Positions 1 to 56,823 of a stretch of DNA of 56,823 nt are shown here, piece by piece. This stretch comes from an uncultured Bacillus sp. (GTDB taxonomy: Bacteria; Bacillota; Bacilli; Bacillales_B; DSM-18226). The DNA lies in assembly GCF_946478885.1 (NCBI RefSeq), contig NZ_CAMLDX010000008.1, positions 1 through 56,823 of the forward strand, given 5' to 3'. Made by a program: the position numbers and the translations under genes. The notes below the pieces were generated by a model. The model was not told the origin of the DNA, did no database searches, and saw only the letters and a list, made by a program, of their open reading frames with translations. The first letter of the stretch is position 1, and every line of letters starts with the position of its first letter.

Positions 1-94
1 AAATAGAAAGATATTGCAAAGATCAGAGGATTGAAGTCTAAAAGAATGGGGTCTACAGTAAAATGTACAGAGGACAAATAAGGAGGCCGAAAAT

Positions 95-340
95 ATGAGA
101 CTGAGCGAATTAAGCGGGAAAGAAATTGTTGATATTAACAGGGCAGAACGGCTCGGAATTTTAGGACAAACAGACCTTGAAATCAATGTTCAGAGCGGTC
201 AGATTGAAGCAATGCTCATTCCAACTTTAAAGTGGTTTGGTATGAAGAAACAGGGGGGAGACATCCGGGTCGAATGGGAACATATCAAAAAAATCGGTCC
301 TGACATGATTATGATCGATATGATAGATGGTGATAAATAA
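95..340 (+). CDS. ymxH: YlmC/YmxH family PRC-barrel sporulation protein
   Basis: This 81-residue protein is built almost entirely of one PRC-barrel-like beta domain. It opens with LSGKEIVDINRAERLG and alternates short hydrophobic strands with charged turns to the end. A strong ribosome-binding site (AAGGAGG) sits eight bases before the ATG. In B. subtilis ymxH lies beside mlpA, as here, although the two genes here converge. The family is associated with sporulation, but its molecular role is not established. It is the only gene in the window on the plus strand, and it ends seven bases before a long inverted repeat. Identification rests on family look and position. Confidence 0.88.
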   Translation: MRLSELSGKEIVDINRAERLGILGQTDLEINVQSGQIEAMLIPTLKWFGMKKQGGDIRVEWEHIKKIGPDMIMIDMIDGDK

Positions 341-346
341 AAACAG

Positions 347-458
347 GCTGTCCTAAAAAGGTGTCAGGCACCCACAATTGAGCAATACCCCGTGTAGATT
401 GATGCAGAGTGTACGAGATACTGTATTGTGGTGCTGACACCTTTACTTTTGGGACAGC
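347..458. repeat. Long imperfect inverted repeat between convergent genes
   Basis: The left arm (347-378) and right arm (425-458) pair as GCTGTCC..AAAGGTGTCAG..CACCACAAT with a few bulges, leaving a 46-base centre. The core GGTGTCAGGCACC/GGTGCTGACACC gives each arm extra self-complementarity. It fills the whole gap between ymxH and mlpA, which converge on it. It could act as a terminator for both genes, and it also resembles the small palindromic repeats scattered through many Bacillaceae genomes. No transposase is present. Confidence 0.7.
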
Positions 459-463
459 TCCAT

Positions 464-1699
464 TTATAATCCTTTTGGCAATTCACCATCGGGACTAATT
501 AACGAAATTGAATATTGATCGGTAAAAATAGAAGTTGCCATTTGATCAACACTTTCTTTCGTCACGGCGTCAATTTGTTCTACCATTTCATCTAGAGATC
601 GGTGTCTTGAAAGCAGTAATTCATTCTTTCCATTACGGCTCATCCGGCTGTTGGTGCTTTCCAGACTCAGCATTAAGCTTCCTTTTAATTGCTCTTTACT
701 GTTTGTCAATTCTTTCTCAGTAATTCCATCCCTCTTCAAGATAGAAAGGGTTTCCTGAACGGTTTCGAATAATAAATCCAGTTGCTTTGCACCCGTACCT
801 CCGTAAATTGTCACAATTCCGCTGTCTTCAAATGCGGAATGATAGGAAAACACGGAATAGGCTAATCCTTTTTGCTCACGGACATCCTGAAACAAGCGGC
901 TGCTCATGCTACCGCCTAAAATATTGTTCAAAAGAACCAAGCTGTAAATATCATCATGCCCAACTTGCAGACCTTCAAAGCCAATGCATAGATGAGCCTG
1001 CTCTGTTTCCTTTTTTCGGGCGATTTGATTAATATGGAAGCTTGGAACTGAATCTACGATTTCCCGTTTGCCGCCTTCATAAGATCCAAATAAGTGATCA
1101 ACTTCATTAATAAAGAGATCGGATACATTTCCTGCAATCGAGATTACCACATTTTCAGGTGTATACATGTTATGCATGTATTCTTTTAATGTAGTTCCCG
1201 TAAAAGTGGATAATGTTTCCTCTGTCCCTAAAATCGGATAACCTAAAGAATGATTTTCATAAATCGCTTTGCTTAATAAATCATGTACAATATCATCTGG
1301 TGTATCTTCATACATTTTTATTTCTTCGTAAACAACATTCTTTTCTTTCATTAATTCCTCTTCTACAAAAGTAGAATTAAAGAACATGTCCGCCAATACT
1401 TCCAGGGCAAACTGCGCATGATTATCAAGAACCTTTGCATAATAGCAGGTATACTCCTTTGAAGTAAAGGCATTGACCTGTCCGCCAATACTATCAAAGG
1501 ATTCAGCTATTTCACGTGCTGACTTCGTTTTCGTCCCCTTGAAAAACATATGCTCCAAAAAATGCGATATCCCGTTATTTTCAGGTGTTTCATTTCTGGA
1601 ACCTGTACCAATCCATACTCCAATTGCTACAGACCTTACAGTTGGGATATTTTCTAGTACGACTCTAACTCCATTTTGGCATGTATATTTTTTTATCAA
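464..1699 (-). CDS. mlpA: M16 family zinc metallopeptidase MlpA (YmxG)
   Basis: This 411-residue protein is a pitrilysin/processing-peptidase-type M16 protease. The inverted zinc motif HFLEH is at residues 46-50, with the downstream acidic helix YEEIKMYED carrying the third ligand candidate. Two M16 halves follow, and the C-terminal half includes GGSMSSRLFQDVREQKGLAY, the usual R/Y substrate-binding segment. There is no signal peptide, so it is cytoplasmic. The ATG is preceded by GGAGGAG. In B. subtilis the homologue is linked to regulation of extracellular protease expression. It ends beside the long inverted repeat and is preceded by a 296-base gap that holds a perfect palindrome. Confidence 0.95.
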   Translation of the reverse strand: MIKKYTCQNGVRVVLENIPTVRSVAIGVWIGTGSRNETPENNGISHFLEHMFFKGTKTKSAREIAESFDSIGGQVNAFTSKEYTCYYAKVLDNHAQFALEVLADMFFNSTFVEEELMKEKNVVYEEIKMYEDTPDDIVHDLLSKAIYENHSLGYPILGTEETLSTFTGTTLKEYMHNMYTPENVVISIAGNVSDLFINEVDHLFGSYEGGKREIVDSVPSFHINQIARKKETEQAHLCIGFEGLQVGHDDIYSLVLLNNILGGSMSSRLFQDVREQKGLAYSVFSYHSAFEDSGIVTIYGGTGAKQLDLLFETVQETLSILKRDGITEKELTNSKEQLKGSLMLSLESTNSRMSRNGKNELLLSRHRSLDEMVEQIDAVTKESVDQMATSIFTDQYSISLISPDGELPKGL

Positions 1700-1995
1700 T
1701 TAAACTCCTCCAATACTCAAACCACTAGAAAAACGCTGATCCCTGCTTTGCTCTGGCAGGCCCAAGTTAATAAGGTGAAAGAAAACGTCACCTTCACCGA
1801 TTAAGTTCCAGGATGCTGATATGTCAGGCCGCACTTTTCCATGTGTTAAAGGATTTTTCCCATTTAAAAATACTATGTGACAATAGTATATACTATTGTC
1901 ATGATTTTTTCCAAAAACTAGACTGGTTGTCCAAATAAATGATTCATTCTGTGTCTAATATCTGTCAAAACAAAGCAAAGTCCCTTACAATATTG
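1700..1995. other. ylxY-mlpA intergenic region
   Basis: This 296-base gap has no credible open reading frame. It holds the 24-bp palindrome at 1878-1901. It also holds a 17-base stretch at 1754-1770 (TGGCAGGCCCAAGTTAA) that matches, with one difference, one arm plus loop of the rasP-proS hairpin at 19882-19898. The mlpA ribosome-binding site lies at its left edge. No clear promoter was identified. Confidence 0.6.
1878..1901. promoter_or_regulatory. Perfect 24-bp palindrome, possible operator
   Basis: The sequence TGACAATAGTAT is followed directly by its exact reverse complement, with no loop. It is too AT-rich to be a good intrinsic terminator, although a TTTTT run follows nearby on each strand. 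It lies about 180 bases upstream of mlpA and about 95 bases downstream of ylxY. A dimeric regulator binding site is the simplest reading. The regulator is unknown. Confidence 0.6.
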
Positions 1996-2952
1996 TCAAT
2001 GTTTCCGATCTCCTATTATTCTTTCTTCCTTTAATAATTCAGAAACCGTACCAATTTGCAGGTCTTTATCTTCAATTTGCAGGATCAGCTCCTCTAACGA
2101 TTTCGCTGTCGATTCAGTAGGATGCATAAGGATAATTGCACCATTATGAATTTTGCTCATAACCCGATTAATTAATACGTCAGGTGACGGCTTTTTCCAG
2201 TCTATCGTGTCTACGCTCCACATAATGGTCCCCATCTTTTCCTCCGCTGCAATATTGACTACCTCATTTTTATAACTGCCGCTGGGTGGTGCAAGCCATT
2301 TGCTTTTCACACCGGTGGTTGCTTCGATCACCTTATTGGTTTTGACAATTTCCTGCCGTATTTTCGTCGAAGTGAGGGTCTGCATATTGGGGTGGGTATA
2401 GGAATGGTTTCCAACTTCATGTCCGGCTCCTGTAATCATTTTTGCGAGCTCGGGATTTTTCTGCACCCATCTTCCTTCCAAAAAAAAGGTCGCCGATACA
2501 TGATGCTTTTTTAATGTGGCAAGCATGTCTGATAAATACTCATTTCCCCATGCCACATTTATGATAAAGCTGACCATTGGTTTATCCGGATGCCCTTTAT
2601 ATATTGCAGATGGCGGAAGATCACTGAGATGGATACCCGGCTGAACCTGTTTATAGACTAATTTTTCCTCAGCAAAGCCGCTTTTCTTCATTTTTTTATA
2701 GGATGCTTCTACATCAACTGTCAAGCCGTTATAACCCGGAACAGCCTTCCAAACAGGATCGATCTTGGCATCCGAAGTTGGTACTTCATATTGCTCTGCC
2801 TTGCGTTCAATCTCCTGATAGAGTGCATCACGGTGCTTGACTACTTCTACAGTATCTCCTTTTATTTCAGCAATAAAATCATTTGTAAATGGATTATGAG
2901 TTATCATAAAAGCGATGAAAAAAATGAAACTAATGATTATTGTTCTTCTCAC
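1996..2952 (-). CDS. ylxY: YlxY, polysaccharide deacetylase-like sporulation protein lacking the catalytic Asp pair
   Basis: This 318-residue exported or membrane-anchored protein starts at GTG after GGGGAGGG. A hydrophobic signal segment occupies about residues 4-18. A NodB (carbohydrate esterase 4) domain spans about residues 120-305, with HSYTH (metal-binding His pair), APPSGSY, WSVDTIDW and ILMHPT. The usual TFDDGP motif is replaced by FIINVAWGN, so the catalytic base and metal-binding aspartates are missing. The family is assigned to sporulation by similarity to B. subtilis YlxY. The altered motif suggests a non-catalytic or altered role. The gene sits alone after the pnp terminator. Confidence 0.92.
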   Translation of the reverse strand: MRRTIIISFIFFIAFMITHNPFTNDFIAEIKGDTVEVVKHRDALYQEIERKAEQYEVPTSDAKIDPVWKAVPGYNGLTVDVEASYKKMKKSGFAEEKLVYKQVQPGIHLSDLPPSAIYKGHPDKPMVSFIINVAWGNEYLSDMLATLKKHHVSATFFLEGRWVQKNPELAKMITGAGHEVGNHSYTHPNMQTLTSTKIRQEIVKTNKVIEATTGVKSKWLAPPSGSYKNEVVNIAAEEKMGTIMWSVDTIDWKKPSPDVLINRVMSKIHNGAIILMHPTESTAKSLEELILQIEDKDLQIGTVSELLKEERIIGDRKH

Positions 2953-3082
2953 AAGTCCCTCCCCCTCTCATTTATGGTATGAAAGGAAAGGACAATGTAG
3001 AACAGACTAAATATACGGTATCCATCTATTATGAGATATCAGGAACACCTTCACGCATTTTAAAGCGAAAAGATGTTTGAAT

Positions 3083-3117
3083 GAAAAAATAGCCAGGGGT
3101 AGTTTTCCTCTGACTAT
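3083..3117 (-). terminator. Intrinsic terminator after pnp
   Basis: On the minus strand an 11-bp stem, ATAGTCAGAGG pairing with an imperfect CCCCTGGCTAT arm, is followed at once by a run of six T (plus-strand positions 3084-3089). It begins 25 bases after the pnp stop codon. Confidence 0.88.
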
Positions 3118-3141
3118 CTGAAATAAAACTTATTAAATACT

Positions 3142-5265
3142 TTACTTTTGTGAATTCTCTTGATGCTGGCGTTGCTCCTTCAGTACAGCTTTCCGTGATA
3201 AATTAACACGTCCCTGCTTATCAATTTCAATGACCTTAACAAGCATTTCATCGCCTATCTTTGCGACATCTTCTACTTTTCCGACACGTTCTTCAGCAAG
3301 TTCTGAAATGTGAACTAATCCGTCTTTTCCGTTGAAGATTTCAACAAATGCACCAAATTTCTCAATTCGTTTAACTTTACCAAGGTATAGTTGACCTACC
3401 ACAACTTCCCGGACAATATCCTCGATAATCTGTTTTGCTTTTTGGTTCATTTCTTCATCTACGGATGAAATGAATACAGTTCCATCTTGTTCAATATCAA
3501 TTTTCACGCCGGTTTCTTCAATAATCTTATTAATTTGTTTCCCGCTTGGTCCAATGACATCACGAATTTTATCAGGATTGATTGTCATCGTTAGAATTTT
3601 AGGTGCAAATTCAGATAAGTGTTCCCGCGGCTTTCCAATGGTCGCCATCATAGAGTCTAAAATCTGCAATCTGCCTTTTTTCGCTTGTTGCAGGGCTTCC
3701 TCTAAAATTTCACGGGATAAACCGGCAATTTTAATGTCCATTTGTAAAGCCGTTACACCTTTGGCGGTTCCGGCAACCTTAAAGTCCATATCGCCTAAAT
3801 GGTCTTCCATTCCTTGGATATCAGTTAAAATCGTATAGTACTCACCTGATTTTACTAATCCCATAGCAATTCCAGCCACCGGTGCCTTAATCGGTACTCC
3901 GGCATCCATCATCGCCAATGTACCTGCACAAATACTAGCTTGTGAAGTAGATCCGTTGGATTCTAACACTTCTGCTACCAGACGAATCGTATACGGGAAT
4001 CCTTTTTCATCCGGAACAACGGCTAGCAGTGCTCTTTCTCCTAGTGCACCATGACCAATTTCACGGCGACCCGGTCCTCTCATCGGTCCAGTTTCGCCAA
4101 CACTAAAGTTCGGGAAATTGTAGTGATGCATAAATCGCTTTTCCTCTTCAAGTCCCAAGCCGTCTAATATTTGAACGTCCCCAAGGGCTCCTAATGTACA
4201 TACGCTGAGCGCCTGCGTTTGTCCGCGGGTAAACAAGCCTGATCCATGTGTGCGAGGAAGAATCCCTACTTCAGAGGAAAGCGGACGAATTTCATCAATT
4301 GCCCGGCCGTCAGGACGAACCTTTTCTTCCGTAATTAATCTGCGGACTTCTCCTTTTACAAGCTTATCCAAAATCTTTTTGACTTGTTTAAGCTTATCGG
4401 GATCCTCTTCTATTGCTTCTTCAAATTTTTCCAATACTTGCTCTTTCACATTGGCAATTGCTTCTTCCCGCGCATGTTTTTCCGGAACTTGAATGGCTTG
4501 AATCATTTCAGCCTCGCATAAACTGCGGATTTCAGCTTCCAACTCCTGGTCGATTTCAAATAGTGCAATTTCCATTTTTTCCTTGCCTATTTCAGCAGCA
4601 ATCGATTCTTGGAAGGCAATTAATCGCTTAATTTCTTCATGACCGTACATAATCGCTTCCAACATTACTTCCTCAGGTACTTCATTGGCACCCGCTTCAA
4701 CCATATTAATGGCATCTTTGGTACCAGCTACTACAAGGTGCATATCACTTTTTTCTGTTTCGTCAACCGTCGGGTTAATTATGAAACGGCCGTCAATTCT
4801 TCCCACTGTAACACCGGCAATAGGCCCCTCAAACGGAATATCCGAAATACAAAGTGCAAGAGATGAACCCAACATCGCAGCCATTTCAGTTGAACAATCC
4901 TGATCAACACTCATCACCATGCTAACAACCTGAACTTCGTTGCGAAATCCTTCAGCAAATAACGGACGAATCGGTCGATCAATTAAACGGCTAGCAAGAA
5001 TAGCCTTTTCACTTGGCCGTCCTTCCCGTTTAATAAAACCACCAGGAATTTTTCCAACTGCATATAACCGTTCTTCATAATTAACCGTTAAAGGAAAGAA
5101 ATCAACATTTTTTGGTTCCTTTGAAGCGGTTGCAGTACTTAATACCACCGTATCGCCATAACGGACCAAAACAGCTCCATTGGCCTGTTTTGCTAATTGT
5201 CCAATTTCAACAGTCAGTTTGCGTCCAGCCCACTCTAAAAAATATACATGCTTATCTTGTCCCAT
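3142..5265 (-). CDS. pnp: Polynucleotide phosphorylase (PNPase)
   Basis: This 707-residue 3'-5' phosphorolytic exoribonuclease belongs to the RNA degradation machinery. In order it has RNase PH core 1 (about 12-145), an all-alpha linker, RNase PH core 2 (about 310-545, with the metal-binding acidic segment near [13 protein letters not shown]), a KH domain with the GPSG loop (about 555-612) and a C-terminal S1 domain (about 622-692, [15 protein letters not shown]). Length and start ([15 protein letters not shown]) match Bacillus PNPases. It has its own terminator and a 271-base upstream gap after the rpsO terminator. Confidence 0.98.
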
Positions 5266-5501
5266 TCATTTTAAACCCCTCTCTACCTATCGAAACTTTG
5301 GAGGTACAGCGAAACCATTTTCATTGATCCGCACATACTGATTCTATATAAAAGCATACATATGCTAATAATCATTCATCTTGTTACTAGTATGTACCAT
5401 TTTTTTGAATTTTAAGCCTTCACACACTTATGCAGCGTCTTGCCTATAAAGCTAATCTATTTTGCAAAAATGGAGTCTTATCTCGTATGTATTTTTACGC
5501 T

Positions 5502-5530
5502 AATAAAAAAGCGGGAAAATTCCCGCTTTC
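5502..5530 (-). terminator. Intrinsic terminator after rpsO
   Basis: GCGGGA (5511-5516) pairs with TCCCGC (5521-5526), and flanking A/T bases extend the stem. On the minus strand the stem is followed by TTTTTTA. It lies within seven bases of the rpsO stop codon and separates rpsO from pnp. Confidence 0.92.
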
Positions 5531-5536
5531 TTCCGA

Positions 5537-5806
5537 TTATCTACGTAAACCAAGTCTGTTGATTAACTCACGGTAACGTTGAACGTCTTTATTACGTAGG
5601 TAAGTTAATAAATTACGACGCTTACCTACCATTTTTAAAAGACCACGGCGTGAATGATGATCTTTCTTATGAACACGTAAATGCTCGTTCAAATTGTTAA
5701 TGTTCTCCGTAAGGACAGCGATTTGAACTTCTGGTGAACCTGTGTCACCTTCATGAGTTTGGAACTCATGGATAAGTTCATTTTTACGTTCTTGTGTGAT
5801 TGCCAT
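5537..5806 (-). CDS. rpsO: 30S ribosomal protein S15
   Basis: This 89-residue protein is the full family length. It binds the central domain of 16S rRNA early in 30S assembly. The conserved [16 protein letters not shown] segment is present ([21 protein letters not shown], about residues 45-65), as is the N-terminal GDTGSPEVQ motif. The ATG follows AGGAGGTGAAGC. The 106-base gap upstream may carry an S15-binding leader. Confidence 0.99.
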
Positions 5807-5885
5807 CCTGCTTCACCTCCTAATGTTTAAATCCCCTGTTACTGAGCAAGCGTCGGTGAGTCGCCCTGCCAAGCAATGGTTCATT
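5807..5885 (-). promoter_or_regulatory. Candidate rpsO leader (S15 autoregulation)
   Basis: The minus-strand leader before rpsO contains GC-rich, potentially structured sequence (GCTTGGCAGGGCGACTCACC and GCTTGCTCAGTAACAGGGG). An S15-binding, self-repressing leader is known for rpsO in Geobacillus and other bacteria. I could not fold the three-way junction by eye, so this rests on position and base composition. Confidence 0.35.
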
Positions 5886-5912
5886 TTTGTACGATAATAA
5901 GAATACAACTTT

Positions 5913-6884
5913 TCACGAAAAAATGCAAGTATCAATATAGTTTTCAGGATTATGAAAATATTGAATCGCATATTTCTTATCTTTTTCTATCTGGGAAACC
6001 AGTTCTTCAATACCGGAGAATTTCTTTTCACCTCTAAGCCGTACATGCCATTCGACCTTTACGCTCTCGCCGTAAATGTCGCCATTGAAATCAAACATAT
6101 AAACCTCTACCGATGGTCTACCTTGTTTATCTTTATGGAAGGTCGGTTTATATCCAACATTGCAGACACCCCGGTAGGTCTGATTGGTGACTGTCAGCTT
6201 TACAGCATATACTCCCGTCGGAGGGATCGTGATTTTCTCTGGCATTTCTACATTTGCCGTTGGAAATCCAATCGTTCTTCCCCTCTTCTCTCCATGGACA
6301 ACCTCTCCGTTTGTTGTGTAGTAACGACCGAGGAGCCTTGGGAGAATCTCCATTTTTCCTTCACGAATCTTCTTTCTAATATAAGTAGAGCTTATTTTTT
6401 CATCGCCTATTTGCTGTTTTTCAATAACAGAGAAGGTAAATTGCTGTCTTGAATGAAATGATAATGTTTCCATGCGGCCTTTTCCCATTCGCCCATATGA
6501 ATAATCAAAGCCCGCAACAACATGCCTCACATTAAACCCAATCAAGTATTGATCAACGAATTCTTGAGGCAAAAGATTCGCAAATGCCTCTGTAAAACGA
6601 ATAATATAAAAATAATCGATGCCGAGACTTTCGATGATCTTAATCTTGTCTTCCAGGGAAGAAATATATTCCATTCTTTCAGCCTTGCCTAAAACAACGG
6701 AAGGATGCGGATTAAATGACATCACTGCACTTTTTAAACCCATCTCATCTGCAGCTTTTTTTGCTCCTTTTATTACTTTTTGATGACCTAAGTGAACGCC
6801 GTCAAAATATCCCAGTGCCATGGCCACCATCGGGAGGTCTTCGCGTTTCATACGATGCGGATGATCTATGTAAAGTACTTCCAC
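5913..6884 (-). CDS. ribF: Bifunctional riboflavin kinase / FAD synthetase
   Basis: This 323-residue enzyme makes FMN from riboflavin and then FAD. The N-terminal FMN adenylyltransferase half has GYFDGVHLGHQKVI and ISSTYIRKKI. The C-terminal flavokinase half has GRTIGFPTANVEMP. A GTG four codons upstream (6896) is part of the ribosome-binding site AAAAGGTGAG. The second GTG at 6884 has ideal spacing from it and gives an N-terminus (EVLYIDHPHRMKRED) collinear with B. subtilis RibC, so I placed the start there. It lies 33 bases after truB and is probably cotranscribed with it. Confidence 0.95.
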   Translation of the reverse strand: MEVLYIDHPHRMKREDLPMVAMALGYFDGVHLGHQKVIKGAKKAADEMGLKSAVMSFNPHPSVVLGKAERMEYISSLEDKIKIIESLGIDYFYIIRFTEAFANLLPQEFVDQYLIGFNVRHVVAGFDYSYGRMGKGRMETLSFHSRQQFTFSVIEKQQIGDEKISSTYIRKKIREGKMEILPRLLGRYYTTNGEVVHGEKRGRTIGFPTANVEMPEKITIPPTGVYAVKLTVTNQTYRGVCNVGYKPTFHKDKQGRPSVEVYMFDFNGDIYGESVKVEWHVRLRGEKKFSGIEELVSQIEKDKKYAIQYFHNPENYIDTCIFS

Positions 6885-6917
6885 GTTAATTCTCACCTTT
6901 TCTGAACAGCATTTTTC

Positions 6918-7838
6918 TTACTCATTTGTTCTTAATACCTTTAATGGTTTCAGCAATCCTGCTTTTTCGGGATGATGGATATAGAGGGCCAATGCCAAAC
7001 CAGCAGATGTTTCAACGACAATAGGTTGCTCTTCATTCATTAATGAAGCTGGAACAGGTAATACTGCCCCATTTTTGACTTTCTCCGCTATTTTATCATT
7101 TATCACGTATTTCGGCAAATACGCTAATGCTGCTTCAATCGGCTTAAGAATCCCCTGTACTGTCCCTTTTTCCATTCTCATTTCAACTTCTTCGAGCGTA
7201 TAGCAGTCAGCCAATGTAAAGTCAGCGGATTGAATTCTGACTAAAGAAGACATATGTGCAGGATATCCAAGCTTTTCTCCAATCATGACGGCTAATGTCC
7301 GAATATAAGTCCCTTTACTGCATGCAACGCGAAACCGGAATGTGATGGTTTCACCGAAAAAAGCCGTTCGGTCATCCAATAATTCAATGGAATGGATGTT
7401 GACAAGCCTTGTCGGCCGTTCAATCTCGATTCCTTGTCTGGCATATTCATAAAGTCGCTTCCCGTTCACCTTGACTGCTGAGAACATAGGGGGAGTCTGG
7501 CTGATCGTCCCGGTTAATTGTCGAAGAACCTGTTCAATCTCTTCTCTTGTGATGGTCCGCTCAATTTTCTTTTTCTTCACTACTTCCCCTGAAGCGTCTT
7601 CCGTATGTGTAGAGTATCCCAGTGTAACTTCGCCTTCATATGCTTTTCCTGCATCTGTAATAAATTCCGCTACTTTTGTCGCCCGACCAATACAAATCGG
7701 CAGCACCCCGGTTACATCCGGATCCAATGTACCCGTGTGTCCAATTTTTTTTATTTTCAATATTTTCCGCAGTTTAAACACGCAATCATGGGAAGTCATT
7801 CCTCTAGGTTTTAACAGCGGCAATATCCCTTCCATCAT
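6918..7838 (-). CDS. truB: tRNA pseudouridine(55) synthase
   Basis: This 306-residue enzyme isomerises U55 in the T-loop of tRNAs. The catalytic aspartate lies in HTGTLDPDVTGVLP near the N-terminus, after KPRGMTSHDCV. A C-terminal PUA-like region follows. The longest frame begins at 7856, but no ribosome-binding site precedes it. AAAGGATTAAGGA precedes the ATG at 7838, which also gives the B. subtilis N-terminal length. It follows a strong terminator after rbfA and so may have its own promoter. Confidence 0.95.
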   Translation of the reverse strand: MMEGILPLLKPRGMTSHDCVFKLRKILKIKKIGHTGTLDPDVTGVLPICIGRATKVAEFITDAGKAYEGEVTLGYSTHTEDASGEVVKKKKIERTITREEIEQVLRQLTGTISQTPPMFSAVKVNGKRLYEYARQGIEIERPTRLVNIHSIELLDDRTAFFGETITFRFRVACSKGTYIRTLAVMIGEKLGYPAHMSSLVRIQSADFTLADCYTLEEVEMRMEKGTVQGILKPIEAALAYLPKYVINDKIAEKVKNGAVLPVPASLMNEEQPIVVETSAGLALALYIHHPEKAGLLKPLKVLRTNE

Positions 7839-7931
7839 TTCCTTAATCCTTTCCATTGTTCAAATTTACCAAAGCTTCTAATTTATACTCAGACAATCGT
7901 TCCCCTTAAACAGCACTGTCCGCTTCCCGAA

Positions 7932-7963
7932 AAAAATGGATAGACTAAAGTCTATCCATTTTT
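7932..7963. terminator. Bidirectional terminator hairpin between rbfA and truB
   Basis: A perfect 15-bp inverted repeat, AAAAATGGATAGACT and its complement, is separated by two bases. Flanking A and T runs give a T-tract on either strand. On the minus strand it lies just after rbfA and would end or attenuate the rimP-rbfA operon before truB. Confidence 0.88.
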
Positions 7964-7985
7964 GGAAATCCTGAATATTGCTTAC

Positions 7986-8351
7986 TCATTTATCGTCCTG
8001 ATGTTTTTTCTCATCTTTATGAATTTGATTCAGCAGGGATTCAATTCTATTTCCATAGTCAACGGACTCATCAAATTCAAATAATATCTCCGGAGTTTTA
8101 CGAAGCCGAATTCGCTGACCAATTTCTGAACGGATAAATCCTTTAGCTTTTGCAAGACCAATTAGTGTATTTTCCCTTTGCTTTTCATCGCCAAGTACTG
8201 AAATATACACTGTTGCCTGCTGCAGATCTCCCGTTACTTGGACATCCGTTACGGTTACAAAGCCGATACGCGGGTCTTTAATTTTGCGCCCGATGATTTC
8301 ACCAAGCTCTTTTTTCATCTGTTCTCCCACTCGATTTGCTCTAACACTCAT
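7986..8351 (-). CDS. rbfA: 30S ribosome-binding factor RbfA
   Basis: This 121-residue KH-like protein acts in late 16S rRNA maturation. It is collinear with B. subtilis RbfA, including [30 protein letters not shown] and [11 protein letters not shown]. Two adjacent ATGs occur. The second (8351) is better spaced from GAGGTG and matches the usual MSVRANR start. It is the last gene before the terminator at 7932-7963. Confidence 0.97.
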
Positions 8352-8367
8352 CATCTCACCTCGTTTA

Positions 8368-8649
8368 CTAAAGCCATTCTATGTCGGTGATCGTCCGTTC
8401 TATTTCCGGGAACGAATCAAGATATTTCAGGGCGCTGTGCAGTTCGGATTCTGCCGGTACACGTGCTGATGCAACAACAGCAATCGCAATCTTTGTTCTT
8501 TGCCATGTATCTTGAAAATCCACTTCAGATATGGACACATTAAATTTATTCTTGGTACGTGTCATGATACGCTGCAGAACGGCCCTTTTATCCTTTAAGG
8601 ATTGAGAATCATAAACGATACACTCACATGCGGCTAAACCAACTATCAT
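8368..8649 (-). CDS. ylxP: YlxP, DUF503 family protein
   Basis: This small alpha/beta protein of 93 residues belongs to the DUF503 family, with [12 protein letters not shown] near residue 16 and the [16 protein letters not shown] segment. It overlaps the infB stop by four bases (ATGA type), which indicates translational coupling. In B. subtilis it occupies the same place between infB and rbfA. Because of that context it has been linked to ribosome maturation, but its function is not firmly known. Confidence 0.93.
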
Positions 8650-10850
8650 GTGCGTTTTACTTCTTCCATAATAAACGCTTCTAAGATATCTCCTTCTTTA
8701 ACGTCATTATAGTTTTTAATGGTAATCCCACATTCATACCCTTGGCTAACTTCTTTAACATCATCTTTGAAGCGTTTTAAATCATCGATTTCTCCTTCAA
8801 AGATAACCACTCCGTCTCGGATAATACGAAGTCCGCTGTCACGGGTAATTTTTCCATCTATAACATAGCATCCGGCAATTGTACCGACTTTTGATACTTT
8901 AAATGTTTGTCGAACTTCAGCCTGACCGATAATCTTTTCTTCAAATTCCGGATCGAGCATTCCTTTCATGGCTGCTTCGATTTCTTCAATCGCTTTGTAG
9001 ATAATGCGATGCAGGCGGATATCGACATCCTCTGTTTCCGCTACCCGTTTTGCATTATTATCAGGGCGTACATTAAAGCCGATAACAATCGCATTTGAAG
9101 CAGCAGCAAGGGAAATATCTGATTCGTTGATGGCACCGACGGCTGAATGTATGATTTTAATATTTACGCCTTCTACGTTGATTTTTTGCAAGGAGGCAGC
9201 AAGGGCTTCAGCAGAACCTTGTACATCAGCCTTAATAATAATATTCAGATCCTTCATTTCCCCTTGCTTCATATGCTCAAATAAGTTTTCTAAGCTTACC
9301 CTTGTATTGGCGCTACGTTGTGCCTGCAGTGCTTGAGAGGCTCTTGCCTCACCAATTTGACGGGCTGTTTTCTCATCATCAAATACAACAAATCGATCTC
9401 CCGCCTGCGGTACATCATTTAAACCGGTTATTTCTACAGGAGTTGACGGACCCGCTTCCTTCACACGACGGCCCAGATCATTTACCATAGCACGAACACG
9501 TCCAAATGTATTTCCTACCACGATTGGATCTCCGACTCTAAGTGTACCATTTTGTACCAATAATGTGGCGACGGGGCCGCGTCCTTTATCTAATTGTGCT
9601 TCAATTACAGTTCCAACTGCTTTTCGAATTGGATTTGCCTTATACTCTTCCACTTCACTGACAAGGAGGATCATTTCAAGCAGAGAATCAATCCCTTCTC
9701 CGGTCAAAGCGGATAACGGTACATAAATAGTATCTCCGCCCCATGCTTCCGGAATCAATCCGTACTCTGTTAATTCCTGCATAACCCGATCCGGATTTGC
9801 AGCAGGTTTATCAATTTTATTTACGGCAACAATGATTGGGACTTCTGCAGCTTTCGCATGATTAATAGCCTCTATCGTTTGCGGCATAACACCGTCATCA
9901 GCTGCCACAACGAGAATCGTAATATCAGTGATCTTTGCCCCTCTTGCCCGCATGGTTGTGAAAGCAGCGTGTCCTGGGGTATCAAGGAAGGTAATCTTTT
10001 TACCATTTTCCACTACCTGATAAGCACCGATATGCTGTGTAATTCCCCCAGCTTCTCCGGCAGTTACTTTCGTATGACGAATTGAATCCAGTAATGTTGT
10101 TTTCCCGTGGTCGACGTGCCCCATTATGGTAACAACCGCTGGTCTTTCCACTAAATCAACATCATCATCCTGGATAAAATACACTTCGAGATCGGTCGCA
10201 TCAATTTTGATTTCTTCCTCTACTTCAACGCCGTATTCACCAGCAATCAATTCAATGGCATCTTTATCTAAATCCTGGTTAATTGTAGCCATCACGCCGA
10301 GTAAAAAAAGTTTTTTAATAATTTCTGAAGGTTCACGATGTAATTTTTTTGCCAATTCCCCAACAGTTAACGATTCGCTGAACGTAATTTTTGCAGGAAG
10401 CGCCTTCTCTTTTTTCTTCACTGGCTGTGCCTGCTGCTGTTTCCCTTTATGATCTTTGTTTTTATTTTTATTTTGATTATTTCCGCCGCTTTTACCTTTA
10501 TTTTTATTAAAGCCGCCTTTTTGATTTGCTTGATTTGGCGCTGCTTTTTTCGGCTTTGTTCCTTTACTGCGTATTCCGGACACATCATCTTCACCATGAT
10601 TATGAACTGAAGGAGATTTTGTTTTTATCGCAACTGCCTTCTTTTCATTAGCCTTTACCGGTGCTTTATGACCCTCTGTCTTTTTATCGTCTTTTTTATT
10701 AAATGTTCCGTCCAACTTTGCAACCGCATCCTCTTCTATCATTGTCATATGATTTGAAACCTCTATATTCATCTCTTTTAGTTTTGTAATTACTTCTTTA
10801 CTCGTCACGTTTTGTTTTTTTGCATATTCATAAACGCGCATTTTACTCAT
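8646..10850 (-). CDS. infB: Translation initiation factor IF-2
   Basis: This 734-residue GTPase brings initiator tRNA to the ribosome. An N-terminal winged-helix segment ([15 protein letters not shown]) is followed by a Lys/Asn/Gln-rich low-complexity linker (about 45-150). A second IF2-N module comes next, then the G domain from about residue 235 with GHVDHGKT (G1), DTPGHAAF (G3) and NKID (G4), and then domains II, III and IV. Only one ATG start is seen. Internal alternative starts, known for this family, are possible. Confidence 0.98.
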
Positions 10851-10869
10851 ACTTTCACCCCCGCTGAAA

Positions 10870-11172
10870 TTAATCGAGCAGCGTCACCATCTTTTTTGCA
10901 AACCCTTCATCTAACACTGCGGCCACTACCCGAGCATCCTTTCCCATCGCATGTCCGAGAATTTCCCGGCTTTCTACGATCCTGAATGGAACTCCATATG
11001 ATTTACATTTATCTGAAACTTTTTTTGCAGTATTCGCAGAAGCATCTGCCGATAATAGAACAAGCTTTGCCTTACCGTTTCTAATCTCCTTCAGAGTCAA
11101 TTCCTCGCCCGAGATTGTTTTTCGCGCTCGATTGGCTAAGCCAAGCAATGATACCCATTGATTTTCTTTCAT
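10870..11172 (-). CDS. ylxQ: YlxQ, L7Ae-family RNA-binding protein
   Basis: This 100-residue protein has the L7Ae/L30e fold, with [16 protein letters not shown] at the start and [17 protein letters not shown] in the middle. The family binds kink-turn RNA. The ATG directly follows the ylxR stop (TAAATG), so translation is coupled. It sits in its usual place between ylxR and infB. Confidence 0.93.
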
Positions 11173-11454
11173 TTATGATAACCTTTTCTCCTTTTCGATC
11201 AGCTGCAGAAGCTCTTCATAGATTGAATCATCGATGGTTACCTCCAATTGGCTGGCTAATACATTTTTCTTTTTAGCCAACAGGACAGTTTCCTTGTCAA
11301 GAGTCAAATATGCACCCCGGCCGGATTTTTTACCAGTTATATCAACTGATATTTCTCCTTCCTTTGAACGAACGATGCGAACTAGTTCTTTTTTTGGCTT
11401 CATTTCTCCAGTCACAACACATTTACGCATAGGGACTTTTCTACGATTGTTCAC
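11173..11454 (-). CDS. ylxR: YlxR (RnpM), RNA-binding protein
   Basis: This 93-residue basic protein belongs to the YlxR family, with RKCVVTGEMKPKKELVRIV and the GRGAYLTLDKE motif. In B. subtilis the family member has been described as an RNase P modulator (RnpM). Two ATGs (11460, 11457) and a GTG (11454) follow AGAGGAGG. The GTG has the best spacing, and its product (NNRRKVPMRKCV after fMet) is collinear with B. subtilis YlxR. The start is therefore uncertain by one or two codons. Confidence 0.93.
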   Translation of the reverse strand: MNNRRKVPMRKCVVTGEMKPKKELVRIVRSKEGEISVDITGKKSGRGAYLTLDKETVLLAKKKNVLASQLEVTIDDSIYEELLQLIEKEKRLS

Positions 11455-11473
11455 CATCATTCCTCCTCTGGAT

Positions 11474-12595
11474 TTACTCTATATCTTCATATAGCGGGAT
11501 TTCTGAATCCTCATCATGGGAATCACTTAACAGTGTTTCTTCACGCGGATAGATGCCTGCAGCCCGTGCATCGCTTTCAGATTTAATATCGATTTTCCAT
11601 CCGGTCAATTTTGCCGCAAGACGTGCGTTTTGACCGCGTTTACCAATAGCTAATGATAACTGAAAGTCCGGTACAATGACAGTTGTAGCTTTTTCTTCCT
11701 CATGAACAATCACATCCAGTACCCTTGAAGGACTTAACGCATTTGCTACAAACATAACCGGATCAGATGACCATTTTACAATGTCAATCTTTTCCCCTTT
11801 TAATTCGTTCACAATTGCCTGCACCCTCGTTCCTTTAGGTCCTACGCAAGAGCCAACCGGATCTACCTCAGGGCTATCAGAATGAACAGATATTTTCGAA
11901 CGATCCCCTGCTTCACGCGCTACTGATTTGATTTCAACTGTACCGTCATAAATTTCAGGAACCTCAATTTCAAATAATCGCTTTAATAGTCCAGGATGAG
12001 TACGTGAAACATAGATCTGAGGACCTTTTGTGGTCTTTTCAACCTTTGTTAGAAAGACCTTTATCCGATCATGCGGCTTGTATTTTTCATTTGGCATTTG
12101 TTCGTTGCTAGGAAGAATAGCTTCTATTTTTCCTAAGCTTACATAGATAAATTTAGGATCAGTCCGTTGCACAATACCCGTCATAATATCTTCTTCGCGA
12201 TCAATGAATTCAGAATAAATAATTCCCCGCTCTGCTTCGCGGACTCTTTGTGTAACTACCTGTTTTGCTGTCTGAGCGGCAATCCGACCAAAATCCTTTG
12301 GTGTTACTTCCAGCTCAACAATATCATTAATTTGATAATTAGGATTGATTTTAAGGGCATCGCCCAAAGAAATCTCCAATCGCGGATCAAATACTTCCTC
12401 GACAACCTCTTTTCGGGCAAATACCCTCATTATTCCATTTCCTAAATGGATATCAATACGGACATTTTGAGCCTGATTAAAGTTGCGGCGATATGCGGAA
12501 ATTAATGCCGCTTCAATCGCTTCAATGATGACATCCCGAGAAATGCCTTTTTCTTTTTCAAGTAATACCAGAGCATCCAATAATTCACTGCTCAT
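11474..12595 (-). CDS. nusA: Transcription termination/antitermination factor NusA
   Basis: This 373-residue RNA polymerase-associated factor stimulates pausing and intrinsic termination. It has an N-terminal RNAP-binding domain, an S1 domain (about 135-200, MTGIVQRTDPKFIYVSLG) and tandem KH domains (GPKGTRVQAIVNEL and IGKRGQNARLAAKLTG). A short acidic tail follows. It lacks the C-terminal acidic repeats of enterobacterial NusA, as is normal for Bacillus. It is the second gene of the rimP operon, whose leader hairpin at 13155-13210 may respond to NusA itself. Confidence 0.98.
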   Translation of the reverse strand: MSSELLDALVLLEKEKGISRDVIIEAIEAALISAYRRNFNQAQNVRIDIHLGNGIMRVFARKEVVEEVFDPRLEISLGDALKINPNYQINDIVELEVTPKDFGRIAAQTAKQVVTQRVREAERGIIYSEFIDREEDIMTGIVQRTDPKFIYVSLGKIEAILPSNEQMPNEKYKPHDRIKVFLTKVEKTTKGPQIYVSRTHPGLLKRLFEIEVPEIYDGTVEIKSVAREAGDRSKISVHSDSPEVDPVGSCVGPKGTRVQAIVNELKGEKIDIVKWSSDPVMFVANALSPSRVLDVIVHEEEKATTVIVPDFQLSLAIGKRGQNARLAAKLTGWKIDIKSESDARAAGIYPREETLLSDSHDEDSEIPLYEDIE

Positions 12596-12632
12596 GAGAA
12601 TATATCCCCCTTTTTAAACGATCCTACAATTA

Positions 12633-13103
12633 TTAAGAAAACATAACTGCAAGTCTTGCCTTTGCGATCTTTTCATATGGTATATTGATCATTTTTTTTC
12701 TCGTTTTCACTTTGATTTCCAATGTGGCATTTTTTCCATCAAAGGATGTTAAAATTCCTTCAAATGTTTTTTCTCCTTCAATTGGTTCGTATACTTTTAT
12801 AAACACATTTTTTCCAATTGCTTTTTCAAAATGAGCATGATTTTTTAGAGGGCGTTCGGCTCCTGGTGAGGATACTTCGAGAAAATAGTTGTGTTCGATT
12901 GGATCTGCTTCGTCCAATTTTTCACTCAGTCTTTCACTGACCAAACCACATTCCTCGATATCTACACCGGTTTCTTTATCGATAAAAACACGAAGAAACC
13001 AGTCTCTTCCTTCTTTGACATATTCAATATCAACAAGTTCAAGTTCCATATCCTCTACAATCGGATTGACAAGTTGACTTACAATTTCTGTCACTTTACT
13101 CAC
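12633..13103 (-). CDS. rimP: Ribosome maturation factor RimP (YlxS)
   Basis: This 156-residue factor for 30S maturation is collinear with B. subtilis YlxS, with [20 protein letters not shown] and [15 protein letters not shown]. The longest frame begins at 13184. However, AAGGAGGG lies five bases before the GTG at 13103, and the family starts there, so the upstream 27 codons are treated as leader. It is the first gene of the nusA-infB operon. Confidence 0.96.
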
Positions 13104-13154
13104 AGTTTCCCTCCTTTTCACTTCTTTTCCTAAAAGGAATAGATGAATATAGAA

Positions 13155-13210
13155 AACTCCTGTATATTGCTTGCACCGTCTCAAGGAAGGCGGCGTGGAG
13201 CACAGGAGTT
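13155..13210 (-). promoter_or_regulatory. Leader hairpin of the rimP-nusA operon, candidate attenuator
   Basis: AACTCCTGT (13155-13163) pairs perfectly with ACAGGAGTT (13202-13210) around a GC-rich interior. On the minus strand the stem is followed by a short T-tract (TTTTC). It sits about 50 bases before the rimP start and just after a possible promoter. A weak terminator here fits the NusA-dependent attenuation reported for this operon in B. subtilis. Confidence 0.55.
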
Positions 13211-13220
13211 ACAAGTATCA

Positions 13221-13250
13221 ATCGTATTGTTTACAGCATGACCGATACAA
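13221..13250 (-). promoter_or_regulatory. Possible promoter of the rimP-nusA operon
   Basis: On the minus strand TTGTAT (13250-13245) and TACGAT (13226-13221) are separated by 18 bases. This would start transcription about ten bases before the leader hairpin. The match to the vegetative consensus is moderate. Confidence 0.4.
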
Positions 13251-13428
13251 ATACGGCAAAAGCATGTTTCAGCTTAAATAACACTGTTGCTGCACTCTAG
13301 GTATCATGTCCCTTTCAAGAAGTTGTTTTGTGACATAAATTAATTTCGGGAGCAAATGATTCCTCTCAAACAATAGGCTGAATGAAAGTTTAACAGAATA
13401 CTCCTCAAAAAATACATACACAATACGA

Positions 13429-13450
13429 AAGAGTGGGTTTCCCCACTCTT
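13429..13450 (-). terminator. Hairpin downstream of polC, probable terminator
   Basis: AAGAGTGGG (13429-13437) pairs perfectly with CCCACTCTT (13442-13450) around a four-base loop. The following minus-strand tract (TCGTATTG) is poor in T, so termination may be partial. It lies about 200 bases after the polC stop and is the only strong hairpin before the rimP promoter region. Confidence 0.55.
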
Positions 13451-13656
13451 AATTACCAAAGATATCCTTAGTATTTCCACTAAAACTATAACATAACCAA
13501 AAACTTAATGCAAATATGAAAAGCGAAGAGTGACTTTTCGGCTTGAAACAGCTTGAGATCTTGAACAACGATTCCCTGTAGCTAGCTTACGAAAAGCGGA
13601 GCGAGCGCGCTCAATGTATGTCGCATCAGCATGGGTCTCTCTCATCTGGAATTCCA

Positions 13657-16600
13657 TTAGAAAAGAGATAATTGGTTTTGATCTGGCAGTGCTTCAAGGC
13701 AGCCCTGGTTGTCCAAATATTCCAGTATCGTCTTGGATACCTTTCCTCTTTGCTGTAGGTCTTCTTTTGAGAGAAATTCCCCTTCCTCGCGGGCCTTTAC
13801 AATGTTAAACGCTGCATTTGTTCCTAATCCGGGAATGGCATTAAATGGCGGAATTAATGCATGGCCGTCAATGATAAATTCATTCGCACTCGAGCGGTAT
13901 AAATCCACCTTTTTAAACAAAAAGCCTCTTTCCGTCATTTCTAAGGCAAGCTCTAATACCGTCAACAAGTTCTTTTCTTTCGTTGAAGCGTCAAGCCCCT
14001 TTCCATTAATCTCATCTATCTTCGCCCGAATAGACGCCGTCCCCTTTACCATCGCCTCTAAATCAAAATCCTCTGCTCGGACAGTAAAGTACGCGGCATA
14101 ATACCAAAGAGGATGATGCACTTTAAAATAGGCAATACGCACTGCCATTAAAACGTAGGCAGCAGCATGCGCCTTCGGGAACATATATTTGATCTTCTTG
14201 CAGGAATCAATGTACCATTCGGGGACTTCGTTTTTGCGCATCTCTGCTTCCATTTCCTCAGTCAGCCCCTTCCCTTTCCGGACAGATTCCATGATTTTGA
14301 ATGCAAACGAAGATTCCAACCCTTGATAAATGAGATACACCATGATATCATCCCGGCAGCCAATTACTTCACTAAGAGTGCAAATGTGATTTTGAATCAG
14401 CTCTTGTGCATTTCCAAGCCATACATCCGTTCCATGAGAAAGCCCGGAAATTTGCAGCAGCTCAGAGAAGGTGGTTGGCTTGGTATCTTCAAGCATCTGG
14501 CGGACAAATCGGGTACCAAATTCAGGTATCCCCAAGGTTCCCGTCTTACAATTAATTTGTTCTTCCGTAACGCCTAACGGCTCAGGACTGCTGAAAATTT
14601 TCATTACTTCCGGATCATCTGTTGGAATAGTCTTCGGATCGATGCCGCTTAAATCCTGCAACATCCTGATAACAGTCGGATCATCGTGACCCAGTATATC
14701 TAACTTCAGTACATTATCATGGATTGAATGGAAATCAAAATGGGTAGTTCGCCATTCTGAATTCCTGTCGTCCGCGGGATACTGAATCGGAGAAAAGTCA
14801 AAAATGTCCATATAATCCGGAATAACAATGATTCCGCCCGGATGCTGCCCTGTTGTTCTTTTTACCCCTGTACAACCTGAGGCAAGCCGTTCAACTTCCG
14901 CTCCACGAAATTGGAGGTCATGGTCATTTTGATACGCCTTAACATAGCCAAAAGCAGTTTTGTCAGCAACTGTACCAATGGTACCGGCACGGTACACATT
15001 ATCCTCTCCAAATAATACTTTTGTATAGTCATGGGCACGGGCCTGATACTCCCCTGAAAAATTTAGATCAATATCCGGCACCTTGTCACCTTTGAATCCA
15101 AGAAAGGTTTCGAACGGAATATCATGACCGTCTTTTTTATAAAGTGACCCGCATTTAGGACAATTTTTATTTGGCAAATCAAAGCCGGAGCCCACTGATC
15201 CATCATTGAAAAATTCCGAGTTCTTGCATTCCGGACAAATATAATGTGGCGGCAGCGGGTTGACCTCGGTAATTTCGGTCATTGTAGCAACGAATGATGA
15301 ACCGACGGATCCCCTAGAACCGACAAGGTAACCATCATCAAGCGATTTTTTTACCAGTTTATGAGCAATTAAATAAATAACCGCAAAGCCGTTACTAATG
15401 ATACTTTTCAGTTCTTTCTCCAAGCGTGCCTCCACAATTTCCGGAAGCGGATCCCCATAAATTTTCCGTGCCATAGTATAGCTTAAGTTACGCATTTCTT
15501 CATCGGCACCTTCAATTTTAGGAGTATACAAATCATCTTTAATCGGTTTAATATAATCAATCATGTCGGCAATTTTATTCGTGTTATGAACAACGACTTT
15601 CTTTGCCTTTTCTTTGCCTAAAAACATAAAGGCATCAAGCATTTCATTGGTCGTTCTAAAGTGAACGTCAGGCAGCTCATGACGATTTAACGGATTGGCT
15701 CCTCCTTGGGAGTTAATCAGAATTTTACGGTAAATTTTATCTGAAGGATTTAAGTAGTGAACATTTCCAGTAGCAACAACTGGAATGTCCAATTTTTCTC
15801 CTAGCTTCACTATATTTCCTATAATTTCCTCTAAGGCTTTCTCATCTTTAATCAGTTCCATTTCAATTAATGGCTGGTATACTTCCTTCGGATGAACCTC
15901 CAGATAATCGTAAAATTCCGCCATCTTTTCCACTTCATCTGGGGATTTTTGCATCATCCCTTCAAAGACTTCTCCTTTATCACAGGCAGACCCTACGATT
16001 ATTCCTTCACGGTATTTTTGCAGAACAGAGCGCGGAATTCTTGGTACCCGGTAAAAATAATGGAGATGTGAGATCGAAACAAGCTTAAAGAGATTTTTTA
16101 GGCCGGTATCATTTTGTGCTAGCAATATACAATGATACGGTCTTGCTCTTTGAAAGGCTTTCCCCTTGCCCATATTATCATTAAATTGATCATGATATTC
16201 GATCCCTTTTTCACTTGCATCCTTGAGCATTTTAAGCAGAAGATAGCCAGTTGCCTCAGCATCATAAATGGCCCGGTGATGCTGGGTTAATTCAACATTC
16301 AGCTTCTTCGCTAAAGTATTCAGACGGTGATTCTTCATTTCCGGATATAGAAAACGGGCTAATTCAAGGGTATCAATAACAGGATTTGGCGCTTTAGCTA
16401 ATCCTATCTGTTTATATCCGACATTTAAAAATCCCATATCAAAGGAAGCATTATGGGCCACAAGCACGGCATCGCCAACCCAATTATGAAATCTCTTTAA
16501 CACAGCTTCTACTTCCGGTGCATTTACGAGAAGGTCATCGGTAATTCCAGTCAAATTTATAATGGTTGAAGAAAGCGGATGATGTGGATTAGCAAACGAT

Positions 16601-17976
16601 TCAAAACGGTCAATAATCTCGCCATTCTGAATTTTGACAGCTGCAAGTTCGATAATGGTGTCATACACAGCTGATAATCCTGTGGTTTCCACGTCAAATA
16701 CCACATAGATCTCATCGTCTAACTTACGGTGGACAGAATTATAGGCAATCGGAACACCGTCATCAACCAAATTAGCCTCAACCCCATATAAAATTTTGAT
16801 ATCATTCTTATTTCCTGCTCCAAAGGCTTCAGGAAATGATTGAGCTGCAGCATGATCGGTTATGGCAATTGCTCTGTGCCCCCATTTTTTTGCCTGACTG
16901 ATAAGCACATTGACAGGGGTGACGGCATCCATTTGACTCATTGGACTATGAAGATGAAGCTCAACCCGTTTTTCTCCTTCTGGAGCCGTATCCTTTCTGC
17001 TAGGAGCCGTAATCTCATTAATATCATTTCCAATCATGACAAGATCCCGGACAAAGGTATCATTCTGAATACTGCCCCGAACCTTCAGCCACATTCCTTT
17101 CTTGACACGGCCGAAGAGAGCCGCATCTTCTTTATCTCTGGAGAACATTTTAACCATGATCGAGCTGGTATAATCTGTGATTTTAAAGGTCAGCAGGGTG
17201 CGTCCACTTCGCAGTTCCTTCGTTTCTGCCGCAAATACATATCCTTCAATTACTATACGGCGTTCTTCATCTATAATTTCTTCTAATTTCTTGAATTCAA
17301 CATCATCACGAATTGATAATCCAATCAGCAGCGGACCACTGTCTTCCATGCCTTCAACCGCTTCTTTTTCTTCCTTCTTCTGCATTTCAATGAGTGCCTG
17401 CATTCCCCGTTCCGCGTCTTCCATTTGTTTTGCCTTTAAAAATTCCTCATATTGTCCGTTTGATTCTCCAACGGATATTTCCGTATCAATCATCAGCGGA
17501 GGGAAGCCATGATCTTCATAAATCGAAGAAATAAGCCCGGTATATTTTTTCTTTATTGTCATGCTTTCCATGTCATTCCGGACTTTAATCAACAGTTTAT
17601 TCCCCTGTAAAGAGGGAATTTGTTCATTTAACAATTTTAGCAGTGGTGGAGATATACCGTCTATTTCCTTGATACATGCCTGCCAGTAATCGACAATATG
17701 CTGGTCTGTATAATGCTGATCGAGTACCCGAACCGAAAAGGAGGTTTTGGCAATATAAGAAAATGTTTTGTCTAATTGATTGCCTAGCATCCTGAATACC
17801 CTGTATGGGAGAATTTTTTCTAATAAAAAGTTAAAATGCCATTTTCTAGCTATTTTTTCAATGACCACTTTTTCAATTTGGGCATTGGCGAAATACGGCA
17901 TAATGGCATCCTCAGTAAGCTGCAGTTGTTGGAGTAAGAGCTGAAACCGCTCAATTTTGCCAGAATCTATGCTCAT
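13657..17976 (-). CDS. polC: DNA polymerase III alpha subunit, PolC type
   Basis: This 1439-residue replicative DNA polymerase is the Gram-positive C-family type. An N-terminal domain and an OB fold (about 230-320) come first. A PHP domain ([12 protein letters not shown]) is interrupted by a DEDD proofreading exonuclease ([15 protein letters not shown], about 420-590; [22 protein letters not shown]). The polymerase palm carries [13 protein letters not shown] zinc-binding CPEC..CPKC module lies just before it, and helix-hairpin-helix and tau-binding segments end in QNQLSLF. Length matches B. subtilis PolC (1437). No break is seen. The start is the ATG at 17976 after GGAGGAGAG. Confidence 0.99.
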
Positions 17977-18094
17977 TTATCTATGTCTCTCCTCCGTTCA
18001 ATTGATTTCTCTTTATTTAGTTTGATCTATATACATCTCGTATTATAGCATATTGGTATTTGAAAAAAAGAATTTCTATTCTTACAAAGAAGCA

Positions 18095-18128
18095 CGAAAA
18101 AGCTGCCGCAATTTCGGCAGCTTTTTCG
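18095..18128 (-). terminator. Intrinsic terminator after proS
   Basis: A 14-bp perfect stem, CGAAAAAGCTGCCG and its complement, has a six-base loop and ends in a CTTTTTCG tract on the minus strand. It starts six bases after the proS stop and separates proS from polC. Confidence 0.92.
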
Positions 18129-18133
18129 TAAAA

Positions 18134-19837
<1,704 letters not shown>

Positions 19838-19876
19838 CTACTAGCACCTCTATATTTAATAAGTGTCTTTCAAAAG

Positions 19877-19913
19877 GATTGTGGCAGGCTCAAGTTAAAG
19901 ACCTGCCACAATC
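19877..19913 (-). terminator. Hairpin between rasP and proS
   Basis: GATTGTGGCAGG (19877-19888) and its exact complement (19902-19913) form a 12-bp stem around a 13-base loop. The minus-strand tail is CTTTTG, a weak T-tract. It probably ends or attenuates rasP transcription before proS. Part of it recurs upstream of mlpA at 1754-1770. Confidence 0.65.
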
Positions 19914-19969
19914 AGTCATTTTTCTGTCTTTACCGGTAATATCTCCTCCGCCGATAAAAGTTTAAGCAA

Positions 19970-21235
19970 TTATAAAAAGAATCGCTGGATATCATTCCAG
20001 GTAACAACAAGCATGAGGAGCATGAGTAAGGCAAATCCAAGGAAATGAACCATTCCTTCTTTCTGCCGGTCTACCGGCTTGCCCCGGACTGCTTCAACGG
20101 CAAAAAACAACAATCTTCCACCATCCAGCGCCGGGATTGGAAGCAAATTCATGATCCCAAGGTTTACACTTAACATTCCTGCCCATTTCATTAAATAAAT
20201 AATGCCTGATTGCGCCACAATATCTGTGGATTGATAAATTCCTACAGGACCCGATAAAGCATCAATTGAAAATTCACCTGTAACCAGTTTACCGAGCGCA
20301 AAGAAAATTTCCTTTGTCCAAAAATAAGTTTCCGTTACTCCATAGGAAATCGCTTTAGTAGGTGACTTTTCCATAGGATTGTATACACCGATTACGCCGA
20401 TTTGATTTCCTTCAGCATCTTTGCCTACTTTTGGTGTAACGGAAATTTCCATCTCCTCGCCATTTCTTTTAATCGAGAATTGTAATTCCTTTTCAGGGTT
20501 TTTCCGAATGATTTCAACGACATCCGGCCACTCCGCAATTTCTGCATCGTTAATTGCCTGGACCTCGTCACCTTCTTTCAGACCTGCTGATACGGCTGCT
20601 CCATCCCCTGTTAGTTTACCAAGAACAGGTTCTGTTGAAGGAACTCCTTGAATAAAAGCGAGAATGACAAAGACTAGAAAGGCTAGAACAAAGTTCATCA
20701 TCGGTCCGGCAAAAATGGTTAATGTCCTCTGCCATAGCGATTTAGAAGCAAACTGACGATTATATGGAGCAATTTGCGTTTCTGTTCCGTTTTCTACAAA
20801 TACGGCATCAGGCTGTAGCTCATATGTACGCAGCACTTCTTCTTCATCCCCGTCAAGATAGCCTTTAAGAAACAGGGCACGCTCCACATCTGCTTGTTCT
20901 ACTTCCATCACAATCGCATTCGAAAATTTATTTTTGTTATTCAAAACAATTTTTTGTACCTTATTTTCCTGATTCAATACTAGACCAACACGATAGCCCG
21001 GCTTAATCTCGATCATTTCAGGATCTTCACCGGCCATTCTTACAAATCCCCCAATAGGTAGCAGACGAATTGTATAAACCGTTTCATTTTTCTTAAATGA
21101 AAGCACCTTTGGGCCAAAACCAATTGCAAATTCGCGGCATAAAATTCCCGCTCTCTTAGCAAAAATTAAATGACCTAGTTCATGAAAAAAGACAAGCGCT
21201 CCAAAGATCACTATGAAGGCTATAACTGTAGTCAA
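19970..21235 (-). CDS. rasP: Site-2 zinc metalloprotease RasP (YluC)
   Basis: This 421-residue polytopic membrane protease cuts transmembrane anti-sigma factors and signal peptides. The HELGH zinc motif lies in the first membrane segment (about residue 18). A PDZ domain is at about 190-275, after further sequence containing a loop insertion. The C-terminal NLLPIPALDGGRLLFF supplies the third ligand. Homologues act in SigW activation and cell division in B. subtilis. It follows dxr in the usual order. Confidence 0.97.
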   Translation of the reverse strand: MTTVIAFIVIFGALVFFHELGHLIFAKRAGILCREFAIGFGPKVLSFKKNETVYTIRLLPIGGFVRMAGEDPEMIEIKPGYRVGLVLNQENKVQKIVLNNKNKFSNAIVMEVEQADVERALFLKGYLDGDEEEVLRTYELQPDAVFVENGTETQIAPYNRQFASKSLWQRTLTIFAGPMMNFVLAFLVFVILAFIQGVPSTEPVLGKLTGDGAAVSAGLKEGDEVQAINDAEIAEWPDVVEIIRKNPEKELQFSIKRNGEEMEISVTPKVGKDAEGNQIGVIGVYNPMEKSPTKAISYGVTETYFWTKEIFFALGKLVTGEFSIDALSGPVGIYQSTDIVAQSGIIYLMKWAGMLSVNLGIMNLLPIPALDGGRLLFFAVEAVRGKPVDRQKEGMVHFLGFALLMLLMLVVTWNDIQRFFL

Positions 21236-21294
21236 TATATTACCACCTTTTTAGAGAATTAAGTAAACAAGTTTACTTATTATGTCTGACTGCC

Positions 21295-22440
21295 TCACTG
21301 TATAATCGACTGAATATACTTCCTGGTTTCACGATCAATCTCTTCAATTTCAGAAAGACTTGGAGAATTGATTTTTTGGTGCTGGTTTAAAGCTTTTTCC
21401 ACACATTCTTCAATTTGCAGAAATGTGATGCGTTTTTCCAAAAATGCGGCTACAGCAGATTCGTTAGCTGCATTAAGCACTGTAGGATATGAACCGCCAG
21501 CCTTGCCTGCCTCATAAGCAAATTTTAAACAACGAAATCGCTCGAAGTCTATCTCTTTGAAGTGCAGTTGCCCTATTTCTGCCAGATTTAAACGATGTGC
21601 ATTTAAGAGCGGAAGACGATTCGGATAAGATAAAGCATATTGGATGGGAACCCTCATATCTGGACTCCCTAACTGAGCAATTATACTGCTGTCATGAAAC
21701 TCAACCATGGAATGGATGATACTTTCCTTATGAAGCAAGACATCGATTTTTTCATAGGGCAGAGCGAATAACCAATGGGCCTCTATCACTTCCAGTCCTT
21801 TATTCATCATCGAAGCAGAATCGATGGTAATTTTCGCCCCCATTGACCAATTTGGATGATTTAGGGCATCTTCAACGGTTACGTCTTTTAAGTCATCCCT
21901 TGTCCGATCCCGAAAACTCCCACCGGAAGCAGTTAAAATAATTCTTTCAATAGTTTTTGCCTGTTCTCCTTGCATCGCTTGAAAAATAGCCGAATGCTCG
22001 CTATCGACTGGCAAAATCGGGACATTGAATTTCTTTGCGGCCTCCATTACAAGATGACCTGCTGTCACCAGCGTTTCTTTATTTGCCAGGGCAATCGTTT
22101 TATGCGCTTCAATGGCCTGGAGAGTGGGCTGTAATCCGACACTGCCCATAACTCCGTTTATAAGAATCTCGCTTTTGTCATATACAGCTACATCCGTAAT
22201 CCCATTTTCTCCATAGGTAAAGGTAATTCCGGGAAATTCATTGCGGAGCATCTCAGCATCCTCTTTATTTAGCGTTGAAACCAATTCAGGCGTTAAATCA
22301 TGAATAATTTTTCTGGCCAGCGATATATTTCTGCCAACCGACATGGCTGCCAATGAAAATTCGTCCCGATGGTTCTTCAGGATATCCACTGTTTGTGTCC
22401 CAATGGATCCGGTTGCTCCTAATAAACTAACATATTTCAA
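21295..22440 (-). CDS. dxr: 1-deoxy-D-xylulose 5-phosphate reductoisomerase
   Basis: This 381-residue NADPH-dependent enzyme performs the second step of the MEP isoprenoid pathway. The nucleotide loop GATGSIG is at the N-terminus, with [10 protein letters not shown], the substrate loop ASGGSFRD and [21 protein letters not shown] also present. The longest frame starts at 22473 without a clear ribosome-binding site. The TTG at 22440 follows AGGAG and gives the family N-terminus ([11 protein letters not shown]), so I prefer it. It supplies isoprenoid precursors to the adjacent uppS product. Confidence 0.96.
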
Positions 22441-22542
22441 AGACCATTCATCTCCTGTACAGATGCCATTCATTATTATCTTTAATCATATTATGATTTT
22501 TAATCTTACATTCCTTTATAAATTCATATGAATGATTTCATT

Positions 22543-23328
22543 TTATAAAATAAAAAAATGTATCAAAGGGCAGACAAACAATAGACTGTCAAAGCGGTCC
22601 AGTATCCCTCCATGCCCGGGGAGAATATGACCGGAGTCCTTCACTTGATAGTGCCTCTTTAATGCAGACTCAACTAAATCACCGATTTGTCCAAAAAACG
22701 ATAAAAAGATCGTTACGATCGCAACCCAAGGAAGGGCAACATCCATTCCAGTCACCATGGCGTATACCACACTGACAACAATAGCACTCAACACTCCTCC
22801 AAGTGCCCCTTCAATTGTTTTATTCGGACTGATCTCCGGCCACAACTTTTTCTTTCCTAATTTTCGCCCAATCAAATAGGCTCCAGAATCAGTTGCCCAA
22901 ATAACAAACAAAGCATAAAAAATATAAACAAGACCACTTTCTCTTGTTTCAATAAAATAATAAAACCCCATACCGATATACAATGTGCACATCAGAGAAA
23001 ATGATACATCATCAAAAGTAAAACGGTTTTTTGTTACAACCGTATAAGTTAAAAACAATAATACAGCAAGCAACGCGATTTCGACTTTTGAAACTTTCAG
23101 GTAATCTAAAATAAACTGGAACTGATCAGGAATTAAAAATCCCCACAATACTACGAGAGATATGATTCCTGGGAAAGAAAACAATTTAAGCTGTCTCATT
23201 TTTAATATTTCATACAACGCAATCGATGCAAATAAATAGATAAGTGTAATAAATGGCAGCCTTCCCCAAATCGTGAAGGAAATCAATACGGCCCCAAAAA
23301 CGACTGCTGTAATCATTCTTTGCTTCAT
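22543..23328 (-). CDS. cdsA: Phosphatidate cytidylyltransferase
   Basis: This 261-residue integral membrane enzyme makes CDP-diacylglycerol from phosphatidic acid and CTP. At least seven hydrophobic segments are visible. The family signature is complete near the C-terminus (ALKRHYQVKDSGHILPGHGG followed by ILDRFDS). The protein ends in a hydrophobic tail. It follows uppS with an 17-base gap. Confidence 0.97.
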   Translation of the reverse strand: MKQRMITAVVFGAVLISFTIWGRLPFITLIYLFASIALYEILKMRQLKLFSFPGIISLVVLWGFLIPDQFQFILDYLKVSKVEIALLAVLLFLTYTVVTKNRFTFDDVSFSLMCTLYIGMGFYYFIETRESGLVYIFYALFVIWATDSGAYLIGRKLGKKKLWPEISPNKTIEGALGGVLSAIVVSVVYAMVTGMDVALPWVAIVTIFLSFFGQIGDLVESALKRHYQVKDSGHILPGHGGILDRFDSLLFVCPLIHFFIL

Positions 23329-23345
23329 CTAAGTCAACACCTTTA

Positions 23346-24122
23346 CTATACTCCTCCAAAACGCCTTTGGCGATTTTGAAACACTTCGATAGCCTCCAAT
23401 AAATGGGCCTCTGAGAAATCCGGCCAAAGGACATCAGTAAACCAAAATTCTGTATAGGCTAGCTGCCAAAGCATAAAATTACTTAATCTAATCTCACCGC
23501 TTGTTCGAATTAATAAATCCGGATCCGGCAGTTCTTTAGTCATTAAATGTTTTGAAAAAATTTCTTCGTTTATTTCATTTCCATTCAGTATACCACTTTT
23601 ACAATCATTTAAGACACTTTTTACCGCCTCAATGATTTCTGCTCTGCTTCCATAGTTCAGGGCAAAGTTGAGGATTAACCCCGTATTATCCTTCGTTTTA
23701 TTGATTGCTTTATCAACCGCATTGGACGTATGCGAAGGGAGAGCCTCTTTATATCCCATCATTTGCACTTTAACGTTTTCTTCAATAAGTTCCGGTAAAA
23801 AGGTTCCCAAAAACTCTTCAGGAAGCCTCATTAAATAATCCACTTCCGTTTTAGGACGCTTCCAATTCTCCGTAGAAAAAGCATAAAGTGTCAGTACCTT
23901 CACATCCAATTGATTGGCTATTTTGGTAATTTTACGTACAACCTTCATTCCTTCATGATGTCCTGCAGCTCTTGGTAAGGCCCTCTTATTTGCCCATCGC
24001 CCATTCCCATCCATAATAATGGCAATATGCGAAGGAATGGGTTGACTTTTCACTTCTACTATTCGATCTCGGAGATTGGAAGAGGTATCCGTTTTCTTCC
24101 ATATATTAAATTTATTTAGCAT
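23346..24122 (-). CDS. uppS: Undecaprenyl diphosphate synthase
   Basis: This 258-residue cis-prenyltransferase makes the C55 carrier lipid for wall synthesis. IMDGNGRWANKRALPRAAGH holds the catalytic Asp and the pyrophosphate-binding residues. FSTENWKRP and the C-terminal DLLIRTSGEIRLSNFM and WPDFSE motifs are present. It is the first gene after a 284-base gap and leads uppS-cdsA-dxr-rasP. Confidence 0.98.
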   Translation of the reverse strand: MLNKFNIWKKTDTSSNLRDRIVEVKSQPIPSHIAIIMDGNGRWANKRALPRAAGHHEGMKVVRKITKIANQLDVKVLTLYAFSTENWKRPKTEVDYLMRLPEEFLGTFLPELIEENVKVQMMGYKEALPSHTSNAVDKAINKTKDNTGLILNFALNYGSRAEIIEAVKSVLNDCKSGILNGNEINEEIFSKHLMTKELPDPDLLIRTSGEIRLSNFMLWQLAYTEFWFTDVLWPDFSEAHLLEAIEVFQNRQRRFGGV

Positions 24123-24350
24123 TTATTGCTCCTCCAAAAAGATTAATCTCATCCTCCGACAAAGAAGAATCCTCATTCGTACAAAGGCAAGTGCAATTCT
24201 TTCTTTCATATCATACCAAAAATACGCTAAGATATCTCCATAAAAAAGGTTGAATCAACTATAAAAATCTCGTGATTTAAAAATCCTGAATATTTAAATT
24301 ATAGCATTAAAAGATAACGTTATTGATCGTTCATAAACCGGAATATGAGT
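24123..24350. promoter_or_regulatory. uppS upstream region with two possible promoters
   Basis: No gene is seen. On the minus strand two extended -10-like sequences occur: TGCTATAAT (hexamer at 24303-24298) and TGGTATGAT (hexamer at 24215-24210). Neither has a good -35. Either could start the uppS operon after the frr terminator. Confidence 0.4.
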
Positions 24351-24377
24351 AAAAAACCCCCTAATCAATAGAGGGTT
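24351..24377 (-). terminator. Intrinsic terminator after frr
   Basis: AACCCTCT pairs with AGGGGGTT with one mismatch on the minus strand and is followed by TTTTTT. It lies 30 bases after the frr stop and separates pyrH-frr from uppS. Confidence 0.88.
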
Positions 24378-24406
24378 CCTTTTCATTCTTATAAGCTTTG
24401 TCCAGC

Positions 24407-24964
24407 TTAAACTTCAAGAATTTCTTTTTCTTTTTCCTTTGTCATGGAGTCAATCTTATTGATGTGTTCATCAGTCACTTTTTGAATCTCATCAGAGTAT
24501 CCGTGAAGATCGTCTTCTGTAATGTCTCCTGCCTTTTCAAGCTTTTTCAAATCATCGTTTGCATCTCGGCGTACATTACGAATGGCTACCTTCGCCTCTT
24601 CCGCTTCCTTTTTCACCACTTTTACTAGTTCCTTACGGCGTTCCTCAGTTAATGACGGGATTGCCAGGCGGATGATATTTCCGTCATTTGTTGGATTTAA
24701 GCCGAGATCGGATTTTAATATGGCTTTTTCAATCTCTCCTAAGATTGACTTGTCATACGGTTGGATGACTAAAAGACGTGCTTCCGGAACTGAGATCCCC
24801 GCTAATTGGTTTACCGGAGTCGGTGCGCCGTAATAATCAACATTAATACGATCTAATAAAGAGGCATTTGCTCTTCCCGCCCGAATGCTTGCAAGTTCCC
24901 TTGAATACGCTTGAATAGCCTTTTTCATTTTTTCCTTTGCATTAGCTACAACTTGTTTCGGCAT
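24407..24964 (-). CDS. frr: Ribosome recycling factor
   Basis: This 185-residue protein splits post-termination ribosomes together with EF-G. It is collinear with the family, with [19 protein letters not shown] near residue 30, [20 protein letters not shown] in the middle and a long C-terminal helix ([14 protein letters not shown]). It starts two bases after the pyrH stop. Confidence 0.98.
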
Positions 24965-24966
24965 GA

Positions 24967-26666
<1,700 letters not shown>

Positions 26667-26708
26667 AATGTATATTCCTCCTCATTAATATATGTATTTG
26701 AGTCCTTC

Positions 26709-26748
26709 AAAAAAAGGTGATAAAGGGGGCTTCCCTCTTATCACCTTT
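26709..26748 (-). terminator. Terminator or attenuator between rpsB and tsf
   Basis: AAAGGTGATAA pairs perfectly with TTATCACCTTT, and the interior GAGGGAAGCCCCC can pair further. Seven T follow on the minus strand. It has the form of a strong terminator inside a gene pair normally cotranscribed, so read-through or a separate tsf promoter is expected. Confidence 0.85.
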
Positions 26749-26779
26749 CCCTGTCTAAATCCAGTCTATTCTTAAACGA

Positions 26780-27514
<735 letters not shown>

Positions 27515-27608
27515 TTATTTTCCTCCGCCTATATCATTTCTGTTGGAAACTGAAGTATCCAGCACCATCCATTCAGATCCATAGACGTGTGTATTAACAC
27601 CGTTTTAA

Positions 27609-27638
27609 AATATACCATATTTACAAATGAAAGATCAA
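27609..27638 (-). promoter_or_regulatory. Probable rpsB promoter
   Basis: On the minus strand TTGATC (27638-27633), an 18-base spacer and TATATT (27614-27609) with an extended TGG before it form a good vegetative promoter. It would give a leader of about 110 bases before rpsB. The -35 begins one base after the swrB stop codon. Confidence 0.65.
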
Positions 27639-27639
27639 G

Positions 27640-28305
27640 TTATTCCTGTTGATTTTCGTTAAATTTGAGGAGAAGCTCGATCTCTGTCTTTCCTTTTTTT
27701 AATTGCCTGGCCATTTCTTCTTCCGAAATCCCCTCTTTTTTCATAATCATCACCTGTGTTAATAGTGAATCCTTCGTAGCAGAATTTCCCGAAGTTTTCT
27801 TTTCTACCTGTTTGATCGCCGCCGACTTTAGGTCAATCATGGCGTTTCTTTGCTTCTGGCTTTCTGCTGACGATATTGTAGCAATTGTTTCTGATTGTCT
27901 TTGAGAGGAACGCTGATAGGCCTTTACCGCTTGCAGACCAGCCATTTTTTCAAGCTTTGAGGAAAGTTCACTAAAAGGATTGGCCTCTGCTGTAGGTCGC
28001 TTTATTTCACCTTGCTGCTCATTTTCAATGCGGTCTTGTCCCATGCTATGACCATCAGGAATAGTTGGTGCGTTTGCACTAACCTGCTTCTCCTTTTGTA
28101 TTTCTTTAACGCGTTGAATGAAATGCTCATTGTCCTCCTTCATTTCTAATAAATAGGAGCTAATTAAATGATCCATTTCTATCATCATTTTCTTTTGATT
28201 TTCGTCTATCTTGCTCAGCCTGTTCTGACGCAAGAATAGGATCGCAATCGCTAGAAGAGCCGCAATATTTAATATTAAACTGACAATTATAAGAAAGACT
28301 AACAT
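27640..28305 (-). CDS. swrB: SwrB-like (YlxL) swarming/flagellar assembly protein
   Basis: This 221-residue protein has one N-terminal transmembrane segment (about residues 3-25). A charged, coiled-coil-prone and low-complexity middle follows. The small C-terminal region (MKKEGISEEEMARQLKKGKT) resembles a helix-turn-helix. Position at the end of the fla/che operon, right before rpsB, and the N-terminal anchor match B. subtilis SwrB, which promotes basal body/export gate assembly. The protein is longer than B. subtilis SwrB (167 residues) and mostly diverged, so assignment rests on context and architecture. Confidence 0.8.
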   Translation of the reverse strand: MLVFLIIVSLILNIAALLAIAILFLRQNRLSKIDENQKKMMIEMDHLISSYLLEMKEDNEHFIQRVKEIQKEKQVSANAPTIPDGHSMGQDRIENEQQGEIKRPTAEANPFSELSSKLEKMAGLQAVKAYQRSSQRQSETIATISSAESQKQRNAMIDLKSAAIKQVEKKTSGNSATKDSLLTQVMIMKKEGISEEEMARQLKKGKTEIELLLKFNENQQE

Positions 28306-28314
28306 ATGATCCCT

Positions 28315-28623
28315 CTATCCGCTGTAATCAATGATGGTACCTTTATATGGATGCTCTTCCTGTCCGGTACCGCCTTTTGGCTTTTTTCTGCTTTTTCCTT
28401 GCTTAGTAGGCTGTTCCCCCGGTTTATTCTTATAGAACCTTCCTTCATTGGAGTGCTCATTTTTCATGACACTGTTCTGCAGCAGATCTGTATCTTCTTT
28501 GACTGATTCTCCGACCTGCCCTGTAACAAGCTGACTGCGCTGAAGCTGATCCTGAATTTTCCCGGCATCCATTGTCCTTGGGAGGGCCACTTGCATTTCA
28601 ATTGCTTTAAGGCTCATTGTCAT
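28315..28623 (-). CDS. Small conserved-looking protein between sigD and swrB, unknown
   Basis: This 102-residue protein has no membrane segment. The N-terminal 30 residues (SLKAIEMQVALPRTMDAGKI then QDQLQR) look like a folded, conserved region. The rest is hydrophilic and rich in Gly, Lys, Pro and Gln, ending in KGTIIDYSG. It starts at ATG after AAGGGAAG and is nine bases before swrB, so it is translated with the operon. The B. subtilis operon, as I know it, has no gene here. I recall similar ALPRT-containing proteins beside sigma factor genes in other Firmicutes, but its function is unknown to me. Confidence 0.75.
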   Translation of the reverse strand: MTMSLKAIEMQVALPRTMDAGKIQDQLQRSQLVTGQVGESVKEDTDLLQNSVMKNEHSNEGRFYKNKPGEQPTKQGKSRKKPKGGTGQEEHPYKGTIIDYSG

Positions 28624-28750
28624 ACACTTCCCTTGTTCAGCATATACTGCACATTATTACTCTATCAAAGATCCGACCAGGCACTGAAAAATCCGCATGT
28701 ATACCTGAAATGATGTGATGCAGGGACAAAAGATGTCATATCTTTTCTTA

Positions 28751-29515
28751 TTATATAAGTTTTTCTAACGATTTTCTAAGCTTATAGATACATTTTGAAT
28801 GAATTTGCGAAATTCTTGAAGTAGAAAGATTCATAATCTGTCCAATTTCCGTCAAAGTCAGTTCTTCCCGATAAAATAAGCTGATAACAAGCTGTTCTTT
28901 ATCGTTTAGCTGCGAAATAATGCCTATCATTTCTTCGATAACTTCCTTCTTTAGTATGCTTTCCTCTGGAAGGATAGCCCGATCATCTTTTAGAGAAAAG
29001 GTAGTCCGCTCTGTATCCTCGTGTTCCTTTACACCTTCATCCATTGATAGTACATTGGCAAAGAAATATTCATTCATGGTTGTGTATACTTCCTCAACAG
29101 GAAGATTTAATTCTTTGGCCACCTCTTCAGCTGTTACATTTCTCATGTACTTCTGTTCGAGTCTTCCAATCAATGCATCCATTTTTTTTGCTTTATCCCT
29201 TGTACTTCGCGGAAGCCAATCTTCTTTCCTTAATCCATCTAAAATAGCCCCTCGTACTCTAAATGAGGCATATGTATCAAATTTTAGGTCTCTTTTTGGA
29301 TCAAATTTTTCCAACGCATCATACAGACCCATCATTCCCAAGCTTTTTAAATCTTCTCTGGAGACATTTTTAGGGAGTGATACAGAAATTCGCTGTACAT
29401 GATAACTAACAAGAGATAAATATTTTTTAATTAAAAAATTGCCTGCATCCTCATCTCGGAAGTTTGTCCATTTTTCCCAATATTGCTGTTCATCTTCTGT
29501 TACGGCATGCACCAT
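28751..29515 (-). CDS. sigD: RNA polymerase sigma factor SigD (FliA/WhiG family)
   Basis: This 254-residue motility sigma factor is collinear with B. subtilis SigD. Region 2 has LMGLYDALEKF-type sequence (MMGLYDALEKFDPKRDLKFD) and YASFRVRGAILDGLRKEDWL. Region 3 is RNVTAEEVAKELNL. Region 4 is EELTLTEIGQIMNLSTSRIS. It directs late flagellar, motor and autolysin genes. It is far down the operon, where in B. subtilis its expression depends on full-length transcription. Confidence 0.98.
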   Translation of the reverse strand: MVHAVTEDEQQYWEKWTNFRDEDAGNFLIKKYLSLVSYHVQRISVSLPKNVSREDLKSLGMMGLYDALEKFDPKRDLKFDTYASFRVRGAILDGLRKEDWLPRSTRDKAKKMDALIGRLEQKYMRNVTAEEVAKELNLPVEEVYTTMNEYFFANVLSMDEGVKEHEDTERTTFSLKDDRAILPEESILKKEVIEEMIGIISQLNDKEQLVISLFYREELTLTEIGQIMNLSTSRISQIHSKCIYKLRKSLEKLI

Positions 29516-29540
29516 AGTACTCTGTAGCCCCCTTTCTTCA

Positions 29541-30044
29541 TTAGAGATAGTTGGTTCCTTTATTGACCGTTCTTATCGATAAAACACCGGACTTGGGATC
29601 AAACTCTATTGTTCTGCCACTATTCCCTCCTGTATCTTCGGCTACAAGAGCTATCTGCAGTTCCGATAATTGTTTTTTTACTGCTTCAACATTTCTAGGT
29701 CCAATTCGCATCATTTCATTACCGTTCCTAAACGCAAACATTTGAGCACCTCCGGCAATTTTTGCCTTAAGACAGGGCCTTTTTGCTCCGCTGTTAAGCA
29801 GACGCATTACGAGTTCCTTCACAGCCGTATCCGCATATTTAGCGATATTAAGGGGACCTCCTCCATCTCTTGACAAGGAAGAATCGGGCAGCATAATATG
29901 CGCCAGTCCCCCAAGTTCTCGAAATGGATCATATATAATCACGCCAACACATGAGCCTAAGCCCGATGTCCGAATGATATTGGGAGACGTGACAATGTTC
30001 ATATCAGCAATTCCAACTTTCACTAATTGTTGTGTCTTATTCAT
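29541..30044 (-). CDS. cheD: Chemoreceptor glutamine deamidase CheD
   Basis: This 167-residue enzyme deamidates receptor glutamines and interacts with CheC. The catalytic Cys is in [12 protein letters not shown] and the catalytic His is in [11 protein letters not shown]. The [10 protein letters not shown] segment is also present. It overlaps the cheC end by eight bases, which fits the coupled CheC-CheD pair of the Bacillus adaptation system. Confidence 0.97.
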
Positions 30045-30678
30045 CTATCACAACTCCTAGTGAACCAAAAATTTTATGAAAGGAGTCAGGATCCGGAAAA
30101 AGGAAGAAATGGCTATCAATCCTTTCCGCCTTTTGATCACTTGTATCATTTAATGCTGTTTCAATGACAATAACCGAATCAGAAAACTGTGATATTTCAA
30201 TAAAACCATATGAAATAATAGCTCCAATCATATCGACACAAATGGCTGGAACAGAAGGATACATCTTCAGCCCTGTGAAGTCCGATAAGGACGAAATATA
30301 AGAGCCTGTCAGGATATTCCCTAATTCCTGAAAGGCCGAAAGGGACATTTCATCGTATTGCAAGTCTGCGAATGAAAAGGTGTTATTCCCGGTCATCTTC
30401 CGAATCAACCTTTCACCCTGCAACAGAGGCAGTACAAAAAACATATGTGAAGGAGCCTCTCCTTCAATCCTTAAATAGACACTGGCAACGATGGTTTCGG
30501 CTCCTCCTGCCAGTTCCATCATTTCATCAAAAGAGGCAATCTGGACATTTGGCACTTTCATTTCTATTTTTTTATTCATAATCGTGGAAAGGGCAGTTGC
30601 TGCGTTCCCTGCCCCGATATTAGCAATTTCCTTCAGGATATCAATATGAATGGATGAGATGTGATCAAGAAAACCCAT
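30037..30678 (-). CDS. cheC: CheY-P phosphatase CheC
   Basis: This 213-residue protein has both CheC/FliY-type phosphatase motifs: [17 protein letters not shown] near residue 15 and [15 protein letters not shown] near residue 110, each with the E-x2-N pair. It dephosphorylates CheY-P and is activated by CheD. It starts two bases after the cheW stop. Confidence 0.97.
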
Positions 30679-30680
30679 AT

Positions 30681-31142
30681 TTATTCCCCTGCCGTTTTTA
30701 ACTTTTCAAGATGAAGCACTTTTTCCAGATCAATTAAAATAAGAAGCCGTTTATCCAACTTGATAACACCACCAATGTAGTCTTCCTCTTCATGATTAAT
30801 AACTTCTGGCGATGTTTCTATTACGTCCTCGGTAATATCGATGACGTCATTGGCAGCATCCACGATTAAACCCACTTCCATCTCCTTATATGCGACAATA
30901 ATGATCCTTGTTTCATCCGTATATATGCATTCCTCCATATCAAAGCGTTTCCGCAAATCGATAACGGGAGTCACGATCCCCCGAAGATTTATGACCCCTT
31001 TTACAAAGGAAGCTGTTCCCGGTACTCTTGTAATATGCTGGATCTTTTCAATCCCGTATACATGCTCAACCGCAAAGCAATAGTCTTTTCCACTCAATTT
31101 AAATACGATTAATTTGATTTCCTTTGTCGATAGATCTGACAT
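30681..31142 (-). CDS. cheW: Chemotaxis adaptor CheW
   Basis: This 153-residue protein is a single CheW SH3-like domain, with LIVFKLSGKDYCFAVEHVYG, TRVPGTASFVKGVINLRG and VIDLRKRF. It couples receptors to CheA. The ATG follows AGAGGGGTAACTGT. A 60-base gap separates it from cheA. Confidence 0.98.
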   Translation of the reverse strand: MSDLSTKEIKLIVFKLSGKDYCFAVEHVYGIEKIQHITRVPGTASFVKGVINLRGIVTPVIDLRKRFDMEECIYTDETRIIIVAYKEMEVGLIVDAANDVIDITEDVIETSPEVINHEEEDYIGGVIKLDKRLLILIDLEKVLHLEKLKTAGE

Positions 31143-31202
31143 ACAGTTACCCCTCTTTCATCCCTACTGGTAGAGCTACATACACAATTGGCCTCATCGG
31201 TA

Positions 31203-33248
31203 TCATTTTAATAGCGCATTACAATCAACAACCAATGCGACCTGACCGTTTCCTAAAATGGTTGCACCTGAGATTGCGAATACATTGACAAAATAATCCC
31301 CAAGAGATTTTAAGACGATCTCTTGCTGACCAATAAAAGAATCCACCACAAGTGCTGCTATTTTTTCCCCTTTACGGACAATGACAACAGATGTGTACCC
31401 ATTCTCTTCTTCAGTAATTGGAACATTAAATATATCCTTCAAGTAAAGCAAAGGTATAATCTTGCCGCGGAAGTCCATCACCCTTTGATTATGGGCAAGA
31501 AAAGTATCTTCATTTTTGATGATGGCTGTTTCTATAATTGAATTAAGCGGAATGGAGTATTTTTCCTCTTGAACCCCTACCAGCAACACAGAAATAATCG
31601 ATAGGGTTAATGGCAGTTGTATGGTAAAAACAGAACCCGCCCCTTCAACTGAGTCAACCGAGACATTTCCTCCCAAATTTTCAATGGTATTTTTCACCAC
31701 ATCTAATCCGACACCGCGTCCAGATATATCGGAAATCTTTTCTGCAGTTGAAAATCCCGATGCAAAGATCAATTCGTAAACTTGCTGATTCGTTAACAAA
31801 GCTGCATTTTGCGGACTAACAATTCCATTCTTTAATGCCTTTTGCAGTATTTTTTCACGGCTGATGCCATTCCCGTCATCCTCAATTTCAATCATTACGT
31901 GGTTCCCGGAATGATAGGCTTTTAATACCACCGTTCCTTCATCACTTTTCCCACGCTCTCTTCTTACATCAGGCATTTCTATCCCATGGTCAATAGAATT
32001 ACGGATTAAATGGACAAGCGGATCACCAATTTCATCTATTACCGTTCGATCCAGTTCCGTTTCAGCCCCTCTGATATCAAGATTAATTTTCTTATGTAAA
32101 TCACGTGCAAGCTGACGAACCATGCGGGGAAAACGATTAAAGACTGTTTCAATCGGAATCATTCGCATATTTAAGATAATATTTTGCAGATCGCTCGTTG
32201 TTCTCGACATTCTGTCAACAGTCTCTTGTAGTTCCTGATCTTTCAAATCAAAGGAGATTTGCTCCAATCTCCCTCTATCAATGACTAACTCCTCGAAGAG
32301 GTTCAGTAAAATATCCAACCGTTCAATATTAACCCGAATGGTTTTATTACTTTGCTTAACAGCCGAGTGATTTTTACTCGGATCAGAATCAGGGGTGGCC
32401 TTCTGTTCGCTAACCTGTTTTACCGATGTTGTTGCGGTCTCTTCTGCTTTCTGCGTGTTAAGAGTATCGGGCACTGCTTCGATTGAATCAAAAGAAAGCG
32501 GTTGAACCGAAACAGATTCCACCTCGGAGATCTGCATAATAGTTTGTTCAATCACTGAAGTTTCTTCTTTTGTAATAAGGGTAACTGAAAACGTCCGATC
32601 AAAATTCTCCTCTTCCAGTTGTTCTACAGAAGGAGAGGACTTAATGATTTCACCCATTTTTTCCATTGCAGTAAAGACCATAAACGCTCTTGCAGCCTTT
32701 AACAAACAGTCGGCACTTTGTGAAACAGTAATTTCATATACTTGAAAACCCTGCTCTTTTGATTGCTCAATTACTGTCCTTTCGAACTCGTCATAAAGAA
32801 TATCTGATTTCTGTACTTCTGCAGTATCTGTAGCTGTGTCATGTCCATCTTCATTTGTTGCCGGTTTTTTCCCGGATTCAATCAGCTTGAGCTGCTCTAC
32901 GACTGTTGAAACATCTCTCGTGCCATCTCCTCCTTGAGCAATGGACTGAATCATTGCTTCCAAATGATCAACGGCTATAAAGATGACATCCAGTATTTCC
33001 GGGGTAAAGGAGATGATTTTGTTTCTAATTGCATCCAGTACATTTTCCATTTGGTGGGTCAGATTGGCCAAATCCTCATACCCCATGGTTGCGGACATTC
33101 CTTTTAAGGTATGGGCAGAACGAAATATTTCATTTACAATTGCGGGATCATCAGGGTGTTTTTCCAACAGTAATAAATTTTCATTGCATGCTTGTAAATG
33201 CTCTTTGCTTTCCTCAATAAAAACTTCTAAATACTGACTTGTATCCAT
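31203..33248 (-). CDS. cheA: Chemotaxis histidine kinase CheA
   Basis: This 681-residue kinase phosphorylates CheY and, in most species, CheB. The P1 phosphorylation histidine is H46 in AHTLKGMSATMGY. A variable P2 region and linker (about 130-320) and P3 dimerisation domain follow. P4 has LIRNSIDHG and the G1/G2 boxes (IEDDGNGIS; SGRGVGLDVVKN). A C-terminal CheW-like domain ends the protein. The longest frame starts at 33272. The ATG at 33248 is spaced correctly from AAAGGTGAGAGG and matches the B. subtilis N-terminus (MDTSQYLEVF), so it is preferred. Confidence 0.98.
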   Translation of the reverse strand: MDTSQYLEVFIEESKEHLQACNENLLLLEKHPDDPAIVNEIFRSAHTLKGMSATMGYEDLANLTHQMENVLDAIRNKIISFTPEILDVIFIAVDHLEAMIQSIAQGGDGTRDVSTVVEQLKLIESGKKPATNEDGHDTATDTAEVQKSDILYDEFERTVIEQSKEQGFQVYEITVSQSADCLLKAARAFMVFTAMEKMGEIIKSSPSVEQLEEENFDRTFSVTLITKEETSVIEQTIMQISEVESVSVQPLSFDSIEAVPDTLNTQKAEETATTSVKQVSEQKATPDSDPSKNHSAVKQSNKTIRVNIERLDILLNLFEELVIDRGRLEQISFDLKDQELQETVDRMSRTTSDLQNIILNMRMIPIETVFNRFPRMVRQLARDLHKKINLDIRGAETELDRTVIDEIGDPLVHLIRNSIDHGIEMPDVRRERGKSDEGTVVLKAYHSGNHVMIEIEDDGNGISREKILQKALKNGIVSPQNAALLTNQQVYELIFASGFSTAEKISDISGRGVGLDVVKNTIENLGGNVSVDSVEGAGSVFTIQLPLTLSIISVLLVGVQEEKYSIPLNSIIETAIIKNEDTFLAHNQRVMDFRGKIIPLLYLKDIFNVPITEEENGYTSVVIVRKGEKIAALVVDSFIGQQEIVLKSLGDYFVNVFAISGATILGNGQVALVVDCNALLK

Positions 33249-33268
33249 TATCCTCTCACCTTTCAGAA

Positions 33269-34018
33269 TCAAACATATTTCATAATTGCCGCCGCGATTT
33301 CTTCAATATTCGCAATATCATCTATTAATCCGGTGGCAATGGCTGCTTTCGGCATTCCATAGATAATACATGATTCTTCAGACTCAGCAATTGCAACGCT
33401 ATTGCCTTTCTGTTTTACTAACACAAGACCCTTCGCACCATCAGACCCCATACCAGTCATGATCACAACTATTTTCCCATAGCTGTCCAGACTAGCGGCT
33501 GATTGTAGCATGACATCAACCGATGGACAATGCGTACTGTTTTCCGATGAATGATCTAATCGAAAAGCCAGGCGATCACCTAAAGCCATAATTTGCAATT
33601 GTTTGCCGCCCGGTGCAATATATGCCTTTCCATTTTGCAGAATTTCCCCATTTTCCGCTTCCTTCACTGTAATTTGGGCCAGGGAATTCAGTCGTGTAGC
33701 CAAGGATCCCGTAAAACCTCGCGGCATATGCTGAACAATAACGATTGGGACAGTTATCTCCTTCGGCAGCATTGTCAATACCGTCTCGAGTGCGGCTGGT
33801 CCTCCGGTCGAAGTCCCTATTAAAATAATTTTCCTCGAAATTTCGCTCCATCTAGATTCCTGGTATGAATGACTCGGTTCTATTGTACTACTTCCAAAAC
33901 AGAAAAAAGCAGTACTTTTTTCTCTTAGAGAAGGATTCTTATCGATATCACGGAAAATCGTTTTATTAATGGTTCCTTCTCTCACAACTTGAACTTCTCC
34001 ATTATCAATTTTCTTCAA
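33269..34018 (-). CDS. cheB: CheB methylesterase lacking the receiver domain
   Basis: This 249-residue protein carries a complete CheB_methylest domain from about residue 62 to the end. The catalytic triad is present: S70 in GTSTGG, H97 in VQHMPRGF and D193 in MTGMGSDGAKG. The usual 120-residue N-terminal receiver (DD...D...K) is absent. The first 60 residues are hydrophilic and resemble only the linker. The intact flhG gene ends ten bases upstream, so no receiver is hidden in another frame. The start is TTG at 34018 in this reading, and a GTG 12 codons later is an alternative. It is an unusual form of CheB. Confidence 0.9.
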   Translation of the reverse strand: MKKIDNGEVQVVREGTINKTIFRDIDKNPSLREKSTAFFCFGSSTIEPSHSYQESRWSEISRKIILIGTSTGGPAALETVLTMLPKEITVPIVIVQHMPRGFTGSLATRLNSLAQITVKEAENGEILQNGKAYIAPGGKQLQIMALGDRLAFRLDHSSENSTHCPSVDVMLQSAASLDSYGKIVVIMTGMGSDGAKGLVLVKQKGNSVAIAESEESCIIYGMPKAAIATGLIDDIANIEEIAAAIMKYV

Positions 34019-34027
34019 GGCGATACA

Positions 34028-34897
34028 CTACCTTTCAAACAGGAATCTTTTCAGCTTCGTGGCAAAACTCGTTTTGACTGCGTGATGCTCAAAAGAGAAC
34101 ATCCGTTGGCAAAACCTCTCTGTCAGTTCAATTAATGCACGGGATGAAGGTGATTTTACATTATATTGAATAAACGGTATTTGTCTTTTCACCGCCCTTT
34201 GGATATTCTGGTCATCTGGAATGATCCCAAGAAGAATGACGTTTTTTTCTAAAAAATGTCGTAACACTTTAGAAATACGATGGAAAATCTCCGTTCCTTC
34301 TTTTTCATTCTGTGCTCGATTCACAATAATATAAAAGGGCATTTCTTTATTTTCCAATATAATATATTTCATCGCTGAATAAGCGTCCGTAATGGAAGTC
34401 GGCTCTGTAGTGGTCACAACAACCACTTCATCAACAGATAAAATAAATTGTAACGAAGTATCATTTAGTCCGGCTGGCATGTCAAAGATAATGTACTGGT
34501 ACTCATTAAACAGAAGCATAAACTCTTCTGTGAAGGAAAAAAATGAATCTTTATTGATTTGGGGAAAGGTCGATAAACCAGTTCCACCCGCAATAAAATG
34601 GATACCTCCTGGCAGTTCAGTGATCATGCTTCTTAAGGGAACAGGATTCTCTGAGAAAAAATCAGCAATGGAGTACTGCGCTGATAATCCGGATAAGATA
34701 TCTATATTCCCCATGCCGATATCCATATCAAATAAAAGGACAGAATTACCTCGATTTACTAATTCAATAGCAAAATTCAATGAAAAGTTTGACTTTCCCA
34801 CTCCGCCTTTCCCGCTGATTACTGCTACTGTTCTGGCTGAAGTGTTTAAACATTTTGCATTAAGCTTTTCACGTAAAATCTCTGCTTGATCTTTCAT
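34028..34897 (-). CDS. flhG: FlhG (YlxH), MinD-like ATPase for flagellar placement
   Basis: This 289-residue deviant-Walker ATPase has ISGKGGVGKSNFSLN as its P-loop, FDMDIGMGNIDILSG and FDMPAGLNDTSLQF. The N-terminal MKDQAEILREKL matches the DQAxxLR motif that activates the FlhF GTPase. An amphipathic basic C-terminal end (TKLKRFLFER) may be the membrane-targeting sequence. It starts one base after the flhF stop region. Confidence 0.97.
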   Translation of the reverse strand: MKDQAEILREKLNAKCLNTSARTVAVISGKGGVGKSNFSLNFAIELVNRGNSVLLFDMDIGMGNIDILSGLSAQYSIADFFSENPVPLRSMITELPGGIHFIAGGTGLSTFPQINKDSFFSFTEEFMLLFNEYQYIIFDMPAGLNDTSLQFILSVDEVVVVTTTEPTSITDAYSAMKYIILENKEMPFYIIVNRAQNEKEGTEIFHRISKVLRHFLEKNVILLGIIPDDQNIQRAVKRQIPFIQYNVKSPSSRALIELTERFCQRMFSFEHHAVKTSFATKLKRFLFER

Positions 34898-34898
34898 T

Positions 34899-36035
34899 CT
34901 AGTTGACCCCTATAAGATGATTTACAACTTTTTCAGGAGTTGCATAAATGATGTCATCTGGAACATTTTGACCATTGGTAATGTAAGCAACAGGCTTTTG
35001 CCATGAATACATGATGTTAAACATCGATCCAAAAGTAGAAGTTTCGTCTGCCTTCGTTAAAATGATATTGTCTATTTTGACAGTAGAGAATTGCTGATAT
35101 ATTTCTTCCATATCCTTTTGTTTTGCTGTTAATGCCAACACTAGAAATGTCTCCATCCCTTTACTAAAGTCAATAATCTTTTTCAAATCTTCTACATGAA
35201 AAGGATTGCGGAAATTTCTCCCAGCAGTATCGATAAAAACAATGTCATAGCTTTCAAATTGTGTCACAGCATGCTGAAAGTCCTCCATCGTATAACAGAC
35301 TTCAATGGGAACATTTAAGATATTGGCATAGGTCTTCAATTGTTCAATCGCTGCGATGCGATATGTATCCGTTGTAATAAAGGCTACCTTCTTATTGTAT
35401 TTTAAAATACAGTCAGCAGCCATCTTCGCTAAGGTGGTTGTTTTCCCTACACCTGTTGGCCCGACAACAGTTATGTATTTATTCGTGAATGATAACCCTG
35501 AGTATGTCAGATGAGAAATTTTCTTCATCATATAGTCTTTAGCCAACTGCAGCGCCTCAGCGTCCGACTTATTCCCCCCGGTATTTTGCCACCATACTTT
35601 CGCATGCGTAACGATCTCATATACTACGGCTTCTTTTACTTCCTGTTTTAATAAGACTTGTTGCATATATTGCAGAGCTTCCGGCAACGGAGGGTTTTCC
35701 TTAATATTTCGATCCACGACACTGTTCAGTAATAACTTTAACTCAGAAATTTCTTTATGCAGTTCTGTCGTTTCTTGAACATTCTTAATATCGGCTGTTT
35801 TTTCCATTTGTGTATGTGCTTGTTGTACAGGAAGCACTCCCGATTCCTTTTTTAATATAGTCGGCTTTTCATCGAGTGCAGCAATCACTTCAATGCTCTT
35901 TTTCTTAAATAATCCAAGAAAACCCTTGGTTTGTATCACTCTTGAATGAAGAATAATAGCTTCATTTCCTAGATCACTACGAATCTGCTTCATGGCTTCC
36001 GGCATTGTGGAAGCCTGATATTTTTTTAACTTCAT
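34899..36035 (-). CDS. flhF: FlhF, SRP-type GTPase for flagellar placement
   Basis: This 378-residue protein has an N-terminal B domain (MKLKKYQASTMPEAMKQIRS), a linker and an NG domain with VVGPTGVGKTTTLAKMA, TTDTYRIAAIEQL and FIDTAGR. It localises the nascent basal body with FlhG. Its ATG overlaps the flhA stop by four bases. Confidence 0.98.
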   Translation of the reverse strand: MKLKKYQASTMPEAMKQIRSDLGNEAIILHSRVIQTKGFLGLFKKKSIEVIAALDEKPTILKKESGVLPVQQAHTQMEKTADIKNVQETTELHKEISELKLLLNSVVDRNIKENPPLPEALQYMQQVLLKQEVKEAVVYEIVTHAKVWWQNTGGNKSDAEALQLAKDYMMKKISHLTYSGLSFTNKYITVVGPTGVGKTTTLAKMAADCILKYNKKVAFITTDTYRIAAIEQLKTYANILNVPIEVCYTMEDFQHAVTQFESYDIVFIDTAGRNFRNPFHVEDLKKIIDFSKGMETFLVLALTAKQKDMEEIYQQFSTVKIDNIILTKADETSTFGSMFNIMYSWQKPVAYITNGQNVPDDIIYATPEKVVNHLIGVN

Positions 36036-38068
36036 TCTACATTCACCACCCCGACACTTTGAACCTCTACATTTGCTTCGAGCTCATTATAAGACAATAT
36101 GGGAATCTGCGGAAAATAACGCTCTGTTAATTGACGAATATACATTCTTACAGCAGGCGAACAAAGAATAATAGGAGTTGTCCCCATCAATGATAATTGA
36201 TCTACCTGTGAAGCAACCGCTTCTAGGATCTTCTGCGATACTGCAGGATCAATGGCCAAATAACTGCCATGTTCCGTTTGCTGAATTCCGTCGGCAATGA
36301 TCTTTTCAACCTTTCCTGAAACCGTCACAACCTTTAATGATTCATTTGGCTGGCTGTATTGATTTGTAATTTGTCTTGCAAGGGCCTGTCTTGCATACTC
36401 AGCTAGTAGATCCGTATCCGATGTAGCCTTCCCAAAATCGGCTAATGTTTCAAAAATAACCGGAAGATTCCGGATTGACACATTTTCTTTTAACAGTTTT
36501 GCCAATACCTTTTGTACCTCCCCAACTGACAATGGATTTGGGGTTACTTCTTCGACAAGAATTGGGTAGCCTTCCTTTAAATGATCGATTAACTGCTTAG
36601 TTTCCTGGCGTCCTAATAAGTCATGAGCATTCATTTTTATAATTTCCGTAATATGAGTGGAAACCACAGAAGGGGGATCCACGACAGTATAGCCTAAAAT
36701 TTCAGCATCTTCTTTTGTTTCCTCTGTAATCCATTTCGCCGGCAGCCCAAAGGACGGCTCGATGGTATCAATGCCAAAGATAGCATCATCACCCTCTCCG
36801 GGACTCATCGCTAAATAATGATCAAGCAGCAGTTCTCCTCTGGCCATTTCATTTCCTTTAATTTTCAAACGGTATTCATTTGGTTGTAGCTGGATATTAT
36901 CCCTAATGCGTACAACAGGAATGACTAATCCCAGTTCGATCGCCAATTGTCGGCGAATCATAACGATTCGATCTAGTAGATCACCGCCTTGATTGGTATC
37001 GACCAGCGGTATTAATCCGTAGCCAAATTCAAATTCAATCGGATCCATGCTTAATAAAGAAACCACATTTTCCGGACTTTTCAGGTCTGCTGAATCCTGT
37101 TCTTCTTCCATTTCTTCAAGTGGCTCTTTATAGCCCACAGGAATTTTCGAGAACCGGTAACCGCCTAGAATGAGGAGTACGGCAATCGGAATGGTTAATA
37201 CATCATTAATAGGTGTAAATAATCCAAGGGCAAATATGGTTCCTCCTGTAACATAAAGCATCTTTGGAAAGGACAGCAATTGTGATATAATATCCTGTCC
37301 CAGGTTGCCGTCAGATGCTGCCCTTGTCACGACAATTCCAGTTGCAGTTGATATAATTAAAGCCGGCACCTGGCTGACGATTCCATCTCCGACTGTCAGC
37401 AATGAAAAGTGACTAACCGCATCCGCAAAGGCCATCCCTTGCTGCATCATTCCAATGATAATGCCAAAGATCAGGTTAATCAGGACAATGATAATTCCCG
37501 CAATTGCGTCCCCCTTGACAAATTTGCTGGCACCATCCATCGAACCGTAAAAATCAGCCTCCCTGCTCACTTTATCGCGTCTTTCCCTTGCCTGCTGTTC
37601 TGAGATCATACCGGCGTTTAAATCGGCATCAATACTCATTTGTTTCCCCGGCATAGCGTCAAGGGTAAACCTTGCCGCAACTTCAGAAACACGCTCCGAA
37701 CCCTTCGTAATAACAATGAAGTTAATAATGACTAAGATTAAAAAGACAACCATTCCAACCAGAATATTCCCGCCTACTACGAATGAACCGAACGTTTCAA
37801 CAACACCACCTGCATCTCCATGGGTAAGAATGGCCCGGGTTGTCGAAACATTTAAGCCAAGACGAAATAATGTCAGTAAAAGCAGTAAGGATGGAAAAAC
37901 GGAAAACTGCAAGGGCTCCGTCATATTCATGGAGGTCAGCAGCACCAGTAGCGCCAATGAAATATTAATAATTAATAAAATACTAAGAAGCCAGGTAGGC
38001 AAAGGAATGATAAGCATGGTTACTATCATAATCACTCCAAGAAATACCGATAGTTCTTTTACCGCCAT
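36032..38068 (-). CDS. flhA: Flagellar export gate protein FlhA
   Basis: This 678-residue inner-membrane component of the type III export gate has eight hydrophobic segments in the first 310 residues. They are split by the conserved cytoplasmic loop (DAMPGKQMSIDADLNAGMI, the FHIPEP-family signature). A large cytosolic domain (about 330-678) binds export chaperones and substrates. It follows flhB with a 51-base gap. Confidence 0.99.
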   Translation of the reverse strand: MAVKELSVFLGVIMIVTMLIIPLPTWLLSILLIINISLALLVLLTSMNMTEPLQFSVFPSLLLLLTLFRLGLNVSTTRAILTHGDAGGVVETFGSFVVGGNILVGMVVFLILVIINFIVITKGSERVSEVAARFTLDAMPGKQMSIDADLNAGMISEQQARERRDKVSREADFYGSMDGASKFVKGDAIAGIIIVLINLIFGIIIGMMQQGMAFADAVSHFSLLTVGDGIVSQVPALIISTATGIVVTRAASDGNLGQDIISQLLSFPKMLYVTGGTIFALGLFTPINDVLTIPIAVLLILGGYRFSKIPVGYKEPLEEMEEEQDSADLKSPENVVSLLSMDPIEFEFGYGLIPLVDTNQGGDLLDRIVMIRRQLAIELGLVIPVVRIRDNIQLQPNEYRLKIKGNEMARGELLLDHYLAMSPGEGDDAIFGIDTIEPSFGLPAKWITEETKEDAEILGYTVVDPPSVVSTHITEIIKMNAHDLLGRQETKQLIDHLKEGYPILVEEVTPNPLSVGEVQKVLAKLLKENVSIRNLPVIFETLADFGKATSDTDLLAEYARQALARQITNQYSQPNESLKVVTVSGKVEKIIADGIQQTEHGSYLAIDPAVSQKILEAVASQVDQLSLMGTTPIILCSPAVRMYIRQLTERYFPQIPILSYNELEANVEVQSVGVVNVE

Positions 38069-38119
38069 AAAATCCCCTCCTTTCCAGACAGAAATGGAAT
38101 ACTTGCCACTTGCCTTGTC

Positions 38120-39202
38120 TTAAATAATATTTTTGGTACGGTAAACATAAGCCAATATCTCAGCTACCGCCTTGAAAAACTCCTCCGGAATGGCCTCGCC
38201 GATTTCCGCTTGACTGTATAGTGCTCTTGCCAAAGGCCGGTTTTCCACCATTATGACTTGATTTTCTTTGGCAATATATTTAATCTTTTGCGCGACATAA
38301 TCAACACCTTTTGCTACAACATAGGGGGCATCCAGTTTTTTTTCATCATATTTTAGTGCAATAGCATAGTGCGTAGGATTTGTGATAATTACATCTGCCT
38401 TCGGTACCTCCTGCATCATTCTCCGCATTGCCGCTTCCCGTTGTTTCTGCTTGATTTTCGATTTAATTAACGGATCCCCTTCTGAATTTTTAAATTCATC
38501 CTTTAGATCCTGCTTTGACATTCGGATATTTTTTTCAAAGTCATACTTTTGATATAAATAATCCAGTAAAGATAGGAAAAGGAGAGCACCACCAGCATAT
38601 AAACCCATTTGTACCGTTAAATCGGCTAAAACAGCTAATGCTGATCCAATTGTTTTTTGTGAAAGAATTAAAATTTCATCCATTCTGTTCCATAAAACAA
38701 GAAAAGTAATCACACCGACGATACTCAACTTCAAAATTGACTTTAAAAATTCAACAACGGAACGAAGGGAAAAAATCCTCTTAAAGCCTTTAATTGGGTC
38801 AATTTTTTCTAATTTTATCTGAATGGCCTCAGGCGAAAACAGCATACCTACCTGAAAATAGTTTGCCGCTACGCCGGCAAACAAACCTACTAGCATCACC
38901 GGCCCTGCAAGCATTGCCGTCTCCTTCATCATTTCGAGTAATATGCTCTGGACACTTTCCTCTGTTAAATCAAGCAGCATATATTCCTGAAATGAATGTT
39001 GAAAAATCGAAAGGATGATTTTTTTTAAATAGGATCCGGCAAATAACAAAAATAAAAATACTGCACAAAGTCCGATGGCGACGTTAACATCATGGCTTTT
39101 CGCTACCTGCCCTTTTTTTCTGACATCTTGGCGTTTTTTAGGAGTCGCTTTTTCTGTTCTTTCTCCAGCAAAATATTGCAAATCTAAAGCTAATAGTTTC
39201 AC
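38120..39202 (-). CDS. flhB: Flagellar export specificity-switch protein FlhB
   Basis: This 360-residue protein has an N-terminal GERTEKATPKKRQDVRKKG, four membrane segments and a cytosolic domain with the autocleavage site N275-PTH. Cleavage and the FliK ruler switch export from rod/hook to filament substrates. It lies five bases after fliR. Confidence 0.99.
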   Translation of the reverse strand: MKLLALDLQYFAGERTEKATPKKRQDVRKKGQVAKSHDVNVAIGLCAVFLFLLFAGSYLKKIILSIFQHSFQEYMLLDLTEESVQSILLEMMKETAMLAGPVMLVGLFAGVAANYFQVGMLFSPEAIQIKLEKIDPIKGFKRIFSLRSVVEFLKSILKLSIVGVITFLVLWNRMDEILILSQKTIGSALAVLADLTVQMGLYAGGALLFLSLLDYLYQKYDFEKNIRMSKQDLKDEFKNSEGDPLIKSKIKQKQREAAMRRMMQEVPKADVIITNPTHYAIALKYDEKKLDAPYVVAKGVDYVAQKIKYIAKENQVIMVENRPLARALYSQAEIGEAIPEEFFKAVAEILAYVYRTKNII

Positions 39203-39207
39203 TTTTT

Positions 39208-39984
39208 TTATGGCCCCCCAAACAGAGACATAAGCCCTCTCATCGTTGTAAGCATTGTTTCAAACAGTTTGGAAACAGCTACCATCAAGGTTCCCATTAC
39301 AATAAGCAGGATAATAAAACTTACGGCAATCTTGATTGGTATTCCAACAACAAAGATATTTAATTGTGGAAAGGTTCTTGCCAAAATTCCAAGAGCCACA
39401 TCAACCAGAAACAAACTGCCAACTATCGGCAGGGACATCTGCAGCGCGATCATAAACATCGTATTGAAGGAACGAACCACATATTCAGCCACTCCTTTAC
39501 TTCCAAGTGGCAACCAGCCTTGATCGAGCGGAATAAAACGGTAGCTATAATAAATTCCATCCAAAATTAAATGATGCCCGTTTACCATTAATAGAAAAAA
39601 CAACGAAATGACATAAAAATATTGACCCATCAAGGGACTTTGCACTCCTGTTTGTGGATCAATGACATTGGCGATAGCAAAACCCATTTGAAAGTCAATA
39701 AAACCGCCTGCCACTTGAATAGCTGATAAAATGATATACGCCATTAAACCAATGAGAACTCCAACCAATGCTTCTTTCAAAATTAATAAATAATATGTGC
39801 TATTAATCTCTAAAGCTGGTACATCCAACGTAAAATACATAATAAATGATAAAAAAAACCCCAACCCTACTTTAAAGTGTGTCGGAACCGTCCGATAAGA
39901 GAATAGAGGCATCATCAGGAAAAAAGAAGTAACCCGAACAAAAATTAGCAAAAAGACCGGAAATTTTGGAATAAAATCAATCAT
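39208..39984 (-). CDS. fliR: Flagellar export gate protein FliR
   Basis: This 258-residue, strongly hydrophobic protein has about six membrane segments, with the family features GLMAYIILSAIQVAGGFIDF and the C-terminal LRGLM-containing end. It assembles with FliP and FliQ into the export pore. It is three bases after fliQ. Confidence 0.97.
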   Translation of the reverse strand: MIDFIPKFPVFLLIFVRVTSFFLMMPLFSYRTVPTHFKVGLGFFLSFIMYFTLDVPALEINSTYYLLILKEALVGVLIGLMAYIILSAIQVAGGFIDFQMGFAIANVIDPQTGVQSPLMGQYFYVISLFFLLMVNGHHLILDGIYYSYRFIPLDQGWLPLGSKGVAEYVVRSFNTMFMIALQMSLPIVGSLFLVDVALGILARTFPQLNIFVVGIPIKIAVSFIILLIVMGTLMVAVSKLFETMLTTMRGLMSLFGGP

Positions 39985-39987
39985 GGT

Positions 39988-40257
39988 TTATCCTATAAAC
40001 CTTGTTAAATTAGAGAATATGTCCCCTGCATACGACAGCATATAGCTGAGCATCCAAGGGCCGAAAAACACAATTCCCAGCAGGACCGCTACAATTTTCG
40101 GAATAAAGGCTAAGGTTTGCTCCTGAATTTGCGTCGTTGCCTGAAAAATACTGACAATTAATCCCACAACAAGCGCTAATAACAAGAGCGGTCCGGCAAT
40201 GACCATTACAGCCCATATCCCTTCTTCGGCGATCGAAACCACTGATTCAGGAGTCAT
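39988..40257 (-). CDS. fliQ: Flagellar export gate protein FliQ
   Basis: This 89-residue protein has two hydrophobic segments (about 15-40 and 55-75) around the family motif SIFQATTQIQEQTLAFIPK. Length and position between fliP and fliR are standard. Confidence 0.98.
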   Translation of the reverse strand: MTPESVVSIAEEGIWAVMVIAGPLLLLALVVGLIVSIFQATTQIQEQTLAFIPKIVAVLLGIVFFGPWMLSYMLSYAGDIFSNLTRFIG

Positions 40258-40272
40258 TTCTCATTCACCTTC

Positions 40273-40938
40273 TTAGAAGCTTTCTAAAAGCGATTTAATT
40301 ACTAAATACCACCCGTCTACCAAAACAAATAACAAAATTTTAAATGGCAGAGAAATCATAACAGGCGGCAGCATCATCATGCCCATTGACATTAGAACAC
40401 TTGCGACTACCATATCAATGACTAAAAACGGAATAAAAATCATAAAGCCGATCTGAAAGGCTGTTTTCAATTCACTGATGGCATATGCCGGTACCAGTGC
40501 TGATAATGGGATATCCTGAATGGATTCCGGAGCATCCGCCTGGACGTAATTAAGAAACAATGCCAAATCCTTTTGTCTTGTGTGGGCACTCATAAACTCT
40601 TTAATAGGGACAGATGCCTTTTCATATGCCTGCTCCAGATTAATTTCTTCATTAAATAAAGGAGTTAAGGCTTCTTTATTAATCTCCGAAAAGGTTGGTC
40701 CCATGATAAAAAAGGTTAGAAATAATGCCAGCCCAATCAATACTTGATTAGGGGGCATCTGTTGGGTAGCAAGCGCCGATCTGACAAACGATAATACGAC
40801 AACAATCCGTGTAAAACAAGTCATTAAAATGAGAATACTCGGTGCAAGTGTCAGGACGGTCAGCATTAAAATGAGTTTTACGGATGTCGAAACATTCTCC
40901 GGTGAACTGGTATTAAAAAACTCCATGAATTCATTCAT
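40273..40938 (-). CDS. fliP: Flagellar export gate protein FliP
   Basis: This 221-residue protein has LAPSILILMTCFTRIVVVLS, QMPPNQVLIGLALFLTFF and the C-terminal LPFKILLFVLVDGW, all FliP signatures. Four membrane segments are seen, with no long N-terminal signal peptide as found in proteobacteria. Its ATG overlaps the fliO stop by four bases. Confidence 0.99.
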   Translation of the reverse strand: MNEFMEFFNTSSPENVSTSVKLILMLTVLTLAPSILILMTCFTRIVVVLSFVRSALATQQMPPNQVLIGLALFLTFFIMGPTFSEINKEALTPLFNEEINLEQAYEKASVPIKEFMSAHTRQKDLALFLNYVQADAPESIQDIPLSALVPAYAISELKTAFQIGFMIFIPFLVIDMVVASVLMSMGMMMLPPVMISLPFKILLFVLVDGWYLVIKSLLESF

Positions 40939-41639
40939 TTCTTATCCGTTCCCTCACTTTTCCCCACTTCTTCATATATTTTTTTTCTTTCTTTAGCCAA
41001 TTCATTCAGCTGCTGCTGCAGCATTGATTGAAACAGTGGCGCAGATTCCTTATGGTTCTGATGCTTTAGCACCTTTTTCTTGATCTTTGCCATGAGTTCA
41101 TTGGGCTGAACTAACTGATCAAGTTTCTGGTTATATTCGGACAGGATTTGATTGTATTCCTCTACATCCTCTATTTCCTTCAGAAGCTGGACATTTTCGC
41201 CAACACCCACAATGAATAATCGCTTTCCGATCCTGATCATTTGAACAGAGCGGTTGGCTCCAAGTGGAACGCCACCTAAATTATCCATTAACTGCGAATT
41301 TTTAAGCATAGTACTTTTTTTATTCATGAATTTTAATACTAAATATAGGAGGGCAACAACAAAAATCGTTGCCAGAATCATTTTGATAAAATCCCAAATC
41401 GTTAAGCCTACCTTCGTTGTATTCTTAGAGACTGCGGCAGGATTTGCTTGATTACTAGATTGATTATCAGTCCTCTCTTCCCCACCTTGAGATGAAGCCT
41501 GCTTTTCTCCGCAAGATGAGGGCTGTTCTATACAATCCTTTACCGTATTGTTCACCTGTTCTGCATATACGTGCGAAGAATAGCTCGGCAGAACAAACAA
41601 AAATACCCATCCGATAAAATAAAACAATATTTTCGGCAC
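40935..41639 (-). CDS. fliO: FliO/FliZ flagellar export assembly protein
   Basis: This 234-residue protein has an N-terminal signal peptide (about 1-26, ending before EQVNNTV) and a hydrophilic extracytoplasmic stretch rich in Ser/Gln/Asn. One membrane segment (about 82-104) is followed by a cytosolic FliO domain (LGGVPLGANRSVQMIRIGKR). It stabilises FliP during gate assembly. B. subtilis calls it FliZ. Confidence 0.93.
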   Translation of the reverse strand: MPKILFYFIGWVFLFVLPSYSSHVYAEQVNNTVKDCIEQPSSCGEKQASSQGGEERTDNQSSNQANPAAVSKNTTKVGLTIWDFIKMILATIFVVALLYLVLKFMNKKSTMLKNSQLMDNLGGVPLGANRSVQMIRIGKRLFIVGVGENVQLLKEIEDVEEYNQILSEYNQKLDQLVQPNELMAKIKKKVLKHQNHKESAPLFQSMLQQQLNELAKERKKIYEEVGKSEGTDKK

Positions 41640-41668
41640 TTTCCTGCACCCTCTAATTATGAAAGATT

Positions 41669-42031
41669 CTAATTAAGTGTTTTTGAAATGGCTTCAATGA
41701 CTCGATCCGCCTGGAAAGGCTTAACAATAAAATCCTTTGCACCTGCCTGTATCGCATCGATTACCATTGCCTGCTGGCCCATGGCTGAACACATAATGAC
41801 TTTTGCATTTGGATTTATTTGTCTAATCTCTTTTAATGCCGCAATTCCATCCATTTCAGGCATGGTGATATCCATTGTAACGAGATCAGGCTGCAGTTCA
41901 CGGTATTTTTCAACTGCCTGATGTCCATCCACTGCCTCTCCTACTACTTCATACCCATTTTTAGTTAGGATGTCTTTAATCATCATTCTCATGAATGCTG
42001 CATCATCCACGATTAAAATTCGTTTTCCCAT
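41669..42031 (-). CDS. cheY: Chemotaxis response regulator CheY
   Basis: This 120-residue stand-alone receiver has an acidic pocket of D9 and D10, phospho-acceptor D54 (VTMDITMPEMDG), S82 and K104. Phosphorylated by CheA, it binds the switch, where FliM and FliY are encoded just upstream. In the Bacillus operon it is placed between fliY and fliO, as here. Confidence 0.98.
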   Translation of the reverse strand: MGKRILIVDDAAFMRMMIKDILTKNGYEVVGEAVDGHQAVEKYRELQPDLVTMDITMPEMDGIAALKEIRQINPNAKVIMCSAMGQQAMVIDAIQAGAKDFIVKPFQADRVIEAISKTLN

Positions 42032-42075
42032 TGTTTTCAGTCCTCCGTCAATACAATTCTCTTAATAGGGATTTT

Positions 42076-43353
42076 TTATCTTAAATGGTTAATACGGTCT
42101 GACTTGCTAATAATATCTGTCACCCTCACACCGAAATTTTCATCAATTACAACGACTTCTCCTTTAGCAATCATTCGATTATTCACATAGATGTCGACCG
42201 GTTCACCGGCAAGTTTATCAAGCTCAATTATTGCTCCTTGTGTCATGGCCAATATTTCTTTTACCGATCTTTTCGTTCTTCCCAGTTCAACGGTTACTTG
42301 TAACGGGATATCTAAAAGCAGCTCCAGATTTCGTACTTCCGTTTCCTGCAGTGTATGAGATTCAAAATTAGAGAATACCGCCGGCTGAATAACAGGCTGG
42401 TGTATACTATGCCCGGATGAATAGGCTGAGCCAAAATGCTGCGGTGAACCGGAATTCCACTTCATTTCATCCTGAGTAGCTTGATTTGCTAAATAGCTTG
42501 GCTCCTGCATGGAGAAAGCCTGCGACGGAGGAATCTCTTCCCCTTTTTGATCAGGAGCTTGATTTGCCGCTTGATTCTGCTGTCCGTTATCAATTGGCTG
42601 AAGCTCCTTCTGCAATGATTCTTGTTCTGCACTATTCTGGAATGATTCCCGGGGGTCAGCCATAGGATTTAACAACTCATTAACTAGGCTTCTGGCAAAC
42701 TCCACAGGAAGCAACTGCATAATTTTTGAATCAATCAGATTGCCGATTTTTAAGCGGAATGATATTTTCACGAGCATGTCATCATTTGGTATCTTATTCG
42801 TTCCCTCACCTTGCGCGACATTCAAGACATCAATTGAAGGTGGCGAAATATCGACTCTTTTATGAAAAATAGTGGACATTGAGGTTGCAGCAGATCCCAT
42901 CATCTGGTTCATCGCTTCCTGAACAGCGCTAAGCTGGATTTCTCCGAGAATATCAGATGTGATCCTACCATCGCCACCTAGCATAAGATCTGCAATAATC
43001 GCTGCATCCTCCTGCTCAATTACTAATAAATTGACTCCAGAAAATCCCTCTGTATAGCTGACCTGTATCGCAACATATGGATGAGGAAATTCTTCGGGAA
43101 GCTTGCTTTTTAAAATCAACGAAACAGACGGTGTAGTTATTTCCACCTTTTGATTCAGCAAGGTGGATAACGCTGTCGCAGAACTGCCAAACGATATATT
43201 TCCTATCTCTCCTAATGTATCCTTTTCCATTATGGAGAGGTAATCTGTCAGTTCCGAGCTGTCATCTGCTGCACTGTTGTCTGCTGTACCGTCATCAATC
43301 GTACCTTTTAATAATGCATCAATTTCATCTTGTGATAGCATTCCATCATTCAT
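42076..43353 (-). CDS. fliY: Flagellar switch phosphatase FliY
   Basis: This 425-residue protein has the N-terminal LSQDEIDALL motif and a CheC-type phosphatase domain with two E-x2-N sites (LGEIGNISFGSSATALS; VQEAMNQMMGSAATS). A Gln/Ser/Asn-rich linker of about 110 residues and a C-terminal FliN (SpoA-type) domain from about 340 follow. It is longer than B. subtilis FliY (378) because of the linker. A GTG at 43362 is generated by the ribosome-binding site itself. The ATG at 43353 is correctly spaced, and it overlaps the fliM end by eight bases. Confidence 0.96.
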   Translation of the reverse strand: MNDGMLSQDEIDALLKGTIDDGTADNSAADDSSELTDYLSIMEKDTLGEIGNISFGSSATALSTLLNQKVEITTPSVSLILKSKLPEEFPHPYVAIQVSYTEGFSGVNLLVIEQEDAAIIADLMLGGDGRITSDILGEIQLSAVQEAMNQMMGSAATSMSTIFHKRVDISPPSIDVLNVAQGEGTNKIPNDDMLVKISFRLKIGNLIDSKIMQLLPVEFARSLVNELLNPMADPRESFQNSAEQESLQKELQPIDNGQQNQAANQAPDQKGEEIPPSQAFSMQEPSYLANQATQDEMKWNSGSPQHFGSAYSSGHSIHQPVIQPAVFSNFESHTLQETEVRNLELLLDIPLQVTVELGRTKRSVKEILAMTQGAIIELDKLAGEPVDIYVNNRMIAKGEVVVIDENFGVRVTDIISKSDRINHLR

Positions 43354-44344
43354 TATGGTCACCCCTCCCCTTCCAACTATCTAAAATTTGCAGTGCTAAT
43401 TTTTTATTATTTTTGCCAGGCTGTCCAACAAATTTAGGAACATTCCCAACTTTAACGAGCAGTGGCTCTTCTATTGACTGATTCAATTCAATGACATCCC
43501 CTTTATCTAGCATCAGGAAATCATGAATTGAGATATGCGAGGTTCCAAGCTCTACAGAAATCGGGAGTATGGCATGTTTAATTTGTCCTTCAAGCCTTTT
43601 GATTTCTTCAGGTGAGCGTGACTTATTTTCATTCTGCATCCAATAATGGGCTGAAAGCTTGGGAATAATCGGCTCAAGCACCACATGGGGAATACAGATA
43701 TTGATCATTCCTTTTGTTTCTGAAATCATCGTGTTTAGCGAAATAACAACTACCGTTTCATTTGGGGACACCATCTGGAGAAACTGGGGATTTACTTCAA
43801 ACTCGGTTAACACCGGGTCAATCTCCGCAATATTTTCCCACGCCTCCTGCAAGTGTTCGCAGACTCTTTCAAAAATGGATGACATAATTTTTGTTTCAAT
43901 TTCAGTCAAATTATCGATTTTATTAATACTTTCTCCCTTGCCGCCCATCATTCGGTCCATCATGGCATATGCCACATTCGGGTTGACTTCTATAATGACT
44001 CTTCCTTCTAATGGCGGCACTTCGAAAACGTTCAAAATTGTCATTTTTGGTATGGAACGGATAAATTCCTCATATGGGATTTGATCCGCGCTCGCTACAC
44101 TAATCTGCACATATGTTCTCAACTGAGCAGAGAAAAAAGTTGTTAGTAATCTGGCAAAGTTTTCATGGATCCGTGTTAAACTTCTGATTTGATCTTTGGA
44201 AAAGCGGAGAGCGCGCTTAAAGTCATACACTTTAACGCGTCTTTCCATCTGTTCTTTTTTTAATTCATCAGCATCCATCTCACCAGTCGATAATGCCGAC
44301 AATAGGGCGTCTATTTCACTTTGGGAAAGAACATCTCCAGACAC
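43346..44344 (-). CDS. fliM: Flagellar motor switch protein FliM
   Basis: This 332-residue C-ring protein has the N-terminal CheY-P-binding motif LSQSEIDALLSALS, a middle domain with the GGKGE loop (MMDRMMGGKG) and a C-terminal SpoA domain. It is collinear with B. subtilis FliM. The first in-frame GTG (44353) abuts the ribosome-binding site. The GTG at 44344 is spaced by eight bases and matches the MSGxVLSQ family start. Confidence 0.97.
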   Translation of the reverse strand: MSGDVLSQSEIDALLSALSTGEMDADELKKEQMERRVKVYDFKRALRFSKDQIRSLTRIHENFARLLTTFFSAQLRTYVQISVASADQIPYEEFIRSIPKMTILNVFEVPPLEGRVIIEVNPNVAYAMMDRMMGGKGESINKIDNLTEIETKIMSSIFERVCEHLQEAWENIAEIDPVLTEFEVNPQFLQMVSPNETVVVISLNTMISETKGMINICIPHVVLEPIIPKLSAHYWMQNENKSRSPEEIKRLEGQIKHAILPISVELGTSHISIHDFLMLDKGDVIELNQSIEEPLLVKVGNVPKFVGQPGKNNKKLALQILDSWKGRGDHNE

Positions 44345-44389
44345 CTGTCGCACCCCCCTTGTTTTAGTCTATTGAGATTAATTTGTTTG

Positions 44390-44815
44390 TTATTGGAGGA
44401 TGAACTGAGTGATATAAACCTTTTCAACCTTTCCCTCTTGCATAATTTCATTAATTTTTTCTTTTAACTCCTCCTCAAACTTCCTTTGACCTTCTTTCCC
44501 TTTTATGGTCTCAGTCGTTTTGTCAGAGAGTTCCAATATAATGATGTTATTGACTTGAAACATTCTATTTTCAAGTTCCTTTTTTGCCTTTTTACTATCT
44601 GTTTGAATTTTAAAGGTGATACGGACATATCCATCATTTGCAAGATTCGTTGTAATCTCCGGTATATCCACAGAAACATCCAGTACTTGTTTAATCGTCG
44701 GTTCATTTCCCGGCTCTTGGTTCGTGTATTTTAACACAATAACAAGAGCAACAGTTCCTGCAAGGGCGATTGCTACAAGTAACATCATCATGATCATGAC
44801 AAGTTTATTCTTCAT
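44390..44815 (-). CDS. fliL: Flagellar basal body protein FliL
   Basis: This 141-residue protein has one N-terminal membrane segment (about 5-27) and an extracytoplasmic SPFH-like FliL domain, with conserved [19 protein letters not shown] and the end [13 protein letters not shown]. It supports stator function. The start is taken at the second ATG (44815), seven bases after AAGGGGG. It overlaps swrD. Confidence 0.95.
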
Positions 44816-45023
44816 TATCATTCCCCCTTATCTGCTGTCCGAGTAGATTTACCGTTTGATAGAAAGCCATTATCTGCTCAAGTACTTGCGTTTCATGCTC
44901 TTTTACTATGTATTTTTTACCATTAGTCAATGTAATGGTCGTATCTGGCAGGCTTTCGATTGTTTCAATGTACAACGCATTTATTATAAAGGGTTTTCCG
45001 TTTAATCGCGCTACTTTTATCAC
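44805..45023 (-). CDS. swrD: SwrD/FlbD family protein
   Basis: This 72-residue protein is a full-length FlbD-family member, with [20 protein letters not shown] and the [11 protein letters not shown] motif. In B. subtilis SwrD (YlzI) raises flagellar motor torque and is needed for swarming. It lies between flgE and fliL, as there. No membrane segment is seen. Confidence 0.95.
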
Positions 45024-45035
45024 TGTTAATTTATA

Positions 45036-45141
45036 GAGGCTAAAACCCGTTATTATTGGTTATTTCATATTTTTATATGCCAATAGATTCATTTCCAATC
45101 CAATAACCATATGTAAATCCTATATCTTCGGACTTAGCCTC
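45036..45141. repeat. Nested inverted repeats between flgE and swrD
   Basis: The outer arms GAGGCTAA/TTAGCCTC (45036-45043, 45134-45141) enclose inner arms TGGTTATT/AATAACCA (45057-45064, 45102-45109). The interval is one of the larger gaps in the operon and may fold on the mRNA. Arms are short, so chance is possible. Confidence 0.4.
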
Positions 45142-45155
45142 CTACCTCCCTTGAC

Positions 45156-46343
45156 CTATCGTTTTAAATTAACCAGTTCCTGCAAAATCTCATCCGAAGT
45201 GGTAATAATTCTTGTATTTGCCTGAAAACCGCGCTGAGCAGTAATCATCTCTGTAAATTCCTCTGATAAATCAACATTAGACATTTCTAATGATCCGGCT
45301 GCCAAGACTCCTCTTCCTTCTCCGGCTGCGGCAATATCAGCCGTTCCGGAGTTAATCGACTCCTGGAACAGATTGTTGGCGGCTTTTGTTAAACCGGAGG
45401 AATTGCTGAATTTAGCTAGTGCGATTTGCCCCAATACAGTAATCTTACCATTGGAATAGACTCCGTTTATTTCCCCCTGTGCACCGATATTGAAGCTTTC
45501 CAGCTTTCCTGTTTCATTTCCATTCGGATCCAGATATGCCGTCGTTTCACTTTCGGTTTGGGTTAAATTAGAAAAATCCAATGAAATATCCTTCCCACCA
45601 AAGTTCCAAGTAGCCGTGGTAGGGGTGGTTACTGCCGTTCCGCTTGTAAAATCAATAGTAATGGACGGATTTACTGTAGACGCAGGGATCGTGGTGACAT
45701 CCCAGGCATTATCGCCTGTTTTCTCAAAAACAACTTCGACATTTTGCGGTTTTCCATCAGCACCCACTATTTTGATTTGCTGTGTATAACGATGTTCTTC
45801 CCCTGCGATCGTTTTATCCGAAAGATTTCCTGCCAGTTTGATTGTATCTGTCGTGATGGCTGGCAATACGGCATTGACATTGATTACGACATCCCCCAAT
45901 TGATTGGTTCGATTACCGGCTGCATCGTATTGGAAGGCTTGTACCTTTAAACCATCAGCATTAACTAATGTACCCATATCATCAAGATAAAAGTTGCCGG
46001 CACGTGTGTACAAATTAGCTCCACCCTGCCTTACGATAAAATAGCCATCTCCGTCAATCCCAAGATCCAATGAACGGCCTGTCGACTGCAAGCTTGTTGA
46101 AGTGTGAATAGTATCTATTGTTGCGAGTGTTGCCCCCAGTCCAATTTGCATCGGGTTTTTACCGCCTCGCCCATTCGTTGCCGCACTGGCTCCGGCAACC
46201 GTCTGGCTGATCATATCTTTAAAGGTTACGCGTCCTTTTTTATATCCGAAGGTATTTACGTTAGCGATATTATTGCCAATGACATCTAATTTTGTTTGGA
46301 AGTTTTTCATTCCGCTTATTCCTGAATACATTGATCTTAGCAT
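45156..46343 (-). CDS. flgE: Flagellar hook protein FlgE (formerly FlgG)
   Basis: This 395-residue rod/hook-type protein has the N-terminal heptad region MLRSMYSGISGMKNFQTKLD then GNNIANVNTFGYKK. A hook core contains LQSTGRSLDLGIDGDGYF. A variable middle insertion spans about 160-310. The C-terminal LEMSNVDLSEEFTEMITAQR with the final TTSDEILQELVNLKR completes it. It is much longer than B. subtilis FlgE (264), because of the D2-like insertion common in other bacteria. The ATG follows AAAGGAG. Confidence 0.95.
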   Translation of the reverse strand: MLRSMYSGISGMKNFQTKLDVIGNNIANVNTFGYKKGRVTFKDMISQTVAGASAATNGRGGKNPMQIGLGATLATIDTIHTSTSLQSTGRSLDLGIDGDGYFIVRQGGANLYTRAGNFYLDDMGTLVNADGLKVQAFQYDAAGNRTNQLGDVVINVNAVLPAITTDTIKLAGNLSDKTIAGEEHRYTQQIKIVGADGKPQNVEVVFEKTGDNAWDVTTIPASTVNPSITIDFTSGTAVTTPTTATWNFGGKDISLDFSNLTQTESETTAYLDPNGNETGKLESFNIGAQGEINGVYSNGKITVLGQIALAKFSNSSGLTKAANNLFQESINSGTADIAAAGEGRGVLAAGSLEMSNVDLSEEFTEMITAQRGFQANTRIITTSDEILQELVNLKR

Positions 46344-46391
46344 CGTGCGATACTCCTTTCAGATTTAGCTACATCACTCGCTCAGCAGCTT

Positions 46392-46563
46392 TTAAGGCTT
46401 CCATTTTACTCCGGCCCGTTTTTCTCCATTAAAATCGTTCCGCTGATTGATATTGGTAAAAATATATTCGCTGCTTTTTTCCTGTTCATGACGGTAATCG
46501 TTGTCTCAGCTTTGGCACTTATGACAAGCGCCATCTCCTAGGAAGATTGACAAAAGAATTCAT
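46392..46563 (-). pseudogene. Decayed small flagellar operon gene (flg_new-like)
   Basis: An excellent ribosome-binding site (CGGAGG, eight bases) and ATG at 46563 begin a frame that stops after 14 codons (MNSFVNLPRRWRLS). In another frame, from 46534, the sequence reads MALVISAKAETTITVMNR. One inserted base after 46481 would continue it as EKSSEYIFTNINQ to a stop at 46392. This is the conserved C-terminal pattern (ALIVSVKNRTVVTAMD...VFTNID) of the small flagellar protein usually encoded between flgD and flgE in many Firmicutes. The middle of the gene (roughly 70 codons) is missing. I read it as an internally deleted and frameshifted remnant. Confidence 0.75.
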
Positions 46564-46579
46564 CTTATCATCCTCCGTA

Positions 46580-47215
46580 TCAGGAAATTTTTATGATCTG
46601 CGAAGCAGTCAATGTCGTATGGTTCTCATCATCCAAATGAAAAGAGGCGCTGCCGTTTTTAAAGGAGACAGAATTCACCGTTGCTGTAACTTCTTCTCCA
46701 TCTGTATTCAGATAGGTCACTGTTTTCCCTATCATCAAACTCGCCTGAAGCATTCCAGACTCTGTCATCATTTGATTGACCTCTGATATATTTGCCGGCC
46801 CTAGCTTTGTTCCATCCTCGAGTATAAATTGCACCTCGTCTTCCTTAAATTGAATACCTGTAACTTTTCCACTTCCTTCAATAATTTCGGGTGTGCCGTC
46901 ATCCGCTATATTAAGCTTATGCCATGTCACCTCTTGGCCAACAAACTGATGGTAGGAAATCAATTGGCTCTGTTTATCCTGCATGACCAATTGATTAATA
47001 GACGTATTAATGTTCGACATTTGCTCCAAAGTAGAGAAACTGGCCATTTGGGCGATAAAATCCGTATCATTCATTGGATTCGTCGGGTCTTGATTTTGCA
47101 GCTGTGTGATTAATAATTTTAGGAAGTCATCCTTTCCTAATTCCCCTGATCCTGTTTTATTCTTGGATTCTTTATAGTTGGACAATAACAAGGAAGTATC
47201 AATTGTATTCGACAT
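46580..47215 (-). CDS. flgD: Flagellar hook assembly scaffold FlgD
   Basis: This 211-residue hook-cap protein has the conserved N-terminal [20 protein letters not shown] and [14 protein letters not shown] Tudor/FnIII-like C-terminal part (about 75-211) follows. A GTG at 47224 is part of the AGGAGGTG ribosome-binding site. The ATG at 47215 is eight bases from it and is preferred. It follows fliK by 12 bases. Confidence 0.96.
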
Positions 47216-47227
47216 TTGTTCCACCTC

Positions 47228-48544
47228 CTATACTTCCGTACTGATTAATGCCTCTTCAAATTCTAATGAAAATTCTTCTTCCTGCTGGTCTTTATGTTCC
47301 TCATTTGTCGGCTGCTCCTGCTCTTTATATTGCCGCGAATCTCTCTGTAATGAGCGTTCCTGCTGATTCATTGACAGTGAAATATCAATCTTATCCAATT
47401 GAATATTTTGTAAACTAAAGGCGTTTTTCAAACTTTGCAGTTGTGATTCAAGAATATCTTTAGCCGTACTATTGGTTGCTACGATCCTTGCAATAATCGC
47501 AGAATCCTTTTGAATTAGTTCAACCTTTAGCAGTCCGAGATGATCTGGATGCAGTTTGATAAACAATCGTTGTGTACCGCCAGATTTTAACAGCTGGCTG
47601 TTGGCTAAGATCTTTTCAAATTGTGCCATCAGCTGTTCTGATGAAACAGGCTGACCTGACTTGTCCAACATCAATACGAGCTGCTCGGTCTTAGACATTT
47701 GCTGAAACTGAAGAATACTGCCATTTAACGAACCAAAAGGGACCTGCTTCACCACTGGAGTTTCAGTTATTCCTTCTTCAACCGATAACGCTTGGGGTGT
47801 TGACATGGATGATATTTGCCGGTAAGGTATCAAATTCTTTTTTCCCTCTTTGGAAACTGCAGCAAATAAATTCTGTACATAATCCCTGCGGTTGGCCGCC
47901 GGCTCCTCTTTTAAAGCTCCTGACAGGACCTGTTCAACTTTTTGCAGAAGATCCTTAAGCGATTGCTGCTCAGTGCCTGACTTTTCAAAGTTTGATAGAA
48001 GCTCATAAAGCTTAAGTGATTTAATCATCTCCATAGAATCCTGGTTAACCACCGGTGAAATTTGATCCAGCTTCAAATCCGGCAGCAGTGCTATAAAGGC
48101 CAGAAAAGCCTCCTGCCCATTTAATTGATGTAAGCCTTCCGAGAAGCATTGCAACTTTTCCCGGGATATTCCGTCTTCCAAGCCTTCCGTATTTATGGCT
48201 GTCAAAAAAGCGCAAAGAGAAGATAGCAATTCTTGTTCGGTCATCCCCAAATAATCTGATATCAATTCGATTTTTTCTAAATCCATATCGGAAAGCATTT
48301 CCTGAAATAATTCTTCCCCATTTTCTATTTCTGAAATGTCTTGAGCTCCTATCCATTGAGAAAGTTCGGCTAATTTCCCGTCTGATGCCTGGATTTCTTC
48401 TTTCGTTACAGCTTGTGGCTGTTCAGATGGAGAACCTTGAAGACTCCCAGACAACAAATCCGCAAACCCACCTAGTTGCTCCGTTTTTGGATGAACCTTT
48501 GCTTTTGCCGATGAATCTGCTGTTCCAAGCAACGTTATCTGCAT
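47228..48544 (-). CDS. fliK: Flagellar hook-length control protein FliK
   Basis: This 438-residue, largely low-complexity, Glu/Gln/Ser-rich protein has a C-terminal Flg_hook domain (about 325-400; TQRLFIKLHPDHLGLLKVEL). A charged Gln/Glu-rich tail ends it. It measures hook length and signals FlhB. The longest frame begins at 48571. The ATG at 48544 follows GAAAGGGGTGAAATAT and is preferred. Confidence 0.93.
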   Translation of the reverse strand: MQITLLGTADSSAKAKVHPKTEQLGGFADLLSGSLQGSPSEQPQAVTKEEIQASDGKLAELSQWIGAQDISEIENGEELFQEMLSDMDLEKIELISDYLGMTEQELLSSLCAFLTAINTEGLEDGISREKLQCFSEGLHQLNGQEAFLAFIALLPDLKLDQISPVVNQDSMEMIKSLKLYELLSNFEKSGTEQQSLKDLLQKVEQVLSGALKEEPAANRRDYVQNLFAAVSKEGKKNLIPYRQISSMSTPQALSVEEGITETPVVKQVPFGSLNGSILQFQQMSKTEQLVLMLDKSGQPVSSEQLMAQFEKILANSQLLKSGGTQRLFIKLHPDHLGLLKVELIQKDSAIIARIVATNSTAKDILESQLQSLKNAFSLQNIQLDKIDISLSMNQQERSLQRDSRQYKEQEQPTNEEHKDQQEEEFSLEFEEALISTEV

Positions 48545-48594
48545 ATATTTCACCCCTTTCAACAATGCCATGATATTAATCCTAGCGAATTGCC

Positions 48595-49197
48595 TTAATT
48601 TATATTGCTATTTTGTGTTAACAAGGAGGTATACTTTGCTGCATCAACAGCATTCATTTGCTCCATAATAGCTGCTAGCGTATCAGATTTCAGATTCGAT
48701 AATATTTCTAAAGCTTTCTCGTCTTTCATCTGTGCAATAATGGGGGCAGCCTTCTTTGCCGACATGGCTTCATAGGTCTTTACGATCTCTTTAAACTCTC
48801 GATTGTGTTCTGACTGCTTTTCACCTAAATCCTCTATTTCCCTCTGCAACTGTTTTTTTTCTAACTCAAGTCCTTCAATTTCTTCATTTTTACTGTTAAC
48901 TTCTTCCTGAAGTTCAGCGATAGTCTCTCCTCGTACCTTTAATTCAGCATTTAATTTTATGTTTTTCGCTTCATTATCCTTGTTCTTTTGCTCCTTTTCC
49001 TGCTCGTCTGAGGATAGGAACGGGATTTTTTCGCTGTATTCCTTCGCTTTGTCCATAACATTCACTCCGGCAACCGTTGCTACAATTAACGCAACGGCAA
49101 CGGCAAATAGCGAAGGGATGACAATTACGACAAAAAACCACTGCAGTTTACCATACGACTTTTCTTCTTCTAGTTCTTCTTGCCATTTATCTTTCAT
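48595..49197 (-). CDS. ylxF: YlxF/MotE-like membrane coiled-coil protein
   Basis: This 200-residue protein has one membrane segment (about 20-45) and a long coiled coil (about 75-130). A small C-terminal MgtE_N-like domain (PIIAQMKDEKALEILSNLKS then AAIMEQM) follows. It lies between fliJ and fliK, as ylxF does in B. subtilis. The family is thought to act as a chaperone for FliG or MotA/C-ring-associated parts, but its role in Bacillus is unclear. The start at 49197 follows AGGTG. The longer frame begins inside fliJ. Confidence 0.85.
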   Translation of the reverse strand: MKDKWQEELEEEKSYGKLQWFFVVIVIPSLFAVAVALIVATVAGVNVMDKAKEYSEKIPFLSSDEQEKEQKNKDNEAKNIKLNAELKVRGETIAELQEEVNSKNEEIEGLELEKKQLQREIEDLGEKQSEHNREFKEIVKTYEAMSAKKAAPIIAQMKDEKALEILSNLKSDTLAAIMEQMNAVDAAKYTSLLTQNSNIN

Positions 49198-49207
49198 GTA
49201 AATACAC

Positions 49208-49648
49208 CTATACTCCCCGATGTACAAAATGCTGAATCGAGATATCGTCCATATGCTTTGCTTCATCCTGCTTCAACCATTCAAAAAACTCATACTGGCC
49301 TTTTTCTTTCATTTTTATATATTTCTTGACTTCAATATTTTTTTGCAGTAGCTTTTCCTGATGAAAATTCATATGGTTTCTGGCATTTATGACGGTTTTT
49401 TGATATTGATCAATCGATTTTTGCAGATTAGCAATAAAATGCTGATGATGTCTGATTTCCTGAACAGGTAGACCTGCTTCAAGCCTTTTGGCTTGAAATT
49501 CCTCGAGATCTTCCTTTTTCCTCATTAGTTCATACAATTTTTCTGCAACCTGTTCAAATCTTTTAACCGATTCGTTGTATACAGAAAGGGCTTCATCTTT
49601 TTCACGTTCTTTTAAAGTCATGATCTTTTCAAACTTAAAATGGAACAT
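49208..49648 (-). CDS. fliJ: Flagellar export protein FliJ
   Basis: This 146-residue helical coiled-coil protein is collinear with B. subtilis FliJ. It has HFKFEKIMTLKEREKDEALS at the start, VAEKLYELMRKKEDLEEF in the middle and MDDISIQHFVHRGV at the end. It couples the FliI ATPase to the FlhA gate. The start is placed at the ATG 49648, eight codons into the longest frame, to match the family. Confidence 0.93.
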   Translation of the reverse strand: MFHFKFEKIMTLKEREKDEALSVYNESVKRFEQVAEKLYELMRKKEDLEEFQAKRLEAGLPVQEIRHHQHFIANLQKSIDQYQKTVINARNHMNFHQEKLLQKNIEVKKYIKMKEKGQYEFFEWLKQDEAKHMDDISIQHFVHRGV

Positions 49649-49655
49649 CACGAAC

Positions 49656-50975
49656 CTAATCCCCTTTCCCAATTAGTGCAAAAAGTGAGTTTACACTGTT
49701 CTCCATCGACATTTTTTCGTGGGTGCCCTGTTTTAAAAAAGAAATGATTTGAGGATATAATTGAATGGCGTCATCAATTTCCTTTGAAGAACCTTTTTTA
49801 TAGGCACCAATGTTGATTAAATCCTCCGAATTGTAATAGGTACTGAGTTTCTCTCTTAACCTTTCCGCAGCCTTGACATGATCATGTTCAGCAATATTAT
49901 TCATAACCCTGCTTACGCTTCTTAACACATTAACTGCGGGATACTGCCCTTTATTGGCTAAACTACGATCGAGGACAAAGTGACCGTCCAAGATTCCCCG
50001 TACTGTATCCGCAATGGGCTCATTCATATCATCTCCATCAACTAGGACTGTATAGAATGCGGTAATGGAGCCGAGATCATTGGTTCCCGTACGTTCCAAC
50101 AACCTTGGCAAAATCGCAAATACAGATGGTGTATATCCCTTCGTTGTCGGAGGCTCGCCAACTGCCAGTCCAACTTCCCTTTGCGCCATGGCCACCCTTG
50201 TGACAGAATCCATCATCATCATGACATTCAGACCTTTATCACGAAAATACTCGGCAATAGCCGTCGCAGTAAAAGCCCCCTTGATCCGCATTAATGCGGG
50301 CTGATCCGAAGTTGCAACCACGACAATGGAACGCTTTAATCCTTCTTCGCCCAAATCCTTCTCGATAAATTCTCTTACCTCTCTTCCCCGTTCTCCTATC
50401 AAAGCAATGACATTTAAATCCGCCGTCGTATTTCGTGCAACCATCCCAAGCAACGTACTCTTTCCAACACCGCTCCCGGCAAAGATACCGACCCGCTGAC
50501 CATTTCCTACCGTTAGTAAACTATCAATCAAGCGAACACCTACTTCAATCGGTTCGGAAATAGGAGGTCGCTTTAACGGATTGGGGGGTGCCTGATCTGT
50601 CGGAACAGACAGCAGTCCTTTCGGCAAAAGGGAGCCATCCAACGGTTGCCCGAGGGCATCGACAACATTTCCAATTAAGGCAGGACCTACTTTGATTTCA
50701 AGCGGCTTTAACGTCGCTTCAACAAGACTGCCAGGTGCAATATCGTTGACAGATGTATAAGGCATTAAAATAACGTTTTCCTCCCGAAAGCCAACAACTT
50801 CCGCCATAATCATTCTTTTTTTTCCATGACCTATATGAATAAAACACAGATCCCCTATTGAACTTTCCGGTCCCTGCGACTCGATCATCAGGCCTATGAC
50901 CTGCTTAACACGGCCATATCTTTTAAATGAATCGATCCCGTCAATACTGTCTAAAAGCTCCCTTGCCTTCATCAT
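49656..50975 (-). CDS. fliI: Flagellum-specific ATPase FliI
   Basis: This 439-residue F1-type ATPase powers export. The P-loop GSGVGKST is at residues 167-174. ALIGERGREVREFIEKDLGE, the Walker B stretch VMMMMDSVTRVAMAQREVGL and GEPPTTKGY are present. Its ATG overlaps the fliH stop by four bases. Confidence 0.99.
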   Translation of the reverse strand: MMKARELLDSIDGIDSFKRYGRVKQVIGLMIESQGPESSIGDLCFIHIGHGKKRMIMAEVVGFREENVILMPYTSVNDIAPGSLVEATLKPLEIKVGPALIGNVVDALGQPLDGSLLPKGLLSVPTDQAPPNPLKRPPISEPIEVGVRLIDSLLTVGNGQRVGIFAGSGVGKSTLLGMVARNTTADLNVIALIGERGREVREFIEKDLGEEGLKRSIVVVATSDQPALMRIKGAFTATAIAEYFRDKGLNVMMMMDSVTRVAMAQREVGLAVGEPPTTKGYTPSVFAILPRLLERTGTNDLGSITAFYTVLVDGDDMNEPIADTVRGILDGHFVLDRSLANKGQYPAVNVLRSVSRVMNNIAEHDHVKAAERLREKLSTYYNSEDLINIGAYKKGSSKEIDDAIQLYPQIISFLKQGTHEKMSMENSVNSLFALIGKGD

Positions 50976-51730
50976 GACTCACTCTCTAGTAATTCAGTTA
51001 AGCATTGTTTAATTTCAGATAATTGTGTATCAATGCCTGCGTCAATCCGGCCAATTTCCGATTCAATTACACAGTCTCCCGGCGGCAGTTCCTCGTCCGG
51101 ATAGATGAACAGATTTGCTTGATGCGAGAATGTTGACAGCAGTTCTTCCTTGTGAGACTGAACATATTCATAATTCTGCGGATGAATGTGAAGCCGAATA
51201 TCCTGACATTCCTTTATCTCTTTTATCGCCCTTTTCACTAGTGAGAGAAAGCTTCCCTCTTCTTCTATTTTTTCTGCTAATATCTTTTCTGCAATTTTGA
51301 GCGATAACTCCAAAATAATCTTTTCCGACGAATCCAGATATGCCATATAATCCGTTTTGGCAACTGCAATAATCTGCTGGGCATCTTTAATTAGCTGCTG
51401 ATATTCCAAATATCCCTGCTGCTGCCCTTCCTGCCAGCCTGCCTGGTACCCTTCTTCCATGGCCTGGCTAATGAATCTTTCTTTTTCCCTACTCCAGTCA
51501 TTGCGCTGTTTCTGAATGTCCGCCAAAACGGTATCATATTCTGCTTGTGCCCGGTCTGTTATCTGCTTTGCTTCCATTTTGGCCTCATTCAATATTTCGT
51601 CCGGAGTTTTCGCATATTCCTCTTCATGCTTATGTAAGGCTAGTTCGGGTTGTCCGACCATTTTGAGTGTAATCACTTTTTTCTCCGTTTTTTCCGGATA
51701 TGACCATATTGGTTTTATCAGCCTAGACAA
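50972..51730 (-). CDS. fliH: Flagellar assembly protein FliH
   Basis: This roughly 252-residue regulator and stator of FliI has a basic N-terminus (SRLIKPIW) and a coiled-coil region. The glycine-containing motif EGYQAGWQEGQQQGYLEYQQ (about 95-115) and a C-terminal stator domain follow. The start is uncertain. The longest frame starts at a GTG (51748) that is itself part of the GGTGGAGGAG site. TTG at 51730 has good spacing and gives the usual LSRLIKP-like start, and ATG at 51739 is also possible. Confidence 0.9.
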   Translation of the reverse strand: MSRLIKPIWSYPEKTEKKVITLKMVGQPELALHKHEEEYAKTPDEILNEAKMEAKQITDRAQAEYDTVLADIQKQRNDWSREKERFISQAMEEGYQAGWQEGQQQGYLEYQQLIKDAQQIIAVAKTDYMAYLDSSEKIILELSLKIAEKILAEKIEEEGSFLSLVKRAIKEIKECQDIRLHIHPQNYEYVQSHKEELLSTFSHQANLFIYPDEELPPGDCVIESEIGRIDAGIDTQLSEIKQCLTELLESES

Positions 51731-52739
51731 TAATATCATCTCCTCCACCGCGGGCTATGACAATTTCACCAGCTTCTTCCAAGCGCCGGATAACAGCAAC
51801 AATTCTTGATTGGGCTTCTTCTACATCCCGAAGCCGCACCGGTCCAATATATTCAATTTCTTCTTTAAAGGTTTCAACCATACGCGTAGACATATTTTTG
51901 AAGATAACCTCTTTTACTTCTTCACTAGAAACCTTTAAAGATAAAAGAAGATCTTCACTTTCACAATCGCGGATAATGCGTTGAATTGCGCGATTATCCA
52001 ATGTAACGATATCTTCAAAGATAAACATTCTCTTTTTAATTTCTTCTGCAAGCTCGGGATCCTGGATTTCTAAGGCATCCAAAATGGTGCGTTCAGTCGT
52101 TCTGTCCACTCCGTTCAGTACTTCCACAACGGCTTCAATCCCGCCGGTTTGTGTATAATCCTGCGTCACGGTTGTCGAGAGCTTTCGTTCAAGTATCTGT
52201 TCCACTTCGTTAATGATTTCAGGAGCGGTGCTGTCCATTACCGCAATTCTTCTAGCGATATCCGCCTGCATTTCCTGAGGAAGCTCCGAAAGAATCTGCC
52301 CTGCCTGGACAGCATCTAAATAGGAGAGAATGAGAGCAATCGTCTGCGGATGTTCATTTTGAATAAAGTTTAAAATTTGCGTCGGATCTGCCTTTCGGGC
52401 AAAGTCAAACGGCCGGATCTGCAAAGAAGATGTGAGCCGGTTTAAGATAACCGATGCTTGTTCTTCACCCAGGGCTTTTTCTAGAACTGTTTTGGCATAG
52501 CCTATACCGCCTTGAGCAATATAGTCCTGTGCTAAAGCAATTTGATGAAATTCTTCAACAACTTCCTCTTTTGCTTGAGAGGTCACTTTCTTAACACCGG
52601 ATATCTCTAATGTCAATTTTTCAATTTCTTCTTCACTTAAATGCTTATAAACAGATGCAGAAACATCTGGACCAAGGGAAATAAGCAAAATAGCTGCTTT
52701 TTGCTTCCCGCTTAATTCCTTTTGATCTTTCCTTGCCAT
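51723..52739 (-). CDS. fliG: Flagellar motor switch protein FliG
   Basis: This 338-residue C-ring protein transmits torque. It has N-terminal SGKQKAAILLISLGPDVSAS, the middle domain EHPQTIALILSYLD and the C-terminal torque helix region RAIQRIIRDCESEDLLLSLK with its charged residues. Full length. It starts 18 bases after fliF. Confidence 0.99.
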   Translation of the reverse strand: MARKDQKELSGKQKAAILLISLGPDVSASVYKHLSEEEIEKLTLEISGVKKVTSQAKEEVVEEFHQIALAQDYIAQGGIGYAKTVLEKALGEEQASVILNRLTSSLQIRPFDFARKADPTQILNFIQNEHPQTIALILSYLDAVQAGQILSELPQEMQADIARRIAVMDSTAPEIINEVEQILERKLSTTVTQDYTQTGGIEAVVEVLNGVDRTTERTILDALEIQDPELAEEIKKRMFIFEDIVTLDNRAIQRIIRDCESEDLLLSLKVSSEEVKEVIFKNMSTRMVETFKEEIEYIGPVRLRDVEEAQSRIVAVIRRLEEAGEIVIARGGGDDIIV

Positions 52740-52757
52740 TCAATACCCACCTCTTAA

Positions 52758-54350
52758 TTAATCATCAGCAATCCATGTTCGCAAAAGCTTGGCAAATTCT
52801 TCTGGTTTTTCCTTTGCCATTTTTTCCAGTTGTTTTTTTCTTATATTGCCTTCTGTTTCGTGACTGATATTTACATCTGGAATTTCGATTGGCTCGGGGG
52901 TCTCTGCAAACAAATCTTCCCTCTCATCGTCTTGCTTTCTACGGGAGCGAATCCACAAGAAAATCAATACTCCAATTATCGCTAAAAAGACCCCGCCAAT
53001 TGCATAAACCCACCAAGGTATTACATTAGACTTTGCTTGAGAAGCGAGAGTTACTTTTCCATTAAACGGCTGAACCGTAATGGCGATCTTCTGCTGAATC
53101 TCCTCATCGTTTAACTCTTTGTTTTCATCCTTATCAATTGATGTTCTGATAATGGTAGATAGGATATTTTCGATATCGTCCACACGCTCCCGCGGCAGCG
53201 ACTTTTTATTATCCGCATCCGGCGGTTCCACCATCACCTGGATACCAATGTCCCTGATTTTATACGGACTTTCTACGATTTCTTTTCGAATTCTGTTCAC
53301 TTCATAGTTAATGGTCTCGTCAATCTTTTCATAATCACCGTTCCCCGTGTTTCCTTCTAAATATTGAGCACCTGCAGCGTCTGCCGGATTTTCAGGTTCC
53401 GGAACCCCACCTGCCTGATTTCCTTCTCCTGTAAAGGTCTCGGTGATTTTTTGAGCGCTGATGGCAATGCCCTTCATATTTTCTTTATCAACCGGGGTCG
53501 TCAGGTTTTCTTCACGGTTTTCCTGAGTAAAATCAATATCCGTTGTCACACTGACTACAACTTTCTCCTGACCCATTAAGGTCCCCAGCATACTTTGAAC
53601 TTGCCGTTGTAGATCCCGTTCGATATTTTTTTTAATCTCCTGTTGATTCACATAAGCAGAACCTGCCAAGTCCTTATTTTCCAAATCAAAATATTCAAAG
53701 TTTTGGTTCATAATGACGATATTATCAGTAGGCAGATTAGGTACACTTTTTGACACTAATTGATATAGCGCTTTTATTTGATTTTCTTCAAATTGATGTC
53801 CTGGCTTAGTACTAAGTACAATCGATGCGGATGCTTCCTGCGTCTGCTCATTGACAAAAATGCCTTTTTCCGGCAGATTAATCATCACCTTTGCATCGTT
53901 AATCCCATCAATCCCTTTGATCAAATTCGCTAATTCAGTTTGCATTGCATCAAGTTTTAATACATTAAATTCATTTTCTGTTGTTCCGATTCCGGCATTT
54001 TGGCTAAAAAATGAATAATCAATACTTCCTGACTGTGGAAGTCCTTCTGCCGCCAGTTCAACTTTAAGCGTATCTACAACTTCTTCAGGAACTTTTATCG
54101 TTGTTCCCCCATCAACTATTTCAGATTCAATCCCTCTGCCATCAAGATTTTCTTTTATTGAACCTGTTTCAGATGGTGATAGATTACTGTACAGAGGAAC
54201 CAAAGTTGTCCTCGTCATAAAGAAAGTAATCACCGCAGCAGTAATGATAAAAAGTAACGCTGAAGATACCATTATGATTCGCTGCTTTTTAGAACGGCTA
54301 GTCCAATATTCTTTTATTGGAGACACAATTTTCTGTAACGACTCATTCAT
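52758..54350 (-). CDS. fliF: Flagellar MS-ring protein FliF
   Basis: This 530-residue ring protein has membrane segments at about 25-47 and 452-472. It has YscJ/FliF ring-building motifs (NLSPSETGSIKENLDGRGIE; RIRKEIVESPYKIRDIGIQV). The C-terminal FliG-binding tail ends KLLRTWIADD. The long periplasmic loop (about 280-340) is rich in Gly/Asn/Pro. It follows fliE with a 70-base gap. Confidence 0.98.
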   Translation of the reverse strand: MNESLQKIVSPIKEYWTSRSKKQRIIMVSSALLFIITAAVITFFMTRTTLVPLYSNLSPSETGSIKENLDGRGIESEIVDGGTTIKVPEEVVDTLKVELAAEGLPQSGSIDYSFFSQNAGIGTTENEFNVLKLDAMQTELANLIKGIDGINDAKVMINLPEKGIFVNEQTQEASASIVLSTKPGHQFEENQIKALYQLVSKSVPNLPTDNIVIMNQNFEYFDLENKDLAGSAYVNQQEIKKNIERDLQRQVQSMLGTLMGQEKVVVSVTTDIDFTQENREENLTTPVDKENMKGIAISAQKITETFTGEGNQAGGVPEPENPADAAGAQYLEGNTGNGDYEKIDETINYEVNRIRKEIVESPYKIRDIGIQVMVEPPDADNKKSLPRERVDDIENILSTIIRTSIDKDENKELNDEEIQQKIAITVQPFNGKVTLASQAKSNVIPWWVYAIGGVFLAIIGVLIFLWIRSRRKQDDEREDLFAETPEPIEIPDVNISHETEGNIRKKQLEKMAKEKPEEFAKLLRTWIADD

Positions 54351-54420
54351 GATAATCCTCCGGTTATTGTTCTGAATTGCCAGCAGCTAATAACCGCTAA
54401 ACACTCCTTCGTCAATTCTA

Positions 54421-54726
54421 TTAAACTTGCATTCTCATCATTTCCTGATAAGCTTCAACTGCTTTATTCCGTATCTCTAAGGTTAGCTGAGTGGTGATAC
54501 TGGCTTTTTGGGCAGCGATCATTACTTGATGTAAATCCACATCTTGTCCAGAGATGAGTTTCTCCGTCAATTTGTCTGACTCAATTTGCGTTTGATTAAC
54601 CTTCTCAATCGAATCCTTTAGAAACGCAGAGAAACTCTTTTGCGACTCATAAGGAGTAATCGTGGATTGATTTGTTTTTTGTATATTTAAAGAATTTGTC
54701 ACTGGGGTTAAATATAGATTACTCAA
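54421..54726 (-). CDS. fliE: Flagellar hook-basal body protein FliE
   Basis: This 101-residue protein links the MS ring to the rod. It has the family pattern FSAFLKDSIEKVNQTQIESD and ITTQLTLEIRNKAVEAYQEM near the end. It lies 13 bases after flgC. Confidence 0.97.
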   Translation of the reverse strand: MSNLYLTPVTNSLNIQKTNQSTITPYESQKSFSAFLKDSIEKVNQTQIESDKLTEKLISGQDVDLHQVMIAAQKASITTQLTLEIRNKAVEAYQEMMRMQV

Positions 54727-54739
54727 TTAGCTCCCACCT

Positions 54740-55198
54740 CTATTTTCCAATTTCCAGTGCCTTTAACAGCATATTTTTTGAAGCATTAAATACCGTAACA
54801 TTCGCTTCATACGACCGCGTTGTACTCATTAAATCAACCATTTCCCGCAATGGATCAACATTTGGCATTTGTACATACCCTTCTGCATTCGCATCAGGAT
54901 GTTCCGGATCATATACTAGCTCAAACGGCGTATCATCCTCGACTATCTTGGTTATCTTCACACCATTACCAGCTGCCTGACGACTGCCAGTATTCATAGC
55001 TTTTTGTAACAGACCGGAAAACTCACTTTCCTTCGGTTCCATAACCGCCACTTTACGGCGGTAGGGTACCCATTGGCCATCGACTTGTTTCGCACGAGTT
55101 GTATCAGCATTCGCCATATTAGATGAAACGACATCCATCCGAAGACGCTGCGCTGTTAATGCAGAAGCGGTTGTATTCATACTATGAAAAATTGACAT
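54740..55198 (-). CDS. flgC: Flagellar basal-body rod protein FlgC
   Basis: This 152-residue proximal rod protein has MNTTASALTAQRLRMDVVSS and NMANADTTRAK at the N-terminus. VQMPNVDPLREMVDLMSTTR and the C-terminal heptad helix (NVTVFNASKNMLLKALEIGK) are also present. It overlaps the flgB stop by one base. Confidence 0.99.
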   Translation of the reverse strand: MSIFHSMNTTASALTAQRLRMDVVSSNMANADTTRAKQVDGQWVPYRRKVAVMEPKESEFSGLLQKAMNTGSRQAAGNGVKITKIVEDDTPFELVYDPEHPDANAEGYVQMPNVDPLREMVDLMSTTRSYEANVTVFNASKNMLLKALEIGK

Positions 55199-55593
55199 TA
55201 CTTCCCACCCCTTATTACATTTTGTAAAGTTGAAAATTTCCCGTTGATTCTTTCTGTTAGAGCATTATAGTAAATTTGATTATCAGCCAAATCTGCCATT
55301 TCCTGGTCAATATCAACACTATTACCATTTTCATTATAGGAAAACTGATTTTTATTAAATATCGTAACAGAGCTTGAAGAATGACTTTGAAATGTGTAAT
55401 GCCTGCTGTCAGTACGGTTTGCTGTGAATGTTTTTCCTAAGGCATCATTAAAAGCGGATTTAAAGCTGACACCTTTTGCTTTGTAGTTCGGAGTATCGAC
55501 ATTGGCAATATTTTGTGAAATGACTTTTTGTTTGGTTGATGAATAGTTTAGAGCATTTTCAAGGCCCGAAATTGTTCCCGAAAAAAGTTCCAT
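55198..55593 (-). CDS. flgB: Flagellar basal-body rod protein FlgB
   Basis: This 131-residue proximal rod protein has the conserved QKVISQNIANVDTPNYKAKG motif and a C-terminal helix with the ITER-like segment. It is the first gene of the fla/che operon. The ATG at 55593 follows AGAGGTGTCGTG and matches the family start (MELFSGTI). The longer frame to 55632 is rejected. Confidence 0.97.
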   Translation of the reverse strand: MELFSGTISGLENALNYSSTKQKVISQNIANVDTPNYKAKGVSFKSAFNDALGKTFTANRTDSRHYTFQSHSSSSVTIFNKNQFSYNENGNSVDIDQEMADLADNQIYYNALTERINGKFSTLQNVIRGGK

Positions 55594-56000
55594 CACGACA
55601 CCTCTATTTTTATATAATATTATTGGTGACAACTTTTGTTAGAAATTGAAGAATTTAGACAAATATATCATATAGAATTAATTGTAATGAATTTGTAATT
55701 ACATGTCTATGTTAACCGAAGTATTTTTACCATGACAATAGTACCATTTTCCATTATTTATAGAAAAACTCCTGCCAAATCCGTTGAAATTACAGTATTT
55801 TTTAATTTTAATTACGATTTAATCCATTTGTTTTTTTAAATCATCATTAGGTATTAAGTCTTAATGTATTTTTCCATTATACTATTTTTTACCTATTTAA
55901 ATATTACAATTTTATTTATTTTGACTATTTACTCTATTGTCGTAATCTGTCGTTCTTTATTAAGAACATATTATACTGATATAAGAAACTGATTTTAAAA
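55594..56000. promoter_or_regulatory. codY-flgB intergenic region, fla/che control region
   Basis: About 400 very AT-rich bases hold no open reading frame. On the minus strand a possible vegetative promoter is TTGTCA (55738-55733), an 18-base spacer and TAACAT (55714-55709). A 13-base palindrome ATTAAG-T-CTTAAT lies at 55853-55865. No clear SigD promoter (GCCGATAT) was found. In B. subtilis this region integrates CodY, DegU and SwrA inputs. I cannot place their sites here. Confidence 0.45.
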
Positions 56001-56029
56001 AAAGACTAACCATAATGGTTAGTCTTTTT
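55999..56029. terminator. Terminator after codY
   Basis: AAAAAGACTAACCA and its exact complement form a 14-bp stem with a three-base loop. A T-tract lies on either strand. It starts seven bases after the codY stop. Confidence 0.93.
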
Positions 56030-56035
56030 GCTGGA

Positions 56036-56815
56036 TTAATTTGTTTTTAATTTTTCCAATTCTAATAAGAACTTATCGTTTAATACTTTAATATAGGTCC
56101 CTTTCATTCCTAAGGAACGGGATTCAATCACACCGGCACTTTCTAGTTTACGAAGCGCATTGACAATGACCGAACGAGTAATCCCCACGCGATCGGCAAT
56201 TTTAGAAGCAACCAACAGGCCCTCATTGCCATTCAACTCTTCAAAAATATGTTCAATAGCTTCTAATTCACTATAGGATAAAGAACTGATGGCCATTTGT
56301 ACAACCGCTTTGCTACGTGCTTCCCCTTCAATTTCACCGGCCTTTTCATGAAGAATTTCCATTCCGACAACTGTGGCGCCATATTCAGCAAGGAGTAAAT
56401 CATCATCATCAAATTGTGATTCTAATCTTGAGAGGATAAGTGTTCCTAAACGATCTCCCCCTCCGCTTATTGGTACTACAGTTGTTAAACCACTGACAAA
56501 GAGTTCTTTATTTTCAGTTGGAAATGCTGTATATTCACTATCGATTCCAATATTAGGAGTCGTCTCATTAATATTTAACAGATTATTGGTATATTCTTCA
56601 GGAAATTGGCGGTCTTCAATCATTTTTTTCATACGCTCGTTCTCAATTTGCTGATTTACCGCATAACCAAGTAATTTCCCACGTCTGCTCAAAACAAATA
56701 CATTAGAATCAATGACCTCACTCATCGTTTCAGCCATATCTTTAAAGTTTACAGCCTTTCCTGCTGTCTTTTGCAGCATTGCATTAATCTTTCTTGTTTT
56801 TGATAGTAAATCCAT
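56036..56815 (-). CDS. codY: GTP- and branched-chain amino acid-sensing regulator CodY
   Basis: This 259-residue global repressor has an N-terminal GAF ligand-binding domain (about 1-155) and a C-terminal winged helix with the recognition motif [20 protein letters not shown]. It is collinear with B. subtilis CodY. The ATG is complete and preceded by AAAAAGGA at the window edge, so the upstream region lies outside the window. In B. subtilis CodY represses the fla/che operon that follows. Confidence 0.98.
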
Positions 56816-56823
56816 TCCTTTTT

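Follow-up and report, generated by a model that had tools for sequence, protein, structure and literature searches.

The window analysed here, the whole stretch of 56,823 nucleotides from an uncultured Bacillus sp., carries a set of chemotaxis genes on its reverse strand, and in the slot between flhG and cheA lies a cheB gene for a catalytic domain without a receiver (Table 1). The listed open reading frame of cheA begins at a TTG, and use of that codon gives a 4-base overlap with cheB. The start of cheB itself is uncertain, being either TTG-1, which gives the 249-aa protein, or GTG-12; because the frame spans just 252 codons (252 aa) from stop to stop, no longer start is hidden upstream.

Table 1. 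Chemotaxis genes and linker blocks in the window
Feature	Position	Strand	Description
flhG	34028..34897	(-)	289 aa, intact upstream neighbour of cheB
cheB without receiver	33269..34018	(-)	249 aa; catalytic domain at residues 65-245; disordered N-terminal tail at about 1-50
Block 1 of linker element	33908..33913	(-)	ACTGCT in the window; consensus nCTnYT; two codons, positions 2 and 3 conserved, amino acids vary
Block 2 of linker element	33877..33892	(-)	AGTAGTACAATAGAAC in the window, 3 mismatches; consensus TATAGTAAAATAGAAC; 15 nt after block 1
cheA	31203..33272	(-)	Hpt, P2, dimerisation, ATPase and CheW-like domains
cheW	30681..31142	(-)	homologue in genome G001 matches PF01584
cheC	30037..30678	(-)	found by domain search
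cheD	29541..30044	(-)	found by domain search
cheY-like free-standing receiver	41669..42031	(-)	matches the CheB-receiver HMM

Judged against a two-domain CheB, the encoded protein has the catalytic triad (S70, H97 and D193) and the expected place in a che operon beside cheA, and it lacks the N-terminal receiver with its phospho-acceptor Asp. Pfam CheB_methylest matched residues 65-245 at E = 8.9e-60, no Response_reg match was obtained in the protein even at E ≤ 1, and NCBIfam returned partial CheB models only, below cut-off. A CheB-receiver HMM, run with filters off on all frames of at least 20 aa in 33001-35200, gave chance scores only, the best of them (E = 0.27) lying inside the catalytic domain; in the same run the positive control, the receiver ORF of a split cheB from outside the training set, was found at 1.4e-62. 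Across 26001-44500, the sole frame matching this HMM was the free-standing cheY-like gene. The agreement of Pfam, the receiver HMM and the 252-codon frame bears out what a preliminary description had read from the letters, namely an intact catalytic domain with the receiver absent in all frames, and its intact flhG just upstream is likewise confirmed, ending nine bases before the cheB TTG. AlphaFold2 modelled the catalytic domain confidently (pLDDT ≥ 90 at 173 of 249 residues), with block means of 40-50 over residues 1-50, and the model matched 1chd and 3sft in Foldseek.

Distribution and repeated loss of the receiver

In a protein search space of about 5.8 billion, the window CheB had 7097 matches, of which the best 120 were examined. 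Among the matches listed, P0002-P0040, all without PF00072, outrank the first full-length CheB (P0041), and the short close relatives include those of Bacillus tuaregi, Niallia oryzisoli, N. endozanthoxylica, Niallia sp. Krafla_26 and Bacillus sp. V3B. We then inferred, by quick search, a tree of the catalytic domain with 122 rows; 18 duplicate or distant loci had been removed beforehand and the full-length matches sampled in part. On this tree 46 of the 48 receiver-less rows formed one clade (SH-aLRT 97); these rows amount to 44 distinct sequences, window included, some genes being present twice. The two rows outside the clade were a Marinococcus locus (L068) and P0112, which comes from a 1.2-kb contig and begins inside the receiver. 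At loci from named genomes the receiver was in the CheB frame in 78 of 80 cases, the exceptions being N. endozanthoxylica (L001) and L068. CheB was present in 146 of 193 genomes of the family of G001, and among the matches listed there a receiver-less CheB sat beside flhG and cheA in G001, G003, G004 and G006. Whether the short form was peculiar to the strain or shared by its lineage had been left open at first; judging from the relatives' cheB at the flhG-cheA slot, it is lineage-wide.

Several loci departed from this arrangement. G015 and G110 carry short CheBs from another class, in a neighbourhood where flhG and cheA both went undetected, and three receiver-less entries (L125 of G015, P0121 and P0122) are of a different class of CheB (Bacillus sp. 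DNRA2), flhG and cheA being undetected within 5 kb. At L029, L035, L041, L066 and L068, fla/che loci had no detectable cheA beside cheB, and at four of these (L029, L035, L041 and L068) cheW was missing as well; in Marinococcus (L068) both genes are sited elsewhere in the genome. The operon of Cytobacillus massiliigabonensis (L023) contains an apparent cheA-cheW tandem repeat in which the second cheA frame has 531 aa.

We next considered whether the catalytic domain has remained under constraint. In 45 clade members, a count that excludes L068, P0112 and a decayed copy in G004, the triad was kept at S70 in 45/45, at H97 in 44/45 and at D193 in 45/45, and identity to the window CheB was about 50-60%. 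CheB distances were predicted from those of CheA, FlhG and CheD, with calibration on 406 full-length pairs. Against this prediction, the six pairs of four receiver-less genomes gave z values of -0.16 to 1.34, and pairs of a receiver-less with a full-length genome gave mean z values of 0.66-1.57, i.e. slightly raised distances. This suggests that the receiver-less CheBs evolve, if anything, slightly faster than predicted, and neither a broken active site nor a clearly raised rate, the marks of a pseudogene, was seen in the window clade apart from the G004 copy. That copy (L119) lies in a decaying che region, with altered cheB motifs, a fragmented flhG and no CheD found in the genome. Throughout the window clade, the Arg of HRPSVD (R257 of 1a2o by alignment) is replaced by Cys. 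As a mark of receiver loss this substitution fails: a second CheB class has the Cys in 108 of 111 full-length members, and the Arg is kept in the nine receiver-less CheBs examined from the Lederbergia/Heyndrickxia family.

The order of G001 was sampled through 397 genomes, 348 of them with CheB. Among the best-scoring rows, further genomes contributed at least 11 short CheB frames, nine receiver-less between flhG and cheA and two split. The Lederbergia/Heyndrickxia family (that of G404), another one within this order, which has no genome in common with the searched family of G001, had short CheB frames in 20 of 34 genomes. Each of the 20 was inspected and lies between flhG and cheA, with no receiver nearby in frames of at least 30 aa at E ≤ 0.01; nine of the other 14 genomes were also inspected and comprised six canonical cases, two pseudo-receivers and one CheB away from flhG. 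Several of the receiver-less genes in this family (e.g. L154, L162 and L164) begin at an ATG that follows a strong ribosome-binding site and immediately precedes the catalytic domain. Receiver-less species include Lederbergia wuyishanensis (G379), L. citrea (G505), L. citri (G524) and L. panacisoli (G580), together with Bacillus niameyensis (G579), Heyndrickxia acidiproducens (G486) and H. acidicola (G575).

On a tree of FlhF, FlhG, CheA and CheC (92 selected rows, CheB unused), receiver-less genomes occupied four places. With groups defined after the tree had been viewed, AU tests rejected the window group as one clade with Heyndrickxia (p = 2.3e-4) and with Lederbergia (p = 1e-84), and thus, on these operon sequences, the receiver is lost at least twice independently. 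Counting Heyndrickxia and Lederbergia as two separate losses was not upheld, since the AU test allows them as one clade (p = 0.64). Marinococcus (L068) likely represents a third independent loss; its long branch shifts between trees, and when five distant rows were dropped it joined the window group with a support of 75.

Intermediate states and a nucleotide element in the linker

Related genomes also hold forms lying between the full and the receiver-less gene. One such state, INTERMEDIATES, is a CheB with a full-length, degenerate, receiver-like N-terminal domain, and was found in G585 (L174), G543 (L175) and the proteins P0264, P0321 and P0331. In the latter three no receiver was matched by Pfam at E ≤ 1. 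In the alignment VDDS has become MSDS, VSDS or ISHS and the SSTT switch region is altered, with the catalytic domain intact and the phospho-acceptor Asp column retained in two of the three proteins. In the model of P0331 strands and helices still follow each other as in a receiver, and the model resembles the receiver of Thermotoga CheB (3t8y; TM 0.66-0.69 by target length). On the operon tree G585 and G543 are nested in the Lederbergia group as sisters of the receiver-less G582 (support 99).

In another state, cheB is split, its receiver and its catalytic domain being encoded by two ORFs in different, overlapping frames, as observed at L123 (G035), L124 (G050), L159 (G367) and L161 (G323). 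In G035 and G050 the frame switches at an A-run in the linker, the length of which differs between close relatives, one of them having a single continuous frame. Programmed frameshifting was considered for the split genes; sequencing error and real slippage could each account for these two cases. Finally, in G005 (L127, L122), the nearest relative of the window on the operon tree, flhG is followed directly by cheA and the slot is without cheB, a linker-like remnant being left in the gap.

The linker itself contains a conserved stretch. The peptide YSKIE is common to the cheB linkers of the window clade, of Cytobacillus and Niallia, and of some other genes, and in 41 distinct linkers selected by this peptide its codons are nearly invariant: AGT encodes Ser in 41/41 (against 8% of the Ser codons further downstream in these genes), ATA encodes Ile in 39/41 (22% downstream) and GAA encodes Glu in 41/41. 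In a similar set of 36, by comparison, codon choice is free at conserved residues of the catalytic domain, S70 being TCA in 13, TCT in 10, TCC in 9 and TCG in 4. Upstream, always 15 nt away, codons -7 and -6 show a tendency to C/Y-T at their second and third positions with a varying amino acid and a third-position T in 29/33 and 24/33, so that the whole forms a bipartite element, nCTnYT-N15-TATAGTAAAATAGAAC, inside the cheB linker. At the third positions of the motif 29-33 of 33 rows agree, the mean for 45 catalytic codons being 0.50, with the proviso that the rows were picked by the 16-mer itself and its own columns are biased. Among the loci collected, the 16-mer with up to 2 mismatches occurred at 52 loci inside the cheB linker (41 distinct genes) and in three other places, namely the flhG-cheA remnant of G005 and two cheB regions (L149 and L150) missed by the script. 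The element is kept both after loss of the receiver, in the window clade, and after loss of the slot cheB, in G005.

These frozen codons suggest that the conservation of YSKIE concerns nucleic acid, and a role of the peptide as a docking motif in the disordered tail is doubtful given that, in addition, it was not found in the other family's 20 genes. Searches of the Lederbergia/Heyndrickxia family found neither peptide nor DNA element in its 20 receiver-less genes; the best matches upstream of the catalytic domain had 3-6 mismatches in the 14-base core; the element thus cannot explain the loss in that family and was rejected as a general cause. A scan for sigma-70-type promoters called 3 sites, compared with 3.5 for shuffled sequence, and none of them fell at the element; Rfam at gathering scores gave no match in L120, L007 or the window, and a plasmid search with the 5' part of cheB gave none either. 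The exact 16-mer was found in 25 viral-contig stretches, a number judged to be about chance for a collection that large. One speculative reading, to which we attach little weight, is that cheB is modular in the relatives of the window, the element at the joint of receiver and catalytic domain being a putative internal promoter, processing site or binding site that would allow separate expression. If so, expression of the catalytic half and the downstream che genes would be uncoupled from that of the receiver, also where a species has cheB in full length, the receiver would be easy to lose in the window lineage, and the persistence of the element beyond the receiver, and beyond the cheB of G005, would be explained.

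Proposed feedback without a CheB receiver

The receiver of known CheB, when unphosphorylated, covers the active site in an intramolecular contact that acts as a cap (as described in PMC8609364). According to the same source, removal of the regulatory domain activates E. coli CheB, but less than phosphorylation does, and the truncated enzyme binds the receptor weakly. The occlusion implies that a natural truncation should be permanently open. We infer, with a probability of about 0.68, that the window CheB functions as a genuine receptor methylesterase, has lost its receiver and is free of kinase control, feedback running via CheC, CheD and CheY-P and usually CheV. Without the cap, the active site would be open at all times and could not be tuned through phosphorylation by CheA; demethylation would then be set by the amount of enzyme and by receptor conformation, so that some activity dependence may survive the loss of CheA control. 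The fast, kinase-dependent part of adaptation would be carried by CheC/CheD/CheY-P, usually together with CheV. As the receiver-less sequence stands, direct CheA phospho-feedback should be unable to act on the window CheB, a point that is well supported. Of the preliminary description's 'constitutively active, uncoupled from CheA', the uncoupling thus holds in that there is no receiver, whereas constitutive activity is a prediction to be tempered by the E. coli truncation, reported as less active than phosphorylated CheB (PMC8609364). Tethering of the protein to receptors via the linker was considered and set aside, the pentapeptide site mapped at the receiver-linker junction (PMC8609364) being lost here.

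The partner proteins are largely in place. CheD was found in 33 of the 34 genomes checked, those with full-length CheB among them, and was absent from G004 only; CheR was present in 7/7 genomes searched, and the P2 domain of CheA was kept in 8/8 genomes checked, including G005 and one genome with full-length CheB, as well as in the window. A CheV-sized gene (303-309 aa) was present in all four receiver-less window-clade genomes (G001, G003, G004 and G006), and CheV was full-size by frame length in 7/7 genomes of one survey. In a second survey it was full-size by the same measure in 17 of 20 receiver-less genomes of the Lederbergia/Heyndrickxia family and in 7 of 8 others, and in the remaining 3 of the 20 CheV was without a receiver too, which argues that CheV is not a general backup. 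The suggestion that feedback is left to CheC/CheD plus CheV therefore stands as far as the window (CheC, CheD) and its clade (CheV in 4/4) are concerned, and fails as a rule for CheV in the other family. At L183 (G505), L184 (G274), L186 (G584) and L188 (G586), the cheV slot, recognised by the same neighbour gene, holds a lone CheW-like domain of 156-181 aa; around these four short genes, frames of at least 110 aa yielded no receiver. Three adaptation systems are described for B. subtilis (PMC3513319). Parallel systems of this kind would make phospho-control of CheB redundant, upon which the receiver may decay, as in the pseudo-receivers, split off or be deleted; the sequences fit loss by drift as well as by selection.

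Other explanations were weighed against this one. A full-length CheB elsewhere could be the main methylesterase and the short protein an accessory paralogue, as might be argued from G006, which has a second CheB of 360 aa with a receiver on another contig, in a separate cluster with cheR, cheW and cheA near, and from G005, the window's close relative with the empty slot, whose only CheB (351 aa, with a receiver) lies beside a partial cheR on another contig, away from the flhG-cheA slot. However, G001, G003 and G004 have one CheB each, receiver-less, and each of the 34 Lederbergia/Heyndrickxia-family genomes has just one CheB, so we regard an accessory role as unlikely, though it keeps some weight. 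The linker-like scrap in G005 and the altered motifs of the G004 copy would also suit a relic on its way out, with little or no function; the triad in 44-45 of 45 sequences, and the near-normal rate across a clade about 50-60% identical to the window CheB make such decay improbable for the window protein.

Restored phospho-control, in which another protein's receiver, that of CheY, CheV or an orphan, would act on the catalytic domain in trans, is more doubtful still, to the point of being very improbable. CheY-like proteins and CheV are present, and the split genes of G035, G050, G367 and G323 do make a separate receiver ORF, but the closest free-standing matches to the CheB receiver in G001, G003, G004 and G006 are CheY-sized proteins (50, 50, 44 and 50% identity), no receiver closer than these was found in the four genomes, and the known cap is an intramolecular contact (PMC8609364). 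An artefact of assembly or sequencing, the alternative raised at the outset as a deletion between flhG and cheB, might draw on the error-prone A-run at which two of the four split genes (G035 and G050) switch frame. It is virtually eliminated, and for the clade refuted, because 46 receiver-less rows (44 distinct sequences) fall into one clade and because the form recurs in many species at a site flanked by flhG and cheA.

The repeated loss of the CheB receiver bears on an old question: when chemotaxis in E. coli and B. subtilis was compared in 2004, what CheB phosphorylation does in the latter species was described as unknown (PMC340952). Separate receiver losses in relatives of B. subtilis that keep CheC and CheD amount to a natural experiment on that role, with the prediction that the CheB phospho-switch is dispensable where CheC/CheD/CheY-P feedback exists; the recurrence of the loss suggests that feedback from the kinase on CheB is dispensable in Bacillus-type chemotaxis. 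Models of Bacillus-type adaptation that need CheB-P could not apply to the receiver-less lineages. Moreover, related species span the full, pseudo-receiver, split and receiver-less states and absence from the slot, and can be used for direct tests.

Relation to known CheB proteins

In a literature search that lay mostly outside subscription papers, neither Lederbergia nor Heyndrickxia appeared by name among the best matches. A receiver-less CheB as such is already in print, the CheB of Campylobacter jejuni being described as without a response-regulator domain (PMC340952), and the stronger result is the clade-wide, enzyme-intact and recurrent loss.

The window CheB is most closely comparable to three known forms. 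It shares with the canonical CheB of the Bacillus fla/che operon the flhG-cheA slot, the catalytic domain and about 50-60% identity, and differs from it in that the canonical protein has a receiver, whereas the window clade is without one and has Cys for Arg at HRPSVD, a change that is not diagnostic. The laboratory fragment CheBc has the same domain content and is activated by removal of the regulatory domain (PMC8609364); it is artificial and without a linker, unlike the window protein with about 60 residues before the catalytic domain or some Lederbergia forms with about 11. As a catalytic-domain-only CheB of a chemotaxis system, the window protein is of the type found in C. jejuni, a natural receiver-less CheB to which it is likened through the published description only (PMC340952); in contrast to C. 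jejuni, the cases of the window type sit in a pathway of the CheC/CheD/CheV type and, judging from the operon trees, arose at least twice.
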